From: Constantimarinum furrinae
GTDB taxonomy: Bacteria; Bacteroidota; Bacteroidia; Flavobacteriales; Flavobacteriaceae
Assembly: GCF_014295415.1 (NCBI RefSeq)
Contig: NZ_CP052909.1
Location: 744,001-808,000, forward strand
Direction: 5' to 3'
Length of the DNA stretch: 64,000 nucleotides
Shown here: positions 1 to 64,000 of the stretch, piece after piece
Position numbering within the stretch: position 1 is the first letter of the stretch
Layout of the letters: every line of letters starts with the position of its first letter
The notes under the pieces: generated by a model
Database searches by the model: none
The model's input: only the letters and a program-made list of their open reading frames with translations
Told to the model about the DNA's origin: nothing
Made by a program: the position numbers and the translations under genes

Positions 1-30
1 ATCCAAACTAAGAAGAATAAATTACCTTTA

Positions 31-66
31 AATAAAAATCCCGGACTCTTAAACAGAATCCGGGAT
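31..66 (-). terminator. Rho-independent terminator after atpC
   Basis: The 8-bp inverted repeat ATCCCGGA (38-45) / TCCGGGAT (59-66) has a 13-base loop. Read on the minus strand it is followed by a T-rich run (complement of 31-38). It lies just downstream of the atpC stop, so it should end the atpD-atpC transcript. Confidence 0.85.
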
Positions 67-89
67 CTTCAGGACTGAGTTACTTAAAC

Positions 90-368
90 TTAATCAGCCA
101 ATACAATAATGTTATTGTTATTACACTCTACGGTACCACCGTTAATTTCCAGTACCCATTTCCCATCGGCATCCTTAGTGAATTTCTTTTCAAAACCTTC
201 AGCGATAGTTGGGTTGCCTTTAAATTTTACTTTACCTGCAGTAAGTAATGAAACAATAGCTGCGTGATTATTTAACATCTGAAAAGGCCCTTCAACACCG
301 GGAACTGTTACCGATTCAACTTCACCCGACACCAATTGGGCTTCTGGAGTTACTATTTCTAAGTGCAT
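90..368 (-). CDS. atpC: F1Fo ATP synthase epsilon subunit, short form
   Basis: This 92-residue protein matches the N-terminal beta-sandwich domain of the F1 epsilon subunit (starts MHLEIVTPEAQLVSGEVESV, then VPGVEGPFQMLNNHAAIV). The subunit sits on the central stalk, couples rotation to the beta subunits and contacts gamma and the c-ring. The usual bacterial protein has about 130-140 residues; here the C-terminal helical hairpin, which in other bacteria can inhibit ATP hydrolysis, is absent and the protein ends right after the sandwich. A terminator follows directly, so this is a natural end and not a truncation by the window. It follows atpD by 70 bases on the same strand, as a two-gene unit apart from the other atp genes. 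Confidence 0.93.
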   Translation of the reverse strand: MHLEIVTPEAQLVSGEVESVTVPGVEGPFQMLNNHAAIVSLLTAGKVKFKGNPTIAEGFEKKFTKDADGKWVLEINGGTVECNNNNIIVLAD

Positions 369-438
369 AGTTTTTAGTTTTCAATACTCAGTTGCGGTAG
401 GCAGTTCTGTAAACTGCACCTGCATACTGAATACTATT

Positions 439-1962
<1,524 letters not shown>

Positions 1963-2006
1963 TTAGTTATCTATGGGTGAGAAAAGCACCCTGATTTTCA
2001 ACGGTG

Positions 2007-2038
2007 CAAAGATAGTTTTTTCTCTTTTAAATTTGCAA
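2007..2038 (-). promoter_or_regulatory. Bacteroidota-type promoter for atpD-atpC
   Basis: On the minus strand there is TTG (2038-2036), 21 bases, then TATCTTTG (2014-2007), a full match to the Bacteroidota -33/-7 pattern TTG-N17-23-TAnnTTTG. It lies 63 bases ahead of the atpD start codon. Sequence match only. Confidence 0.6.
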
Positions 2039-2082
2039 CGGATTCGCCTAAAAATTTGAAGTACTTTTCGATTGGTTTTTAT

Positions 2083-2159
2083 GGGGGCTTCTCTTTCGCT
2101 AAAGCTACAGAGAACCGTGCTTTCCGCCTTACGCGGTAAGCTGCTTCAATCACTGCCCC
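2083..2159. repeat. Structured palindromic intergenic element
   Basis: The 241-base gap between atpD and the aminotransferase gene has no credible gene. It contains nested inverted repeats: GGGGC (2084-2088) with GCCCC (2155-2159); CTTTcgctAAAG (2093-2104); CCGC (2124-2127) with GCGG (2133-2136), which competes with CTTAC (2128-2132) / GTAAG (2136-2140). There is no T-run on either side, so it is not a classic terminator. It could be an RNA structure or a dispersed palindromic repeat. Confidence 0.35.
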
Positions 2160-2185
2160 AACTCCTGCTTTTTAAAAGTTTCCGG

Positions 2186-3079
2186 TTAAAAGGATTCGCA
2201 ATAACCTCTCACCTTCTTTTTGAACAGTTTCAATACATTTTGCATCAACGCATCCTCTTTTGGGATCGAACGCCCGTCAATTTCGACCACCGGAGTAAGT
2301 TCTCCCATGGTTCCCGTGGCAAAGACACCATCGGCATTTATAAATTGAGACAAACTCAAGTCGGCTTCCTCGATCGCGATCCCTTCAGCTGCACACATTT
2401 CCATTACGGTATTTCTTGTAATACCCGGTAAACAGGCATGTCCAAAGGGAGTATATACCTTCTCATTTTTCACCATAAACAGATTACTTCCGTTCAATTC
2501 GGCAACAAAACCGCGTTCATCGAGCATGAGTCCGGCATCCTTTCCCGCTACATTGGCCTGTATTTTTGTGAGAATGTTATTGAGGAGATTGTTGTGATGG
2601 ATCTTACTGTCCAGAAACTGAGGTGCATTTCTACGCTGACTACTACTTATCACTTTTATCCCGCTGTTGTTATCGTATACCAAAGGCTTCCATTCTGCCA
2701 GCACGATAAGGCAGGAGCCATTTTGGTTAAGCCGTGGGTCCATACCACTGGTGATCTTTTCTCCACGGGTAAGCGTTAACCGAATATGTGTGTCGTTGTT
2801 CATGCCATTGGCGTCCAGCGTTTCCTTAATGGCCCTTTTTATCATTTCCTTTGACGGAATATCGGTAAATGCCAAGGTCTTGGCACTTTCCTGCAAGCGT
2901 GTAAGATGCTTGTCCAAGCACACTATACCTTCAGGATATACCCGTAACCCTTCCCAAACGGCGTCTCCCCCTTGCACCGAGCTGTCAAAAACCGAAACTT
3001 TCGCTGCTTCTCTCGGGTATAATCTGTCCTTTATAAAAACCTGAATATTGTTATTTCGCGGGTCGAAGTGTTGTAGCAT
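2186..3079 (-). CDS. Aminotransferase class IV (BCAT-like, PLP-dependent)
   Basis: A 297-residue fold-type IV PLP enzyme of the branched-chain / D-amino-acid aminotransferase / aminodeoxychorismate lyase family. The Schiff-base lysine is probably Lys159 in DSKIHHNNLL, and the conserved E194 in FVAELNGSNLF fits the family pattern (Glu contacting the PLP ring nitrogen). The segment GMDPRLNQNG and the glycine-rich LPGITRNTVMEM motif that binds the PLP phosphate are also present. The true substrate cannot be read from sequence; the biosynthetic BCAT ilvE would normally be about 350 residues with an EAGTAN motif, which is not seen here, so I do not call it ilvE. The start codon is one base beyond the stop of the upstream sulfotransferase gene, so the two are surely co-transcribed. 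Confidence 0.85.
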   Translation of the reverse strand: MLQHFDPRNNNIQVFIKDRLYPREAAKVSVFDSSVQGGDAVWEGLRVYPEGIVCLDKHLTRLQESAKTLAFTDIPSKEMIKRAIKETLDANGMNNDTHIRLTLTRGEKITSGMDPRLNQNGSCLIVLAEWKPLVYDNNSGIKVISSSQRRNAPQFLDSKIHHNNLLNNILTKIQANVAGKDAGLMLDERGFVAELNGSNLFMVKNEKVYTPFGHACLPGITRNTVMEMCAAEGIAIEEADLSLSQFINADGVFATGTMGELTPVVEIDGRSIPKEDALMQNVLKLFKKKVRGYCESF

Positions 3080-3080
3080 A

Positions 3081-3803
3081 TCAATCGTTTAGTACTATGT
3101 TCTTTTTTAAAGTTTCGTAATACGGCATAGCCTCCTTTAATAATGCCTGCAAATGTTCGGGGATACTGTGATCCTTAGAGATTCCAGCTTTAAACCCTTC
3201 CGAATTGTGAACATTGGCATACCAATGGGCTGCCCAGACTCCGTCTTCGGGAATACCGCCTTTGGGCCAGGACAGCATCGCCTGGTCGAACTGAATATCC
3301 AAAAGTCTGCACAATTTCTTCAGATAGTTTTCCGGATCCAATAAAAGTTCGTCGCTATCAATTACCAATGGAGTCTTATCGTGCTCCTTTAGAAATAAAA
3401 ACAATTCGGCTGCGCGTTTCAAACCTATATCATTTAGTTTGGGGGCATCGATCACTCGGGAAAAAGAGGCTATTAATTTTTGAGGATGTCGAATAAGGAT
3501 CACATTCTGCCAGTCGAATAAAAATTCGGGGTTCTTGTCAAGAAAATGATGAGCCATCCCTTTTACAAATATATGTTTTATCCCTGCCAGGTCGTTGATT
3601 CCCTTTACAACAACCTCCGGATTAAGTTCCATGGTGGCAAGTATCTCATCCTTCGAAGGATGATCGGCAGCTTTGTCGGAATTCTTTAAATAATAACCGT
3701 AAAACGGTTCATCGAGGACGTTAAAATCTTCCCGTTGTGCAAACGAGTACATTAACGCTGTAGAAATATTTCTTGGACCCGATATGAGATTGATGACTTG
3801 CAT
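3081..3803 (-). CDS. Sulfotransferase family protein
   Basis: A 240-residue P-loop protein of the PAPS-dependent sulfotransferase superfamily. The 5'-phosphosulfate loop is SGPRNISTAL (residues 8-17), and the 3'-phosphate signature is IRHPQKLIASFSR with Arg105 and Ser113. There is no signal peptide, so it is cytoplasmic. It may sulfate a small metabolite, or may use only the fold. It lies 49 bases after glmS on the same strand and one base ahead of the aminotransferase gene, which suggests that both act on the same amino-acid-derived compound; that link is inference from spacing. Family assignment is good, substrate unknown. Confidence 0.8.
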   Translation of the reverse strand: MQVINLISGPRNISTALMYSFAQREDFNVLDEPFYGYYLKNSDKAADHPSKDEILATMELNPEVVVKGINDLAGIKHIFVKGMAHHFLDKNPEFLFDWQNVILIRHPQKLIASFSRVIDAPKLNDIGLKRAAELFLFLKEHDKTPLVIDSDELLLDPENYLKKLCRLLDIQFDQAMLSWPKGGIPEDGVWAAHWYANVHNSEGFKAGISKDHSIPEHLQALLKEAMPYYETLKKNIVLND

Positions 3804-3852
3804 AGAATAAAAGTAAAACTTTTATTTCACGGGATTGCAAGTATGGTTAAAA

Positions 3853-5700
3853 TTACTCTACGGTAACCGACTTGGCGAGATTTCGCGGTTGATCCACATT
3901 TCGGTTTAGCATCACGGCTATGTGATAGGACAATAACTGCAGCGGAATGGTCGTAACCAATGGAGTAAGGGATTCCGGGGTATGAGGGACTTCCATAATA
4001 TAATCTGCCATTTCTTTTACCAGAGTATCTCCTTCAGTAACAACGGCAATGATTCGTCCGGCTCTGGATTTTATCTCCTGAATGTTACTCACCACTTTTT
4101 CGTAATGATTACTGTTTACAGCGATCACCACCACCGGCATTTCCTCATCAATAAGTGCGATGGGACCGTGTTTCATTTCAGCGGCTGGATAGCCTTCGGC
4201 ATGGATATAGGAAATTTCCTTAAGCTTTAGTGCACCTTCCAGCGCAACCGGGAAATTGTAACCTCTTCCCAGATATAAAAAGTTTCGGGCGTTCTTAAAT
4301 TCTTCTGCTATTACTTTAATATGTGCATCACTTTGCAGTGCTTCTTCGACTTTGGCAGGTATGGTCTCCAGTTCACGCAAATGCAGCATATAGTCACTGT
4401 GAGATATTGTGCCTTTCACCTTTGCCAATTTTAAGGCTATCATGGTTAACACCGTGATCTGTGTAGTAAAGGCTTTCGTGGATGCCACACCAATTTCGGG
4501 GCCGGCATGAGTATAGGTGCCGCTATGAGTTTCACGCGAAATGGTTGATCCCACAACGTTGCAAATTCCATAAACAAAAGCTCCTTTTTCCTTCGCAAGT
4601 TTAATGGCTGCCAGCGTATCGGCAGTTTCACCACTTTGGGAGATAGCGATCACCACATCCTTTTCGGTAATAATAGGATTTCGGTATCTGAATTCGGACG
4701 CATATTCCACTTCCACAGGGATACGTGCAAGGTCTTCAAAAATATATTCTGCCACCAATCCGGCATGCCAGGAAGTTCCACAGGCCACAATAATGATACG
4801 ATCTGCATTGGTAAACTTCTCAATATAATCTTCGAGTCCGCCAAGTTTAATAATTCCCTTATTCGCTAATAACCGTCCACGATACGTGTCCTTAATTACA
4901 GAAGGTTGTTCGTAGATCTCCTTCAGCATAAAATGATCGAACCCGCCTTTCTCGATCTGCTCAAGGTTTAGCTGCAACTCGTGAATGTAGGGAGCCACCA
5001 GGCTATCGTCCTTAATTTTTCTAACTTTTACATCCCGCCCGCGACGTATGATCGCCATTTCCTCATCCTTAAGATAAATAGCATTGTTAGTAAATTCTAT
5101 AAAAGGAGAGGCATCACTGGCAACAAAGAATTCATCTTCACCAATTCCGATGGCCAGCGGGCTACCCAATTTGGCAACTACGATCTCGTCGGGCTTGTTC
5201 CTATCGAACAATGCGATGGCGTAAGCACCCACCACCTGATTTAAAGCAATTTGCACCGCCTTTCCCAGCTTAACTTTTTCGTTCTTTTTTACGTCTTCAA
5301 TAAGATTTACAAGAACTTCAGTATCGGTATCGGACGTGAACGTATACCCACGTTTAATAAGTTCCTTTTTTATTGAGGCATAGTTTTCAATAATACCGTT
5401 GTGGATAATTACCAGATCACCGCTTTGTGAGTAATGAGGATGAGAGTTCACATCATTTGGAACTCCGTGAGTGGCCCATCGGGTATGACCAATCCCAAGT
5501 GTTCCGTTCTTTTTTATCTTCCTGTCTGCAAGTGCTTCAAGGTCGGCGACCTTTCCTTTGGTTTTGGCCAATTGAATATCGGTGCCATCGTATAATGCAA
5601 CTCCGGCACTATCATATCCACGATATTCCAGACGTTTTAGTCCGTTGATAATAATAGGATACGCATCTCTTTTTCCAATATAGCCTACAATTCCACACAT
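3853..5700 (-). CDS. glmS: Glutamine-fructose-6-phosphate aminotransferase (isomerizing)
   Basis: Full-length GlmS, 615 residues, making glucosamine-6-phosphate for peptidoglycan and lipid A. The mature N-terminus is the nucleophile Cys2 (MCGIVGYIGKRDAYPI), starting the class II glutaminase domain with HTRWATHG and the NHPHYS-like NSHPHYS. Two SIS domains follow, with CGTSWHAG, the sugar-phosphate loop SQSGETADT, EVASTKAFTTQ-type sequence (GVASTKAFTTQI), and the conserved C-terminus LAKSVTVE. It lies 12 bases after the DUF4270 lipoprotein gene, so probably shares its transcript. No glmS ribozyme-like region is evident, and with a 12-base gap there is no room for one. Confidence 0.97.
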   Translation of the reverse strand: MCGIVGYIGKRDAYPIIINGLKRLEYRGYDSAGVALYDGTDIQLAKTKGKVADLEALADRKIKKNGTLGIGHTRWATHGVPNDVNSHPHYSQSGDLVIIHNGIIENYASIKKELIKRGYTFTSDTDTEVLVNLIEDVKKNEKVKLGKAVQIALNQVVGAYAIALFDRNKPDEIVVAKLGSPLAIGIGEDEFFVASDASPFIEFTNNAIYLKDEEMAIIRRGRDVKVRKIKDDSLVAPYIHELQLNLEQIEKGGFDHFMLKEIYEQPSVIKDTYRGRLLANKGIIKLGGLEDYIEKFTNADRIIIVACGTSWHAGLVAEYIFEDLARIPVEVEYASEFRYRNPIITEKDVVIAISQSGETADTLAAIKLAKEKGAFVYGICNVVGSTISRETHSGTYTHAGPEIGVASTKAFTTQITVLTMIALKLAKVKGTISHSDYMLHLRELETIPAKVEEALQSDAHIKVIAEEFKNARNFLYLGRGYNFPVALEGALKLKEISYIHAEGYPAAEMKHGPIALIDEEMPVVVIAVNSNHYEKVVSNIQEIKSRAGRIIAVVTEGDTLVKEMADYIMEVPHTPESLTPLVTTIPLQLLSYHIAVMLNRNVDQPRNLAKSVTVE

Positions 5701-5712
5701 AACAGCTTGTTG

Positions 5713-7275
5713 TTAGTTAGGTTCGGTATAATAAATCTGAAGCTTCAGTCTTTTATTCTCGTTAGAGGATCTGTTTCCATGCAGTATCGTTCCCTGAGGA
5801 GACACCACGCTTGTTGCGGGCACTTTTTCAATATTTAACAGATCTGGGTTTTTAAGATCAACAAAATCCGGAACTTTAACATTCTGAGAAACCATAACAC
5901 CTAGCCTCACATTAGTAGAGTCCTTATTGATTAAGTTACTTATGTGGTTGGTAATCCGCATCTTGTAAAAATCTCCATCACTATCACTTCCCCGTTCCAG
6001 TCGTCCAAAATGCTGTGAAAAAGCATCGATAGGTTCTTCACCCGAAGTAATATCCAATGTGTAATCAATGAGCAGGGTACCGTTGTTAATATCGTAAATT
6101 ATAATTCGTTCGGGCTCGTTAGACCCCCCAACTACCCTGTTTTGATCTACGTAGAACATTAGGTTGGCTTCATTAATTAACCATTCTTTTTCACGAAGAT
6201 CTTCAAGTTCTTCCGGTACTCCATCATTATCTGTATCCTCCCCAAAAAGCTCTACAATGGTAATGATACCGTCACCACCTCGAAGATATAAGGTCTCTTC
6301 ACCTTCGGTCTCATTTACATTAAGCAGATCGCTTACAATAGAAGTAGGCAGATTGTTCTCGTATACATTGACACTAATGGCATTAAAAAGCAGCGTTAAA
6401 GCTGCGTCAATTCGATCTTCAGGATCTTCTCCTTCAAAAGTGTAGTTTAACGTTATGGTAGCGTTTGCCGCATCGAAGAAAAACAGATTTCCGTCATTAG
6501 TTGGGGAAGAAACCTTAAAATAAAGCCCTCTGAAATACTCCCGAAAATTGTTATTGTTAAGCAACTCCGACGACCCTTCCATATCGATGATCTTTTCCTT
6601 AAAGAACTCCACGGGTAACTCGACTCTTAAACCGGGGATCAATGCTTCTTCCTCGTTCACCTCAGTGGTTGTCGGGTCATCCTCGACAACTACAATCTTT
6701 TCATTACTGGGCTTAAAATCTTCTATGGTAAGTAGTAGCTCTCCCAGAAAATTCTCGAAGGTAGGCCCTTCATTTGAGTAGTATTTTTGTGTTTCCTGCA
6801 GTCCAGTATTCGGATCAAAATCCCTTAAAAAATAATTGGATTCATAAATTTCGATTGTAATGGGAGTGTTTCCGTAGATTGAGTCCAGCGAATAAGTGGT
6901 TTCTTCATCAACAACCTCCTCGGTACTAAAATAAGGGAGATACAGGAACACTTCTTCCAGCTCGGTAGAATCGCCAAAATTGGGGTCGGTAGATTCCAAA
7001 GTAACCTGAGATAACCAATTCACTGTAGATTTTCCGAAAACTGGGTCGTTATAGATTCCAAGCTGATATACAGGCAAACCGTTAGTTTGCACCGGAGTTA
7101 ATTTATGACTGTAGGCAATTACGGTTCCGGATTCATCCAGTTGTGCGTTAATATTCTGGTCACCAATGATCTCGGAACCAATAGTATTAAAATCTTCTTC
7201 ACAGGAGGTGAATCCTATTATAGCTACTAAGATTGCCAATAGAACAGGCAATGTATTCTTAAACTTCATAAGCAA
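5713..7275 (-). CDS. DUF4270 family lipoprotein
   Basis: A 520-residue lipoprotein with a hydrophobic leader and lipobox GFTSC (Cys25), so it is expected on the periplasmic or surface side of the outer membrane. The acidic stretch right after the Cys (EEDF) is like the export signal of Bacteroidota surface lipoproteins. The body is beta-rich and matches the DUF4270 family by recognition (early motif NTIGSEIIGDQNI, closing YYTEPN). Function is not known. It lies between the GlgA-like gene (11 bases upstream) and glmS (12 bases downstream), an arrangement I recall from other Flavobacteria. A start at the third codon (MKFKN, 7269) is equally possible. Confidence 0.8.
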   Translation of the reverse strand: MLMKFKNTLPVLLAILVAIIGFTSCEEDFNTIGSEIIGDQNINAQLDESGTVIAYSHKLTPVQTNGLPVYQLGIYNDPVFGKSTVNWLSQVTLESTDPNFGDSTELEEVFLYLPYFSTEEVVDEETTYSLDSIYGNTPITIEIYESNYFLRDFDPNTGLQETQKYYSNEGPTFENFLGELLLTIEDFKPSNEKIVVVEDDPTTTEVNEEEALIPGLRVELPVEFFKEKIIDMEGSSELLNNNNFREYFRGLYFKVSSPTNDGNLFFFDAANATITLNYTFEGEDPEDRIDAALTLLFNAISVNVYENNLPTSIVSDLLNVNETEGEETLYLRGGDGIITIVELFGEDTDNDGVPEELEDLREKEWLINEANLMFYVDQNRVVGGSNEPERIIIYDINNGTLLIDYTLDITSGEEPIDAFSQHFGRLERGSDSDGDFYKMRITNHISNLINKDSTNVRLGVMVSQNVKVPDFVDLKNPDLLNIEKVPATSVVSPQGTILHGNRSSNENKRLKLQIYYTEPN

Positions 7276-7286
7276 TTTAATGTGTG

Positions 7287-8099
7287 TTAATCCAATACTT
7301 TGGATTGGTAAAATTCTAAAAACGCCTCCGAAAATTCATCCATATTGTGATACTTTAACACAGGTTTATCCAAATTGTCGAGATACTCAGACAATGCTTC
7401 CGGAATTTCTTCGGATGCAATGATGGCTGCATCCGAATTCTTAATAGCGATCTTCATCATGTTCACATAGTTAGGCTCTTTTAACTCTGCGATGTCCTCT
7501 TCTTCAATTCCGTCGAACATGATCTTATCGATCAACTTATCGTTTAACGTTTCATTGAAGTCTTGATTGTATACCGAAGTAACTATTTTACTGTTTTCAA
7601 AAAGTGGTTCGTTTCCGTAGTAATTCCGAAGATATAACGGCAAGAAAGATGCAAGCCAGCCGTGAACATGAATAATATCGGGTGACCAGTTTAATTTTTT
7701 CACGGTTTCAATGACTCCTTTTGCAAAGAAAATTGCCCGTTCATCATTGTCTTTAAAGAAATTACCCTCCTCGTCGGCATAGGTAGCCTTACGTTTAAAG
7801 TAATCTTCGTTATCAATAAAATAAACCTGCATTCTTTCTTTCGGAATAGAAGCAACTTTTATAATTAATGGCATGTCGAGGTCATTGATCACTAGGTTCA
7901 TTCCCGATAATCTAATAACTTCATGTAACTGGTGTCTCCTCTCGTTAATGTTTCCATACCGAGGCATGAAAATGCGAATCTGTCCGCCATTGTTGTTAAC
8001 CATTCGTGGAGCTTCAAACGACATTGAAGAAATCTCGGTCTCGGGAAGGTAAGGAATTACTTCCGAAGACACATACAAGACTCTTTTATCTTTCATCAT
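7287..8099 (-). CDS. GlgA-like starch/glycogen synthase N-terminal domain protein
   Basis: A 270-residue protein resembling only the N-terminal Rossmann domain of GT5 glycogen synthases. The opening RVLYVSSEVIPYLPETE and the motif PDIIHVHGWLASFLPLYLR (about residues 140-160) are recognisable. The ADP-glucose-binding KxGGL motif that should follow the first strand is absent (PETEISSMSF instead), and the entire C-terminal GT domain with the catalytic Glu-containing loop is missing. It is therefore unlikely to make glycogen alone; it could be a regulatory or binding protein. It is the first gene of a minus-strand unit with the DUF4270 lipoprotein and glmS, divergent from panC. A -7-like box TAATTTTG lies at 8220-8213. 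Confidence 0.75.
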   Translation of the reverse strand: MMKDKRVLYVSSEVIPYLPETEISSMSFEAPRMVNNNGGQIRIFMPRYGNINERRHQLHEVIRLSGMNLVINDLDMPLIIKVASIPKERMQVYFIDNEDYFKRKATYADEEGNFFKDNDERAIFFAKGVIETVKKLNWSPDIIHVHGWLASFLPLYLRNYYGNEPLFENSKIVTSVYNQDFNETLNDKLIDKIMFDGIEEEDIAELKEPNYVNMMKIAIKNSDAAIIASEEIPEALSEYLDNLDKPVLKYHNMDEFSEAFLEFYQSKVLD

Positions 8100-8279
8100 T
8101 GATCAAATATTTTTTATTGGCACGATATAAGTATCGACAAAAATTAATCTGAAAATCTTTTGTCGCTTACTATAAAATTCGATACTGGGTTGGTATTGTG
8201 TTTAAAAACACGCAAAATTACGAAAATTTATGAAGATTGCCGTTAATATATTAATTTTACACGCTCTTAAAAAAATTCT

Positions 8280-9125
8280 ATGGTCGTTTACACCGACAAA
8301 AAATCCCTCATAAATAAACTTAATTCGTTTAGAGAGAATCAAAAAAAAATAGGCTTTGTCCCTACCATGGGTGCTTTACATCAAGGTCATCTATCGCTCA
8401 TAGCCCGTTCTGTTGATGAAAACGAAGTGACGGTTGTAAGTATTTTTGTGAATCCCACGCAATTCGACAACCCTAAGGATCTGGCAAAATATCCCAGAAC
8501 CCTGGAAAGCGACCTCAAATTAATTAAAACACTTGCAGGTAATATTTTGGTGTTTAATCCATCGGTTTCGAGCCTGTACAACGAAAAAGTGACCTCGAAA
8601 CATTTTAGGTACGGCGGACTCGAAAACCAAATGGAGGGCAAACACCGGAAAGGACATTTTGACGGGGTAGGCACCATACTATCTATCTTTTTTAGGATGA
8701 TCAATCCACACAATGCCTATTTCGGGCAAAAGGATTTTCAACAATTACAAATAGTAAAAAAACTGGTGGAGATCGAGGATCTGGATGTTAATATTGTGGG
8801 ATGCCCTATAGTTAGAGAGCCGAATGGTCTTGCAATGAGTTCGAGAAATAAACGACTAAGTCAGAAACAGCGAAAAGAAGCATCGCTTTTGAACGAAGTA
8901 CTTACCGAAGTGAAAAAAAAATTTAAGAGTCACAGTATTGCCGAACTCAATACATTGGTTAAGGAACGGTTTTTGAATAGCAATATGAAACTGGAGTATT
9001 TTGAGATCGCAAATGAGGACTCATTAAAAACGGTAAAACAAAAACGCAAGAACAAAGCCTATAGAGCATTTCTCGCCGCTTTTGCCGGGGAGGTTCGGTT
9101 AATAGATAATATGGCTTTAAATTAA
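8280..9125 (+). CDS. panC: Pantothenate synthetase
   Basis: A 281-residue enzyme joining pantoate and beta-alanine with ATP to give pantothenate, in coenzyme A synthesis. Signature PTMGALHQGH (His34 and His37 of the HIGH-type nucleotide motif), FVNPTQFD for pantoate binding, KHRKGHFDGVGT, YFGQKDFQQL and the late MSSRNKRLS (KMSKS-type) motif are all present. It starts a plus-strand unit; panD follows after 12 bases, so the gene for its beta-alanine supplier is co-transcribed. It diverges from the GlgA-like gene across a 180-base A/T-rich spacer. Confidence 0.97.
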   Translation: MVVYTDKKSLINKLNSFRENQKKIGFVPTMGALHQGHLSLIARSVDENEVTVVSIFVNPTQFDNPKDLAKYPRTLESDLKLIKTLAGNILVFNPSVSSLYNEKVTSKHFRYGGLENQMEGKHRKGHFDGVGTILSIFFRMINPHNAYFGQKDFQQLQIVKKLVEIEDLDVNIVGCPIVREPNGLAMSSRNKRLSQKQRKEASLLNEVLTEVKKKFKSHSIAELNTLVKERFLNSNMKLEYFEIANEDSLKTVKQKRKNKAYRAFLAAFAGEVRLIDNMALN

Positions 9126-9137
9126 TACCTTTGCACC

Positions 9138-9488
9138 ATGCAAATACATGTAGTAAAATCGAAGATTCACAGAGTGAAAGTAACGGGTGCCGATCTTAAT
9201 TATATCGGTAGTATTACTATAGATGAGGATCTTATGGATGCCGCCAACATTATTGAAGGTGAAAAAATACAGATCGTCAATAATAATAATGGCGAACGCC
9301 TTGAAACTTATGCCATTCCGGGAATACGGGGAAGTGGAGAGATCACTTTAAACGGGGCAGCTGCTCGAAAAGTAGCACCCGGTGATATCCTTATTCTTAT
9401 CACCTATGCGCTCATGGATATCGAGGAGGCGAAAAAATTCAAGCCTGCACTGGTCTTTCCAAACGAAGAAAACAACCTACTCTCTTAA
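9138..9488 (+). CDS. panD: Aspartate 1-decarboxylase precursor
   Basis: A 116-residue pyruvoyl enzyme that makes beta-alanine from aspartate. The self-cleavage site is Gly24-Ser25 in NYIGSITID; Ser25 becomes the pyruvoyl group of the alpha chain. Other family signatures are [12 protein letters not shown] and [12 protein letters not shown]. The length is close to the usual 115-130. It follows panC by 12 bases and is followed after a single base by a TTG-initiated membrane protein gene. Confidence 0.97.
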
Positions 9489-9489
9489 A

Positions 9490-10458
9490 TTGAGACCTTC
9501 ACTTATAAAATTCTTAAAAATTGCCATCCCTTTGGGATTGGGAGTTTTCTTGATATGGTATTCCTATAATCAGTTCACGCCCGATCAACTTTCGGAGATT
9601 AAAACCCATTTTTCGAACGCCAACTATTATTTTGTGATACTCGCAGTGTCCTTAAGTATAATAAGCCATGTGTTTAGAGCATATCGATGGAGTTTTATGC
9701 TGCAACCCATGGGATATAACCCAAAATTACTCAATAATTTTATGGCCATCTCCATTGCTTACTTAATGAACATTTTTATTCCGAAGAGTGGTGAGATATC
9801 CCGGGCTGTGGTCTTAAGTAAATACGAACAGGTGCCTTTTGAAAAAGGATTTGGCACCATCATTTCTGAAAGGGTCGTCGATCTTTTATTTCTACTTGGC
9901 TTTACCCTGGCTGCACTGTTTATGCAATTTGATGAGCTTTTCACATATCTGTCTGAAATCATTCCTGTAGTTAAGATCGTATATGCTTTTGCGGGATTAA
10001 TCGTTTTAGGCCTTCTATTTTTGGCCTTTCTGAAGTATTCCCGATCGGCTTTTCGTCAAAAAGTAATGGCTTTTGTAAAAGGCCTGAAAGAAGGTGTTCT
10101 CAGTATTGTAAAAATGAAGAAAAAAGGGATGTTCATCATCCATACCTTTATTATCTGGGGGCTTTACTTATTGTCGTTTTATACCGCCACATTTGCCCTC
10201 GACGAAACTTCCGCGATCTCCACAGGAACCCTTATCATTGCTTTTGTAGTAGGAAGTTTTTCGTTTGCATTTACAAACAGCGGCTTTGGCTCATACCCTT
10301 TCTTTGTTGCCGGAATACTCGCTGTATTCGGAATTGCTACAACAGTGGGAACGGCTTTTGGATGGATCGTTTGGACCTCTAATATTGTGTCGCTTATCAT
10401 TTTTGGAGGCCTATCATTGTTTATGCTTCCCATCTACAACAGAGTGATCGAAGAATAG
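9490..10458 (+). CDS. Lysylphosphatidylglycerol synthase TM / UPF0104 flippase-like membrane protein
   Basis: An integral membrane protein of about 322 residues with roughly eight hydrophobic segments. It has the family feature SHVFRAYRWSFMLQPMGY followed by NFMAISIAYLMNIFIPKSGEISRAVVLSKYE, typical of the LPG-synthase transmembrane / AglD-MprF flippase-like family (UPF0104). I chose the TTG at 9490, one base after the panD stop, giving MRPSLIKFLKIAIPLGLG; the first ATG upstream in frame (9382) would place 36 hydrophilic residues read out of frame inside panD. It may move a lipid-linked substrate; no synthase domain is attached. Translational coupling to panD is likely. Confidence 0.8.
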   Translation: MRPSLIKFLKIAIPLGLGVFLIWYSYNQFTPDQLSEIKTHFSNANYYFVILAVSLSIISHVFRAYRWSFMLQPMGYNPKLLNNFMAISIAYLMNIFIPKSGEISRAVVLSKYEQVPFEKGFGTIISERVVDLLFLLGFTLAALFMQFDELFTYLSEIIPVVKIVYAFAGLIVLGLLFLAFLKYSRSAFRQKVMAFVKGLKEGVLSIVKMKKKGMFIIHTFIIWGLYLLSFYTATFALDETSAISTGTLIIAFVVGSFSFAFTNSGFGSYPFFVAGILAVFGIATTVGTAFGWIVWTSNIVSLIIFGGLSLFMLPIYNRVIEE

Positions 10459-10526
10459 GGAATTATTTTTCTATTCTGAAAATCACGTTTTCAAAAATTC
10501 TTATCTTCACACCTAAATTTATCTTT

Positions 10527-11681
10527 ATGAGATCTTTTACTACCCTCATTTTTTGTCTTCTAATAAGTGTGGCCTCTATAGCACAGTCACGGATCATCTA
10601 TGAAGAATTCGATTCGGCAAAACTTGGAGAAAGCCGAAGATTGAAAATTCAACTTCCCAGAGACTATGAAGCTAATGTCGAAAAAGTGTATCCCATCGTC
10701 ATTGTACTGGATGCGAACTACCTTTTCGAACCGGTTGCAGGTAACGTAGATTATTACGGTTATTGGGAGGATATGCCCGAATCGATCGTAATTGGGATCA
10801 TGCAGGGTGATTCAAGGTATGAGGATTGCAGCTACGACGACACCAACTTTGTACCCTCAGATAAAGGTGCAGATTTCTTTGAGTTTATCGGACTCGAACT
10901 CATTCCATATATAGACAGCAACTATCGTACTGCTAAATTTATAATCGCAGTGGGACACGACTTTACAGCAAATTATATTAACTACTACCTCTTTAAAGAT
11001 CCCCCGTTGTTCAACGGTTATATAAGTCTGAGTCCGGATCTCGCTCCCATGATGGATGAGCGTCTTCCACAACGAATACCGGCAATTGAATCTAAGATCT
11101 TCTACTATCTGGCAACCGGAACCGACGATATTAAGGATCTCATGGAAATTTCAGAAGCATTAAACAAATCTCTAAAACCTCTGGACAGTAAGACCTTTCA
11201 GTATCATTACGATAATTTTGAAGGCGCCACCCACTATTCACTGGTCGCTCGTGGAATCCCTTCAGCTTTAGAAAAAATATTTTCAGTATACCGCCCCATA
11301 AGTAAGCAGGAATATTCAGATGTTATAATGAAGATGGAAACACCCATCTCTCAATATCTTATCGATAAGTATAAAACGATTGAGGATCTCTTCGGATTAA
11401 CCAATGCTATTCGGGTTAATGACTATATAGCGACCTGTACCGCCGCTGAAAAGAAGAACCAATGGGAATCGCTGCGGGAGATTGCGACCATGGCCAAAAA
11501 GGACTATCCAGATACCGTTCTGGGAGATTATTATTTAGGTCGTTACTACGAAGAAACGGGCGAACCTAAAAAAGCCATGCGTACGTACCAGGGGGCATTC
11601 GATAAGGAAGAAGTTGACTTTATCACCGTAGATCTTATGCTGGACAGAGCAGATAAGATCAAAACAGAATTTGGTTATTAA
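10527..11681 (+). CDS. Exported esterase-fold protein lacking the catalytic serine
   Basis: A 384-residue protein with signal peptide (cleavage after SIASIAQ-like VASIAQ, about residue 20). It has the putative esterase / enterochelin-esterase alpha/beta-hydrolase fold: YPIVIVLDANYLF, ELIPYIDSNYRTAKF, LFNGYISLSPDL. Where the family has the nucleophile elbow GHSxGG, this protein reads GHDFTA, so Ser is replaced by Asp145. A late His (GATHYSLV) remains. The last 90 residues look like a TPR-type helical hairpin (LGDYYLGRYYEETGEPKKAM). It is probably not a serine hydrolase; binding or another chemistry is possible. It is a single gene with its own terminator; TATCTTCA at 10502-10509 is a weak -7 candidate. 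Confidence 0.75.
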   Translation: MRSFTTLIFCLLISVASIAQSRIIYEEFDSAKLGESRRLKIQLPRDYEANVEKVYPIVIVLDANYLFEPVAGNVDYYGYWEDMPESIVIGIMQGDSRYEDCSYDDTNFVPSDKGADFFEFIGLELIPYIDSNYRTAKFIIAVGHDFTANYINYYLFKDPPLFNGYISLSPDLAPMMDERLPQRIPAIESKIFYYLATGTDDIKDLMEISEALNKSLKPLDSKTFQYHYDNFEGATHYSLVARGIPSALEKIFSVYRPISKQEYSDVIMKMETPISQYLIDKYKTIEDLFGLTNAIRVNDYIATCTAAEKKNQWESLREIATMAKKDYPDTVLGDYYLGRYYEETGEPKKAMRTYQGAFDKEEVDFITVDLMLDRADKIKTEFGY

Positions 11682-11697
11682 AACTATGAAAAATTCG

Positions 11698-11738
11698 AAA
11701 ACCCTCTTTCCGCAGATATTTGCGTTTCGAGGGTTTTT
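11698..11738. terminator. Bidirectional terminator between convergent units
   Basis: Perfect 9-bp stem AAAACCCTC (11698-11706) / GAGGGTTTT (11729-11737) with an inner CGCA/TGCG hairpin. A run of five T follows on the plus strand and a broken T-run on the minus strand. It ends the esterase-fold gene from the left and probably the six-gene surface operon from the right. Confidence 0.85.
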
Positions 11739-11775
11739 CTATAGTAATTGGCTAGTTAAATTTTAATCGATCCTG

Positions 11776-12357
11776 TTAATTTTCTTCGGAAACAGTTCGA
11801 AAGTATTTTATGTAGGAGACGATCTCGTTGGTTCTCCGTAAATATTCTTCAAAAATATCGGGTCTCAACACTTCGGGTTTTCCGTTTTTAATGGTTGTGA
11901 TCTCAGGATCGAAAAAGGCATAAGTATAAAAGGATGCCGTTACCACTTTGTCGGTAGGAATAACTCCGTCGTAGGCGTATATGTACTGAAGGATGGCCTC
12001 TTTGTTTTCAGGATATAACCCGATCATCTGCCAGAATGCTTTTTGTAATTCCAGTTTTTCCAAACTAGATTTTACATCGGTAAACGTGTAGCTGTCTTTT
12101 TTGTAAATGGATTTTCTGTAAGCGACATCCTCTATAAGTTTTAAAGCTTCCTTACTGAAGATCATTTCTCCATCCAAGATAGTGATTCCCGGCGTTTCCA
12201 TATCCTTAAACCATTCCTGAAGCACGGTCTCGCTCTCTGCAAAAGCTTGAGCCTGCTCCAATGTGTACATGGTTTGATCATTGTTCTGCTGGGCATAGGA
12301 ACCCAAACAAATGCACATTACGATCATTCTCATCCAGAGACTATTCTTTACTTGCAT
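11776..12357 (-). CDS. Exported protein of unknown function, last gene of surface operon
   Basis: About 193 residues with an N-terminal signal (SLWMRMIVMCICLGSYAQQ). The mature part is acidic, predicted mixed alpha, with no recognised family: TLEQAQAFAESETVLQEWF, EDVAYRKSIYKKDSYT, IGLYPENKEAILQYIYAY. The ATG at 12357 gives the best signal peptide and overlaps the end of the upstream solenoid gene by 17 bases; 12369 and 12333 are alternatives. The overlap implies coupled translation with the solenoid protein. A terminator follows at 11698-11738, so it closes the operon. Confidence 0.7.
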   Translation of the reverse strand: MQVKNSLWMRMIVMCICLGSYAQQNNDQTMYTLEQAQAFAESETVLQEWFKDMETPGITILDGEMIFSKEALKLIEDVAYRKSIYKKDSYTFTDVKSSLEKLELQKAFWQMIGLYPENKEAILQYIYAYDGVIPTDKVVTASFYTYAFFDPEITTIKNGKPEVLRPDIFEEYLRRTNEIVSYIKYFRTVSEEN

Positions 12358-15300
12358 ATGTATTTTCATTTGCTGAATTATTTAGTTTTTGCTCAATCCG
12401 TTTCAGTTTTTCTTCAAATGTTTCTATCGTTTTATCCAGAACCTTTTGACGGTTTTCTATATTTTTTACACGGTGATTCCAATCACCATTGTACACGCCT
12501 ATTACCGCTTTCACTATTTTAGGACCTTCCTGAAGATTCTCCTCCCAGGATCTTCCCACCACAAATTTGAAATCATTCGTTGTCATTGCTTCCGGAGCAA
12601 CAGCCAGACCATATCCGAGAATTTCGCTGTTCGCGATGATATAATCTCCCGTGTTTACCGGTCCTATAACTTTAACTGGCACCTGACCTCTAAAGGCCAC
12701 ACTATTACCTAGTGGAATTAATTCCTGTTGAGGTACGTTCCCCAAAACGATTGGTTTTCGGGAAACCACCATAAACTGTTCTGCGTTTGAAAGCGCACGG
12801 GTTATCTTTCCACCTTTTACTGCAACTATATCTCCCGCACTTAAATGATCGGTGTGATCCCACCGCTCGAGCCATTCGGCATAATCCCCATTCCCTGAAG
12901 AATATTCCACGCCAAGGTCATTGAATTCATCAATGAGGTTTGTTACCGAAGTTACCCCTGCGGTAACGCCATCAACCAGATCGATCCCAACAAAACTCGA
13001 AAGCACGTTTAGAACATACACATTGTCCAAAATAGTATTATCTCTGAAATCCTGTAAGGATTGTGCTCTTATTGTACCGGCCACTCTTCCGTCCTTATCT
13101 GCAAATGTGATGTATTCGTTTTCCTTTGTTAGCGAATTTGAAACCACACTGGTCGGGATCACCGGTAGCGAAACATTGGAAATACCATTTTCGGGTAGCA
13201 TGGGTAAGGCAGGAACAAAATTAAATTTATTAGGGATTCCCACATTTATAGGGATGGTTGGAACATTGATACCCGGAAAAGCGATCCTCGGGATTGCCGG
13301 AACACAAACATTTACAGGAGGAACACAGATTGTAGTACATCCTGCAAACGGGAAACAAATGCTAAAACAAGCCTGCCCCGAACACTGTGCGTTCGATCCG
13401 CCAAAAAATTCAATTTCATTACTCAATAACCTTCCCGGCATATTGATGTCGGGAAAGGCAATGGGAAGCCCCAATTGAGTATTTACCGTATTGAAGACCT
13501 GATTTGTAATATTAATCAAGGCCCCTGATTTCAATGCCGTGGGTGCCAATTGAATTATTTCTGAATAGGTAAAGAACGGATTTGGACCCGGATTTTCAAG
13601 TCTTCCCTTTAAAACTGCCAAAGGCCCATTAAACTCATTGGCAATAACATTGGGCAAGTTGTAATAAGACCCCCCTGTCCAGGCGCCATGATTCCTGCCT
13701 AATTTGATTTGCAACCCATCCCCGTTCGCGCTATTGATATTTTCAAAAACAGCAATAAATCCTGTATTATCACTTTGTACAGTAATACTCTCACTGGAAA
13801 GTGAATTAAAGAGCGCTGCTCCGGTTACATCTAGCGAGCTATTCATCTGCGTAAAGCCATTAACTACTAAGGTGTTGTTTAATGTGGAAGCTCCATCTGC
13901 CTGTAGCGTACCTGAAAGGTTGGTGTCGGCTCCCAAATTAACATATAACGGACCGTTAAAAGTAGAAGTTCCGTCAACACCTAAAAGCCCTGTTACTACT
14001 ACATTGCCACTGTTTAATATACTCCAGTCGTCATTCAACAGGGTCTCTCCATCTATATCCAGCGATCCCGTAAGCAAGGACGAACTCCCATTGGCCACGG
14101 TCAAACCATTATTTAATAACGCTGTTCCATCTACCGTTAATGTGCCGTTTAAACTCCCAGAACTACCGTTTAACACGTCAAGAGAACTATTTAAAACCGT
14201 AGCTCCATCAATGTCTAATGTTCCGGAAAGCTCGGTACTCGAAGCATTGCTTACTGTTAAAGCATTATTGACTGTTGTATTTCCATCAACATTGAGAATA
14301 TCGTTCAAATCGGTATGACCTCCCACGGAAAGGTTTCCTGAAAGTGCTACCGGACTTCCGTTATTTACCTGTAAGGTATTGTTCAGGTTGGTAAAACCGT
14401 CGACGGTTAGATCATTCTGTAAAACGATATCTCCTGTTACATTCAATGTTCCGGTTAAGTGCGTTGGCGAGCCATTGTTTACATTTAAACTACTATTCAG
14501 GTTGGTGGCAAGGCCAACGGTTAAGGTTCCCGAAAGATTGGTTGGGCTGGTATTATTAACGTTTAAAACGCTGTTTAAGTTTGTTTCGCCATCAACCAAT
14601 AGAGTATTTTGAAGTACGGTCTGCCCTCCTACGTTAAGTGTCCCGGTAAAATCTGTGGGACTTCCATTGTTCACGCTTAATGAACTGTTTAAATTCGTAT
14701 CCCCATGAACAGTGAGGTCGTCATTAAGAGTAGTTTCACTATCTACGGTGAGATCCCCGGTCACCGTTAACGGACTCCCGTTATTTATATTTACAGTGTT
14801 ATTGAAATTCGATATCCCGTCCACACGCAATGTGCCGGTCAATACCGATGGTTTTTGATTAGCAACGAGGAGACGATTATGTAAAGTAGTACTCCCAACT
14901 ACATCCAGAGTATTCTTTAGTTGGGCTCTGTCTCCAACAGATAGGGTCCCGGTTAAATTAGTAAAACTTTCATTAGTTACTTTCAAGTTTCCGCCCAGAG
15001 TCGCGGCTTTTTCTACCGTTAGAATTCCTGAAAGTTGTGTCCTGCTTTCGTTGTTTACAGATAACTCACTATTTAAATTAGTACTTCCTTCTACCCGCAA
15101 CCACTGTCCGAAATACACTGCTTCGGCAGCATCCAGATCTCCGGTGGCCTTTATATTTCTATGGAAGGCGTAGGGAATAAATAAGAGTTCCTGCCTGCTT
15201 AATTCACTATAATTTCCTTCAAGATTGATCTCCACGAGTAAATTCTTGGGAGTTCCATCCCAGTAAATTTCGTTAAATGCACCGGTTTCGGCGTTACCCT

Positions 15301-15559
15301 GACCAATAATGAGTTCGATCATCCCGAATTTATTGGTAGCGGTTTGCTGAACCTCTTTATATTCGGTCATGCCTTCAGCATTAAATATCGTAAATCGAAC
15401 ACCTAATTCAGTATTAGGCAGGATATTTCCCGTAACATTCTCACCCGGTATTTGTTGTACATTGGGATCAATGATCACAGCCTGATAATTCAGGCCATCG
15501 GTTTGCGCAATTATCCCGCCGGCAAATAATAATATCGAAAGTAGCAGTAATTTTTTCAT
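12341..15559 (-). CDS. Exported beta-solenoid surface protein (paralog 1, 1072 aa)
   Basis: Signal peptide (residues 1-19, ends IIAQ), then the N-terminal module TDGLNYQAVIIDP...YAFHRNIKATG (20-140) common in Bacteroidota surface proteins. Residues about 152-590 form 14 repeat units of 26 residues (12-residue rung LxVDGxTxLNNx plus 14-residue rung LxVxNGSPTxLSGT), some with an extra 12-residue rung. Then follow a proline-rich stretch with six cysteines (about 725-752), a C-terminal module with ITFADKDGRVAGTIRAQS and GNGDYAEWLER...SAGDIVAVKGGKIT, and a terminal coiled coil. The C-terminal module resembles self-assembly ends of tail-fibre-like proteins (inference). No T9SS sorting domain is visible. 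The next gene upstream is a full-length paralog, 12 bases away. Confidence 0.8.
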   Translation of the reverse strand: MKKLLLLSILLFAGGIIAQTDGLNYQAVIIDPNVQQIPGENVTGNILPNTELGVRFTIFNAEGMTEYKEVQQTATNKFGMIELIIGQGNAETGAFNEIYWDGTPKNLLVEINLEGNYSELSRQELLFIPYAFHRNIKATGDLDAAEAVYFGQWLRVEGSTNLNSELSVNNESRTQLSGILTVEKAATLGGNLKVTNESFTNLTGTLSVGDRAQLKNTLDVVGSTTLHNRLLVANQKPSVLTGTLRVDGISNFNNTVNINNGSPLTVTGDLTVDSETTLNDDLTVHGDTNLNSSLSVNNGSPTDFTGTLNVGGQTVLQNTLLVDGETNLNSVLNVNNTSPTNLSGTLTVGLATNLNSSLNVNNGSPTHLTGTLNVTGDIVLQNDLTVDGFTNLNNTLQVNNGSPVALSGNLSVGGHTDLNDILNVDGNTTVNNALTVSNASSTELSGTLDIDGATVLNSSLDVLNGSSGSLNGTLTVDGTALLNNGLTVANGSSSLLTGSLDIDGETLLNDDWSILNSGNVVVTGLLGVDGTSTFNGPLYVNLGADTNLSGTLQADGASTLNNTLVVNGFTQMNSSLDVTGAALFNSLSSESITVQSDNTGFIAVFENINSANGDGLQIKLGRNHGAWTGGSYYNLPNVIANEFNGPLAVLKGRLENPGPNPFFTYSEIIQLAPTALKSGALINITNQVFNTVNTQLGLPIAFPDINMPGRLLSNEIEFFGGSNAQCSGQACFSICFPFAGCTTICVPPVNVCVPAIPRIAFPGINVPTIPINVGIPNKFNFVPALPMLPENGISNVSLPVIPTSVVSNSLTKENEYITFADKDGRVAGTIRAQSLQDFRDNTILDNVYVLNVLSSFVGIDLVDGVTAGVTSVTNLIDEFNDLGVEYSSGNGDYAEWLERWDHTDHLSAGDIVAVKGGKITRALSNAEQFMVVSRKPIVLGNVPQQELIPLGNSVAFRGQVPVKVIGPVNTGDYIIANSEILGYGLAVAPEAMTTNDFKFVVGRSWEENLQEGPKIVKAVIGVYNGDWNHRVKNIENRQKVLDKTIETFEEKLKRIEQKLNNSANENTYASKE
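13790..15110 (-). repeat. Coding 26/38-residue solenoid repeat array, paralog 1
   Basis: Fourteen tandem units in the order 26, 26, 38, 26, 38, 38, 26, 38, 38, 26, 26, 26, 26 residues and a final variant unit. Core pattern is L-x-V-D-G-x-T-x-L-N-N-x followed by L-x-V-x-N-G-S-P-T-x-L-S-G-T. DNA copies have diverged, so this is an old protein repeat rather than a fresh expansion. Confidence 0.8.
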
Positions 15560-15571
15560 CGTCTTTCGGTT

Positions 15572-18500
15572 TTAGTCGTTCGGGTTGTTGATCAAAAGAT
15601 CGTCAGCTTTTTTATCGAGCGCTTCAATTTTATTCTGAATGGCCCTGTATTTTGCTTCGTATTCCTTTTGTTTACGTTCTATCTTCTGAAAAATATTTGC
15701 CCAATCACCATTATGCACTCCTACTACGGTATTGACCATTTTTGGTCCTTCAGCAAGATTTTCATCCCAAGATCGCCCAACCGAAAGTATAAATAATTCC
15801 GAAGTCATTTTATTAGGTGAAACCGCTATTCCATAGCCCGACACTTCTTTGTTTGCGACGATATAATCGCCGGAACGAACCGGTCCCAGTACCTTAACGG
15901 GCACCTGACCCATAAAAGCTACATTATTTCCCAAATAGGTACGTTCCTTTTCCGGAGTATTTCCAAGAATAATAGGACGATGTGATACTACCATGATCTG
16001 TTCAACATTGCTGAGGTCGCGAGTAATTTTACCACCGCGAACAGCTACGATATCCCCGGCAGATAAAAATTCCTTAGGATCAAGTCGTTCCAGCCATTCG
16101 GCATAATCACCATTTCCGGAAGAATATTCAACCCCCAGGTCATTGTATTCATCAATAAAATTGGTAATCCCAACAGTTCCTGCAGTAATTCCATCCAGCA
16201 GATCGATTCCCACAAAATTCGATAGAAGATTGAGTACATAGACATTATCCAGTATCGTATTATCTCGGAAATCTTCCAGAGACTGCGCTCTAATAGTTCC
16301 GGTTACTCTTCCATCCTTATCGGCAAAAGTGATATACTCATTCTCTTTGGTTAGCGAGTTTGCAACATTCGTGTTAGGTATATTAGGTATATCAACATTC
16401 GGTAATCCGGTGACCGGAAGAATATTCAAATTGGGAATATAACGGGAAGGATCCGGAATAAGATTCAACGGAATAGGAATAGGAATGTTAGGTAGGCTTA
16501 CCTCCGGAATATTCCAGCCGGGAATCGTGAGATTTACAAAGGGAATCGTAAATCCGTTAAAAATAGGCTGAAAAGGAAGTATATTTGTTGTGGGTACCGT
16601 GAGACTTGGAAATGCCTTGGGCAGACCCAGTTCATTATTCATCACCGAAAAGATCTGATTGTTGATATTGGTTACCGCTCCCACTTTGGCTAATGATGGC
16701 GCTAACTGAATAACTTCACTGGGAGTAAAGAACGGATTAGGCCCCGGGTTCTCTAAGCGCCCTTTAAGTACGTTAAGCGGACCTGTCAATTCATTAGAGA
16801 TTGGATTGGGAAGGCTTAAAAAACTACCTCCCGTCCAGGCCCCATGATTTCTCCCTAATTTAATTAGTATACCGTCACCATTCGCTGTATTTAAATTCGA
16901 AAAGGTTGCGATATAATTGGGGTTGTCACTCTGTATGTTAATAGTTTCGGTCGTTAAACTTGCCAGTGTAGTTATACCTGTCACCGTAAGAGAATTATTA
17001 ATCGTCGTTGCTCCTCCCACCGTCAAGGTATTATTCATAGTGGTTGCACCATCCACGTCCAGTGTTCCACTGAGATTAGTAGCACTTCCACCTGTGACAA
17101 ACACCGAATTATTAAGCTTGGATTCCATCACTACCGAAAGCCCACCGCTAACACTCGCGCTGCTGCCATTGGCCACCAAAACATCGTCATTCATAGTGGT
17201 TTTACCATCTACCGTTAGATCTCCTGTTAAATTTGAAGCCGTTCCATTTGCTACGGTAAGCGAATTATTTAGCGTAGCTGCATCATCGACATTTAAGGTT
17301 CCGGTTAAGGTTGTAGGACTTCCGTTTGTTACCTCTAACGAATTGTTAAGCGTTGTTGCTGCATCCACATTTAGCGTTCCTGTAAGCGTGGTAGGACTGG
17401 CATTTGCGACCTGAAGGTCACTGTTTAATGTTGTTTCGCCATCGACGACCAGGGTACTGTTGAGATTGGTTCCCCCATCTACATTTAACGCACCTGAAAG
17501 GTTGGTAAGGCTTCCGTTATTTACAAATAAGGAGTTATTTAAATTGGTGATCCCTTGTACGGTAAGATTACCGTTAAAACCAATGGCTCCGTCAACATCC
17601 AATGTTCCCGACAGAAATGTTGGAGCACCATTGTTCACTGCCAGACTACTGTTTAAATTGGTTTCTAAACCCACGGTAAGACTGCCGCTTAAATTTGCGG
17701 GACTTTGATTGTTCACATTTAACAGATCTTCCAGATTCGTCTGACCATTCACTTGCAGACTACTACCCAATTCGGTCGCCTCAGTTACATTTAAAGTTCC
17801 TGAAAGCACAGTTGGGCTGCTGTTGTTCACGCTTAGTGAACTGTTTAAATTGGTATCTCCATTCACCGTAAGATCGTCGTTGAATGTCGTAGCTCCGTCC
17901 ACATTCAGATTTCCGGAGACATTTAGCGGGCTCCCGTTATTGATATTTACGGCACTGTTTAGGTCTGTGATCCCGTCTACACGCAAGGTTCCTGTTAATA
18001 CGGTGGGACTTTGAGAAGTCACGTCGAGATTATTGTTTAAGGTGGTGTTCCCGTCTACATTTAAAGTGCTATTCAATTGGGATGCACCGTCAACGTTTAA
18101 TTGCCCTGTAAGCGTCGTTGCACTGCCGTTAGTAACATCCAGCGTGTTATTAAGTGTAGTTGCTCCGTCTACATTTAGCGTTCCGGATAGGAAAGTGTCG
18201 CTTTCGTTGTTCACCGAAAGAATGCTGTTCAAATCTGTTCTACCTTCCACTTCCAGAGTATCTCCCAGACGTACCGGACCATCGATGGTCATAGTCCCGG
18301 TCGCGATAATATCACGATGAAACGCATACGGCACGAAGAGAAGTTTTTTCTTGCTGAGTTCCTTAAAGTTACCATCCAGATTTATATCCACTTTCAGGTC
18401 TTTTCTGCTCCCATTCCAGTCAATTTCGGTAAACACGCCTATTTCAGGGTTCCCGGCACCAATGATGAGATTGATCATCCCAAAGGCATCGGTGGTGGTT

Positions 18501-18715
18501 TCATGGGTTTCCTGATATTCAAAAGAACCTCCCGAATTAAGGATGGTAAATCTCACAGTTACAGGAGCATTTGGCAGAATATTACCCGAAGCGTCCTCTC
18601 CCGGGAGTTCCTGTACATTCGGATCGATGATCACGGCCTGATAGCTCAATCCATCGGTTTGAGCAAAAACGGCGGCAAAAGAAAGTAAAAACGTAAGTAA
18701 AAGTAATTTTTTCAT
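15572..18715 (-). CDS. Exported beta-solenoid surface protein (paralog 2, 1047 aa)
   Basis: Same architecture as the following gene: signal peptide (ends AAVFAQ), TDGLSYQAVIIDP module, solenoid array at about residues 152-590, then LGRNHGAWTGGSF and LENPGPNPFFTPSEVIQLAP, a proline/isoleucine-rich linker, the KENEYITFADKDGR module with GDYAEWLERLDPKEFLSAGD, and a C-terminal coiled coil (FQKIERKQKEYEAKYRAIQN). It differs in that the linker has no cysteines. Spacing of 11 bases to the barrel gene upstream and 12 to paralog 1 places it within the operon. Function is likely surface adhesion or fibre formation, by architecture only. Confidence 0.8.
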   Translation of the reverse strand: MKKLLLLTFLLSFAAVFAQTDGLSYQAVIIDPNVQELPGEDASGNILPNAPVTVRFTILNSGGSFEYQETHETTTDAFGMINLIIGAGNPEIGVFTEIDWNGSRKDLKVDINLDGNFKELSKKKLLFVPYAFHRDIIATGTMTIDGPVRLGDTLEVEGRTDLNSILSVNNESDTFLSGTLNVDGATTLNNTLDVTNGSATTLTGQLNVDGASQLNSTLNVDGNTTLNNNLDVTSQSPTVLTGTLRVDGITDLNSAVNINNGSPLNVSGNLNVDGATTFNDDLTVNGDTNLNSSLSVNNSSPTVLSGTLNVTEATELGSSLQVNGQTNLEDLLNVNNQSPANLSGSLTVGLETNLNSSLAVNNGAPTFLSGTLDVDGAIGFNGNLTVQGITNLNNSLFVNNGSLTNLSGALNVDGGTNLNSTLVVDGETTLNSDLQVANASPTTLTGTLNVDAATTLNNSLEVTNGSPTTLTGTLNVDDAATLNNSLTVANGTASNLTGDLTVDGKTTMNDDVLVANGSSASVSGGLSVVMESKLNNSVFVTGGSATNLSGTLDVDGATTMNNTLTVGGATTINNSLTVTGITTLASLTTETINIQSDNPNYIATFSNLNTANGDGILIKLGRNHGAWTGGSFLSLPNPISNELTGPLNVLKGRLENPGPNPFFTPSEVIQLAPSLAKVGAVTNINNQIFSVMNNELGLPKAFPSLTVPTTNILPFQPIFNGFTIPFVNLTIPGWNIPEVSLPNIPIPIPLNLIPDPSRYIPNLNILPVTGLPNVDIPNIPNTNVANSLTKENEYITFADKDGRVTGTIRAQSLEDFRDNTILDNVYVLNLLSNFVGIDLLDGITAGTVGITNFIDEYNDLGVEYSSGNGDYAEWLERLDPKEFLSAGDIVAVRGGKITRDLSNVEQIMVVSHRPIILGNTPEKERTYLGNNVAFMGQVPVKVLGPVRSGDYIVANKEVSGYGIAVSPNKMTSELFILSVGRSWDENLAEGPKMVNTVVGVHNGDWANIFQKIERKQKEYEAKYRAIQNKIEALDKKADDLLINNPND
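16940..18270 (-). repeat. Coding 26/38-residue solenoid repeat array, paralog 2
   Basis: Fourteen tandem units with the same order of 26- and 38-residue units as the array of paralog 1. Examples are LNVDGATTLNNTL + DVTNGSATTLTGQ and LNVDGNTTLNNNL + DVTSQSPTVLTGT. The identical register shows the whole gene was duplicated after the array had formed. Confidence 0.8.
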
Positions 18716-18726
18716 AACGGTATGTT

Positions 18727-19413
18727 TTATTCGGAATCTGTATCATTCTCAATTTCGACCTCAATGTCTTCTGTTTGGTTCTGAAAAACAGATACCACTA
18801 GCCCAATCCCCACCATATGGGTTTTGATCTTCAGTTCTTCTTCGCTGGTACTGTTTCCATTATCATCATTCATGGCGAGACTGCTTCCGTAGGAATATTG
18901 AATGTACATCCTACTTCGTTCAGAAATTGGATATGAAAATCCTGCTCCTCCACGTAAGAAGATGGCATTGTCGTCAAATTCTTCTACATCGGTTAGGTTG
19001 ATCACCCGGTTATTGATGGTTTGTGTTCCCTGGACTAAAAACTCCAGAGATGCCGAAGCTTTAATAAAAAAGACAAAATCATGATATTTTATAAGATCAT
19101 AGTCCAATCCAAGTTCTATCGCCAGATAGTCCACATCCCATTTAAAGAAATTGTTTAAAGTGTCAGTACTGCCTATGGCTCCGTAACTGTTGTACCCCAA
19201 GCCTAATGAGACGTCAAAATTTTCTGTGAAGAAGCTGCGCTTATACCCCGCACGTACATAATTGTGCATTGTATGCTGAAGATTTTCAAGTTCTTCTCCT
19301 TGCGAATTAGTGAATTCGAAAGTAGCATCGGTTTTTCCGGCTTCAACATAAACTTCCTGTGAAAATGTGGAAATACTTACGAAAATGATCAATAAACTGA
19401 AATAATTTCTCAT
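18727..19413 (-). CDS. Outer-membrane beta-barrel protein
   Basis: A 228-residue protein with a signal peptide (SISTFSQ, cleavage near residue 19). Alternating amphipathic strands ending in aromatic residues fit an eight-stranded barrel: YVRAGYKRSFFTENFDVSLGLGYNSYG, DFVFFIKASASLEFLV, MYIQYSYGSSLAM, HMVGIGLVVSVFQ. An unusual acidic tail (QTEDIEVEIENDTDSE) follows the last strand and would face the periplasm. No exact family is recognised; it is shorter than PorP/SprF partners of T9SS adhesins. It sits 2 bases after the minimal T9SS gene and 11 before solenoid paralog 2, so it may anchor or help export the operon's surface proteins (inference). Confidence 0.7.
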   Translation of the reverse strand: MRNYFSLLIIFVSISTFSQEVYVEAGKTDATFEFTNSQGEELENLQHTMHNYVRAGYKRSFFTENFDVSLGLGYNSYGAIGSTDTLNNFFKWDVDYLAIELGLDYDLIKYHDFVFFIKASASLEFLVQGTQTINNRVINLTDVEEFDDNAIFLRGGAGFSYPISERSRMYIQYSYGSSLAMNDDNGNSTSEEELKIKTHMVGIGLVVSVFQNQTEDIEVEIENDTDSE

Positions 19414-19415
19414 GG

Positions 19416-19919
19416 CTAATGTTTCAAAAGAGTTGCTTTAAATTGTTTGTTTCCTGAAGTGATCAACAGTATATATTGGGCACTCGACAGAAAATCAAGA
19501 TCGATTCTAATTTCCCGCTCGGCATTCCTTTCATTGCTATAAACCAGCCTTCCCAGCAGATCATAAATAGCTATGCTTAATCCTCCTTTTAATTCTTCCC
19601 TAAATGCCACGTTTACACTGCTGGTAAACGGATTAGGATAGACAACGGCGTCAATATTGGTTTCATCGGCAAGAATTCCCTGAATGCTAATTGGCGGCTG
19701 TATAAATCCTTGTCTTAGAATGACTTCGGAAGAATAATGCGTGCCAATCACACTGGATTGTCCTATGCTTTCCTGAATGATATAGGTGCCATTGATGGTC
19801 TCTACAGCGGCGGAACTTCCTGAAGCTCCCACCGTAGACCTCGCGATCTCCTGCCCCACACATAAGCTGGTTAGGGTCAGGAATAGAATTCCGAAGGGTA
19901 TTACTGTATTCATCTTCAT
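19416..19919 (-). CDS. Minimal T9SS cargo with type A sorting domain
   Basis: A 167-residue protein: signal peptide (ends SLCVGQ), about 70 residues with the motif YIIQESIGQSSVIGTHY and LRQGFIQP, then a T9SS type A C-terminal domain (VYPNPFTSSVNVAF..IAIYDLLGRLVYS...YILLITSGNKQFKATLLKH). Nearly half the mature protein is the sorting signal. Proteins with this GQSS...RQGFIQP start are recurrent in Bacteroidota but I know of no defined role. It starts 30 bases after the 1343-residue protein and ends 2 bases before the barrel gene. Confidence 0.8.
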   Translation of the reverse strand: MKMNTVIPFGILFLTLTSLCVGQEIARSTVGASGSSAAVETINGTYIIQESIGQSSVIGTHYSSEVILRQGFIQPPISIQGILADETNIDAVVYPNPFTSSVNVAFREELKGGLSIAIYDLLGRLVYSNERNAEREIRIDLDFLSSAQYILLITSGNKQFKATLLKH

Positions 19920-19949
19920 GATCTGTATCTTTTATGATCTTATGGATCG

Positions 19950-22900
19950 CTATTCTTTAATCAAATGTTTGGTCACATAACCGATTTCACTCTTTATAAC
20001 AAGAAGGTATACCGAATTCGATAACCCTGATGCATCTACCATCTGCTCGGTAATTCCTTTCTTCGGAATAATCTCCATCACCATTCTTCCCGATATTTCG
20101 AAAATTGATATTTTTTCAAGCTGAAGACCTCCGGAAGCGATCACCTGAAACCTATCGGTTGCCGGATTTGGGAATAATGAAATCCTTTCTGAAGAATCTA
20201 CGGGTTCAACCCCTAAAATTACATCTACGGTAAGTTGAAAATTACAACTGGATGTATTGCCTTGAGCATCTTCAACCGTGGTTGAGATCGTATATTCTCC
20301 TAAACCTAGTTCAGTTCCGGGAACCGGATTTTGCGTTGTGAGCGTGATAGGCGATGTACAGTTATCGGTTGCTGTCACTTCTCCTATTGCAAAATAATCG
20401 GGAATAGTAAAGGTGCCACCAGTTGGAACGATCTCGGTTTGTGCCGGTGGACAGTTCACTACAGGGTCTAAATTATCCTGAACCGTTACTATAGCCGTAC
20501 AACTAGCTGTATTTCCATTGATATCGGTTACGCTTAATACCACATTATTGGCTCCGAGATCATCACAATCGAAAGAATTGGTATTGATAGACATGGTTGA
20601 AATTCCACAGGCGTCAAAACTCCCGGCGTCTATATTCGCAGCATTTATAAATGCAACACCCGAAGCATCCAGTTGAACAGTAATATTCTGGCAGACCACA
20701 GTGGGAGCAACAGTGTCCACTACGGTAACTATTGCTGTACAACTGCTGCTGTTTCCGTTGACGTCGGTTACTGTAAACAACACCGGATTTGCACCCATGG
20801 TATTACAGCTAAAAATCGTATTACTTACACTTAATGAGCCTATACCACAGGCATCGGTACTTCCCCCATCCAGTTGGGCAGCAGTGATAAAAGCATTTCC
20901 TGAAGCGTCCAGAGGGACGGTAATATTCTGGCATACTGCAGTTGGTGCAGTACTGTCTACAACCGTAACAATAGCGCTGCATGTATCTGTATTCCCTGAA
21001 GCATCAGTAACCGTTAAAAGTACCGTGTTGGCACCTACATTGGAACAATTAAAACTGTTCATATCCAGACTTCTGGAAGTAATTCCACAGAAATCGGTAC
21101 TCCCTCCGTCTACTGCCATAGGAGAGATGGTTGCAGTCCCTGAAGCATTGAGTTGCACCGTAATGTTCTGGCATACGGCATTTGGTGGTATGGTGTCCAC
21201 CACAGTTACCATCGCTGTACAGCTTGAGCTGTTACCGTTAACATCAGTTATGGTAAGCGTAACATTATTGGCTCCTACATCGCTACAATCGAATGTCGTA
21301 ATATCCAAAGATCTGGAAGCAATACCGCAGGCATCGGTACTTCCGCCATCAATGTCATTCACCGTGATCGACGCGTTGCCGGAGGCATCTAGTGATACTG
21401 AAATATCATTACAAACCACATTAGGAGGTGTCACATCAACCACAGTGACAATTGCGGTACAGTTAGAGGTCACACCATTTGAATTAGTAACTGTGAGCTC
21501 CACATTATTTGTTCCAACGTCACTGCAATCGAAGGCATTTATATCTATACTCAAGCTGGCATTTCCACAGGAGACCGAACTTCCCCCGTCTATATCTGCA
21601 GGTGTGATCGTCAAATTTCCTGTGGCGTCCAACGCCAGCGTTATATCATTGCAATTGGCCGTAGGTGCCACGCTGTCCTCTACGGTGATTATGGCATTGG
21701 CCGTATCTGTATTTCCGGATTGGTCGGTAACCGTCACCATTACCGGAACCGGCGAGCCAACATCTGAACAACTAAACGTATCAGGGCTAACAGAAATAGT
21801 TGCTACAGAGCAATTATCTGTTGAGCCATTATCCAATGAATTTCCAGACACCACCACTGTTCCCGAAGTTCCCAGCTGAACCGTTATATTGGTTACTGAA
21901 GCTACCGGAGGAATAAGATCCTGTACGGTGACAGTAGCCGTACAATTGGATGAATTTCCATTGGTATCATTTACAGTAAGTACCACCGCATTATTACCCA
22001 GATCGGCACAGCTAAATGAGGTTCTATCGGCACTAAGTGATGATATCCCGCAAGCGGCATTACTTCCACCGTCTATATCTGCAGCCACAATGGACGCCAT
22101 TCCTGAAGCATCCAACTGAACCGTAATATTCTGACAGATGGCTTCTGGGGGGACCGTATCTTCAATCGTAACGACTGCAGTACAACTGGAGCTGTTTCCG
22201 TTTACATCGGTTATAGTAAGCAAGACATTGTTTGGTCCTATATTGCTACAGTCGAAGGAGGTAACATCAATGGTTCGGGAGGCAATTCCGCAGGCATCAG
22301 TACTTCCGTTATCCACATCGGCAGCAGTTATGGTAGCCGTTCCCAAAACATCGAGTTGCACGGTAATGTCCTGACAAATTACGTTGGGAGCTACATTGTC
22401 TTCAACCGTAATAATTGCATTACAGGTTGCCTGGTTTCCAAAAACGTCATTTACGGTTACTAATACCGTATTGGGCCCAATATTATTACAGAAAAATGCA
22501 GAAGGTTCCACGGTAAATGTGCGAACAGCACAATTATCTGTCGAGGTACCTGCGATAGCGTTGTTTTCAAGATCGGTGAGGATGGCTTCTCCATTTACAT
22601 CGAGTTGGACTGTAATATCCATACAGTGTGCCACAGGATCGATAGTATCTCTAACCGTAACATTTGCAGTACAGCTATCACTATCTCCATTGCCATTTGT
22701 TACGGTAAGCGTTACCATAGTAGGTGCAGCGGTACCGGCCTGAGTATAATTATACGTACCCGTTGGGAATGGTAACAATGCCGTAGCGTTCGTCATGGCT
22801 GTATTCCAAATATGGGTACCACTAAAAAACCAGTCGGCTATATTAAACGTATTTCCGGCCGAAGTTTCATTTTTTCTGTAGATCCAGCCGCCCGTATACT

Positions 22901-23981
22901 CCCATGCTTCTCCAGTTCCATTCGTGTTTATTTCACCGAAAACGTCGATCACCGAATTGTTAAAATACAATTCTACCGCATCATTACCGTCTACGGTAAT
23001 GTTGGAGGAAATCGCATTGGGTGGAAAACCAAAAAAAGCATCAAATTGAGTGCTTTCGGAGGCGACATAAAGAAAAGTTCCGGCAGTAACCGTACCGGCG
23101 GGAAATACAAACTCCTGTCCGTCACTTCCTCCTCCATTATCGGCAATTCCCAAGCCATAAAGCGTGAGATCTGGAATATCTGTTAGTGCTAATATTTCGA
23201 TGGTCTTAGGAGTGTTTCCTGTCCTTGGGCCATGCAGAACACCTGTTATGATCAAGTCGGTTGGAGGAGGATTAAAGACATTGGTACAATCGAAGGTAGT
23301 TTGTGACGCCGAATAAGTAAGTGAACCGCAGGATTCTTGTCCCGTAGAACCACCGTCAATATCGGTATCTGCAATAGTGACCATGCCGTTGTTGTCCAGA
23401 AAGACGGTGATATCCTGACAAACAGCCACTACCGGATCCACCAGTTCATCTACTGTTACCGTCGCGTTGCAATTCGTCGCGTTACCGGAGGGATCTGTAG
23501 CTGTTAGGGTTACCGTATTGGGTCCTAAGTGCGAACAGTCAAAATTTAGTTGGGAAGCGGTAAGGACTATCCCGCAGTTATCTGTAGAGCCATTGTCAAT
23601 ATCTGAAGGAACAATGGATGCCATGCCAGAGGCATCCAGCTGAATGGTGATATCACGACACAAAGCAATAGGTGACGTAGTATCCTGAACAGTAACCACC
23701 GCTGTACAGGTGTCGGTATTGCCCGAGGTATCTGTAACAGTCAAGATCACGTTGTTGGGTCCGGTATCGCTGCAGTTAAAAGCACTTGGGTTTACAGCAT
23801 ACGAAGCAATGGCCACATTATCTGTTGATCCTCCATCTACATCCAAGGCAGTTATTAGTACATTCCCGGTTGCGTCCAGTTGCACAGTGATATCCTGACA
23901 AACTGCATTGGGCGGTGTAGTATCCTGACCCAAAAGGGATAAGGATAGCAGAAAAAAGAATGGCAATGTAATTTTATACAT
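19950..23981 (-). CDS. Giant T9SS repeat adhesin with lamin-tail-like insert (1343 aa)
   Basis: Signal peptide (SLSLLGQ), then 13 Ig/HYR-type repeats of about 80 residues with pattern CQDITVQLDASG...DVDGGSTDxCGI...FDCSDVGxNxVxLTVTDxNGNSSSCTAxVTVxD. The third repeat is interrupted at residues about 233-415 by a domain resembling lamin-tail (LTD) domains: TDLIITGVLHG, TIEILALTDIPDLTLYGLGI, GNDAVELYFNNSVIDVFGEI. The final repeat is of the HYR type, followed by a T9SS type A C-terminal domain (LFPNPATDRFQVIAS...YLLVIKSEIGYVTKHLIKE). It is thus secreted through T9SS and displayed on the surface. First gene of the six-gene operon behind ACGT-box promoter A. Confidence 0.85.
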   Translation of the reverse strand: MYKITLPFFFLLSLSLLGQDTTPPNAVCQDITVQLDATGNVLITALDVDGGSTDNVAIASYAVNPSAFNCSDTGPNNVILTVTDTSGNTDTCTAVVTVQDTTSPIALCRDITIQLDASGMASIVPSDIDNGSTDNCGIVLTASQLNFDCSHLGPNTVTLTATDPSGNATNCNATVTVDELVDPVVAVCQDITVFLDNNGMVTIADTDIDGGSTGQESCGSLTYSASQTTFDCTNVFNPPPTDLIITGVLHGPRTGNTPKTIEILALTDIPDLTLYGLGIADNGGGSDGQEFVFPAGTVTAGTFLYVASESTQFDAFFGFPPNAISSNITVDGNDAVELYFNNSVIDVFGEINTNGTGEAWEYTGGWIYRKNETSAGNTFNIADWFFSGTHIWNTAMTNATALLPFPTGTYNYTQAGTAAPTMVTLTVTNGNGDSDSCTANVTVRDTIDPVAHCMDITVQLDVNGEAILTDLENNAIAGTSTDNCAVRTFTVEPSAFFCNNIGPNTVLVTVNDVFGNQATCNAIITVEDNVAPNVICQDITVQLDVLGTATITAADVDNGSTDACGIASRTIDVTSFDCSNIGPNNVLLTITDVNGNSSSCTAVVTIEDTVPPEAICQNITVQLDASGMASIVAADIDGGSNAACGISSLSADRTSFSCADLGNNAVVLTVNDTNGNSSNCTATVTVQDLIPPVASVTNITVQLGTSGTVVVSGNSLDNGSTDNCSVATISVSPDTFSCSDVGSPVPVMVTVTDQSGNTDTANAIITVEDSVAPTANCNDITLALDATGNLTITPADIDGGSSVSCGNASLSIDINAFDCSDVGTNNVELTVTNSNGVTSNCTAIVTVVDVTPPNVVCNDISVSLDASGNASITVNDIDGGSTDACGIASRSLDITTFDCSDVGANNVTLTITDVNGNSSSCTAMVTVVDTIPPNAVCQNITVQLNASGTATISPMAVDGGSTDFCGITSRSLDMNSFNCSNVGANTVLLTVTDASGNTDTCSAIVTVVDSTAPTAVCQNITVPLDASGNAFITAAQLDGGSTDACGIGSLSVSNTIFSCNTMGANPVLFTVTDVNGNSSSCTAIVTVVDTVAPTVVCQNITVQLDASGVAFINAANIDAGSFDACGISTMSINTNSFDCDDLGANNVVLSVTDINGNTASCTAIVTVQDNLDPVVNCPPAQTEIVPTGGTFTIPDYFAIGEVTATDNCTSPITLTTQNPVPGTELGLGEYTISTTVEDAQGNTSSCNFQLTVDVILGVEPVDSSERISLFPNPATDRFQVIASGGLQLEKISIFEISGRMVMEIIPKKGITEQMVDASGLSNSVYLLVIKSEIGYVTKHLIKE
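20235..23925 (-). repeat. Coding Ig/HYR-type repeat array of the 1343-aa protein
   Basis: Thirteen tandem units of about 240 bases, each with paired cysteines (CQ/CN at start, FDC in the middle, SSC near the end) and ending with VTVxDxxxP. Twelve units are of the CQDITVQLD type and the last is of the CPPAQT...PDYFAIGE type. The third carries a 180-residue insert. Confidence 0.85.
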
Positions 23982-24006
23982 AATATGGACTTAACATTCT
24001 GTATAT

Positions 24007-24073
24007 CAAATGTAAACCCTTAAAGAATGTAAGTAAATACGTACTGAGTGCCAAAATTTACGTAGGGGTACGT
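24007..24073 (-). promoter_or_regulatory. ACGT-box promoter A (six-gene surface operon)
   Basis: Minus-strand -7 box TACATTTG at 24014-24007 matches TAnnTTTG exactly. After 24 bases, ACGT boxes start at 24039, 24060 and 24070 (offsets 0, 21, 31; the offset-10 box is lost). The -7 box is 26 bases ahead of the start codon at 23981. The usual -33 TTG is missing, as expected for an activator-dependent promoter. Two other sites in the window share this layout to the base. Confidence 0.7.
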
Positions 24074-24075
24074 AG

Positions 24076-24720
24076 TTACAGAGAGAGTATTAATTCCCTG
24101 TTTTCTGCGGTCCACAGAGAGAGTGCATCACCACTGGCCGGCAAATCCAGTTTTGCAATTATATTGGTTCGATGTTTCTGAACCGTTCGGTGTGAAATAT
24201 ATAAAATTTCAGCAATTTCCTTAGATGACTTTTCCTGGGCTACGAGCCTGACGATAGTACGTTCAGATGGAGACAGAAATTTGATCTTTTCGAGTTCGGG
24301 TGAAACCTGGGTCGTAAAAACCTCGTCGAAGGCAGTGCTAAAATACACCTCGTTCCTTACCACTGCATGAATACATTTTTCTAATTCGACAAAAGGCTCG
24401 TCTTTTAAAATATAACCGGAAATATTAAATTTTTTAGCCCTAAGCACAAAACCTTTCTCTTTGTGGGAGGTGAGCAAAATAAATTTTGTCGAGACATTTT
24501 TTTCTCTGCTTTTTTTAATTACTTCAAAGCCTGATAATAATGGCATTTCAATATCAAGAATTGCTACGTCGGGTTGTAATTCGGCTATAAGGTTAAGAGC
24601 TTCAGCCCCATTTCCTGCAGTGGCTGCCACATTAAAACCGTTTTCAGTCAGTTCGTCGGTAAGCCCTTTCAACAGCATTGGATGATCGTCGGCTACAAGT
24701 AAGCTCATGGGTTTGCTCAT
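24076..24720 (-). CDS. NarL/LuxR-type response regulator
   Basis: A 214-residue regulator: receiver domain with acidic pair Asp11-Asp12, phosphoacceptor Asp56 (AILDIEMPL), Thr84 and Lys106 (YILKDEP), then a LuxR-type helix-turn-helix (SPSERTIVRLVAQEKSSKEIAEILYISHRTVQKHRTNI). All phosphorylation residues are intact. Its start overlaps the end of the histidine kinase gene by four bases (ATGA), so kinase and regulator are a translationally coupled pair. The gene ends at the edge of ACGT-box promoter A, making the downstream surface operon its most likely target (inference). Confidence 0.93.
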   Translation of the reverse strand: MSKPMSLLVADDHPMLLKGLTDELTENGFNVAATAGNGAEALNLIAELQPDVAILDIEMPLLSGFEVIKKSREKNVSTKFILLTSHKEKGFVLRAKKFNISGYILKDEPFVELEKCIHAVVRNEVYFSTAFDEVFTTQVSPELEKIKFLSPSERTIVRLVAQEKSSKEIAEILYISHRTVQKHRTNIIAKLDLPASGDALSLWTAENRELILSL

Positions 24721-27707
24721 TTTTTAGGTATTTCGGCTTTTATATATGTTCCCTGTCCTGTTTTACTTTCAATGTTGAGAATCCCATGAAGCATTCGTAC
24801 TCGTTCAGTCATGGTTTTTAAGCCGAGGCTGTTTTTCTTTAATTGAGTGACATGGTCGAAGCCTATGCCATTATCCTTTATTTCCAGAACCACCTTAGAT
24901 TTGGTGTTTGTAATGGTCAATAAGACTGATGTGGCTTCAGAGTGTTTTAAAATATTACTCATACATTCCTGTATAAATCTATAAAAATTCAGCGTTTGTT
25001 GTTCGTTAAATACCGAATCAATATCGTCAATTTCAGAAGAAAAGAACATCGAAGACTTTTCGTCAAGCTCATATACAAGCTGCTCTATACTTTCAGTCAA
25101 CCCCAATTGTTTTAACATCGTGGGATAAAGGCCTCTGGAAATTTCCCTGATCTCTTCCAAAGCATTATGAGTCAATTTAGTAATTGCTTCCTGTTCATCC
25201 TTTTGAGCGCGCTTTTTTATTAGTGTAAGTTGCTGCCCTACACTATCGTGCAGCTCTTTTGCAATACGGGTTCGTTCAACTTCCTGAGACACCATTAAAT
25301 TAGCAGAAAAATCCTCTTGCAGTTTCTTCTTACTTATCGCCTGTTTCAATAAATAATAGAAAAGGCCTGTTAAAATGAAAAGTAGCATACCATAAAACCA
25401 CCATGTCTTATAAAAAAAGTTTTTTGATTGAATTGCCAAGGTTAATGTTTTACCTATTTGCTTTCTTGAGCTGTCCCAGGCTTCAATTTTTAAACGATAG
25501 TTCCCTGCAGCCAGATTTGGAAAGTGAATGGTAGGTTGTTTAATGGGAATCCATTCCGAATTATTTAAACTATATCGATAGCTGTGCTCCCTGTTTGCGA
25601 TATTATTTGTAATACCAAAATCAAGTTCCAATTCTCTATACTCTGAAGGAAGCTCAATAGAGTGATTATTTAGAGCTGTTCGGTCATATTTATCACGTAT
25701 TCCGTTTTTGGAACCATCGTAGTTCCTAACTTTTAAAAGCACAAGTTCCATGTCCTTTTCAATAAAATTCAATGATGTAGGATCGAAATAATTGAGTCCT
25801 TTCAAGGTCCCGGAAAAAATCCCCTTTTCGGTTTTTAAGATGCTGTAGCGGTTCCCTTCATTATGACTTAACCCGTCTTTTTCAAAATAACGCTTCGAGC
25901 TACCATCCAAGCTGTTCCATGCCACCACCCCATTAAAAGTATTGATCCACCAGGTATCTTCTCCATAAGCAATTCCGGCTATACCCACTTCTAATGCATC
26001 CTTATAAATAGATTCCGTTTTATCGGTCTTGGGATCAAAAGTAATTATATCACCCGCGCGGCTACCCAAAATGAAGGGGTAATCCTTATAAGTGTCGGCC
26101 ATTAACAAAAAGGGGTCTTCCATCCCTGGTACATCTTGAAAAAGTTTTGCCTCGCCACTTTTTAAATGATAACTCAAAATGCCTTTATCGGTAGCACCAA
26201 CCACGTATTCCTTTGTGACAGCCAGATCATAGATTACCAGAGAGTCTGTTACGGCCAATGGGGTGTGTTGCTTTGTAACCACATTAAATTCCATAAGGTT
26301 ATATCCTTTCGTACCGTATACCAGTGTACTATCACTTAGGGATTCCAAACATAAAACCGGATAATGTCTATAGGCATTTACCGAAGCGTCTGCTTCAACA
26401 CTAATTATACTGCTAATACTATTACTCCAAAGTCTATTTCCTTTTTTGATAATATTTCTAGAGGATCTCGGTTCGATAGGTACGCCATTTTCAAATAGAT
26501 TATATTTTTTGATCTCATTGCTGGTAGAATTCAGTAAAAACCAACCGTTGTTTTCGGTGGCCACTATATAATTCTCAGAGTCCCGTCGGAAAATAGTGCG
26601 TATGCTTGAGTCCGGGAGGTAGGTTTTTATTTTTTCTGAAGGAAACCTGAAATAATGTAATTCGGTATTCGAGGTCCCGATCCAGACATCTTCTTTTAAA
26701 TTATTTGAAACCGTCTGGATAGCGCTGGAACTTTTAAAATATTCTAAGATGTATTTTTCCTCAAAACCAGTATCCCCCATCGTACTAAAACGTAGCGTCT
26801 CATCATTTACCGAAAAAGACATCGTATTTGAGTAATTGTCTGTATAGATCTCATGCAGATTATTGTTTAATGATCCGTTAGAAATTATTTTAAATTCCTG
26901 TTCGTTTTCATCAACAAAGTACAGTTCGGGGTCGTTGTTCATAAAAACAAAACTTGTATCCCGATTTACAAAAATCTCGTCTATATAGAATTTATTCTTA
27001 ACAATATCCCGCTGTCTTTTAAATGCTTCTCCGGAATATTCTTTTAGTTTTTTTCCATTCCAGCTTAAAAACTGTAAGGGAAAGTTGTCGTCACCTATAA
27101 CGCAAAATTCTTCGAAGGGTATAAATTTAGTGGAGCTATCCAACAGAAAGTTGTATTCAGTTTGGTCGAAACTGAACATCACTGTCATGCTTAGATCATC
27201 ATTTAACCGATTAACGAAAATGGTTTGGTCTTGCTGGGTTAGCAAAATATTATCCTGCTGAACATTAAAAACAGGAGACACTGCTTTTAATCTTGAAGTT
27301 TGTTCAGAAACCAATACCGTAGTAAACGCCATTGTATACGGGTCGAACAATAACATCCTTAAACCCGAAGAAAACCCTGCTTGAACATAAAATTTTCCAT
27401 CGGCTCGCTTATAGATCTGATCGATACGAATTAACCGCTCCTTAAATTCGGGCAAGGGAATAGTATGAAATGATACCCCGTTAAATCGTTGAATCGCTAA
27501 CTTTTTGTCACTTTGAATTATTGTTCTAATATCGAGATTCTCTCCTCCAAGCCATAAAAACCCATCATTATCGAAGGTCATGGCCTTAATAATATCGATC
27601 TCAAGACCTTCTTGTTTTGTAAATATCTTGTGATAAATTTTTCCCTGTTGAGCTCTGGCGTTAAAAAAGAATAATATCGCCACACTAAAAATCAGGAAGT
27701 TCTTCAT
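24717..27707 (-). CDS. Two-component sensor histidine kinase with beta-propeller/Y_Y_Y sensor
   Basis: A 996-residue inner-membrane kinase. It has a signal peptide, then a large periplasmic region with propeller-type repeats (residues about 20-680, e.g. AMTFDNDGFLWLGGENLDIR, EDTWWINTFNGVVAWNS), and a Y_Y_Y domain (about 690-755). One transmembrane helix follows (WWFYGMLLFILTGLFYYLL, about 763-786), then a HisKA_3 dimerisation domain with phospho-acceptor His820 (KELHDSVGQQL), and an HATPase_c domain (N box ECMSNILKHSEA, DNGIGF, GLKTMTERV). It lacks the fused regulator/AraC parts of hybrid systems of this sensor class. The partner regulator overlaps its 3' end. The 18-bp palindrome at 27725-27742 lies just upstream. 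Confidence 0.92.
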   Translation of the reverse strand: MKNFLIFSVAILFFFNARAQQGKIYHKIFTKQEGLEIDIIKAMTFDNDGFLWLGGENLDIRTIIQSDKKLAIQRFNGVSFHTIPLPEFKERLIRIDQIYKRADGKFYVQAGFSSGLRMLLFDPYTMAFTTVLVSEQTSRLKAVSPVFNVQQDNILLTQQDQTIFVNRLNDDLSMTVMFSFDQTEYNFLLDSSTKFIPFEEFCVIGDDNFPLQFLSWNGKKLKEYSGEAFKRQRDIVKNKFYIDEIFVNRDTSFVFMNNDPELYFVDENEQEFKIISNGSLNNNLHEIYTDNYSNTMSFSVNDETLRFSTMGDTGFEEKYILEYFKSSSAIQTVSNNLKEDVWIGTSNTELHYFRFPSEKIKTYLPDSSIRTIFRRDSENYIVATENNGWFLLNSTSNEIKKYNLFENGVPIEPRSSRNIIKKGNRLWSNSISSIISVEADASVNAYRHYPVLCLESLSDSTLVYGTKGYNLMEFNVVTKQHTPLAVTDSLVIYDLAVTKEYVVGATDKGILSYHLKSGEAKLFQDVPGMEDPFLLMADTYKDYPFILGSRAGDIITFDPKTDKTESIYKDALEVGIAGIAYGEDTWWINTFNGVVAWNSLDGSSKRYFEKDGLSHNEGNRYSILKTEKGIFSGTLKGLNYFDPTSLNFIEKDMELVLLKVRNYDGSKNGIRDKYDRTALNNHSIELPSEYRELELDFGITNNIANREHSYRYSLNNSEWIPIKQPTIHFPNLAAGNYRLKIEAWDSSRKQIGKTLTLAIQSKNFFYKTWWFYGMLLFILTGLFYYLLKQAISKKKLQEDFSANLMVSQEVERTRIAKELHDSVGQQLTLIKKRAQKDEQEAITKLTHNALEEIREISRGLYPTMLKQLGLTESIEQLVYELDEKSSMFFSSEIDDIDSVFNEQQTLNFYRFIQECMSNILKHSEATSVLLTITNTKSKVVLEIKDNGIGFDHVTQLKKNSLGLKTMTERVRMLHGILNIESKTGQGTYIKAEIPKK

Positions 27708-27724
27708 TGAATTAGAAAGAATTA

Positions 27725-27742
27725 TACAGAATCAATTCTGTA
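27725..27742. promoter_or_regulatory. 18-bp palindromic operator candidate ahead of kinase gene
   Basis: Perfect 8-2-8 inverted repeat TACAGAATCAATTCTGTA, 17 bases ahead of the kinase start codon and downstream of the preceding gene's terminator. A TAC...GTA palindrome with a two-base centre fits a binding site for a LuxR/NarL-type dimer. No T-run, so it is not a terminator. Confidence 0.5.
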
Positions 27743-27769
27743 AGATACTCAAATTATAAAAACTGCTGT

Positions 27770-27803
27770 AAAAAAAACCTCTCCCGAAAATTCCCGGGAG
27801 AGG
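27770..27803 (-). terminator. Terminator of the giant adhesin gene
   Basis: Perfect 9-bp stem CCTCTCCCG (27778-27786) / CGGGAGAGG (27795-27803), loop of 8, followed on the minus strand by a run of at least eight T. It lies 33 bases beyond the stop of the 2522-residue protein. Confidence 0.92.
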
Positions 27804-27835
27804 CTCATCTTTAAATTAATTAAATTAATCTAAAC

Positions 27836-30800
27836 TTACTCTTTAATGATCTGCTTGGTGATCTGTCCGTTGTCACCACTAATGACAAACAGATAGGTTG
27901 CACTAGCAAGGTCATAGATCTCAATCTGCTTCTCTGTACCCATTCCTTCTAAAGCAATGGTTCTAATGAGTCTTCCCGTAGCATCGTAGATGGCTACATT
28001 GTTTAGATCCAGTCCTTGTGGATTGCTAAGCATTACCACATCTCTGGCAGGGTTCGGATACATAGTAATGCTTCCAAAATCTACCGTGACCTCATCGTTT
28101 CCTAAGATGCTCTCCACCGTTAACTCGAAGGTACAACAGTTCTCATTACCATACTCATCGGTGGCACACACTTCAACAGTGTATACTCCATCGGGGATCT
28201 GAGTTCCGGCTGCCGGAGTTTGAGAGAAGATCGTCACAGGGTCTGTACAATTGTCTGTGGCCGTTGCCTCTCCTGTTGCAAAGTAATCGGGTACAGTATA
28301 GAACAGGTTCCCCGGTCCCGGATCCACGGTCTGATCGGCCGGACAAGTAACATCGGGCCCTAGCAGATCTACTACAGTCACTACCGCAGTACAACTGGCC
28401 AGATTACCGTTAACATCTACGGTAAAGACCGTTACTGTTATCGGAGTGCCTATGTCATCACAATCGAAATCGGTGATGTCTACCGCCGAGGTGGCAATAC
28501 CACAGTTATCGGTGTTGCTGGCGATCACATCATCGGGAGTGATACTGGCCATACCGTTTTCATCCAATTCTAAGGTGATGTCCATACAGGTAAGTACCGG
28601 AGCGATGTTATCTTCAACCGTTACGATGGCCGTACAGGTAGATACATTTCCATTGACATCGGTTACCGTAAGGGTTACCGTATTATCACCTACATCATCG
28701 CAATCGAAGGTATCTGGCGACACACTTAAATCGGCAATACCACAGGCGTCGGTCGATCCTCCGTCTACATCGCTTCCTGTGATCGTTACTGTTCCGGTTG
28801 CATCGAGTTGTACGGTAATATCCATACAGCTGGCTACTGGTGCAGTGACATCTTCTACCGTTACAATGGCCGTACAAGAGCTTACATTTCCGTTTACATC
28901 GGTGATCTCCAACACTACAGGGTTGTCTCCTACATCGGCGCAGGTGAAACTATTTGGTGTTACCGTCATCGAGGCAATTCCACAGTTATCACTACTGCCT
29001 CCATCCACATCTGCCGGAACGATACTTACATTTCCGGTAGCATCAAGTTGTACGGTAATGTCCATACAAACGGCCATGGCCGGTTCATCGTCGGTTACAG
29101 TGATATCGAAGGTACAGGTTGATGTGTTGCCATTAGTATCTGTAGCTGTAAATTCGATCGTGGTGGTTCCTACCGGGAACTGACTGCCACTTGGTGGTCC
29201 CATGGTTTGTACCACTGAGGCAATTCCACAGGCATCCAGCGCAATGGCAGGAGCAAAGCTCACCTCTGCAAAACAGTCGCCCGGAGTGGTACTTGCCGTA
29301 ATATCTGCCGGACAGGCGATCACAGGAGGTACATTGTCTTCCACGGTCACTACTGCCACACAGGTGGACATGTTCCCGTTGACGTCTGTCACGGTAAGGG
29401 TTACATTATTGGGCCCAACATGGCTACAATCGAAATCGGTTTGTGAGGCCGAGATAGAGGCAATGCCACAGGCATCGGTCGATCCGCCGTCGATATCCCC
29501 GGCCACGATACTTGCCATACCGTTATTGTCGAGTTGAATGGTGATGTCCATGCATACGGCCACCGGGGGTACATTGTCTTCCACGGTAACTGTTGCCGTA
29601 CAGGTTGATGAGTTTCCGCTGGTATCTGTAACCGTTAAGGTCACTGTATTTGTACCTACATCTGAACAATCAAAAGTAGATGGAGAAACCGCCAGTGAGG
29701 CAATACCACAGTTATCTGAAGAACCACCATCTACATCACTAGGAACTATACTAGCCATACCATTGGCATCGAGTTGAACCGTAATATCCATACAAACTGC
29801 CATAGGAGGCTCATTGTCGTTTACGGTGACATCAAAACTACAGGTTGCGGTATTTCCACTGGAATCTGTTACAACAAAGGTATTTGTAGTTGTCCCAACC
29901 GGGAAAGCGCTTCCGCTTGGAAGACCGGCTGTTTGCATAGTAGTGGAACCGCTACAGTTGTCTGTTCCTACGGGAGTAGCATAGGTAACTACCGCAGAAC
30001 AGAGCCCCGGATCGTTATTTACAGTGATATTTCCGGGACAAGTGATTACAGGATCTTCGGTATCGTTTACTATAACATCGAAGCTACAGGTTGCCGTGTT
30101 ACCACTAGCATCGGTAACCTCAAAAGTATTTGTGGTGGTTCCAACCGGGAAAGTGCTTCCGCTAGGTAATCCGGCTGTTTGTATAACGGTAGGTTCACTA
30201 CCAACCGCATAACCTATGCGACCGTCAAAAACACGTGGATTATAAACAGCTCCTGAAAAGTGTCCTTGGGTAGCAGAGCCTGAAATAAGTGATAGATCAC
30301 TATTACTAAAAGTTTGGGTAGTACCCGAATTATGATAAACCGGGTCGTGTCCTATATCATAAAGTAATGCAACACCATAATTGGTTCCAGCTAAAAGTGT
30401 AAGTGGTGAATCAAGCTCTAAAATTGAAGTAGCGGGATAGACATTTCCTATTCCTGTTGCAGAAGCAACTAATCCCCCCCACGCAGCTGCATTAGTTTGA
30501 TTTCCAACATAAGTCCCTCCAGATATGATGTATATATCTATATTCATATTACTTCCTTCACCTTGAGTAAATAATTCAATCTCACTCAGCACAATATCAT
30601 TGGATCCAACAGATATGTCGAAATAAAAAGCTCCACCGTCACCGGCTGTTGTTGTAGGAGCATTTCCTGCTTGTAAAGAACTTGTGCCACAATTATCCAT
30701 TACAGTAGGATCTGCATATGTAACCACAGCTCCACAAATTCCAGGATCATTATCAACTACAATATTTGCAGGGCACGAAATGGTTGGAGCTTCAACATCA

Positions 30801-33800
30801 TTCACAGTCACATCAAAACTACAGCTTGCTGTGTTTCCACTAGCATCTGTCACTACAAAAGTATTGGTTGTGGTTCCAACTGGGAAAGTACTACCACTGG
30901 GTAAACCAGCCGTTTGTGTTGTTGTTGATCCCGGACAATTATCGGTTCCTACGGGCGCTGTATACATAACAACCGCTCCACAAATACCCGGGTCATTACC
31001 CACTGTAATATCTGCAGGGCAGGTTATTGCAGGCGGTTCGGTATCGTTAACCGTTACATTAAAAGTACAGGTTGACATATTTCCGGAAGCATCGGTTGCA
31101 GTAGCAGTAACCACAGTTGTTCCTACGGGAAATGCCGAACCTGAAGCAGGGTTATAGGAGATTGTAGTACCCGGGCAATTATCGGTTGCACTTCCGGCAA
31201 AATTGACTACCGCGCTACACATACCTGCTGTGTTACTTACGGTAATATCTGCAGGACATGTAACTACCGGAGGTTCGGTATCGTTTACGGTGACATCAAA
31301 ACTACAGGTAGCAGTATTTCCACTGGTGTCTGTAACTTCAAATGTATTTGTTGTGGTTCCAACAGGGAAGGTACTACCACTAGGCAAACCTGCAGTTTGT
31401 GTAACCATCACAGATTGTTCATAAGAAATTATAATTTCACCATTTCCCGATTGAACACCTGCTAAATTGATTTGATCGGAGCCAACATTGAAGGATCCAC
31501 CACCACCACCTGCACCCCAACCCGGAGTGGAATTGCCTGCCCAACTGTTTCCGCCGCCACCACCGTTGTAACCTCCGCCACCACCACCAGCTCCGGAGAC
31601 TCCGCCGCCGCCACCGCCGCCGCCGAATCCGCCAACAGCAGAGCCAGCGGGAGTGAACCCGCAATTCGGACCTTCATTACCTCCGGCACCTCCGGAAAGT
31701 GGTATAATTCCACCACCGCTCAAAGGAGCATTAGGTGATGCACCATCACCTCCATTTGTAAACCATCCGGCTCCTGCTCCGCCTCCTGCTTCACATGTAG
31801 CCGGTGCAACAAGAGCGCCGCCGCTACCTCCATTTCCACCAGAACCTCCTGCCGAGTTACCACTGCCATTAGTACTATCGCTTGGTGCATTAGTAGCAGA
31901 TCCATCTCCGGGGATTCCATTTCCGTTTCCGGCATTTCCACCACCACCTCCTGCGGCAATTAACAAAGTAGGGCCAGATGTTGTCCAAACAAAAGAACCA
32001 CCACCGCCACCACCGACGCCACCATTATTTGTTCTGCTTCCTCCTTCTCCGCCTACGACAAGATTAAGAGATTCTCCCGGCGTCACGGCGAAAGTTCCCG
32101 AAATAGAAGCACCTAATCCCCCGGAAAATCCACCTTGAGCTCCTGCGGCCTCAATTGTTATAGAGGTAACACCTGCTGGCACCGTGAATGTATCTGTTAC
32201 TCCGGAAAAGGTAAAGGTTTGTGACATTATCACAGGGCAGTTATCGGAAACGTTTACACTATAAAACACCGCAGTTCCACAATCCCCCGGATCGTTACTT
32301 ACTGTTATATTTCCAGGGCAGGTAATCACAGGATCTTCCGTATCGTTTACGATCACATCAAAACTACAGCTTGCTGTGTTTCCACTGGCATCTGTTACTA
32401 CAAAAGTATTGGTTGTGGTTCCTACAGGGAAGGTACTTCCACTAGGTAAACCAGCCGTTTGTGTTGTTGTTGATCCCGGACAATTATCGGTTCCTACGGG
32501 CGCTGTATACATAACAACAGCTCCACAAATACCGGGGTCATTATTCACTGTAATATCTGCCGGACAAGTTATAGCCGGAGGAATATTGTCCTCAACGGTA
32601 ACAGTTGCAGTACAGGTTGCTGTATTTCCGGTACTATCGGTCACCGTTAAGGTCACGGTATTTGGACCAACATCCCCACAATCAAATGTATCCTCATCTA
32701 ACGAAAGGGTAACCGGACCATCAGGGTCACTCGAGCCATTATCTACCTGAGATGCAAGTATAGTCACAGATCCGGTGGCATCTAATTGAACAGTGATATC
32801 TTGACACATTGCGGTAGGTGGTGAATCTACCACCAATACCACATCGTTGCCGTCTCCTCCATCATAATAAATAAATAAGAACTGACCGTTAAACGGAATG
32901 GATGCACCCTGTGCCAAACCGCTAAAGGTACCCGCAACAGGATCGGAGCCATCGTTGTCAATAATTGTAACGGTATCACCTGCTGTAAGAATTCCACCAA
33001 CATTGTCTACTAAAGTCAGGGTAGCATCCGTAACATCAACAGTACCGGTAACAACCAATTGATCAAAGTCTGTCCCCGCTGTAGTAACGGCGGAAATACT
33101 TACGGCAAATATATCTCCTGAGTTCAGAGATACATTTGCGCTCGCAGTGATGATTCCATTACCGGTATTCCCTGCTCGCAACTCTCCGTTAATTTGTAGT
33201 GTTGTTCCACTTATTAGATCTCCGGCAGGAATGCCCGTACTCGAAGTGATCGGTCCAAGATTAGAAGTAAGTGTTACAGGACCGCCGGCGTTGATATCTC
33301 CTGCCCCAGAATTTAAAAATATTGCCGAATTAGTTGCTGCTCCGGCATCACCAATTATAGAAACACCACCAGTTCCGGTAGTATTAATTGCCAAATTTAA
33401 CTGTACTCCGTCATTACCATTTCCCGTAGTATCAGTGGCATCTCCGGAGATCGAAATAGCCCCATCTATGCTGGATATAACAGATCCTGTTCCGGTCAAT
33501 AAAACTCCTCTGTTATTATTACTCCCTGCATTACCACCAGTTCCATCAAGCATAATAGTTCCTACTCCGGTTGTAGATATGGTGGTCTCAGCACCGATTG
33601 TAATTCCGTCATTTAAACTTCCTGAACTAGCACCAGCGGTTCCGGAAATACCAATATTTCCTCCAGCCGAACTAATCGAAGTTACAGGCGTTCCCGAAAA
33701 TATCATTCCGGAATTCTGATTGGTTCCGGATCCATCTCCGACGCCTGTTATTGCTATATTTCCATTAGAGAGGTCGCTTATTGTAATTCCATTAACGAAC

Positions 33801-35404
33801 ACAATTCCGCTATTTTGAATTCCTGAACCGACTCCGGCAGTGCCATCTAAAATTATCCCTCCCCCATTAGATCTAACGGTAGTACCCACTTGTTCAAAAC
33901 TTATACCTCGTTGTCCAGTTACTCCCGTTCCACCCATTCCGGTTAGGGAAACAGAGCCCGTTCCGGTAGATTCCACAGTGCCGCTTTGCATTAAAATACC
34001 AATATTCAAATTTCCAGAGCCATTTCCTCCAGTTCCGTTCAATGATATATTTCCATTTCCAGATTGAATGGTTCCGTTTATCCGGACTCCGAATAGAAAA
34101 TTAGCTCCATTTCCCCCTATACCGTTAATATCAATTATTCCATCGCCGGAAGTCACTGTGGCATTGCCTCTCACCCACACCCCTTGAGTTCCATCTAACG
34201 TACCATCATTGGAACCGTTTCCATTTAAAGACACGGTTCCGGTACCCGTGGCCTGAATGGTTGAAGCATTAAGATCAATTCCAATAAAATTATCTCCAAC
34301 GTTAGGTGAGGTTCCGGCAGTCATATTCACCGCACCATTGCTCACCTCCACTACAGCACCTCCGTTTACCAGGGTGTTACGTTGGGAGGTTGTAATTATG
34401 TCAGCGCCTGCCGTGATATTATCACTAATTGTTAGTGTTTCGGCAATAATCTCAAAATTCCCATTTACTGCAACCGGACCATTTATTAGAGTTACATCGC
34501 CGGTGTCACCACCATCAATTAATCTTAGATTAGTATTGCTATGAGCATTATTTGCGCTGTTTAGGGTGATGCTGTCGGTTCCCGAATTAACATCGAGAAC
34601 AAGCGTGGTATTGTTCCAAGCTGCCATAGATTCGATTGCAACTGCATTGGTGGTTCCGGAGATTACAACAGCGGGTATTGTCCCGGTAGCGAAGTCAAAA
34701 CCATTGTCTAAGGATAAAATCTCAGCATTCCCAGGGGGACTATTAATGAATACAGTGCCGAATCCGGAAAGATCAATAGGTTCTAAACCCTTAAATACAA
34801 ATGTGCTCGAAGCAGTTCTTACAACGCCGTTTCCAGATATGTTACTATCGGGAATGTACTCGGCATTCAAAGACCTATTGCCAATCACCGACATACCGTC
34901 ACCGTCTAAAGTTCGTTGTCCATGACCGTAAAACACTACTTCTTTAAAAAGATCTTCTTCGGAAAGATCGATAGTCAACCAATCATCACCCGATCCACCA
35001 TGGACCACGATGGTTCCAGTTACAAGTCGTTTATTGACAAGAAACCCATTGTTACTTTGAGTACGGATCTGGGATGTAGTATTTTCAGCAGAAATACCTT
35101 GTATTTCAAAACTGTTTCCAATACTCCTAATTTGAATCCAGCTATCAGCAGAAGCCATTTTGGCATCAATTATCAGGTCGCCTGTATGGTTAATATTCAC
35201 CTGTGCCGGGATAGGCCGATTCGTACGTTTTATCGGTTTAGCTGAAGCAGTGTTTTTAAAAGTAGAGCCTGATTGGGCTACTGAAGTACTCTGAAACTTA
35301 CTAATTTCTTTTGGCGTCTCTAAAATTTTTGCCTGACTAAATGAAGAAGCAGGAAAAAGTAAAAATAGTAAGACACCATACAAAAGGGCGGTAATTTTTT
35401 TCAT
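27836..35404 (-). CDS. Giant T9SS adhesin with beta-helix, HYR repeats and two inserted domains (2522 aa)
   Basis: Signal peptide (SSFSQ). Residues about 90-730 are a Gly/Asn/Thr-rich parallel beta-helix with repeating TGTGSVSLNGxGGxGSGxxNxGI pattern. About 733-858 resembles the strand module found next to the passenger of autotransporters (LQINGELRAGNTG...DFDQLVVTGTVDVTDATL...IIDNDGSDPVAGTF). Residues about 860-2430 hold 14 Ig/HYR repeats (8 HYR-type, 6 CxDITVQLD-type). HYR repeats 3 and 6 in this array are split by a Gly-rich domain (about 1060-1330) and by an unassigned domain (about 1572-1735). A T9SS type A sorting domain (MYPNPARDVVMLS...ATYLFVISGDNGQITKQIIKE) ends the protein. It is expected on the cell surface, for adhesion. 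It is monocistronic: ACGT-box promoter B in front, terminator behind. Confidence 0.87.
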   Translation of the reverse strand: MKKITALLYGVLLFLLFPASSFSQAKILETPKEISKFQSTSVAQSGSTFKNTASAKPIKRTNRPIPAQVNINHTGDLIIDAKMASADSWIQIRSIGNSFEIQGISAENTTSQIRTQSNNGFLVNKRLVTGTIVVHGGSGDDWLTIDLSEEDLFKEVVFYGHGQRTLDGDGMSVIGNRSLNAEYIPDSNISGNGVVRTASSTFVFKGLEPIDLSGFGTVFINSPPGNAEILSLDNGFDFATGTIPAVVISGTTNAVAIESMAAWNNTTLVLDVNSGTDSITLNSANNAHSNTNLRLIDGGDTGDVTLINGPVAVNGNFEIIAETLTISDNITAGADIITTSQRNTLVNGGAVVEVSNGAVNMTAGTSPNVGDNFIGIDLNASTIQATGTGTVSLNGNGSNDGTLDGTQGVWVRGNATVTSGDGIIDINGIGGNGANFLFGVRINGTIQSGNGNISLNGTGGNGSGNLNIGILMQSGTVESTGTGSVSLTGMGGTGVTGQRGISFEQVGTTVRSNGGGIILDGTAGVGSGIQNSGIVFVNGITISDLSNGNIAITGVGDGSGTNQNSGMIFSGTPVTSISSAGGNIGISGTAGASSGSLNDGITIGAETTISTTGVGTIMLDGTGGNAGSNNNRGVLLTGTGSVISSIDGAISISGDATDTTGNGNDGVQLNLAINTTGTGGVSIIGDAGAATNSAIFLNSGAGDINAGGPVTLTSNLGPITSSTGIPAGDLISGTTLQINGELRAGNTGNGIITASANVSLNSGDIFAVSISAVTTAGTDFDQLVVTGTVDVTDATLTLVDNVGGILTAGDTVTIIDNDGSDPVAGTFSGLAQGASIPFNGQFLFIYYDGGDGNDVVLVVDSPPTAMCQDITVQLDATGSVTILASQVDNGSSDPDGPVTLSLDEDTFDCGDVGPNTVTLTVTDSTGNTATCTATVTVEDNIPPAITCPADITVNNDPGICGAVVMYTAPVGTDNCPGSTTTQTAGLPSGSTFPVGTTTNTFVVTDASGNTASCSFDVIVNDTEDPVITCPGNITVSNDPGDCGTAVFYSVNVSDNCPVIMSQTFTFSGVTDTFTVPAGVTSITIEAAGAQGGFSGGLGASISGTFAVTPGESLNLVVGGEGGSRTNNGGVGGGGGGSFVWTTSGPTLLIAAGGGGGNAGNGNGIPGDGSATNAPSDSTNGSGNSAGGSGGNGGSGGALVAPATCEAGGGAGAGWFTNGGDGASPNAPLSGGGIIPLSGGAGGNEGPNCGFTPAGSAVGGFGGGGGGGGVSGAGGGGGGYNGGGGGNSWAGNSTPGWGAGGGGGSFNVGSDQINLAGVQSGNGEIIISYEQSVMVTQTAGLPSGSTFPVGTTTNTFEVTDTSGNTATCSFDVTVNDTEPPVVTCPADITVSNTAGMCSAVVNFAGSATDNCPGTTISYNPASGSAFPVGTTVVTATATDASGNMSTCTFNVTVNDTEPPAITCPADITVGNDPGICGAVVMYTAPVGTDNCPGSTTTQTAGLPSGSTFPVGTTTNTFVVTDASGNTASCSFDVTVNDVEAPTISCPANIVVDNDPGICGAVVTYADPTVMDNCGTSSLQAGNAPTTTAGDGGAFYFDISVGSNDIVLSEIELFTQGEGSNMNIDIYIISGGTYVGNQTNAAAWGGLVASATGIGNVYPATSILELDSPLTLLAGTNYGVALLYDIGHDPVYHNSGTTQTFSNSDLSLISGSATQGHFSGAVYNPRVFDGRIGYAVGSEPTVIQTAGLPSGSTFPVGTTTNTFEVTDASGNTATCSFDVIVNDTEDPVITCPGNITVNNDPGLCSAVVTYATPVGTDNCSGSTTMQTAGLPSGSAFPVGTTTNTFVVTDSSGNTATCSFDVTVNDNEPPMAVCMDITVQLDANGMASIVPSDVDGGSSDNCGIASLAVSPSTFDCSDVGTNTVTLTVTDTSGNSSTCTATVTVEDNVPPVAVCMDITIQLDNNGMASIVAGDIDGGSTDACGIASISASQTDFDCSHVGPNNVTLTVTDVNGNMSTCVAVVTVEDNVPPVIACPADITASTTPGDCFAEVSFAPAIALDACGIASVVQTMGPPSGSQFPVGTTTIEFTATDTNGNTSTCTFDITVTDDEPAMAVCMDITVQLDATGNVSIVPADVDGGSSDNCGIASMTVTPNSFTCADVGDNPVVLEITDVNGNVSSCTAIVTVEDVTAPVASCMDITVQLDATGTVTITGSDVDGGSTDACGIADLSVSPDTFDCDDVGDNTVTLTVTDVNGNVSTCTAIVTVEDNIAPVLTCMDITLELDENGMASITPDDVIASNTDNCGIATSAVDITDFDCDDIGTPITVTVFTVDVNGNLASCTAVVTVVDLLGPDVTCPADQTVDPGPGNLFYTVPDYFATGEATATDNCTDPVTIFSQTPAAGTQIPDGVYTVEVCATDEYGNENCCTFELTVESILGNDEVTVDFGSITMYPNPARDVVMLSNPQGLDLNNVAIYDATGRLIRTIALEGMGTEKQIEIYDLASATYLFVISGDNGQITKQIIKE
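30900..30973. repeat. 74-bp perfect direct repeat, copy 1
   Basis: The 74 bases starting GGTAAACCAGCCG are identical to 32445-32518 in the same orientation. Both encode the DNCPGSTTTQTAGLP region of HYR units 5 and 2. The copies are 1545 bases apart and bracket the units with the Gly-rich insert and the next unit. Confidence 0.9.
32445..32518. repeat. 74-bp perfect direct repeat, copy 2
   Basis: Second copy of the 74-base direct repeat at 30900-30973, within HYR unit 2. Synonymous sites are also identical, pointing to recent duplication or gene conversion between units. Confidence 0.9.
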
Positions 35405-35434
35405 AATTGTGAGATTATTAGGTAGTTAGCGGGG

Positions 35435-35501
35435 TAAAGATATTGTTAAAACTTTCTTACTGAAATACGTAAAACCACGTATATATTACGTGCTGTTGCG
35501 T
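35435..35501 (-). promoter_or_regulatory. ACGT-box promoter B (giant adhesin)
   Basis: Minus-strand -7 box TATCTTTA (35442-35435; one mismatch to TAnnTTTG), then 24 bases, then boxes ACGT at 35467, 35477 and 35488 and GCGT at 35498 (offsets 0, 10, 21, 31). The last two boxes lie inside the final codons of the degenerate response regulator gene. The -7 box is 31 bases ahead of the adhesin start codon. Confidence 0.7.
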
Positions 35502-36145
35502 ACAGAAATTTCTTCAATAAAATGTTTATTGTTTGAAAACCAATTCTTTAGATGTTCGGGTTCCATTGATAGCTGTAGTCTGGGTAGGATGGAATTTATT
35601 TGAGTCTTAACTTCTTTAGGTTGAAGTTTTAATTGCTTCGCTATATCTTTAGGAGTCGATCCTCTGGCCAATAATACAAGGAGTTGTTTCTCGATGTCTG
35701 AAAGCGAATCTATCTGCTCACGAAGCTCGGTAGCGCCGGGCATTTTCTTTAGGGATAGAGCCTCACTGAAATACGTGCCTCCCGCAAGGACGGCTTCAAT
35801 ACATTCACTAATGGTTTTTAGAGAATCACCGGAATTAAGTGTACCAGAGATCTTTAACGCCCCAGCCGATATGGAATATTGGTTATGAACATCGGGGAAA
35901 ATGATCACAAATTTGGTTTGTAATTGTTTTTCAGAAACAGTCCTTATAATGTCGAAGGCAGATAATAAGGGGAGTTCGGCATCTAAAATTGCCAATGCAG
36001 GATCATGCTGCAGAATATATTGAAGGATCTTCATTCCACTGGTCGTCTTTTTTACGACACGAAAATTCCTTTTTGTTAATCCGGCAGCTAAACCCTTAAC
36101 AAATACTTCCTGACTGTGAGCCAGGCAAATTGCATGAAATGACAT
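35486..36145 (-). CDS. LuxR-type regulator with degenerate receiver domain
   Basis: A 219-residue protein with the same length and layout as the two neighbouring NarL-type regulators. Its receiver keeps the phospho-acceptor position Asp55 (AILDAELPL) but the acidic pair is His10-Ser11, the Thr/Ser position is Phe83 and the conserved Lys is Ser105 (SGTLNSGDS). Normal Mg-dependent phosphorylation is therefore unlikely. The helix-turn-helix (SDIEKQLLVLLARGSTPKDIAKQLKLQPKEVKTQINSI) is diverged but complete. No kinase gene is attached; it has its own ACGT-box promoter C. It may act as a phosphorylation-independent regulator or a partner of the intact regulators. Confidence 0.85.
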   Translation of the reverse strand: MSFHAICLAHSQEVFVKGLAAGLTKRNFRVVKKTTSGMKILQYILQHDPALAILDAELPLLSAFDIIRTVSEKQLQTKFVIIFPDVHNQYSISAGALKISGTLNSGDSLKTISECIEAVLAGGTYFSEALSLKKMPGATELREQIDSLSDIEKQLLVLLARGSTPKDIAKQLKLQPKEVKTQINSILPRLQLSMEPEHLKNWFSNNKHFIEEISVRNST

Positions 36146-36163
36146 TGGTTAGTTTTAGTCACC

Positions 36164-36230
36164 CCAAGGTAGTAAGGAACTGAGAATAAAAATATAGGTA
36201 GGAACACGTATTTATTACGTAGTAGTACGT
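36164..36230 (-). promoter_or_regulatory. ACGT-box promoter C (degenerate regulator gene)
   Basis: Minus-strand TACCTTGG (36171-36164; one mismatch to TAnnTTTG), then 24 bases, then AGGT at 36196 and ACGT at 36206, 36217 and 36227 (offsets 0, 10, 21, 31). It fills the gap between the intact regulator gene (ends 36239) and the degenerate one (starts 36145). Confidence 0.65.
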
Positions 36231-36238
36231 ACAAATTC

Positions 36239-36889
36239 CTACATTGCCATGATCGTATTCTTGTGAACCAAGGCCCAATTAGTTACCGCATTTGTTCCCC
36301 CTTCCAGCCCTAATTTGACAATAATGTTGCTTCGGTGTTTTTCAACGGTACGCGACGATACACAGAGCGTATCGGCTATTTCATTGGAGGTGTATTGCTG
36401 GGCGATCAACTTTAATATGGTGGTTTCAGAAGGAGTGAGTAAACTTAGTTTACGCAGTTCTTCATTGGCATTCCGAAGCGAAAATGCATCGAAGGATCTG
36501 CTAAAATACTCTTCGTCATTTACTGCCGCCTCTATACATCGTTCCACTTCTTCAAAGGAATCCTCTTTCAGCAAATACCCGTTGATCTGGAGTGCTTTTG
36601 CCTGGGATACATATTCGGCTTCCTTGTGAAAAGAAAGCACTATAAACTTCGTAAGGGATCGCTTCTCTTTTGCGGTTTTAATAACTTCAAAACCCGTTAA
36701 CAAAGGCATATCAATATCAAGTAGCGCTACTGAAGGAGTAAGCGTAAGAATGAGTTCCAGCGCCTGCATTCCGTTTAGCGCCTGCCCCACTACTTTATAG
36801 CCGTGGGATTCAAGTTCATCCTGTAAGCCTTTAAGGAGCATGGGATGATCGTCTGCAATTACGATGGTTATATTTCCTTTATTCGTCAC
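36239..36889 (-). CDS. NarL/LuxR-type response regulator
   Basis: A 216-residue regulator with an intact receiver: Asp13-Asp14 (IADDHPMLLKGL), phospho-acceptor Asp58 (ALLDIDMPLLTGFEVI), Ser86, Lys108 (YLLKEDS). LuxR-type DNA-binding domain: TPSETTILKLIAQQYTSNEIADTLCVSSRTVEKHRSNI. It is a close paralog of the regulator at 24076-24720. It starts three bases after the TPR histidine kinase gene, forming a cognate pair. Its 3' end abuts ACGT-box promoter C. Confidence 0.93.
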   Translation of the reverse strand: MTNKGNITIVIADDHPMLLKGLQDELESHGYKVVGQALNGMQALELILTLTPSVALLDIDMPLLTGFEVIKTAKEKRSLTKFIVLSFHKEAEYVSQAKALQINGYLLKEDSFEEVERCIEAAVNDEEYFSRSFDAFSLRNANEELRKLSLLTPSETTILKLIAQQYTSNEIADTLCVSSRTVEKHRSNIIVKLGLEGGTNAVTNWALVHKNTIMAM

Positions 36890-36892
36890 TGG

Positions 36893-38911
36893 CTAAATGG
36901 CTATAGCAAGAAAAATGGTGGTACCTTTTTCGGGGGAGCTCTCTATTTTTATTTCCGAACCTAAAATTTTCGACCGTTCTAATAGCGTTTTCATTCCCAG
37001 GGTACTCACATTTCCAATTTTTTCTGAATATACAAAACCTTTCCCGTTATCTCGAATCACGGCCTGAATTAAATTTGCCTTCTTCTCTATAATTACTGAA
37101 GCAGCACGGGCTTCGGAATGTTTTACCATATTATTGAGCACTTCCTGAATGATCCTGTACAAATGTAATGAAGCTTCTTTAGTAAGTGCGTTATCAATAT
37201 TTTCAATTTCATTTGTAAAGAAAATGTCTGTATTGGCATCCACTTCGTTGATAAGTGAAGTAATTGCCGCGGTAACGCCTAATTTTTCCATAGTGGAGGG
37301 ATGTAATCCGCGTGAGATACTTCGTAATTCATCCAGGGTGGTTTCTGCCAGAGATTCCATATCGGTATTGCCTGTACTTTTCGTCTTTTTGGTAAGTAAC
37401 ATTAGCTTTTGCCCTACGCTATCGTGTAACTCCCGAGCCACCCGGGTTCGTTCCTCTTCCTGAGCCTGGATCAAATTTCTGGAGTACTCTTCCTGCGTTC
37501 GCTGTCGTCTTCTTGCGAAGTTTCGCGAACGAACCAAAACCACTCCCCCAAATAACACAACTAATCCCAGTCCGCCAAAGAGCAACCACTGATTCTTAAT
37601 TTTATTCTCGGCATTTAACAGGGCAATATCACCCTTTTGTGCCACAATTGTCGCATCCCGTTTTTCGGTTTCATACAGGGTTTGATAATAGGACAATGCT
37701 TTTACCTTTTGAACACTATTTATTGAATCCCTTAAGCGGGTATATCGTTTAAAGTGATTCAAAGCCTCTACAGCATTACCCATGGCTTCATAGACTTCAG
37801 ACAAAAACTTTTCTGCTCCCTGTATTTCTTCAAAATGAGATCCCCGCGCTTTTAATTCCAGATGCTCTTTCCCATAGTCCAATGCTTCAGGGTAATTCCC
37901 TTTTGCAAAAGCAATATTCTTTAATACCTCAACATAAGGCTCTCTGTTTCGGCCCTCAATATCCACATTGGGAATAGCTTCCATTTCCCGAAGAAACTGT
38001 TCTGCAAGTTCCAGACTATCGGTTTGCGCATAGGCTATTGCCAGAGTACTGAGCATGGTAACATCATAAAATGAGGGATTCTTACTTTTTCGACCTGCTT
38101 CCAGACCCATTTTTAAGTAAAGGATACGCTGTACTTCATTTCCCTGTTTTCTATGATCGGTTGCGGCATTGTAATAAAAGCTAGCAAGATGACCGTAGCT
38201 CTCCTTTATCTTAGCAAGTTCTATGGCCTCATCCCTCTCTTGTTTTGCCTCTTCAATAAAACCATTCTGACTGTAGAGAACAGACAATGAATTGCGAGCA
38301 CTTATGATATTAAACGTATCTTTTCGTTCCTGAAAGAGTCTGGCAGCCTCCTGTAATAATATAGAAGCTTGAGAAAAATTTCCCATAAAACTCAGCGTTT
38401 GCCCCTTATACAGTTTGGCCAGGCCCTCAAATCTTTTATGCCCTCCGGCATGCGCATTCTCTTCGGCTAGATCATAATACTTTATGGAAGTCTCGTGTTT
38501 CTCAATAAAGTAATAACTATCGGCGCCTTCCAGATAAAATTTTGCCAAGGCGACTGGGTCTTCACACTTACGGGCCGTTGGCAGGAATTTTAAAAAAATG
38601 TTGTTTCCTTGTTCGGGGTTTCCTACAATATTATTCTGAAAATAAATTAGATTAGCCGTTTGCCATGTTGCTACAGATAGAGAGTCGAGGGTTAGTGCAT
38701 AGTCGACGGTAGCCTTAACCAGAGAATCATTTTGATAATCGGTCTTTGAAACGATATAATTGGAAAGGCTGTCCATCCATTTCAATCGGTCACCATTTTC
38801 AGAACGATCAATTTTTTGATAAAGTGCTTTTATTTCCTTAGTAGAGGTAGCGTCTTGTGCCATTATATGACAGCAGCTAAAGGCAATAAATACGACTATA
38901 TATTTCTGCAT
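36893..38911 (-). CDS. Two-component sensor histidine kinase with periplasmic TPR sensor
   Basis: A 672-residue kinase with signal peptide (FSCCHIMAQ). About 400 residues of TPR repeats follow (e.g. AKFYLEGADSYYFIEKHETSIKYYDLAEENA, EALDYGKEHLELKA), then one transmembrane helix (about 442-460), a HisKA_3 domain with phospho-acceptor His496 (RELHDSVGQKLMLL), and HATPase_c (EVLNNMVKHSEAR, DNGKGF, GMKTLLERSKILG). The TPR sensor probably binds a periplasmic protein partner. The regulator gene follows after three bases. It diverges from radA over 51 bases. Confidence 0.93.
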   Translation of the reverse strand: MQKYIVVFIAFSCCHIMAQDATSTKEIKALYQKIDRSENGDRLKWMDSLSNYIVSKTDYQNDSLVKATVDYALTLDSLSVATWQTANLIYFQNNIVGNPEQGNNIFLKFLPTARKCEDPVALAKFYLEGADSYYFIEKHETSIKYYDLAEENAHAGGHKRFEGLAKLYKGQTLSFMGNFSQASILLQEAARLFQERKDTFNIISARNSLSVLYSQNGFIEEAKQERDEAIELAKIKESYGHLASFYYNAATDHRKQGNEVQRILYLKMGLEAGRKSKNPSFYDVTMLSTLAIAYAQTDSLELAEQFLREMEAIPNVDIEGRNREPYVEVLKNIAFAKGNYPEALDYGKEHLELKARGSHFEEIQGAEKFLSEVYEAMGNAVEALNHFKRYTRLRDSINSVQKVKALSYYQTLYETEKRDATIVAQKGDIALLNAENKIKNQWLLFGGLGLVVLFGGVVLVRSRNFARRRQRTQEEYSRNLIQAQEEERTRVARELHDSVGQKLMLLTKKTKSTGNTDMESLAETTLDELRSISRGLHPSTMEKLGVTAAITSLINEVDANTDIFFTNEIENIDNALTKEASLHLYRIIQEVLNNMVKHSEARAASVIIEKKANLIQAVIRDNGKGFVYSEKIGNVSTLGMKTLLERSKILGSEIKIESSPEKGTTIFLAIAI

Positions 38912-38962
38912 GAGGAAAGTGTGAATATCATAGTAAATATATTTAATTTAGCTGAAAGAACT

Positions 38963-40324
38963 ATGGCAAAGACAAAAACAACTTTTTTCTGTCAGAACTG
39001 CGGAAGTCAGTTCTCGAAATGGCAGGGACAGTGCACTTCCTGCAAGCAATGGAATACCATCGCCGAAGAAGTATTGCAAAAAGCTGAAAAGTCATCCTGG
39101 CGACCTTCTGAATCGGTCCCAAAACGAGTTTCAAAACCACAAAGGATCACGGATATATCGACGACTTCCGAAGCCCGGATGAATACTAAAAACAATGAAT
39201 TAAACCGTGTACTTGGAGGGGGTCTTGTCCCCGGATCCCTCACCCTTTTAGGCGGAGAACCCGGAATTGGAAAGAGTACACTCATGCTTCAGATCGCACT
39301 TCGACTGCCGTATAAAACCCTATATGTTTCAGGTGAAGAGAGTGCTCAGCAAATAAAGATGCGCGCAGAGCGCATCGAACCGGATTCAGAAAACTGCTTT
39401 ATTCTCACCGAGACCAAGACACAAAATATATTCAGAAATATTGAAGAATTACAACCCGATATTGTAGTGATCGACTCCATTCAAACGCTGCATACCGATT
39501 ATATAGAGAGCAGCGCAGGCAGCATTTCACAAATAAGGGAAACGACAACCGAACTAATAAAATTCGCAAAAGAAACCGATACGCCCGTTATTCTAATTGG
39601 CCATATCACTAAAGACGGGAATATTGCGGGGCCAAAGATCCTGGAACATATGGTGGATACAGTTCTTCAATTTGAAGGGGATCGAAATCATATTTACCGC
39701 ATACTTCGTGCGAATAAAAATCGCTTTGGCAGCACGAATGAACTAGGAATTTACGAGATGCAGGGCAGCGGATTGCGAGAAGTAGAGAATCCTTCCGAAA
39801 TACTGATCTCAAAAAATGAAGAAGATCTAAGCGGAACGGCCATCTCTGCCACTCTCGAAGGAATGCGACCGCTTATGATCGAAATACAGGCTTTGGTGAG
39901 TTCGGCGGTCTACGGGACACCTCAGCGATCGGCCACCGGGTACAATGCAAAACGACTTAACATGATCCTCGCAGTGTTGGAAAAACGTGCCGGATTTAAA
40001 CTAGGTGCCAAAGATGTTTTTTTAAATATTACCGGGGGTATTACAGTTGATGATCCAGCTATTGATCTTGCGGTGGTAGCAGCCGTGCTTTCCTCCAATA
40101 TCGATATAGCCATCGACAAGACCATGTGTTTTGCTGCCGAAATAGGATTAGCCGGCGAAGTTCGACCTGTAACCCGGGTGGATCAGCGAATCCTGGAAGC
40201 TGAAAAACTGGGTTTCGCTACCATTGTCATTTCTAAGTACTGCAAGTTGCCAAAACAAAGCTACGGCATAAACATCATCAAAGTAGCTAAGGTGCACGAC
40301 GTTGTACATCATCTATTCGGATAA
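38963..40324 (+). CDS. radA: DNA repair protein RadA
   Basis: A RecA-like ATPase that promotes branch migration in recombination. Numbered from the ATG at 38963 (453 residues): four-cysteine zinc finger C10-x2-C13...C24-x2-C27, Walker A GGEPGIGKST (97-106), the RadA signature KNRFGSTNE, and a C-terminal Lon-protease-like domain (NITGGITVDDPAIDLAVVAAVLS, AEIGLAGEVRPV). In-frame codons upstream (to 38816) would run through the divergent kinase gene and precede the conserved start, so I rejected them. Confidence 0.96.
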   Translation: MAKTKTTFFCQNCGSQFSKWQGQCTSCKQWNTIAEEVLQKAEKSSWRPSESVPKRVSKPQRITDISTTSEARMNTKNNELNRVLGGGLVPGSLTLLGGEPGIGKSTLMLQIALRLPYKTLYVSGEESAQQIKMRAERIEPDSENCFILTETKTQNIFRNIEELQPDIVVIDSIQTLHTDYIESSAGSISQIRETTTELIKFAKETDTPVILIGHITKDGNIAGPKILEHMVDTVLQFEGDRNHIYRILRANKNRFGSTNELGIYEMQGSGLREVENPSEILISKNEEDLSGTAISATLEGMRPLMIEIQALVSSAVYGTPQRSATGYNAKRLNMILAVLEKRAGFKLGAKDVFLNITGGITVDDPAIDLAVVAAVLSSNIDIAIDKTMCFAAEIGLAGEVRPVTRVDQRILEAEKLGFATIVISKYCKLPKQSYGINIIKVAKVHDVVHHLFG

Positions 40325-40353
40325 CCTTCACACTTTTTTGGTATGATTTCTGT

Positions 40354-41490
40354 ATGAAACATACCGCTATGAAAATGGTTTTACTGGTATGTACTTTGGT
40401 GGTGTTAAGCCTGAGTTGCCGACAGATTCAAAAGGCAACGGACGTAATTACGAATCCGACGGCCCGGGAAGTCTATGAGCGGAATTTTTATAAAGAGGAC
40501 AGCCGTTATCTGGCATGGAAAGAGGCATATACAAGAGCACGAAAAGACAGTCTTGAAATTGATCTTCCCTATTCCGAAGCGGGTCAATTCTCATCGAGTC
40601 ATCATTCGGTGTACAGTTATGGGTTATCCCTGAAGGAAGGAGAGCAACTTCTGGTGTATATTGATCCGGTTTCAGATTCAACCGAGGTCTTTCTTGATCT
40701 GTTTCAGAAAAAAGATTCGTTGTTTTCTGAAAAACCGGTAGCAAGTTCACAACCGGGAGAACATTTTTTACTGTATGAAGTAAATGAAAGCGCGCGGTAT
40801 CTTTTGGTTCTACAACCCGAAATGGACAGCGATTCACAATTCCAAACTAAAATCTATACGAATCCCCAATATTATTTTCCCGTAGCGGGAGCCGGAAACA
40901 AGAATATTCAGAGCTTTTGGGGGGCATCCCGTGATGGCGGAAGAAGATCGCATAAAGGCGTTGATATTTTCGCGAAACGCGGTACACCTGTAGTGGCAGC
41001 CACCGAAGGAAGGATTAGTTTTACAGGTGAACGTGGTTTGGGAGGAAAACAGGTATGGTTGCGAGATGGTATTTTTGGGCGATCTCTGTATTATGCTCAT
41101 CTGGACAGTATTGCTGCTGAAAACGGGCAACGCGTTCAGATAGGTGATACGTTAGGATTTGTAGGGAACACCGGAAATGCCAGAACCACTGCTCCTCATC
41201 TTCATTTTGGCATCTACAATGGTTATCGTGGAGCGGTAGATCCTTTACCTTTCATTAAATTAAAAGAAGTACCTGAAACTTCTTTGGAATATGCTGGCAC
41301 CTCTGCAAAAATTAACCGCACTAAAGCCGAATTGAGAAATGGTCCGTCGACCTCCTATAAACAACTGCTATCCTTATCGAATAACGACACCGTACATGTA
41401 TTGGGACAGACCGGAAACTGGTTTCACATTGAAACGAAAGAATTACAAAAAGGATTTATACACCAGTCCCTTGTAAAAGAATCTTTATAG
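40354..41490 (+). CDS. M23 family metallopeptidase lipoprotein with SH3 domain
   Basis: A 378-residue lipoprotein (lipobox VLSLSC, Cys22), so outer-membrane or periplasmic. The peptidase M23 domain has zinc-ligand motifs SHKGVDIFAKRGTPV (about residue 200) and HLHFGIYNG (about 282). The last 60 residues form an SH3-type domain (NRTKAELRNGPSTSYKQL...GFIHQSLV) for cell-wall targeting. It probably cleaves peptidoglycan cross-bridges. It lies 29 bases after radA on the same strand. The second ATG (40369) is an equally good start. Confidence 0.88.
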   Translation: MKHTAMKMVLLVCTLVVLSLSCRQIQKATDVITNPTAREVYERNFYKEDSRYLAWKEAYTRARKDSLEIDLPYSEAGQFSSSHHSVYSYGLSLKEGEQLLVYIDPVSDSTEVFLDLFQKKDSLFSEKPVASSQPGEHFLLYEVNESARYLLVLQPEMDSDSQFQTKIYTNPQYYFPVAGAGNKNIQSFWGASRDGGRRSHKGVDIFAKRGTPVVAATEGRISFTGERGLGGKQVWLRDGIFGRSLYYAHLDSIAAENGQRVQIGDTLGFVGNTGNARTTAPHLHFGIYNGYRGAVDPLPFIKLKEVPETSLEYAGTSAKINRTKAELRNGPSTSYKQLLSLSNNDTVHVLGQTGNWFHIETKELQKGFIHQSLVKESL

Positions 41491-41558
41491 AATTAACCTT
41501 TTATTAGAGGGTTATCCACAGCGTACACAGTATCTTTAATTGAAACTAAACGCTCGAT

Positions 41559-42923
41559 ATGTCAATCTTCAAGAAAATTAAGCAAACTATAGCGCTAATG
41601 CGCGAAGTGGATTTGGATGCCCTCGGAAAGATTTCAGAAAAAATAGACCTGCCTGAGGTTATGGCCGCGGTAGGTGAACTCGATGATCGTCAGTTGCAGG
41701 GCTTAATGAAAATGCTGAAAAGTCAGAGTAAGAAAGGACAGCACAAACTCCCGCCTATAGACGGAGATTTTTATGATCTAAGTTTAAAACTTAGCGATGA
41801 ACAACGCGAATTACAGTTGGAAGTGCGGCAGTTCATGGAAAAAGAGGTCAAGCCTATTGCTAACAAATACTGGAATAAAGCCGAATTCCCTTTCGAGATC
41901 ATTCCTAAAATGGCCGAATTAAATATCTGCGGAATGGCGTATAAAGGTATTGGCTCGCGTGATGAATCTTTTTTGATGGAAGGAATCGTTGCTATGGAAC
42001 TTGCGCGGATCGATGTTTCAATTTCTACCTTTTTTGGGGTACACAGCGGACTTGCCATGGGTTCTATTTATCTCTGCGGAAGTGATTCGCAAAAAGAAGA
42101 ATGGTTACCCAAAATGCAAAAAATGGAACTTATTGGAGCCTTTGGCTTAACAGAACCGGATGTAGGTTCGGCAGTGGCCGGCGGATTGGGAACTACGTGC
42201 AGACAGGAAGGCGATGAATGGGTGCTAAACGGACAAAAAAAATGGATAGGGAATGCAACTTTTGCCGATGTGACGGTGATCTGGGCCCGAGATGAAGAGA
42301 CGAATCGGGTAAAAGGATTTTTGGTACGAAAAGGAAATCCGGGTTTTAAAGCCGAGAAAATGGAAGATAAAATGGCCCTCCGCACGGTACAAAATGCACT
42401 TATAATGCTAACCGATTGCAGAATTCCGGAAAGTGACCGGCTTCAAAAGTGCGATTCCTTTAAAGACACCGCCAAGGTGCTTAAAATGACCCGGGCTGCA
42501 GTAGCCTGGCAGGCGGTTGGTTGCTCCAGAGGTGCTTACGAGAGTGCACTGAAGTATACCAAAAAACGAGAACAGTTTGGACGACCTATTGCGGCTTTTC
42601 AGCTTATACAAAACCATTTGGTGGAAATGGTTGCCAATCTCACTGCCATGCAAACCTTGTGTTTCCGACTTTCAGAAATGCAGGACCAAGGCATTATGAC
42701 CGATGAACATGCATCGCTCGCTAAAGTATTTTGCAGCATGCGCACCAGGGATGTGGTGAGTCGTGCTCGCGAGGTAATGGGTGGAAACGGAATTTTACTG
42801 GAATACGATGTGGCTCGTTTTGTGGCCGATGCCGAAGCTATTTATTCGTATGAAGGCACCAAGGAGATTAATTCCCTTATCGTTGGGCGTGCCATTACCG
42901 GATACAGTGCCTTTGTAAGCTAA
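41559..42923 (+). CDS. Acyl-CoA dehydrogenase, glutaryl-CoA dehydrogenase-like
   Basis: A 454-residue FAD enzyme. Family signatures: GAFGLTEPDVGSAVAGGLGTT (FAD/substrate binding), WIGNATFADVTVIWARDEET, REQFGRPIAAFQLIQNHLVEM, and the C-terminal YEGTKEINSLIVGRAITG in which Glu432 is at the catalytic-base position used in glutaryl-CoA dehydrogenase. Residues 1-70 are an added helical segment (FKKIKQTIALMREVDLDALG) not part of the core fold. Cytoplasmic; oxidises an acyl-CoA and passes electrons to ETF. It is monocistronic by context; TATCTTTA at 41531-41538 is a possible -7 box. Confidence 0.92.
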   Translation: MSIFKKIKQTIALMREVDLDALGKISEKIDLPEVMAAVGELDDRQLQGLMKMLKSQSKKGQHKLPPIDGDFYDLSLKLSDEQRELQLEVRQFMEKEVKPIANKYWNKAEFPFEIIPKMAELNICGMAYKGIGSRDESFLMEGIVAMELARIDVSISTFFGVHSGLAMGSIYLCGSDSQKEEWLPKMQKMELIGAFGLTEPDVGSAVAGGLGTTCRQEGDEWVLNGQKKWIGNATFADVTVIWARDEETNRVKGFLVRKGNPGFKAEKMEDKMALRTVQNALIMLTDCRIPESDRLQKCDSFKDTAKVLKMTRAAVAWQAVGCSRGAYESALKYTKKREQFGRPIAAFQLIQNHLVEMVANLTAMQTLCFRLSEMQDQGIMTDEHASLAKVFCSMRTRDVVSRAREVMGGNGILLEYDVARFVADAEAIYSYEGTKEINSLIVGRAITGYSAFVS

Positions 42924-42963
42924 ACCTTTACTTTTAGCATGCTTTATACACCGCTTAAAAAAA

Positions 42964-44001
42964 CTAAGGGGCCGGATTGGGTATCTCTTGATGAACTTCG
43001 TTAATTTCTTTCAGAATTTCTTCGGAAAGCTCCAAATCTACACTGTCAATATTCTCTGAAAGCTGTTGTAAGGTGGTCGCACCAATGATCGTAGAGGTCA
43101 CAAAAGGTTGCTGTCGTACAAAAGCTAGTGCCATCTGAGCCAGGCTGAGACCGTGTTTTGCTGCAATGCTTTGATACCTCGCCGTGGCTTCAAACGAGCC
43201 TTTCCCCTGATAGCGGGAATAATTCGGGAATAAGGTTACCCGGGCATTCTCCGGTCGAGCCCCGTTTAAATATTTACCACTAAGTTGTCCGAATGCGAGG
43301 GGGGAATACGGAAGGTACCCTATCTTTTCCTGCTGCAGCACTTCGGTGAGACCAATTTCATCGCGCCGATTAAGCAGGTTATATGCGTTTTGTACAGACA
43401 CCATTTTAGTAGCTCCTTTACGAGCTTCTTCCATATATCGCATGAGACCGAATGGAGTTTCATTCGACAATCCAATATACCTTACCTTTCCAGTAGCGAC
43501 CAAAGCTTCCATACGTTCGATAAGTACTGCTATATTATCCTTCCATTCGTTGTTCCTGGAATAATCATAATCGCGGGTTCCAAAGATATTTACAGAACGT
43601 TCGGGCCAGTGCAGCTGGTACAGGTCCAGATAATCTGTATTAAGACGTTTAAGGCTATTGTTAAGTGCTTCCTCCAGTGCGTTCCCGGAAAAACTTAAAT
43701 CCTTTCGAATGAATTCAAAAAAACGATTAGGCCCCGTAATTTTAGAAGCTAAAACGATCTTATCCCGCTTGCCGGTCTTCTTTATCCATGAGCCAATTAT
43801 TCGTTCGGTACTGCCCTGGGTTTCGGCTTTTCCGGGTACGGAATACATTTCTGCGGTATCGATAAAATTGACTCCCTTTTCTAATGCCAATTCCATTTGT
43901 GCATGACCTTCGGCCTCTGTATTCTGTTGCCCCCATGTCATGGTGCCGAGACAAATTTTGCTTACTTCAAGTTCTGTATTGGGAAAATGGATGTATTTCA
44001 A
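42964..44001 (-). CDS. Aldo/keto reductase (Tas-like)
   Basis: A 345-residue NADPH-dependent oxidoreductase with the TIM-barrel AKR signature. Active-site residues fit DTAEMYSVPG (Asp and Tyr), LASKITGPNRF (Lys) and YQLHWPERSVNIFG (His); SVQNAYNLLNRRDE and STIIGATTLQQLSENI bind the cofactor. The length and the opening YIHFPNTELEVSKICLGTMTWG match the Tas/YghZ-like subgroup. The substrate is not evident. It lies 50 bases after the OmpA-family gene on the same strand and converges with the acyl-CoA dehydrogenase gene. Confidence 0.93.
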   Translation of the reverse strand: MKYIHFPNTELEVSKICLGTMTWGQQNTEAEGHAQMELALEKGVNFIDTAEMYSVPGKAETQGSTERIIGSWIKKTGKRDKIVLASKITGPNRFFEFIRKDLSFSGNALEEALNNSLKRLNTDYLDLYQLHWPERSVNIFGTRDYDYSRNNEWKDNIAVLIERMEALVATGKVRYIGLSNETPFGLMRYMEEARKGATKMVSVQNAYNLLNRRDEIGLTEVLQQEKIGYLPYSPLAFGQLSGKYLNGARPENARVTLFPNYSRYQGKGSFEATARYQSIAAKHGLSLAQMALAFVRQQPFVTSTIIGATTLQQLSENIDSVDLELSEEILKEINEVHQEIPNPAP

Positions 44002-44051
44002 AGTATGGATTATTTAGTAAGCCGCTCTAAACAGACACATAAGACAATGTT

Positions 44052-45005
44052 CTAAATTTCATTCAGCAATTTAGAGATCTCGTCAAGTTTTGGTGTTAGG
44101 ATCACCTCTATTCTTCTGTTTTTCGCTTTTCCTTCGGAAGTGGTATTAGGGGCAATTGGTGCATATTCGCCTCTTCCGGCTGCGGTGAGGTTATCTTTTG
44201 GAATTCCGGAATTCTCGGTGAGTATAGTCACGATCGCTGTAGCTCTCTTGGTTGAGAGATCCCAATTGTCTGTAATGTTACCACTACCGCCGTAAGGTAC
44301 ATTATCTGTGTGTCCCTCTATAAGCACCGCAATTTCTTTATTTTCAGCAAGCACATTTCCCAGTGCCACTACTGCTTGTCTTCCGCGGGTATTTACAGCC
44401 CAGCTTCCACTGTCGAATAGCAATTTATTTTCCATGGAAACATACACTTTTCCATCACGCTGTTCTACTGTTAATCCGTTGCCTTCAAAACTGGTTAGTG
44501 CTGCTGAGATCGCATTTTTAAGTGCAGTCATTTTGGCATCTTTAGCCGCGATAATACCCTCCAGCTCTTCCACGCGTTGCGATCTTGCGGCAAGATCCTT
44601 TTGCAGCTTTTGAAGTCGTTCATTTTCGAGAGCCAGGGCTTTCTCTTTTTCCTCTAACTGCGTTAATAATTTGCGATTTCGTTCCAAATTTTCGGTAAGT
44701 GCAGAAGAACTATTGGCTTCCAATGCATCATAGGAAGTTTTAAGCCTGTTGTAGTTATTTTCAGATGCAGCGAGTTCCATTGCCAATCGGCTGTTTTCTG
44801 CTTTCAGGGTTTCAATTTCCTTTTTTAAGGAAGCGAGGGTGTATGGTTCGTCATTTCCTTCAGCATTATCTAATTGTGACATGAGGGATTCATTTTCGGC
44901 TTTTAAAGCAGCGTATTTATCCTGCAGGTCTTCATATATTTTTGAAGAAACGCAGGATGTAGAAATTACGGCTATGAATATTCCGAAGAAAAACTTTTTA
45001 AGCAT
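44052..45005 (-). CDS. OmpA-family lipoprotein with coiled coil
   Basis: About 317 residues from the ATG at 45005, which gives a proper lipoprotein signal (FIAVISTSC, Cys18); the ORF also has an upstream ATG at 45029. A long coiled coil spans about residues 25-165 (EDLQDKYAALKAENESLMSQL ... ERLQKLQKDLAARSQRVEEL). An OmpA C-terminal domain with peptidoglycan-binding motif follows (ALLIEGHTDNVPYGG-like VLIEGHTDNVPY, DLSTKRATAIV, GRGEYAPIAPNTTSEGKAKNRRIEVIL). It should tether the outer membrane to the wall. It follows exonuclease III by 33 bases. Confidence 0.92.
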   Translation of the reverse strand: MLKKFFFGIFIAVISTSCVSSKIYEDLQDKYAALKAENESLMSQLDNAEGNDEPYTLASLKKEIETLKAENSRLAMELAASENNYNRLKTSYDALEANSSSALTENLERNRKLLTQLEEKEKALALENERLQKLQKDLAARSQRVEELEGIIAAKDAKMTALKNAISAALTSFEGNGLTVEQRDGKVYVSMENKLLFDSGSWAVNTRGRQAVVALGNVLAENKEIAVLIEGHTDNVPYGGSGNITDNWDLSTKRATAIVTILTENSGIPKDNLTAAGRGEYAPIAPNTTSEGKAKNRRIEVILTPKLDEISKLLNEI

Positions 45006-45038
45006 ATTTTTTGTATTGAGCAGGTTCATTAGAAATAT

Positions 45039-45803
45039 TTAAAATTCAAGTTCCAATAATAAGGGACAGTGATCACTATGCATAGCGTCCGGTAGTATAA
45101 CGGCGCGTTTTATATTTTCTTGCAAGGGTTCTGCAACCATATTGTAATCGATACGCCAGCCCTTGTTATTTGCCCGAGCATTAGCACGATAACTCCACCA
45201 GGTATAGTGATGTGGTTCCTTATTTAAATGACGGAAGGAATCGATAAAACCACTATCTATGAAACCGCCTATCCACTCTCGTTCTACCGGTAAAAACCCT
45301 GAAACGGTTTTATTTCTTACAGGGTCGTGAATATCGATCGCTTCATGACAAATATTGTAATCGCCACAGATCACAAGATTTGGGATCTCCTTTCGGAGTT
45401 CGTTGATATACTGCTGAAAATCGGCCATATAGGTAAGTTTATGATCCAGACGGGCCATATTGGTTCCACTAGGCAAATACAAGCTCATCACCGAAACATC
45501 GTCGAAATCCAGCCGCAGATTACGTCCTTCAAAATCCATATAATCGATCCCGGTTCCGTATTCCACATGATTGGGTTTTATTTTACTGAAAATGGCCACT
45601 CCGCTATATCCTTTCTTTTGGGCACTGTACCAGTAGTGATATGGATACCCGGCTTCCTCAATGTCTTCGAGAGTTACCTGATCCATATTTGCTTTTATTT
45701 CCTGAAGACAGATCACATCGGGATTAGCTTGTTTAAGCCAATCGATAAACCCTTTGCGCATAGCGGCGCGAATTCCGTTTACATTATATGAGATAATTTT
45801 CAT
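45039..45803 (-). CDS. xth: Exodeoxyribonuclease III
   Basis: A 254-residue AP endonuclease / 3'-5' exonuclease of base-excision repair. The exonuclease-endonuclease-phosphatase fold is shown by ISYNVNGIRAAMRKG, DVICLQEIKA (metal-binding Glu), VICGDYNICHEAID (Asp and Asn of the active site), GWRIDY and the terminal SDHCPLLLEL. I used the ATG at 45803 (MKIISYNV); 45809 adds only Met-Thr. A -7 box TAATTTTG at 45875-45868 lies 65 bases upstream. Confidence 0.95.
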   Translation of the reverse strand: MKIISYNVNGIRAAMRKGFIDWLKQANPDVICLQEIKANMDQVTLEDIEEAGYPYHYWYSAQKKGYSGVAIFSKIKPNHVEYGTGIDYMDFEGRNLRLDFDDVSVMSLYLPSGTNMARLDHKLTYMADFQQYINELRKEIPNLVICGDYNICHEAIDIHDPVRNKTVSGFLPVEREWIGGFIDSGFIDSFRHLNKEPHHYTWWSYRANARANNKGWRIDYNMVAEPLQENIKRAVILPDAMHSDHCPLLLELEF

Positions 45804-45867
45804 GGTCATTTCAATTTATTTATCCTCTTATAAAGGTAGCAGCATACTAAACTTCAGTAATTACCAA

Positions 45868-45875
45868 CAAAATTA
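45868..45875 (-). promoter_or_regulatory. Candidate -7 box for xth
   Basis: Minus-strand TAATTTTG matches TAnnTTTG; no clear -33 TTG at the usual distance. The rest of the 226-base gap between xth and the divergent outer-membrane protein gene shows nothing else. Confidence 0.35.
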
Positions 45876-46029
45876 AAAAAGACGAGGAGTTGGTGACAGA
45901 AAGCACTAAATTAAATAACAATGTATATTTACAAAGCGCATCTGCCGAAAGGTTTTAACAAAACAATCAACAAAATAAATATCGTTACCACAAGTTGTAT
46001 AGATAAAGTAATTCCCGCGTTAGCATAGT

Positions 46030-49000
46030 ATGAAAAAGCTTTTCCTGTCTTGTTTTGCCATTTGTGTTGTGGGCTTTGCTTACGGACAGGAAAACGAATC
46101 ACTTTACCGCACCAAAACAATGGCGGTTAGAGATACGATTGTAATTGATTCGGTGAGTATAAATCCGGCGAGATTCGAAGTTTTGGATAAAACCGGACAG
46201 GCTGTAGATTCGACCGCCTATACCGTTGATTTTGCAAAGGGGATCTTGGTGTTTTCTAAAAATCAACAACGAGCACAGGATTCTGTGACCCTTAATTATC
46301 TGCGATATCCCGATTATCTTACCAGGGATTATTTCACATTAGACCCTAAGATCATCGTTTCGGGCGATGGCAGCATCGAAAAACTATATGCGCTGGATCA
46401 AGAAGGGACTAAAAAAGCCTTTACACCCTTTGAAGGTCTTAATACTGTTGGAAGTATTTCCCGAGGTGTAACCATTGGAAATAACCAGAATGCTGTGGTG
46501 AATTCGGAATTGGATTTGCAAATCACAGGTAAGCTAAGTGATAAAGTTTCCATTCGGGCATCCATTCAGGATTCCAATATTCCCACTCAGGAAGGAGGGT
46601 ATTCACAAAGTCTGGATGAATTTGATGAAATCTTTATTGAATTGTACAGCGACAACTGGAACATTCGTGCGGGTGATGTAAATCTGGAAAATAATAGCAG
46701 TTATTTTGGTCGCTTTATTAAGAAAGTACAGGGAATCTCGCTAGGAGGCACCCTTAATCATTCTAACGGATCAAAAACATCGGCTTTTGCGGCTGGAGCT
46801 CTTGTTAGAGGGGTCTTTGCTCGTAGTACCTTTATTGGACAAGAAGGAAATCAAGGGCCTTATAAGCTGGTGGGACCTAATGGAGAACTCTTTATTCTCA
46901 TCGTTTCAGGCAGTGAAAGAGTGTATGTGAATGGGCTTTTGTTAAGTAGGGGTGAGAATGCCGATTATGTGATCGATTACAATGCCGGTGAGATAAAGTT
47001 TAATCCTACCTTTCCTATCACATCCAATATGCGGATTAATGTAGAATACCAATACACCGACAGGAATTATACGCGTTTTATTGGTTATGGAGGTGGCAAT
47101 TTTACTAGTGAAAAATTGGATATAGGGGTGTATGCGTATACCGAAAACGATGCAAAGAATCAGCCGCTTCAACAAAATCTTTCAGAAGAGCAGGTGATGA
47201 TATTACAGGCCGCGGGTGACGATATGAATGAAATGACAGCACCCTCGGCCGTACCGGATACTTTTTCAGAAAACAAAATTTTGTACAAGATAGAAACCGT
47301 GAATGGTGTTGAGGTATTTATCTTCTCTAACGACCCGGAAGACGAGCTTTTTAATGTCCGTTTTACTCTGGTGGGTGAAAATAACGGAAATTATGTGATT
47401 TCAGAAAGCGGAGCGATTACGCGTATCTTCGAATATGTCCCTCCTGTTAACGGAATACCGCAGGGAAATTACGAGCCAATTATACAATTAAATGCGCCTA
47501 CCAAACTACAGTTAGGCGGATTAAACGGAAGTTATCGCCCCGGTGAAAAGACTACCGTGGATTTTGAAATTGCAGCGAGCCAAAACGACCTGAACCTGTT
47601 CTCATCGCTGGATGACGATGATAATGACGGGTTTGCCGGCAGGCTGGCTGCACGGCAAACCCTGCTCAAAACTCAGGATTCTTTAAAACTTGACGCTTTT
47701 GGGTCTATGGATTTTATAAACAGGGATTTTAAGACCATAGAGCGTTTGTACAACATTGAATTTAACCGGGACTGGAATCTTATAAACCCCATGGGTGACC
47801 AGCGTTTTTTGATCACAGGGGTTGAGGTATCACAACCTAAGCTGGGTGGTGCACAATATGCGTTTCAGAATTTAAATTACTCAGAGAATTTTAAAGGGAA
47901 CAGACATGTATTGGCTTCAGAATTGCGATTTGATAAATTTAAAACGCAAACACACGGAAGTCACCTAAACAGCACCGGAGATTCTCTGGATTCTAAATTT
48001 TTCAGAATACACAACCGCTCAACTTATTCCTTCAAAAAGGCCTGGGTGGGCGGTAAAGTTGGAGCCGAAGATAATCAGGTAAAAGAAATAAATAATGACA
48101 GTCTTAGCGGGGTGAGTCAGCGGTTTAGCGCCTACGAAGTTTTTACGGGAATTGGTGACAGTACTAAGGTTTTTGTTGAAGGCGGATATCAATACCGAAT
48201 TACAGACAGTCTTAGAGCCGGCAAGCTGCAAAGAGTAAATTCTTCCAATACCTATTATCTGAAATCCCGCCCGTTAAACACTCAAAATACCCAGTTGAGC
48301 CTTTATGCCAACTACAGACAATTAAAAGATGCCGATGACGGAGATGATGATGAGGAGTCGTTAACGACCAGAATACTTTACAATCAGTCGCTATTGGACG
48401 GAGGGATTCGATTAAACACGGCTTTAGAGTCTAACAGCGGGGTTGTTGCGCAGCAGGAATTTACCTATGTAAAGGTTGATCCGGGTCAAGGAATTTACAC
48501 GTGGAATGATTACAACAATAATGGAATTCAGGAATTAGATGAGTTTGAAATAGCGCAGTTCCAGGATGAAGCCGAATATGTACGAATCTTGCTTCCCAAT
48601 CAGGTATTCTTAAAGATAAGAGAAAATAAATTCAGTCAGATCTTAACTCTTAATCCACAAAACTGGTCCTCGAAAGAGGGGTTCTTAAAGCTGCTTTCAC
48701 AGTTTTACAATCAGACGTCCTACGTATTAAACCGAAAAATTAGAAGAAATGACAATGCCTTTAACGTCAACCCTTTTGATAGTGGCGGAGAGGATGAACT
48801 CGGACTTTCACTAAATTTCAGAAACGCCTTATTTTTTAACAGGGGTAAGCAACATTTCACAACAAGTTACACCTACATTTCCACATCGAACAGCAACCTT
48901 ATCGCACTGGGATTACAGGAGAATGAACTAAAAAGTCATCAATTTAATTTTAATCATAAGTTCTGGGAGAGCTGGCTACTCACTTTAAAGGGTGCTTTGG

Positions 49001-49449
49001 GCACTAATAGCAGTACTTCGGAAAACTTTTCCAGCCGGAATTTTGAGTTGGACACCTATGAGGTGAATCCGAAGGTCTCCTATCTACTCAACCGGCAAGC
49101 GCGTATTGATGTGTTTTATCAATATGCCAATGAGGACAATGTGTTGGGCGAAATGGAACAACTGAAGCAGCAGACCATGGGGTTTTCGTTCTCTTTTAAC
49201 AACGTAGAAAAGATCTCCATTAACGGAGAATTCAATTATATAGACAATGACTTTACGGGGAGCCCGTTCTCTCCTGTGGCATATCAGATGTTGGAAGGCC
49301 TTCAGCCGGGGACTAATTTTACATGGAATTTATTATTTCAGAAGCGGATCACTAAATATCTGGATGCAAACTTGTCTTACTTCGGAAGAAAAAGTGAAAA
49401 CACCAGTATGGTACATACCGGAAGTATTCAGTTACGGGCATTCTTTTAA
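46030..49449 (+). CDS. Large outer-membrane beta-barrel protein of unknown function (1139 aa)
   Basis: Signal peptide (GFAYGQ, cleavage near residue 20). The N-terminal 110 residues hold two short beta modules (VSINPARFEVLDKTGQAVD, YTVDFAKGILVF). The next part reads like barrel strands and loops (GRSISRGVTIGNNQNAVVNSELDLQITG-type, NIRAGDVNLENNSSYFGRFIKKVQG, VYVNGLLLSRGENADYVIDYNAGEIKFNPTF). The second half alternates strands such as TTSYTYISTSNSNLIALGL and WLLTLKGALGTNSST, and the final residues SIQLRAFF end in phenylalanine as barrel proteins do. No TonB box, plug or carboxypeptidase-like domain is seen, so it is not a SusC/TonB receptor. Function unknown. Confidence 0.75.
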   Translation: MKKLFLSCFAICVVGFAYGQENESLYRTKTMAVRDTIVIDSVSINPARFEVLDKTGQAVDSTAYTVDFAKGILVFSKNQQRAQDSVTLNYLRYPDYLTRDYFTLDPKIIVSGDGSIEKLYALDQEGTKKAFTPFEGLNTVGSISRGVTIGNNQNAVVNSELDLQITGKLSDKVSIRASIQDSNIPTQEGGYSQSLDEFDEIFIELYSDNWNIRAGDVNLENNSSYFGRFIKKVQGISLGGTLNHSNGSKTSAFAAGALVRGVFARSTFIGQEGNQGPYKLVGPNGELFILIVSGSERVYVNGLLLSRGENADYVIDYNAGEIKFNPTFPITSNMRINVEYQYTDRNYTRFIGYGGGNFTSEKLDIGVYAYTENDAKNQPLQQNLSEEQVMILQAAGDDMNEMTAPSAVPDTFSENKILYKIETVNGVEVFIFSNDPEDELFNVRFTLVGENNGNYVISESGAITRIFEYVPPVNGIPQGNYEPIIQLNAPTKLQLGGLNGSYRPGEKTTVDFEIAASQNDLNLFSSLDDDDNDGFAGRLAARQTLLKTQDSLKLDAFGSMDFINRDFKTIERLYNIEFNRDWNLINPMGDQRFLITGVEVSQPKLGGAQYAFQNLNYSENFKGNRHVLASELRFDKFKTQTHGSHLNSTGDSLDSKFFRIHNRSTYSFKKAWVGGKVGAEDNQVKEINNDSLSGVSQRFSAYEVFTGIGDSTKVFVEGGYQYRITDSLRAGKLQRVNSSNTYYLKSRPLNTQNTQLSLYANYRQLKDADDGDDDEESLTTRILYNQSLLDGGIRLNTALESNSGVVAQQEFTYVKVDPGQGIYTWNDYNNNGIQELDEFEIAQFQDEAEYVRILLPNQVFLKIRENKFSQILTLNPQNWSSKEGFLKLLSQFYNQTSYVLNRKIRRNDNAFNVNPFDSGGEDELGLSLNFRNALFFNRGKQHFTTSYTYISTSNSNLIALGLQENELKSHQFNFNHKFWESWLLTLKGALGTNSSTSENFSSRNFELDTYEVNPKVSYLLNRQARIDVFYQYANEDNVLGEMEQLKQQTMGFSFSFNNVEKISINGEFNYIDNDFTGSPFSPVAYQMLEGLQPGTNFTWNLLFQKRITKYLDANLSYFGRKSENTSMVHTGSIQLRAFF

Positions 49450-49633
49450 CGATGTAACATCGCTATCTACTAAACTGGTTTCAAGTCTTTTAAAATATAG
49501 TGACTTCGCCGAAAGTATTAGGAAAAACCCTGAGCTTTAAACAGGATTTTTCCTGTATTTTGCTTTAAACGCCATAAGTTTTAAAAAGAAGTTCCACCTT
49601 TCGAAGGTAACAAACCTTTAAAGTATCCCAATT

Positions 49634-50065
49634 ATGAAAAATTTCAAATTTCCGGTATTCGCGTTCCTTGTTATTCTTACTTTCAGTTCATGTTCTAAAA
49701 ACACAGAAATATACGACGATGATATTTTGGCAGACTCGGTAGTTTTAGGATTCTGCGAAGATAACTATCCTATAAATATGGTTAGCGGGTATCCGTATAG
49801 ATCACGTGTGGAGTTACATTACGACACAGAATATGACGGTATCACACCTCCTTTGGATATAAATCATGAAATTGAATGGTCCCCCAGCACTAACGAGTTA
49901 ATTTATTCATTTACAAAAGGACCTTTTGTACAAGGGCAAGACAATATTCTAATAACCTTACAAGCTTCAGAAATTGGAGGTGCAACACAAGGAGAGTGGC
50001 GTGTTAGGATGGATGCCGGGAGCGGGTCGTCCAACTGTAACTGGAGTGCCTGGATTACCTATTAA
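49634..50065 (+). CDS. Small lipoprotein of unknown function
   Basis: A 143-residue lipoprotein (VILTFSSC, Cys20), acidic directly after the Cys (SKNTEIYDDDI), which may promote surface export. The body is beta-rich with no recognised family and two cysteines (FCEDNYP, SSNCNWS). A perfect bidirectional terminator follows directly. The 184-base gap upstream holds a short hairpin ACAGGAttttTCCTGT and no gene. Confidence 0.75.
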   Translation: MKNFKFPVFAFLVILTFSSCSKNTEIYDDDILADSVVLGFCEDNYPINMVSGYPYRSRVELHYDTEYDGITPPLDINHEIEWSPSTNELIYSFTKGPFVQGQDNILITLQASEIGGATQGEWRVRMDAGSGSSNCNWSAWITY

Positions 50066-50075
50066 ATAAATAAAA

Positions 50076-50101
50076 AAAAGGAGGGCAAAAGCCCTCCTTT
50101 T
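50076..50101. terminator. Bidirectional terminator
   Basis: Perfect 11-bp stem AAAAGGAGGGC (50076-50086) / GCCCTCCTTTT (50091-50101) with loop AAAA; A- and T-runs are built into the stem. It separates the convergent small lipoprotein gene and the GEVED T9SS gene. Confidence 0.95.
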
Positions 50102-50121
50102 CATCAGTAAATTTTAAATAT

Positions 50122-52740
50122 TTATTCCACAATGATCTTAGCCGATTGAAAGGCTTTAGAACTACGGTCTCCCATTTTTATAAAATAAACTCCGCTCGCA
50201 GCATAGCTCATGTCCAACTCATAAGTAAATCTGTCACCTTCTTTTACAAGGTTATTAAAGGCCAAAAGCTGTCCTAATTGATTGTAAATTGCAATAGAAG
50301 CTGTGCCGTCAAAACCTGTTACAAGGGTAACATCAAATTGATTATTTGGCTTAGACACCACGATCAATTCGGAATCTGCAAGTTCAATCTCCTGGTTCCC
50401 TAAGGTACCATCAATATTTGCAGTATAGTCTTCCGTTTCACCAAAAGATGTAACATCACACGCATCTGAAGGTACCGGAGCATCCCAGTTGGTCTTGGCA
50501 CGCATACGATGTAAACCTAGCGTGGCATTTGCCGGAACAACCAAATCCATTGTTTCAGTATATGTCCCTGCACCCTGACCGTTAGCGATCTCATAGTTAT
50601 CTACCACCTTTTCGTTATTTTCGAAAGTACCGTTATCATTGAAATCGATCCAAACACTTACAAACTGATCTCCATAACCGGTAGTAACTGTTAGGTCATA
50701 GGTTGTTCCGGGGTTAAGTGTTGCTACCTGACTGGTAAAATCACCATAACCTTCACACCCGGATGGGTTATTAATCTCAGCGACTGAGAACAATTGAAAT
50801 CCATCACCAAAAGAACAATCCAAAACCGGAGTACAATACAGTAGTCCATTGGTTACTGTCTTAGTTAAGGCATCGTTTCCTGGGTTAGAATCTGTACCCA
50901 GATTTGTTTTCGCTTCTATATCGTAAGATCCGGGATTTGAAAGATCTGCCGTAGTAGTAAATGTATACATCACTATAGATTCTGCAGGAATAGTTCCCGG
51001 GTAGGTTTCAACTACAGGAGTTCCTCCATCGATGGTATATTGAATATCCGGATTTGTAATATCGTTTATTCCAAAGTTTCTAATAGATACTTCAATAGTC
51101 TCGGCATTTGTAAGTACACCATTCACCGGTTGTAAAATAGCCGTAATTCCAATATCGTTAACAGTGGTATTAGGCACTAATCTAAAGGCACCCACTACAT
51201 CTTTTCTTCCGCTGTTCATATATTCATTGATAAACCAGAAAGTCTCATCGTCTGACGGATCAATATCGATCTTACTATAATCTCCGTATCGAAGGCCCGG
51301 GATGTTTGCGTTTCCTGCCGCAATAGGCTCTTCAAACACGGTCATTACCCCTAGAGGATCTCCATCAAAACGCCCTGTATAGTACGAACTTACGAACGTA
51401 GTTGTTGGAGTAGTTGGTCCGGACATTGAAGAATAACCCATTCCAATATTTCCACTTCCGTCCATAATAAGGCTGGCATGCCATGCATGTCGTCCATCGG
51501 GTGCAGTATAGGTACCTTCCTGATACAAGGTCCAAGGCATATTGTCTGCCGTTTGTCTAAACTCAAACCATCTCACTCCTGCTAGTTCACCTGAAGATGC
51601 ATCAGTATCAACCACAAAGTTGAATACTGCCGAATTATGAGTTCCGAATTTTCTGAATTGCGCCTGATTCATTATAGTTGCCTGTAGGGCATCGATGGCA
51701 ATACCTCCGTTTGGTTGCGAGAGGTTTGAGAAGCTACCTCCGTCAAATACAGATATAAATGGCGTTGTATTAATTTGAGTTGCTGAAGAAATTGTTGAGT
51801 TACCGGGAGTAGTCCAGTCCACATCGATCGTCCAGTATTTTACATGATCTGTAGAAACACCAGACCAGGCATCATCCTGCATATATATAACGGTTGCACC
51901 ACCAGTAGCCGGATGAGTGTCATCGCTAATGTTTAAAACCTGCGGACTGTAAAAACCGCTGGTTACTATACCCGGTAAATTGAATCCTAAAATTTGAGCT
52001 CCGGGATTTCCCGCGAGCATTTCATCTCTTTCCATGGCCCATACCTTATTGGAAGAACCAGTATTGTCTGTCATATAGTATCCATCACTCCATACCGAAA
52101 GCTTTTGGTAATCGTTGATCGCACCAATGGTATACACATACCAACCTGAAGTAAGCGGGTCTGGACCATCAGATACTGCTATCTGAGCACCTCCACCTAA
52201 GAAGGAAACTACCCATCTGTCTGCAAGATTATCATACGAAACCGTAAGGTCGCAACATCCGCCTGAAGGGAAGATTGCAGGGTTTGGACTTGTTTGCCCT
52301 AATAATTGATTTCCTGCTTTATCATAAATTGTAAAACCGGTATTAAACACTACAAATACGTGATTAGGACCTACAGCCAAAGATGGATCTGTGGGTTGTG
52401 AATTTGATGAAGCTGCATCAAATACCAGAATTGGAGGCATAGATCGAACAGATCCGGTAGCGGGATCTGGATTGCTTGCCAGAATATCGTCTGTGGTTTG
52501 CGGGTCTTTTCCGATAACCACCTTATTACCCTGTGATCTTTTATCACGAGCTTGTCTTGGAGTCATATCGGCCGGAACCAATTCACTCATTCTGGAAGCT
52601 ATGGAAGGGACATACTCCATAGAGGTTACAGTCCCTACATAATTAGCATTTTGAGGAACATTGGGGATGGATTCCTGAGCAGTCATGGAAAATGAAAATA
52701 CCATGATAAGAATCAAGAAAGAATAGTTTTTAAGATTCAT
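50122..52740 (-). CDS. T9SS-secreted protein with GEVED domain (872 aa)
   Basis: Signal peptide (FSMTAQ), an N-terminal region of about 530 residues that resembles a beta-propeller (PTDPSLAVGPNHVFVVFNTG, GCCDLTVSYDNLADRWVVSF, IYMQDDAWSGVSTDHVKYW), a CARDB-like segment (VNDIGITAILQPVNGVLTNAETI), a GEVED domain (about 655-785, YCTPVLDCSFGDG...VSVWIDFNDNGTFENNEKV...SFGETEDYTANIDG) and a T9SS type A sorting domain (VSKPNNQFDVTLVTGF...ASGVYFIKMGDRS). The protein is secreted and cell-attached. It is paralogous to the gene at 53425-55584, which lacks GEVED. A -7 box TATTTTTG lies 37 bases upstream (52784-52777). Confidence 0.87.
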   Translation of the reverse strand: MNLKNYSFLILIMVFSFSMTAQESIPNVPQNANYVGTVTSMEYVPSIASRMSELVPADMTPRQARDKRSQGNKVVIGKDPQTTDDILASNPDPATGSVRSMPPILVFDAASSNSQPTDPSLAVGPNHVFVVFNTGFTIYDKAGNQLLGQTSPNPAIFPSGGCCDLTVSYDNLADRWVVSFLGGGAQIAVSDGPDPLTSGWYVYTIGAINDYQKLSVWSDGYYMTDNTGSSNKVWAMERDEMLAGNPGAQILGFNLPGIVTSGFYSPQVLNISDDTHPATGGATVIYMQDDAWSGVSTDHVKYWTIDVDWTTPGNSTISSATQINTTPFISVFDGGSFSNLSQPNGGIAIDALQATIMNQAQFRKFGTHNSAVFNFVVDTDASSGELAGVRWFEFRQTADNMPWTLYQEGTYTAPDGRHAWHASLIMDGSGNIGMGYSSMSGPTTPTTTFVSSYYTGRFDGDPLGVMTVFEEPIAAGNANIPGLRYGDYSKIDIDPSDDETFWFINEYMNSGRKDVVGAFRLVPNTTVNDIGITAILQPVNGVLTNAETIEVSIRNFGINDITNPDIQYTIDGGTPVVETYPGTIPAESIVMYTFTTTADLSNPGSYDIEAKTNLGTDSNPGNDALTKTVTNGLLYCTPVLDCSFGDGFQLFSVAEINNPSGCEGYGDFTSQVATLNPGTTYDLTVTTGYGDQFVSVWIDFNDNGTFENNEKVVDNYEIANGQGAGTYTETMDLVVPANATLGLHRMRAKTNWDAPVPSDACDVTSFGETEDYTANIDGTLGNQEIELADSELIVVSKPNNQFDVTLVTGFDGTASIAIYNQLGQLLAFNNLVKEGDRFTYELDMSYAASGVYFIKMGDRSSKAFQSAKIIVE

Positions 52741-52992
52741 TAGATTAGTTTTAGGTTAACAAATTTTTAAGTTTTCCAAAAATAACATCTTCTCTCGATA
52801 AATACGAATATTATTTAAAAAATCCAGTTTCTATAAATCATTGATTTTTAATGCTTTAATACAATTAATGTCTATTAATTTGCTAGACTAAACCGTTGTA
52901 AATCAGAAATTTCTCTTAAATCTGAACCTATATTTCTATATAACGGTACATTATTTGTAATTTAACTTCACAAACCAATTATTAACGACATT

Positions 52993-53358
52993 ATGACACT
53001 ATTGAAAACATTTTTACTTGTAATTTCCATCGGACTTACAGCTTGCTGCGGATCTACCAAAACCACAGAAGGAACTGCTAATGATAATATGAACGATAAC
53101 GCCATGCAGGATCAGAAAATGGTAGAAGCAGGATTTATGAAAGGGGTGATCGTAGCATCAACCAAAGAAGGAGATTGTCCGTATACCATTAAAGTGATCG
53201 AAAACAATGATTACAATTATGAGTTGGATCCCATCAATATGGAAAAAACCTATATGAAGGACGGCATGGAGGTATGGTTTAAGTTTACCGGTCTTAGAAT
53301 GCCAAATCGTTGTACCAAGGCAAATCCGGTTTCACTCACTGAGATTCAGAAGCGATAA
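52993..53358 (+). CDS. Small lipoprotein of unknown function
   Basis: A 121-residue lipoprotein (lipobox GLTAC, Cys18) with a low-complexity Asn/Asp-rich linker (ANDNMNDNAMQDQ). A compact C-terminal domain of about 75 residues follows (GDCPYTIKVIENNDYNYELDPINMEK...EVWFKFTGLRMPNRCTKANPV) with two cysteines that may pair. It sits alone between the two T9SS paralogs, on the opposite strand, with a strong terminator. The 252-base A/T-rich gap upstream has no gene. Confidence 0.75.
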   Translation: MTLLKTFLLVISIGLTACCGSTKTTEGTANDNMNDNAMQDQKMVEAGFMKGVIVASTKEGDCPYTIKVIENNDYNYELDPINMEKTYMKDGMEVWFKFTGLRMPNRCTKANPVSLTEIQKR

Positions 53359-53372
53359 GAAAAACTACTTGA

Positions 53373-53409
53373 AAACAAAAAAGAGGAGCAATGCTCCTCT
53401 TTTTTGTTT
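53373..53409. terminator. Strong bidirectional terminator
   Basis: Perfect 17-bp stem (53373-53389 with 53393-53409, core AAGAGGAGC / GCTCCTCTT) and a three-base loop, with six A and six T inside the stem. It serves the small lipoprotein gene and the convergent T9SS gene. Confidence 0.95.
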
Positions 53410-53424
53410 CAAATAGGTTTAAAA

Positions 53425-55584
53425 TTACTTTACGATGATCTTGGCAGATTTTTCTATGGTAGAATTACCAAGCTTGATCATATAAACTCCACTTGCTACA
53501 TACGACATGTCTAATGAGTAGGTAAATTTATTTCCTTCATTAACAAGGTTGTTGAATACAAGTTGTTTCCCGTTAATATCATATACAGAAAACTGAAGTA
53601 CGTCATCATAAGTCGTTCTAAGGGTTATCTCAAAGTTTTTGTTATCTGTTGATGTAACGAATAACTCGGCATTTTCGAATTGAAGATCTCCCGCAGACAG
53701 AATTTCAACATTGCGCACATTTTCGGCGTAATAGTCATTATCGGTAAAATTATCTCCCACTAGATTCGCGTTGGTTTCAATACGATATAAATGGTTTGGA
53801 ATAGATAGATCTGCTTGTACCGTAAAGGTATACGTGTCTGTGCCTCCAGCCGGAATAGATCCGGTATATATTTCCGCAACCGGAACACCTCCGTCTATAC
53901 TGTAAGTAACAGGTATCGTCGTTTGGGTGGTGGTACCATAATTTTCTATAGTAATGGTAATATCCTCCGTTGCGGTTAATGCACCACTTTCCGGTAATAT
54001 ATCAACAATTGCAACATCATTTGCAGGTAAGGCATTCTCTAAGTTAAAAACACCTACAACATCTCTACGGTTTGGATTGAAATATTCGGCAATATGCCAG
54101 AAATTTCTATCGGTAACCGGATCTACTGTTAAATGAACGTAATCTGCAAAACGTGTTGATGGGCTGTTAGCCGTACTCTGAGCTAATAGTCCTTCAGCAA
54201 AGGTCATGGTACCCGGGGCATCCCCTTGCAAGCGTCCGGTGTATCGAATTGAGATCATTTCACTGGTACTTACTGAACTATATGCCATCCCGATATTTCC
54301 ATAAATATCCATGGCCATACTTCCGGAGAACGCATGTCTACCCGCTGTAGGCGTAGTATATGTCCCTTCCTGAAAAATACTCCACGGTTGCCCGCTGGCT
54401 GTTTGTCTTAATTCATACCACCGTACTCCGGCTAATTCTCCTGCTGTAGGATCGGTATCCACAACAAAGTTGAAAACAACAGAGTTGTAACCGTCAAACT
54501 GACGGAATTGCGCCTGATTCATGATAGTGGCCTGCAGTGCATCGATAGCAGGGCCGGATGGTTGAGAAAGATTGGCAAAAGATCCCCCATCAAAAACACT
54601 AATAAAGTCGGCAGTAGTAATTTCTTGAGCAGTAGAAATCGTTGAATTTCCGGGTGTCTCCCAATCTACATTGATCGTCCATATCTTTAGGTGATCATCG
54701 GCCACACCACTCCAAGCATCATCTTGAAGATAAACTATATTAAAATTCCCAGGTTCCGGATGAGATCCGGCCGTATGATGAAAACCTTGAGGACTGTAGA
54801 AGCCTGAGGTGGAAATTCCACCTAACTGAAAGCTCTGAAACTGTGCCGATTCTCCGTTGATCATTTTTTCGCGTTCAACAGCAAAAACACGTCTCGTACC
54901 GATATTTGCAGTAACATAGTATCCATCGGGCCATACCGAAAATTTTGTATAATCCGGGAACTGACCAGTACCAAACCCTGTGGTATATACATGCCATCCG
55001 TCATTTACTGGATCAGGCCCAGTAGAAACAGCCACATTAAAACCATTTGGATTAGCATCGAATTCTGTGATAAGAAACCGGTCTGCCATTTGATCATAGA
55101 TCATGATAGGGTCACCGATCGCATTCCCTGGAAAAATAGTTGCCAAAGAAGCTTCAGGAGTTAACGGATTTCCCGATTTGTCGAAAATTCTAAATGCCGA
55201 ATTCCAGGCTGCCAAATAGTGATTAGGTCCTACAGCTCCTGTTGGATCTGATGGCGTAGCCTGCGAAATATCTGCCTCAAACGTAAGTAGTGGCGGATTG
55301 CTTTGTCTTGTTGGTGCTTCGGTTTGAAGTACAGGATCAACACCTACCGATCCTTTACCGGGAACAATCCTATTACCGTATTGTCTTTTAGGACGCCCTT
55401 CTGTTGGCGTATTGTCGGCCGGGACAAAGGTACCGTTTCTCAATTGCTCTGCAATACTGGGTACATAGACCGGGTCTGCCAATATCCCGCTATCCACAGG
55501 TCCCGCAACCCCTTGTTGCTGCGCATTAGCCTGTATGCCAAAAACAATAGCAATGACTACAAAAAAGTAATGTTTAAGTTTCAT
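53425..55584 (-). CDS. T9SS-secreted propeller-like protein (719 aa)
   Basis: Signal peptide (GIQANAQ), a region of about 510 residues closely similar to the gene at 50122-52740 (TPSDPTGAVGPNHYLAAWN, LQDDAWSGVADDHLKIWTIN, SVFDGGSFANLSQP, ELAGVRWYELRQT), a CARDB-like segment (NDVAIVDILPESGALTATEDI), and a T9SS type A C-terminal domain (LFVTSTDNKNFEITLRTTY...ASGVYMIKLGNSTIEKSAKI). It lacks the GEVED domain and is about 150 residues shorter than its paralog. It may be a secreted enzyme-like or adhesive protein; activity is unknown. Confidence 0.87.
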   Translation of the reverse strand: MKLKHYFFVVIAIVFGIQANAQQQGVAGPVDSGILADPVYVPSIAEQLRNGTFVPADNTPTEGRPKRQYGNRIVPGKGSVGVDPVLQTEAPTRQSNPPLLTFEADISQATPSDPTGAVGPNHYLAAWNSAFRIFDKSGNPLTPEASLATIFPGNAIGDPIMIYDQMADRFLITEFDANPNGFNVAVSTGPDPVNDGWHVYTTGFGTGQFPDYTKFSVWPDGYYVTANIGTRRVFAVEREKMINGESAQFQSFQLGGISTSGFYSPQGFHHTAGSHPEPGNFNIVYLQDDAWSGVADDHLKIWTINVDWETPGNSTISTAQEITTADFISVFDGGSFANLSQPSGPAIDALQATIMNQAQFRQFDGYNSVVFNFVVDTDPTAGELAGVRWYELRQTASGQPWSIFQEGTYTTPTAGRHAFSGSMAMDIYGNIGMAYSSVSTSEMISIRYTGRLQGDAPGTMTFAEGLLAQSTANSPSTRFADYVHLTVDPVTDRNFWHIAEYFNPNRRDVVGVFNLENALPANDVAIVDILPESGALTATEDITITIENYGTTTQTTIPVTYSIDGGVPVAEIYTGSIPAGGTDTYTFTVQADLSIPNHLYRIETNANLVGDNFTDNDYYAENVRNVEILSAGDLQFENAELFVTSTDNKNFEITLRTTYDDVLQFSVYDINGKQLVFNNLVNEGNKFTYSLDMSYVASGVYMIKLGNSTIEKSAKIIVK

Positions 55585-55698
55585 AATTACAAATTAAGTT
55601 TAATAAAGATTAAGTCGATAAATTTACTCAATCCCAATCATTTAAAAAAGAAAAGCTTACCAAAATGGCAAGCCTTCTACTAATTATTTCTGGAACTT

Positions 55699-57234
55699 CT
55701 AAGACAACCAATCCTTATAGGAAATACTTTTGCTGATCTTTGCTGAAATATCGGTGATTGCAATCCTTTCCTGTTCCATGCTGTCTCTATGACGAATGGT
55801 TACCGTTCGATCTTCCTTAGTTTGATGATCTACTGTAATACAGAAGGGCGTTCCTGCCGCATCCTGTCGACGATACCGCCTTCCCACGGCATCCTTTTCA
55901 TCGTAGATCACATTGTAATCCCACTGAAGCTCCTCAATGATCTCATGTGCAATTTCTGGAAGCCCGTCCTTTTTTACTAAAGGAAAAACGGCCGCCTTTA
56001 CCGGAGCCAAAATGGAAGGTAATTTTAACACGGTTCTACTGCTTCCGTCTTCCAGAGTTTCTTCCTGAAGAGAGTTACTGAGTACCGCCAGGAACATCCG
56101 GTCCAAACCTATGGAGGTTTCTACGACATAAGGCACATAATTTTCGTTGAGTTCGGGGTCGAAGAACTGCAATTTTTTACCCGAGAATTTTTCGTGTGCT
56201 TTCAGGTCGAAGTCGGTACGGGAGTGAATTCCTTCCAACTCCTTAAACCCGAAAGGAAAATTAAACTCTATATCGGAAGCGGCATTGGCATAATGCGCCA
56301 GTTTTTCGTGGTCATGAAAGCGGTAATTTTCCTCTCCCAGCCCCAAGGACAAGTGCCATTTTAACCGAGTTTCCTTCCAGTATTCGTACCACTTGATCTC
56401 ATCTCCGGGTCTTACAAAAAACTGCATCTCCATTTGTTCAAATTCCCGCATTCTGAAGATAAACTGTCTAGCCACGATCTCATTTCTAAAAGCCTTTCCG
56501 GTTTGTGCGATCCCAAACGGTATCTTCATCCTTCCGGTTTTCTGAACATTTAAAAAGTTAACAAAGATCCCTTGTGCCGTTTCCGGACGTAAATAGAGAT
56601 CGGTTGCACTTTCTGCCGAAGCCCCTAACTTGGTTCCGAACATTAAATTAAACTGCCGAACTTCAGTCCAGTTCTTTGATCCTGTATCAGGATCGGCTAT
56701 TCCCAATTCTTCTATAAGCGCTTTTACATCGGCAAGGTCTTCAGCTTCCAAAGATCTGGCCATACGAGCCAAAACCTCTTGCTGCTCTTCCTTATATCGT
56801 AAAACTCTGGGGTTTGTTGCTACAAACTGTGCTTCGTCAAAACTCTCACCAAAGCGTTTTTTTGCTTTATCTATTTCTTTTTGAGCCTTTATATTGAGCT
56901 TTTCAGCATAATCCTCGATCAACACATCGGCTCTGTATCTTTTTTTTGAATCCTTATTATCGATCAAAGGATCATTAAAGGCATCAACGTGTCCCGAAGC
57001 TTTCCATGTTGTAGGGTGCATAAGGATGGCGGCATCTATCCCAACTATATTCTGATGCATATATACCATACTTCGCCACCAGTATTCCCTAATGTTCTTT
57101 TTAAGTTCTACCCCGTTTTGAGCATAGTCGTATACTGCACTAAGACCGTCGTAGATCTCACTCGAGCCAAAAATATACCCGTATTCCTTTGCGTGAGAGA
57201 CTACACGCTTAAATTGATCGTCGTTGTTTGCCAT
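55699..57234 (-). CDS. glyQS: Glycyl-tRNA synthetase, dimeric type
   Basis: A 511-residue class II synthetase of the alpha2 type (as in Gram-positives and eukaryotes, not the alpha2beta2 E. coli type). Signatures: YGYIFGSSEIYDGLSAVYDY, RPETAQGIFVNFLNVQKTGRMKIPFGIAQTGKAFRNEI (motif 2 with FRNE), EMQFFVRPG, and motif 3 SIGLDRMFLAVL, followed by an anticodon-binding domain (LAPVKAAVFPLVKKDGLPE). Single gene; the terminator of the neighbouring coiled-coil gene lies directly ahead of its start. Confidence 0.97.
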   Translation of the reverse strand: MANNDDQFKRVVSHAKEYGYIFGSSEIYDGLSAVYDYAQNGVELKKNIREYWWRSMVYMHQNIVGIDAAILMHPTTWKASGHVDAFNDPLIDNKDSKKRYRADVLIEDYAEKLNIKAQKEIDKAKKRFGESFDEAQFVATNPRVLRYKEEQQEVLARMARSLEAEDLADVKALIEELGIADPDTGSKNWTEVRQFNLMFGTKLGASAESATDLYLRPETAQGIFVNFLNVQKTGRMKIPFGIAQTGKAFRNEIVARQFIFRMREFEQMEMQFFVRPGDEIKWYEYWKETRLKWHLSLGLGEENYRFHDHEKLAHYANAASDIEFNFPFGFKELEGIHSRTDFDLKAHEKFSGKKLQFFDPELNENYVPYVVETSIGLDRMFLAVLSNSLQEETLEDGSSRTVLKLPSILAPVKAAVFPLVKKDGLPEIAHEIIEELQWDYNVIYDEKDAVGRRYRRQDAAGTPFCITVDHQTKEDRTVTIRHRDSMEQERIAITDISAKISKSISYKDWLS

Positions 57235-57239
57235 AGCGC

Positions 57240-57278
57240 AAAAATAAAAAAACCGCTACGATAACATCATAGCGGTTT
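57240..57278 (-). terminator. Terminator after the coiled-coil membrane protein gene
   Basis: Perfect 9-bp stem AAACCGCTA (57250-57258) / TAGCGGTTT (57270-57278), 11-base loop, followed on the minus strand by seven T, A, five T. It lies between the 57298-58179 gene and glyQS. Confidence 0.9.
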
Positions 57279-57297
57279 CAAATATTTATAATTTTTC

Positions 57298-58179
57298 TTA
57301 TTTAAGCTCCATCGTTGTGGTTGCTACTTGTTTTCCACCATCAAAAACATTGATTCGGTACACCCCTTCAATAAGGTCTTCCTCAATGGCATCTACAAGA
57401 ACACACACATCAAGCTCTTCATTTTCATAAAAGACTTTAGTCGATTCGGAATAATTAAGCATTCCGTTCTCAAATTCCATTACGGCTTTCTTTCCTAGCA
57501 AATTATTCTTCGGGTTGATCACCTGAACATATAACGTTCTATCACCTTTTTGAGCTATAGGATTTGGTGTTAAAGAAAAACACGCTCTTACCTTATCGGC
57601 TCTGCTTGAACGTCTGGTATCAACAACTTTTCCGCTACTTCTTACAATAACAGCTTCCCCTCGAAGATCTACAGCGTTAACGACAGATCCTTTCTTAATG
57701 GTTTCTGCCATAGCGACATTTTCGGTATTTACCGAGTCCACCACTCGAATGGTTTCACTTAGGACCACATTGGTGCTATCCCGTTGTTGAGCAAGCATTT
57801 TATTGGCCGCAATAAGACTATCGGCCTTCTTAAAGAGCATTTTACGCTCAATTTTAAGACGTCCTACCTCTTCCTTATATCGTTGAATTAAAGCTACATT
57901 AGCTTCGGAATCCTTTACAGAATCCAATAAAATCTCGATACGCTCACGAGCCGCAAGCAAATCCTTATCCTTTAATTCATTATCCTGAATTACCTCATCG
58001 TAGTTGGCGATAAGCTCCTCAAGTTCTGCTTCAATCTCGGTTTTTTGTGTTTCCAAACTACTTACCGTATTTTTACTATCATTATACAATGTTACTGTAT
58101 ATACCGCAAGCGCAATTAGTAATGCTGAAAGCACCCCAATTAAAACCTTAAATTTCGTACTGTTGTTCTCTGTACTCAT
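57298..58179 (-). CDS. Single-pass membrane protein with periplasmic coiled coil
   Basis: A 293-residue protein: short cytoplasmic tail, one transmembrane helix (about residues 11-32, VLIGVLSALLIALAVYTVTL), then a long coiled coil to about residue 165 (SSLETQKTEIEAELEELIANYDEVI ... SLIAANKMLAQQRDSTN) and a C-terminal beta domain of about 110 residues (DKVRACFSLTPNPIAQKGDR...DGGKQVATTTMELK). No family is recognised; the C-terminal domain contains RTLYVQVINPKNNLLG, which repeats in Bacteroidota envelope proteins I cannot name. Monocistronic with its own terminator. Confidence 0.7.
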   Translation of the reverse strand: MSTENNSTKFKVLIGVLSALLIALAVYTVTLYNDSKNTVSSLETQKTEIEAELEELIANYDEVIQDNELKDKDLLAARERIEILLDSVKDSEANVALIQRYKEEVGRLKIERKMLFKKADSLIAANKMLAQQRDSTNVVLSETIRVVDSVNTENVAMAETIKKGSVVNAVDLRGEAVIVRSSGKVVDTRRSSRADKVRACFSLTPNPIAQKGDRTLYVQVINPKNNLLGKKAVMEFENGMLNYSESTKVFYENEELDVCVLVDAIEEDLIEGVYRINVFDGGKQVATTTMELK

Positions 58180-58268
58180 AATGATTTAGTTTACAATAGA
58201 TTTAGGGAGTAAAAGTACTGTGGTAATCCATACGGAAACGTTTATGAAATGGTAAAATATATTAAATT

Positions 58269-58931
58269 ATGTTAAATCTATTATTTCCGAAGATTTGTAA
58301 CGGATGTCAATCGACGCTTGACGACGGCAATAAAACCTTATGTTTACGATGTCGACATGCGTTACCACTGGCTTCATATCATTTAAATGGAAATGACAGA
58401 ATGAAAAACATCTTTTACGGTCGTGTTCCGCTTAAAAATGCGACGGCTTTGTTCGAATTTCAGAAAAAAGGGATCACGCAACACATCATGCACAATTTAA
58501 AGTATCGTGATCAGGAAGAGATCAGTTATTTCTTCGGAAGGTGGCTCGGGGCCGAATTAAAGGAGCTCCCCGCATACTCCGATGTGGATCTCGTGATTCC
58601 CGTTCCCTTACATAAACAGAAACTGAAAAAACGCGGTTACAACCAGGTGACCGGTTTTGCCACAGAAATTGCGGCTGCCCTCAATGTTCCTTATCGGGAT
58701 AATATTCTTTTGAAAGTTTCAAAGACGAATTCTCAGGTTTTCAAAAAAAGACTCATGCGTATACAGGAAGACGAGGTATTTAGTATTACCCATTCCGAAG
58801 CCATAGAAAATAAACACATACTGCTGGTCGATGATATAGTTACGACGGGAGCAACCCTCGAAAATTGTGCTAATAAACTTCTTCAGAAATCGAATGTGAC
58901 CCTAAGCTTTGCGACTATGGCCATCGCCTAG
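58269..58931 (+). CDS. comF: ComF family phosphoribosyltransferase-like protein
   Basis: A 220-residue protein with an N-terminal zinc-ribbon (C10-x2-C13 ... C25-x2-C28) and a type I phosphoribosyltransferase domain whose PRPP loop is HILLVDDIVTTGAT. The intervening KYRDQEEISYFFGRWLG and VPVPLHKQKLKKRGYNQ-like PVPLHKQKLKKRGYNQVT are typical of ComF/GntX. In other bacteria it takes part in DNA uptake or scavenging of DNA; the biochemical role is not known. It is followed on the same strand by the Ig-like lipoprotein gene. Confidence 0.9.
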   Translation: MLNLLFPKICNGCQSTLDDGNKTLCLRCRHALPLASYHLNGNDRMKNIFYGRVPLKNATALFEFQKKGITQHIMHNLKYRDQEEISYFFGRWLGAELKELPAYSDVDLVIPVPLHKQKLKKRGYNQVTGFATEIAAALNVPYRDNILLKVSKTNSQVFKKRLMRIQEDEVFSITHSEAIENKHILLVDDIVTTGATLENCANKLLQKSNVTLSFATMAIA

Positions 58932-59000
58932 TGATCCGGGAATAAAACCATTACATATAAAATGCTGAAAAGTCTGCAAAACTTACCTATTTTTGCAATC

Positions 59001-60605
59001 ATGAAGCACCGTTTGTATCTTATTCCTTTACTGGTTTTGCTTATCCTTTCCATGGCAAACTGTGCGAAAAAGGGATCTCCTTCCGGCGGATTAAAAGACA
59101 GTATCCCTCCTGTAATTCTTAGAAGTTTCCCCGAAAATTACACAACCAACTTTAACGGAAATGAGATACGGATCATTTTCGATGAATATATAAAACTGAA
59201 AGACCTTCAGAAAAACCTAATTATCTCCCCTCCGCTACAATACGATCCTATTATTACCCCGTACAGCACTTCCAAACAAATAAAGATCACCATCCTCGAT
59301 ACGCTGAAGGAAAATACTACGTATTCGATCAACTTCGGACAAAGTATCGTTGACAACAATGAGGAAAACCCTTTCGAATATTTTAAATACGTTTTTTCAA
59401 CAGGAAGTTATATCGATAGTCTTAATGTAATGGGTAGCGCAACCGATGCTCAAATATTAAGTTCTCAAGGAAGAACGAATGTGATGCTCTATGAAGTGGA
59501 TGATACTTTTACAGACTCCATAATATACACCCAAAAACCTACCTATGTCACCACAGTAAGGGATAGTGCCCATAGTTTCGAACTTACCAACCTCAAAGCG
59601 GGGACTTATTTAATGCTGGCCCTCAACGAAACAAACAGCGATTTTATCTATCAGCCAAAGAATGATAAAATCGGATTTGTAAATGAGTTTATCACACTCC
59701 CTACAGACAGCACCTTTCACATCAAGCTGTTTAAAGAAATTCCCGATTACAGCATCGCCAGACCGTCTCAGAATTCAAAAAATGAGATCCTTTTCGGGTA
59801 TGAGGGTGAAGCAGATTCGTTACAGATCGAATTGCTTAGCGACGTTCCACAGGACTACAAATCTGTGGTATACAAGGATGCGATAAAAGACACCCTGCAT
59901 TATTGGTACACTCCTGCATTTGAAAGAGATTCCTTAGTCTTTGTAGCAAAAAATAGAATACACAGCGACACCATTATCATGCGCATTAAGGAATTATATG
60001 CCGATAGTTTGACGGTTCGCAATACGGCGGCTTCGGTGGTATTGCCCAGAGACAGTATTAAACTTCAGGTCAATACTCCGGTTACTTCGGTTGCTTCGGA
60101 ATATGTACAGGTCATGAATAAAGATTCGGTATTAATTCCTTCAGAATTCGTACTGGACCGCGAATACAATATTGCGGCTGTGGTATTTCCGAAGACTGAA
60201 GAGCAATCCTATGCAGTTCAACTTTTTCCAAATGCCATCACCGATATGTTCGGAAAGACCAACGATACCATTTCTTATCTGGTACGTACGAAGGCCGAAT
60301 CCGATTATGGAACATTAACGCTAACACTCAACAATGTAAGATCGTATCCGGTGATCGTTCAGCTGGTCAATGAAAAGTTCGAAGTGATCGCCCAAAAGGT
60401 GAGTTGGCAGCAGGAAACGGCCTTTTTCGATTATATTTCGCCCGGCATGTTTTATATACGGGTGATCTATGACGAAAATAAGAATGGGATCTGGGACACG
60501 GGTAGTTTTCTCAACAGAATACAACCTGAAAAAGTGATCTATTACCCCTCAAAACTGGAAATGCGAGTCAATTGGAGCCTCAACGAAACCTTTACTTTAG
60601 ACTAA
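59001..60605 (+). CDS. Ig-like (SbsA-type) domain lipoprotein
   Basis: About 534 residues from the ATG at 59001 (MKHRLYLIPLLVLLI), which begins a lipoprotein signal with Cys at LSMANC; the earlier in-frame ATG (58962) adds 13 residues. An SbsA-like Ig domain follows directly (IPPVILRSFPENYTTNFNGNEIRIIFDEYIKL...YSINFGQSIVDNNE). Later parts are beta-rich, with the last 100 residues reading like a carbohydrate-binding or pre-albumin-type fold (DYISPGMFYIRVIYDENKNGIWDTG). Probably periplasmic outer-membrane lipoprotein of unknown role. Its last 14 bases overlap the convergent amidase gene. Confidence 0.8.
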   Translation: MKHRLYLIPLLVLLILSMANCAKKGSPSGGLKDSIPPVILRSFPENYTTNFNGNEIRIIFDEYIKLKDLQKNLIISPPLQYDPIITPYSTSKQIKITILDTLKENTTYSINFGQSIVDNNEENPFEYFKYVFSTGSYIDSLNVMGSATDAQILSSQGRTNVMLYEVDDTFTDSIIYTQKPTYVTTVRDSAHSFELTNLKAGTYLMLALNETNSDFIYQPKNDKIGFVNEFITLPTDSTFHIKLFKEIPDYSIARPSQNSKNEILFGYEGEADSLQIELLSDVPQDYKSVVYKDAIKDTLHYWYTPAFERDSLVFVAKNRIHSDTIIMRIKELYADSLTVRNTAASVVLPRDSIKLQVNTPVTSVASEYVQVMNKDSVLIPSEFVLDREYNIAAVVFPKTEEQSYAVQLFPNAITDMFGKTNDTISYLVRTKAESDYGTLTLTLNNVRSYPVIVQLVNEKFEVIAQKVSWQQETAFFDYISPGMFYIRVIYDENKNGIWDTGSFLNRIQPEKVIYYPSKLEMRVNWSLNETFTLD

Positions 60606-61371
60606 ATTCGTCTCTGTCATTCAAAAACTGGAGGTGTTCCCGGTTTGAATCTAGATGAGATCGTTCCAGAATAACCGTTTCAATAAATTCTTTTTCAAAG
60701 TCGGTGGTCGAGAGCTGTTCTCCCAACACATCATATACCGTCGAATGCCCAGTATAGTGATGTGAATTTCCGTCGAGACCCGTTCGGTTTACCCCAACAG
60801 TATAGCACATATTTTCAATAGCACGTGCTTTAAGTAGCGCATCCCAGGCTGCCACCCGTTTTTTCGGCCAGTTGGCTACATAAAGTAACAGGTCGTAATT
60901 TTCGGTATTGCGAGCCCAAACCGGAAACCGTAAGTCATAACAGATCAACGGACAAATTTTCCAGCCCAGATAATCCACGATGAGTTTTTGAGTACCTGCC
61001 GAGTAAATCTTATGTTCTCCGGCCAGTGTGAACGTATGCCTTTTATCGTATTTTTTATAATCTCCATGGGGAAATACAAAAAACAAGCGGTTAAAGTAAC
61101 TATTCTCTTCCTTTATTATCACACTTCCCGTAATAGCACAGTTGTTTTTTTGAGCTTCAGATCGCATCCAGGCTAAGGTGGAGCCGTTATTTTCTTCAGC
61201 CAATTGTGCAGCATTCATTGAAAAACCGGTGGTAAACATTTCGGGCAGGACAATAAGGTGTGTTTGCTCATTTATGCCGTGTATTTTTTCTGAAAACATG
61301 GTACGGTTGGCTTCGGGATCTTCCCAGTGCAGTTCACTCTGAATAATGCTAAGTCTCAATCGATCGTTCAT
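60592..61371 (-). CDS. Nitrilase-superfamily amidase (omega-amidase-like)
   Basis: A 259-residue carbon-nitrogen hydrolase with the catalytic triad Glu44 (VLPEMFTTGFSM), Lys110 (KYDKRHTFTLAGE) and Cys144 (CPLICYDLRFPVW). The sequence fits the YafV/Nit2 omega-amidase group that hydrolyses alpha-ketoglutaramate-type substrates, but it could be another small amidase. Cytoplasmic. Its start codon overlaps the stop of the ankyrin gene by four bases (ATGA), so the two are translationally coupled. Confidence 0.92.
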   Translation of the reverse strand: MNDRLRLSIIQSELHWEDPEANRTMFSEKIHGINEQTHLIVLPEMFTTGFSMNAAQLAEENNGSTLAWMRSEAQKNNCAITGSVIIKEENSYFNRLFFVFPHGDYKKYDKRHTFTLAGEHKIYSAGTQKLIVDYLGWKICPLICYDLRFPVWARNTENYDLLLYVANWPKKRVAAWDALLKARAIENMCYTVGVNRTGLDGNSHHYTGHSTVYDVLGEQLSTTDFEKEFIETVILERSHLDSNREHLQFLNDRDEFSLK

Positions 61372-61841
61372 GATTCCCGATTTAAAAGAGCGATCATTTC
61401 AGAAAAACCCTGCATAGTAGCATGTGATAAAGCCGTATTTCCTTTATCGTCTGAAATTGTGGGGTTGGCCCCGTGTTCTAATAACAATTTGGCAATTTCA
61501 GTTTTTCCGAAGGTGGCTGCAAAAATGAGTGCCGTGGCTCCATTGTAATTCGTAATATTAACGTCGGCTCCGTGCTCCAGTAATAATTCGGCTATGTTCT
61601 TATGCCCTTTAAAACAAACACCCATAAGCGCAGTATTTCCCGAAGCATCCTGTGCATCGACTTCCTGGGGATGTGACAGTATAATTTTTGTTATGTCTGA
61701 AAACCCATAATAGCTGGCTAAAAGCAGCGGTGTTGAACCTCTTGTGTCCCTTTCATTTACCCATTGTGGGTTTTTTGCAAGTATCTCTTGTACCACTGAA
61801 GCATTTCCTTCGCGGATGGCTTTAAATAAATCCTCATTCAT
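61368..61841 (-). CDS. Ankyrin-repeat protein
   Basis: A 157-residue protein made of about four and a half ankyrin repeats (RGSTPLLLASYYGFSDITKII, SGNTALMGVCFKGHKNIAELL, NGATALIFAATFGKTEIAKLL, KGNTALSHATMQGFSEMIAL). No signal peptide. Small ankyrin proteins next to catalase genes are known in other bacteria (AnkB of Pseudomonas, linked to catalase activity); here it lies directly behind katG but after a terminator, and shares an ATGA overlap with the amidase. Confidence 0.92.
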   Translation of the reverse strand: MNEDLFKAIREGNASVVQEILAKNPQWVNERDTRGSTPLLLASYYGFSDITKIILSHPQEVDAQDASGNTALMGVCFKGHKNIAELLLEHGADVNITNYNGATALIFAATFGKTEIAKLLLEHGANPTISDDKGNTALSHATMQGFSEMIALLNRES

Positions 61842-61844
61842 ACA

Positions 61845-61889
61845 TTAAAAATAAAGAAACAAAGCAACATAACTAGGTATGTTGCTTTG
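61845..61889 (-). terminator. Terminator after katG
   Basis: Perfect 12-bp stem CAAAGCAACATA (61860-61871) / TATGTTGCTTTG (61878-61889) with a 6-base loop and a T-rich tail on the minus strand. It ends katG 22 bases after its stop and separates it from the ankyrin-amidase unit. Confidence 0.92.
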
Positions 61890-61911
61890 AAAAAAGTGAT
61901 TCAACAATAAA

Positions 61912-64000
<2,089 letters not shown>

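Follow-up and report, generated by a model that had tools for sequence, protein, structure and literature searches.

Response regulators (RRs) of the NarL/FixJ type can drive small RNAs from palindromic upstream sites, as in the GacA-rsm pathway, and to our knowledge activator sites have hardly been described in the Bacteroidota. In the excerpts cited here, the 7-2-7 site of NarL is an inverted repeat of 16 bp (PMC4549865), and NarL activates yeaR from one site and ogt from two, the proximal ogt site being centred at -44.5 and abutting the -35 element (PMC7419079, PMC4549865). A published FixJ probe contains TTACGTAG; the available portion of that paper does not give the part touched by FixJ (PMC11164954). 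Promoters of Flavobacterium psychrophilum have a -7 box mapped at -12 to -5 and a median leader of 24 nt, and the list of SM5 promoters in this species includes the gliding operon remFG-sprCDBF, with an alternative sigma factor thought likely (PMC9723704, in the portion available). The string ACGT has 0 occurrences in the main text of that paper.

The locus described here lies in the window, the whole stretch of 64,000 nucleotides of Constantimarinum furrinae DNA that was analysed, and all its genes are on the minus strand, arranged as HK1-RR1-[C]-aRR-[B]-HYR2522-HK2-RR2-[A]-HYR1343, where A, B and C are three arrays of ACGT boxes. We regard it as highly probable that these boxes are operators of NarL/FixJ-type RRs, at which one dimer per box pair activates transcription, with RR1 acting at sites C and B and RR2 at site A. 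The features are as follows, in minus-strand order.

36893 to 38911, minus strand: HK1, sensor histidine kinase (TPR, HisKA_3, HATPase_c; Pfam)
36239 to 36889, minus strand: RR1, NarL/FixJ-type response regulator (REC and GerE, Pfam; helix SSRTVEKHRSNI)
36196 to 36230, minus strand: site C, predicted four-box operator, ACGT-ACGT-ACGT-ACCT, the promoter-proximal box (36196 to 36199) being ACCT
36164 to 36171, minus strand: site C -7 box, TACCTTGG, with the 24-nt gap to the array
35486 to 36145, minus strand: aRR, orphan atypical response regulator with a degenerate receiver and an altered HTH helix (KEVKTQINSIL)
35467 to 35501, minus strand: site B, predicted four-box operator, ACGC-ACGT-ACGT-ACGT, the distal box being ACGC; overlaps the aRR stop codon
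35435 to 35442, minus strand: -7 box of site B, TATCTTTA
27836 to 35404, minus strand: HYR-repeat protein of 2522 aa with a type IX secretion tail (Por_Secre_tail; Pfam)
24717 to 27707, minus strand: HK2, sensor histidine kinase (HisKA_3, HATPase_c; Y_Y_Y below cut-off; Pfam)
24076 to 24720, minus strand: RR2, NarL/FixJ-type response regulator (helix SHRTVQKHRTNI; Pfam)
24039 to 24073, minus strand: site A, predicted operator with a distal pair, TACGTACCCCTACGTA, and a single proximal box (24039 to 24042), ACGT-ACGT-(no box)-ACGT, the third position being empty
24007 to 24014, minus strand: -7 box of site A, TACATTTG
19950 to 23981, minus strand: HYR protein of 1343 aa (Por_Secre_tail; Pfam)

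HK1-RR1 and HK2-RR2 each consist of a receiver plus GerE HTH regulator encoded with a HisKA_3 kinase (Pfam). RR1 and RR2 are about 50% identical, and the best PDB sequence match of RR1 is NarL 1a04 (E 3.5e-24). As judged from their sequence, the units behind the three sites encode HYR proteins secreted by the type IX system and one RR of atypical form. In the latter, aRR, the acidic pair of the receiver is lost; its relatives at L104 (8998-9390) and L107 (8943-9305) are without an HTH and keep the position between two box arrays, and a relative in L090 retains RTIEKHRSNII. A search for aRR relatives in named genomes confirmed none. Because the receiver acids are lost and the HTH is absent in L104 and L107, site B probably has an activator other than aRR. 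The earlier note had placed all three sites directly behind LuxR-type regulator genes; a REC+GerE gene does precede each of them, but the "three regulators" are probably two, the aRR before B being degenerate.

Direct reading and recomputation agree on the layout that this note had reported: the boxes fall at offsets 0/10/21/31 at A, B and C (counted on the minus strand from the promoter-distal end), with nine of the twelve an exact ACGT, two carrying one mismatch and one absent. The last box is separated from the -7 box by exactly 24 nt at every site (TACATTTG, TATCTTTA and TACCTTGG at A, B and C), as had also been claimed, and the same gap recurs in relatives; the -7 box of site C is TACCTTGG, and those of A and B have the form TAnnTTTR. 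Relative to the stop codon of the REC+GerE gene, the array starts 8 nt after it at C and 2 nt after it at A, and overlaps it at B. A 16-bp inverted repeat, TAC...GTA (TACGTA-N4-TACGTA), is present at B and C, where it includes the one-mismatch boxes, and in the distal pair of A. The box offset in pairs is 10 bp, or 9 bp in some relatives. Taking -12 as the first position of the -7 box, by analogy to the mapped F. psychrophilum promoters (PMC9723704, in the portion available), gives predicted leaders of 14-26 nt for the three promoters, and predicted transcription starts near 24002, 35430 and 36159 on the minus strand.

The size of the TAC...GTA repeat, which matches the NarL 7-2-7 site, leads us to infer a NarL-like dimer on each pair. 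Each ACGT pair 10 bp apart (16 bp) would then take one RR dimer in the 7-2-7 geometry, and two pairs 21 bp apart would take two dimers on one DNA face. With transcription starts placed by analogy to F. psychrophilum, the proximal pair would lie at about -51 to -36, centred at -43.5 and abutting the -33 TTT, and the distal pair would have its centre two helical turns further up, at -64.5. The bound and presumably phosphorylated RR would recruit RNA polymerase to a promoter with a -7 box TAnnTTTR or TAnnTTGY 24 nt downstream. In the predicted pairing of regulators and sites, HK1-RR1 would drive site C (aRR) and site B (the 2522-aa HYR protein), and HK2-RR2 would drive site A (the 1343-aa HYR protein). 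What is observed directly is the box layout, the gap, their conservation, the adjacency to one RR clade, the course of operator subtypes along the RR tree and the domains of the target proteins. Repression in place of the predicted activation, by an RR that blocks RNA polymerase at the -33 region, would suit a proximal box that abuts the -33 TTT, yet it seems quite unlikely, since the sites lie upstream of, and not over, the -7/start region, and a NarL 7-2-7 site just upstream of -35 activates yeaR while tandem sites activate ogt (PMC7419079, in the excerpt cited).

The arrangement was followed in relatives through 86 RR rows, comprising 55 non-window matches at 349-197 bits (among the matches listed), 28 chosen among the lower-scoring matches (for the most part those next in rank, with paralogs of genomes already represented) and the three window genes. 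Box pairs with up to one mismatch were present at -60 to +350 of the RR stop in 70 of the 86 rows, compared with 10 of 86 when a stretch of the same length within the RR genes was taken. Between a box pair and a full TAnnTTTR, the 24-nt gap gave 34 matches and every other gap from 5 to 60 nt gave 0-2, except 34 (7), 44 (5) and 45 (16), peaks that arise because other boxes of the same arrays are counted. One-miss -7 boxes numbered 16 at gap 24 and no more than 9 at any other gap, and a stricter scan retained 24 rows at gap 24 versus 0-4 at each of 21 other gaps. When TAnnTTGY was added, 47 gap-24 matches were obtained in 39 of the 86 rows (13 of the 47 in the TAnnTTGY form), versus 0 on the reverse strand at the same gap. 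A logo of 52 sites shows TTT, the -33 element, directly after the proximal TACGTA, with conserved boxes and differing spacers. No anchored site was found in 16 of the 86 rows, and 25 more had a proximal box only, some of these at chance level.

Conservation of the boxes where RR1 is kept, a point raised in the earlier note, thus holds in part. The pairs behind the RR genes recur as described, but an array of at least 11/16 behind RR1 is absent in 30 of 41 RR1 relatives from named genomes (at least 47% identity), 19 of these 30 being Aequorivita. By a loose pair criterion, the RR1 relatives (9/41) show no excess over distant homologs (9/39), and the 24-nt gap occurs in 3 versus 0; this set of 41 overlaps in part with the loci behind the 86 rows and is not fully independent of them. 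The order RR1-[boxes]-aRR-[boxes]-giant T9SS protein also occurs in L104 and L107, with a few mismatched letters in the boxes. Two arrays about 475 bp apart stand behind RR1 in L297 and L298 (uncultured Winogradskyella and Lacinutrix loci), and the arrangement at L092, RR1-[four boxes]-HK2-RR2-[distal pair+1]-HYR, is much like that of the window. The downstream giants of relatives carry Por_Secre_tail in 5/5 of a chosen set.

Counting the four-box pattern by itself gave a less clear picture. With up to three mismatches the window contains two matches, versus a shuffle mean of 0.18, and at least two were reached in 2 of 100 shuffles. With up to two mismatches the whole genome contains B and C only, so that this genome has no genome-wide four-box regulon at that setting, and the reversed control matches at 4 places. 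Across the family, at up to one mismatch, there are 10 places in 8 of 397 genomes, and the reversed control has 25 places in 24 genomes. Because the reversed control yields as many matches or more, the pattern alone is weak evidence and raw counting was dropped; the weight of the evidence lies in the position behind RR genes and the occurrence in relatives. Eight of the 10 family places overlap or follow, by up to about 220 nt, the end of an RR or aRR gene (two each in G000 and G359, one each in G123, G324, G301 and G109), and the other two (G194, G278) are not behind such a gene. The 0/10/21/31 layout gave 11 matches at 15/16 or better, and each of 24 other symmetric layouts gave 0, in 94 sequences (985 kb) made up of the window and loci around RR1-type genes, with some contigs present twice. 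The four-box searches do not reach site A, whose mismatches are too many, and support for it comes from its class of related sites.

The element with its exact gap behaves differently from the bare pattern. Among 199 Flavobacteriaceae genomes, 64 contain ACGT-N6-ACGTATT-N21-TANNTT, at 164 places in all, and its reversed control has 3 places. In the phylum, the TANNTTT form occurs in 8 of 296 genomes, at 21 places among those listed (control, 1 place); the draw contained 30 family genomes, which account for six of the 8, and the other 266 account for two. A search of this kind had been proposed earlier; exact-gap matches are far above control family-wide, and the raw four-box counts fall below their control both in this genome and in the family. 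A chance origin in AT-rich DNA is unlikely given the register, the gap and the family-wide counts. Joined with recent duplication, by which copied promoters would mimic the layout, it has in our estimate a negligible probability: the window shuffles do reach two matches now and then, the bare pattern is not above its control, and B and C flank related genes, but register and gap are specific, the family-wide excess is large, and the boxes are kept while the spacers differ.

Four of this genome's 13 GerE genes are followed by a perfect pair no more than 30 bp from the stop codon, namely RR1, RR2, aRR and the RR gene at 1280129-1280743, which adjoins a gene that we take to be sucB-like. The other nine have 0 perfect pairs within 30 bp, and three of them have a one-mismatch pair 144-288 nt further on. 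Many sites of the element stand elsewhere in genomes, with no RR gene adjoining. The motif is thus not limited to the units to which the earlier note tied it, and also occurs elsewhere in the genome and the family. Such a wide spread, with many sites away from RR genes, is what one would expect if an unlinked DNA-binding protein bound the boxes and the RR genes were merely upstream of its promoters. We consider this very unlikely, as the only GerE genes of this genome closely followed by a perfect pair all belong to this clade or are its degenerate copy, the operator subtype tracks the RR phylogeny, and the 16-bp TAC...GTA geometry is NarL-like.

The operators fall into three classes that go with the branches of the RR tree: the four-box class with the RR1 type, the class of a distal pair plus one proximal box with the RR2 clade, and that of a single proximal pair with a paralog clade. 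Among the 52 subtyped rows, 5 changes on the tree suffice; over all labels there are 18, versus a shuffled mean of 42.9, and 0 of 200 shuffles were as low, the labels being assigned by thresholds set in this analysis, which leave 34 of the 86 rows without a subtype. The RR2 clade (35 rows) has 20 distal-plus-one, 1 pair and 14 none; the paralog clade (24 rows) has 21 pair and 3 none; and the remaining 27 rows have 7 four-box, 2 pair, 1 distal-plus-one and 17 none. The four-box form is found in 0 of the 35 RR2-clade rows, and 11 RR2-clade rows in the 31-bp register have 0-1 of 4 letters at the position of site A's missing box (fewer than 3 by class definition). For these two reasons, the gap in site A looks like a feature of its class. 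The recognition helix goes only loosely with subtype because E and Q are mixed within clades: at the RT[VI]QKHR position, the RR2 clade has Q in 18 of 35 rows (including the RR2 of the window), E in 16 (as in RR1) and D in 1, the paralog rows have E in 16/24 and D in 8/24, and the others have E in 26/27.

Sites B and C probably belong to HK1-RR1 and site A to HK2-RR2, and since the subtypes differ by RR clade and no RR2-clade row is four-box, two related but separate regulators appear likelier than one regulon. A single activator binding all three sites, with cross-binding by the paralogous RRs, is a rather unlikely alternative; it would account for the half-site, spacing and 24-nt gap common to A, B and C, and fits the identity between RR1 and RR2 and a recognition helix without a clean split by clade (18/35 Q, 16 E), but it sits poorly with the subtypes that follow the tree and with the place of each site, which comes after an HK-RR pair of its own or after the aRR downstream of that pair. 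The earlier proposal of one regulon tying the three units together accordingly lacks support in that form, B and C being of the four-box RR1 type and A of the distal-pair-plus-one RR2-clade type. The undescribed activator-operator set into which it was built survives in its helical spacing, its link to LuxR/NarL-type regulators and its activator-like position.

Assigned to two regulators in this locus, the pattern is very probably a landing site for regulators that activate genes for surface proteins and, in other places, small RNAs and further genes. A relaxed promoter scan of this genome (up to two mismatches) found 12 places versus 7 control places, so that single matches are to be read as candidates. 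Two are exact: L171, at an sRNA-like unit, and L172, in a region that we read as pfkA-like. L173 (one mismatch) has a curlin-repeat gene about 320 bp downstream (Pfam); at this locus (224477-224552), divergent ACGT operators with one and two mismatches lie between the curlin-repeat gene and another that is presumably glutamine synthetase. L174 (one mismatch) precedes a 45-aa membrane protein. At L174 (1358-1495) and at the same place in several relatives, a protein of 40-60 aa with one likely membrane span (by eye) lies directly behind a paralog HK-RR, which adjoins the presumed sucB-like gene, with a single-pair operator upstream, and possibly feeds back on the kinase.

The sRNA-like unit is about 70 nt long, with GCTATTAATTAGTTCTTAGGGAGAATTA at its 5' end and a terminator-like hairpin, and is seen at L230-L234, L161, L157 and, in this genome, L171 at about 1540-1640. 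An alignment of 27 of the 37 matched copies shows compensatory changes in 12 of the 19 base pairs predicted; nine of these belong to the terminator and the other three to the 5' hairpin. Copies are often tandem, about 145 bp apart in L230, and an ACGT operator lies within 80 nt upstream in 33 of 37. In a scan of ten loci, no Rfam family was found at gathering score.

The element also precedes antiphage-type genes (TIR/ThsB, GajA, FRG, Drt3a, PDC-M49A and others) at L190, L196, L207, L244 and L251, and further such loci are L253, L257, L259, L263 and L265. In six genomes, site-driven genes of at least 150 aa (27 eligible) had PADLOC matches at 1e-8 in 6 of 20 unselected cases, or 7 of 23 with three viewed earlier, and neighbour genes had them in 4 of 20, two of which lie downstream on the same strand as the site-driven gene. 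For a link of the element to antiphage genes, these counts are no more than suggestive.

As a tentative and less favoured extension, one operator code may be read by a clade of paralogous HK-RR pairs as a family-wide control layer. The targets of hub regulators would be an unlisted small RNA in tandem copies, together with antiphage genes, curli-like fibres and a small membrane protein; giant adhesins secreted by the type IX system would fall to dedicated HK-RR pairs, which would use two-dimer versions of this code. With a motif in exact register to its promoter, the regulons of a large bacterial family can be predicted from sequence, and two-component systems become linked to surface adhesin-like proteins. 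The exact pair, 24 nt and -7 box offer a handle for finding targets, including small RNAs and perhaps defence genes.

Among open-licence PMC papers and title listings, no print record of the motif or of these regulators was located, nor a paper linking TACGTA to a flavobacterial promoter or RR; the earlier note likewise knew of no described Bacteroidota motif of this form. Compared with known systems, the small-RNA-like units behind operator sites resemble GacA-rsm, but this is not the Rsm pathway, as CsrA (PF02599) is absent in 8 of 8 genomes examined. The FixJ recognition helix, which we take to be RTVEVHR, resembles RTVEKHR, and we know of no evenly spaced four-box array for FixJ. Like the present boxes, the published FixJ probe contains TTACGTAG (PMC11164954, in the excerpt cited). 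TAnnTTGY, the -7 box of the SM5 promoters, is seen in a minority of the gap-24 matches (13 of 47); site C has TACCTTGG, and A and B have TAnnTTTR. The heptamer here is TACGT[AG]n and that of NarL TACYYMT, so that the geometry is the same but these are not NarL sites proper. As in the yeaR-yoaG and ogt sites of E. coli NarL, in the excerpts cited, a 16-bp TAC...GTA repeat occurs singly or in tandem with one dimer per site (here predicted), and the site nearer the promoter abuts the -35 element (-33 here), with its centre at -44.5 in ogt and, by prediction, near -43.5 here; unlike in ogt, where the centres are at -44.5 and -77.5, the pair centres here are 21 bp apart (PMC7419079, PMC4549865). 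Also unlike NarL, the sites serve a Bacteroidota -33/-7 promoter and often lie just behind the RR gene itself.
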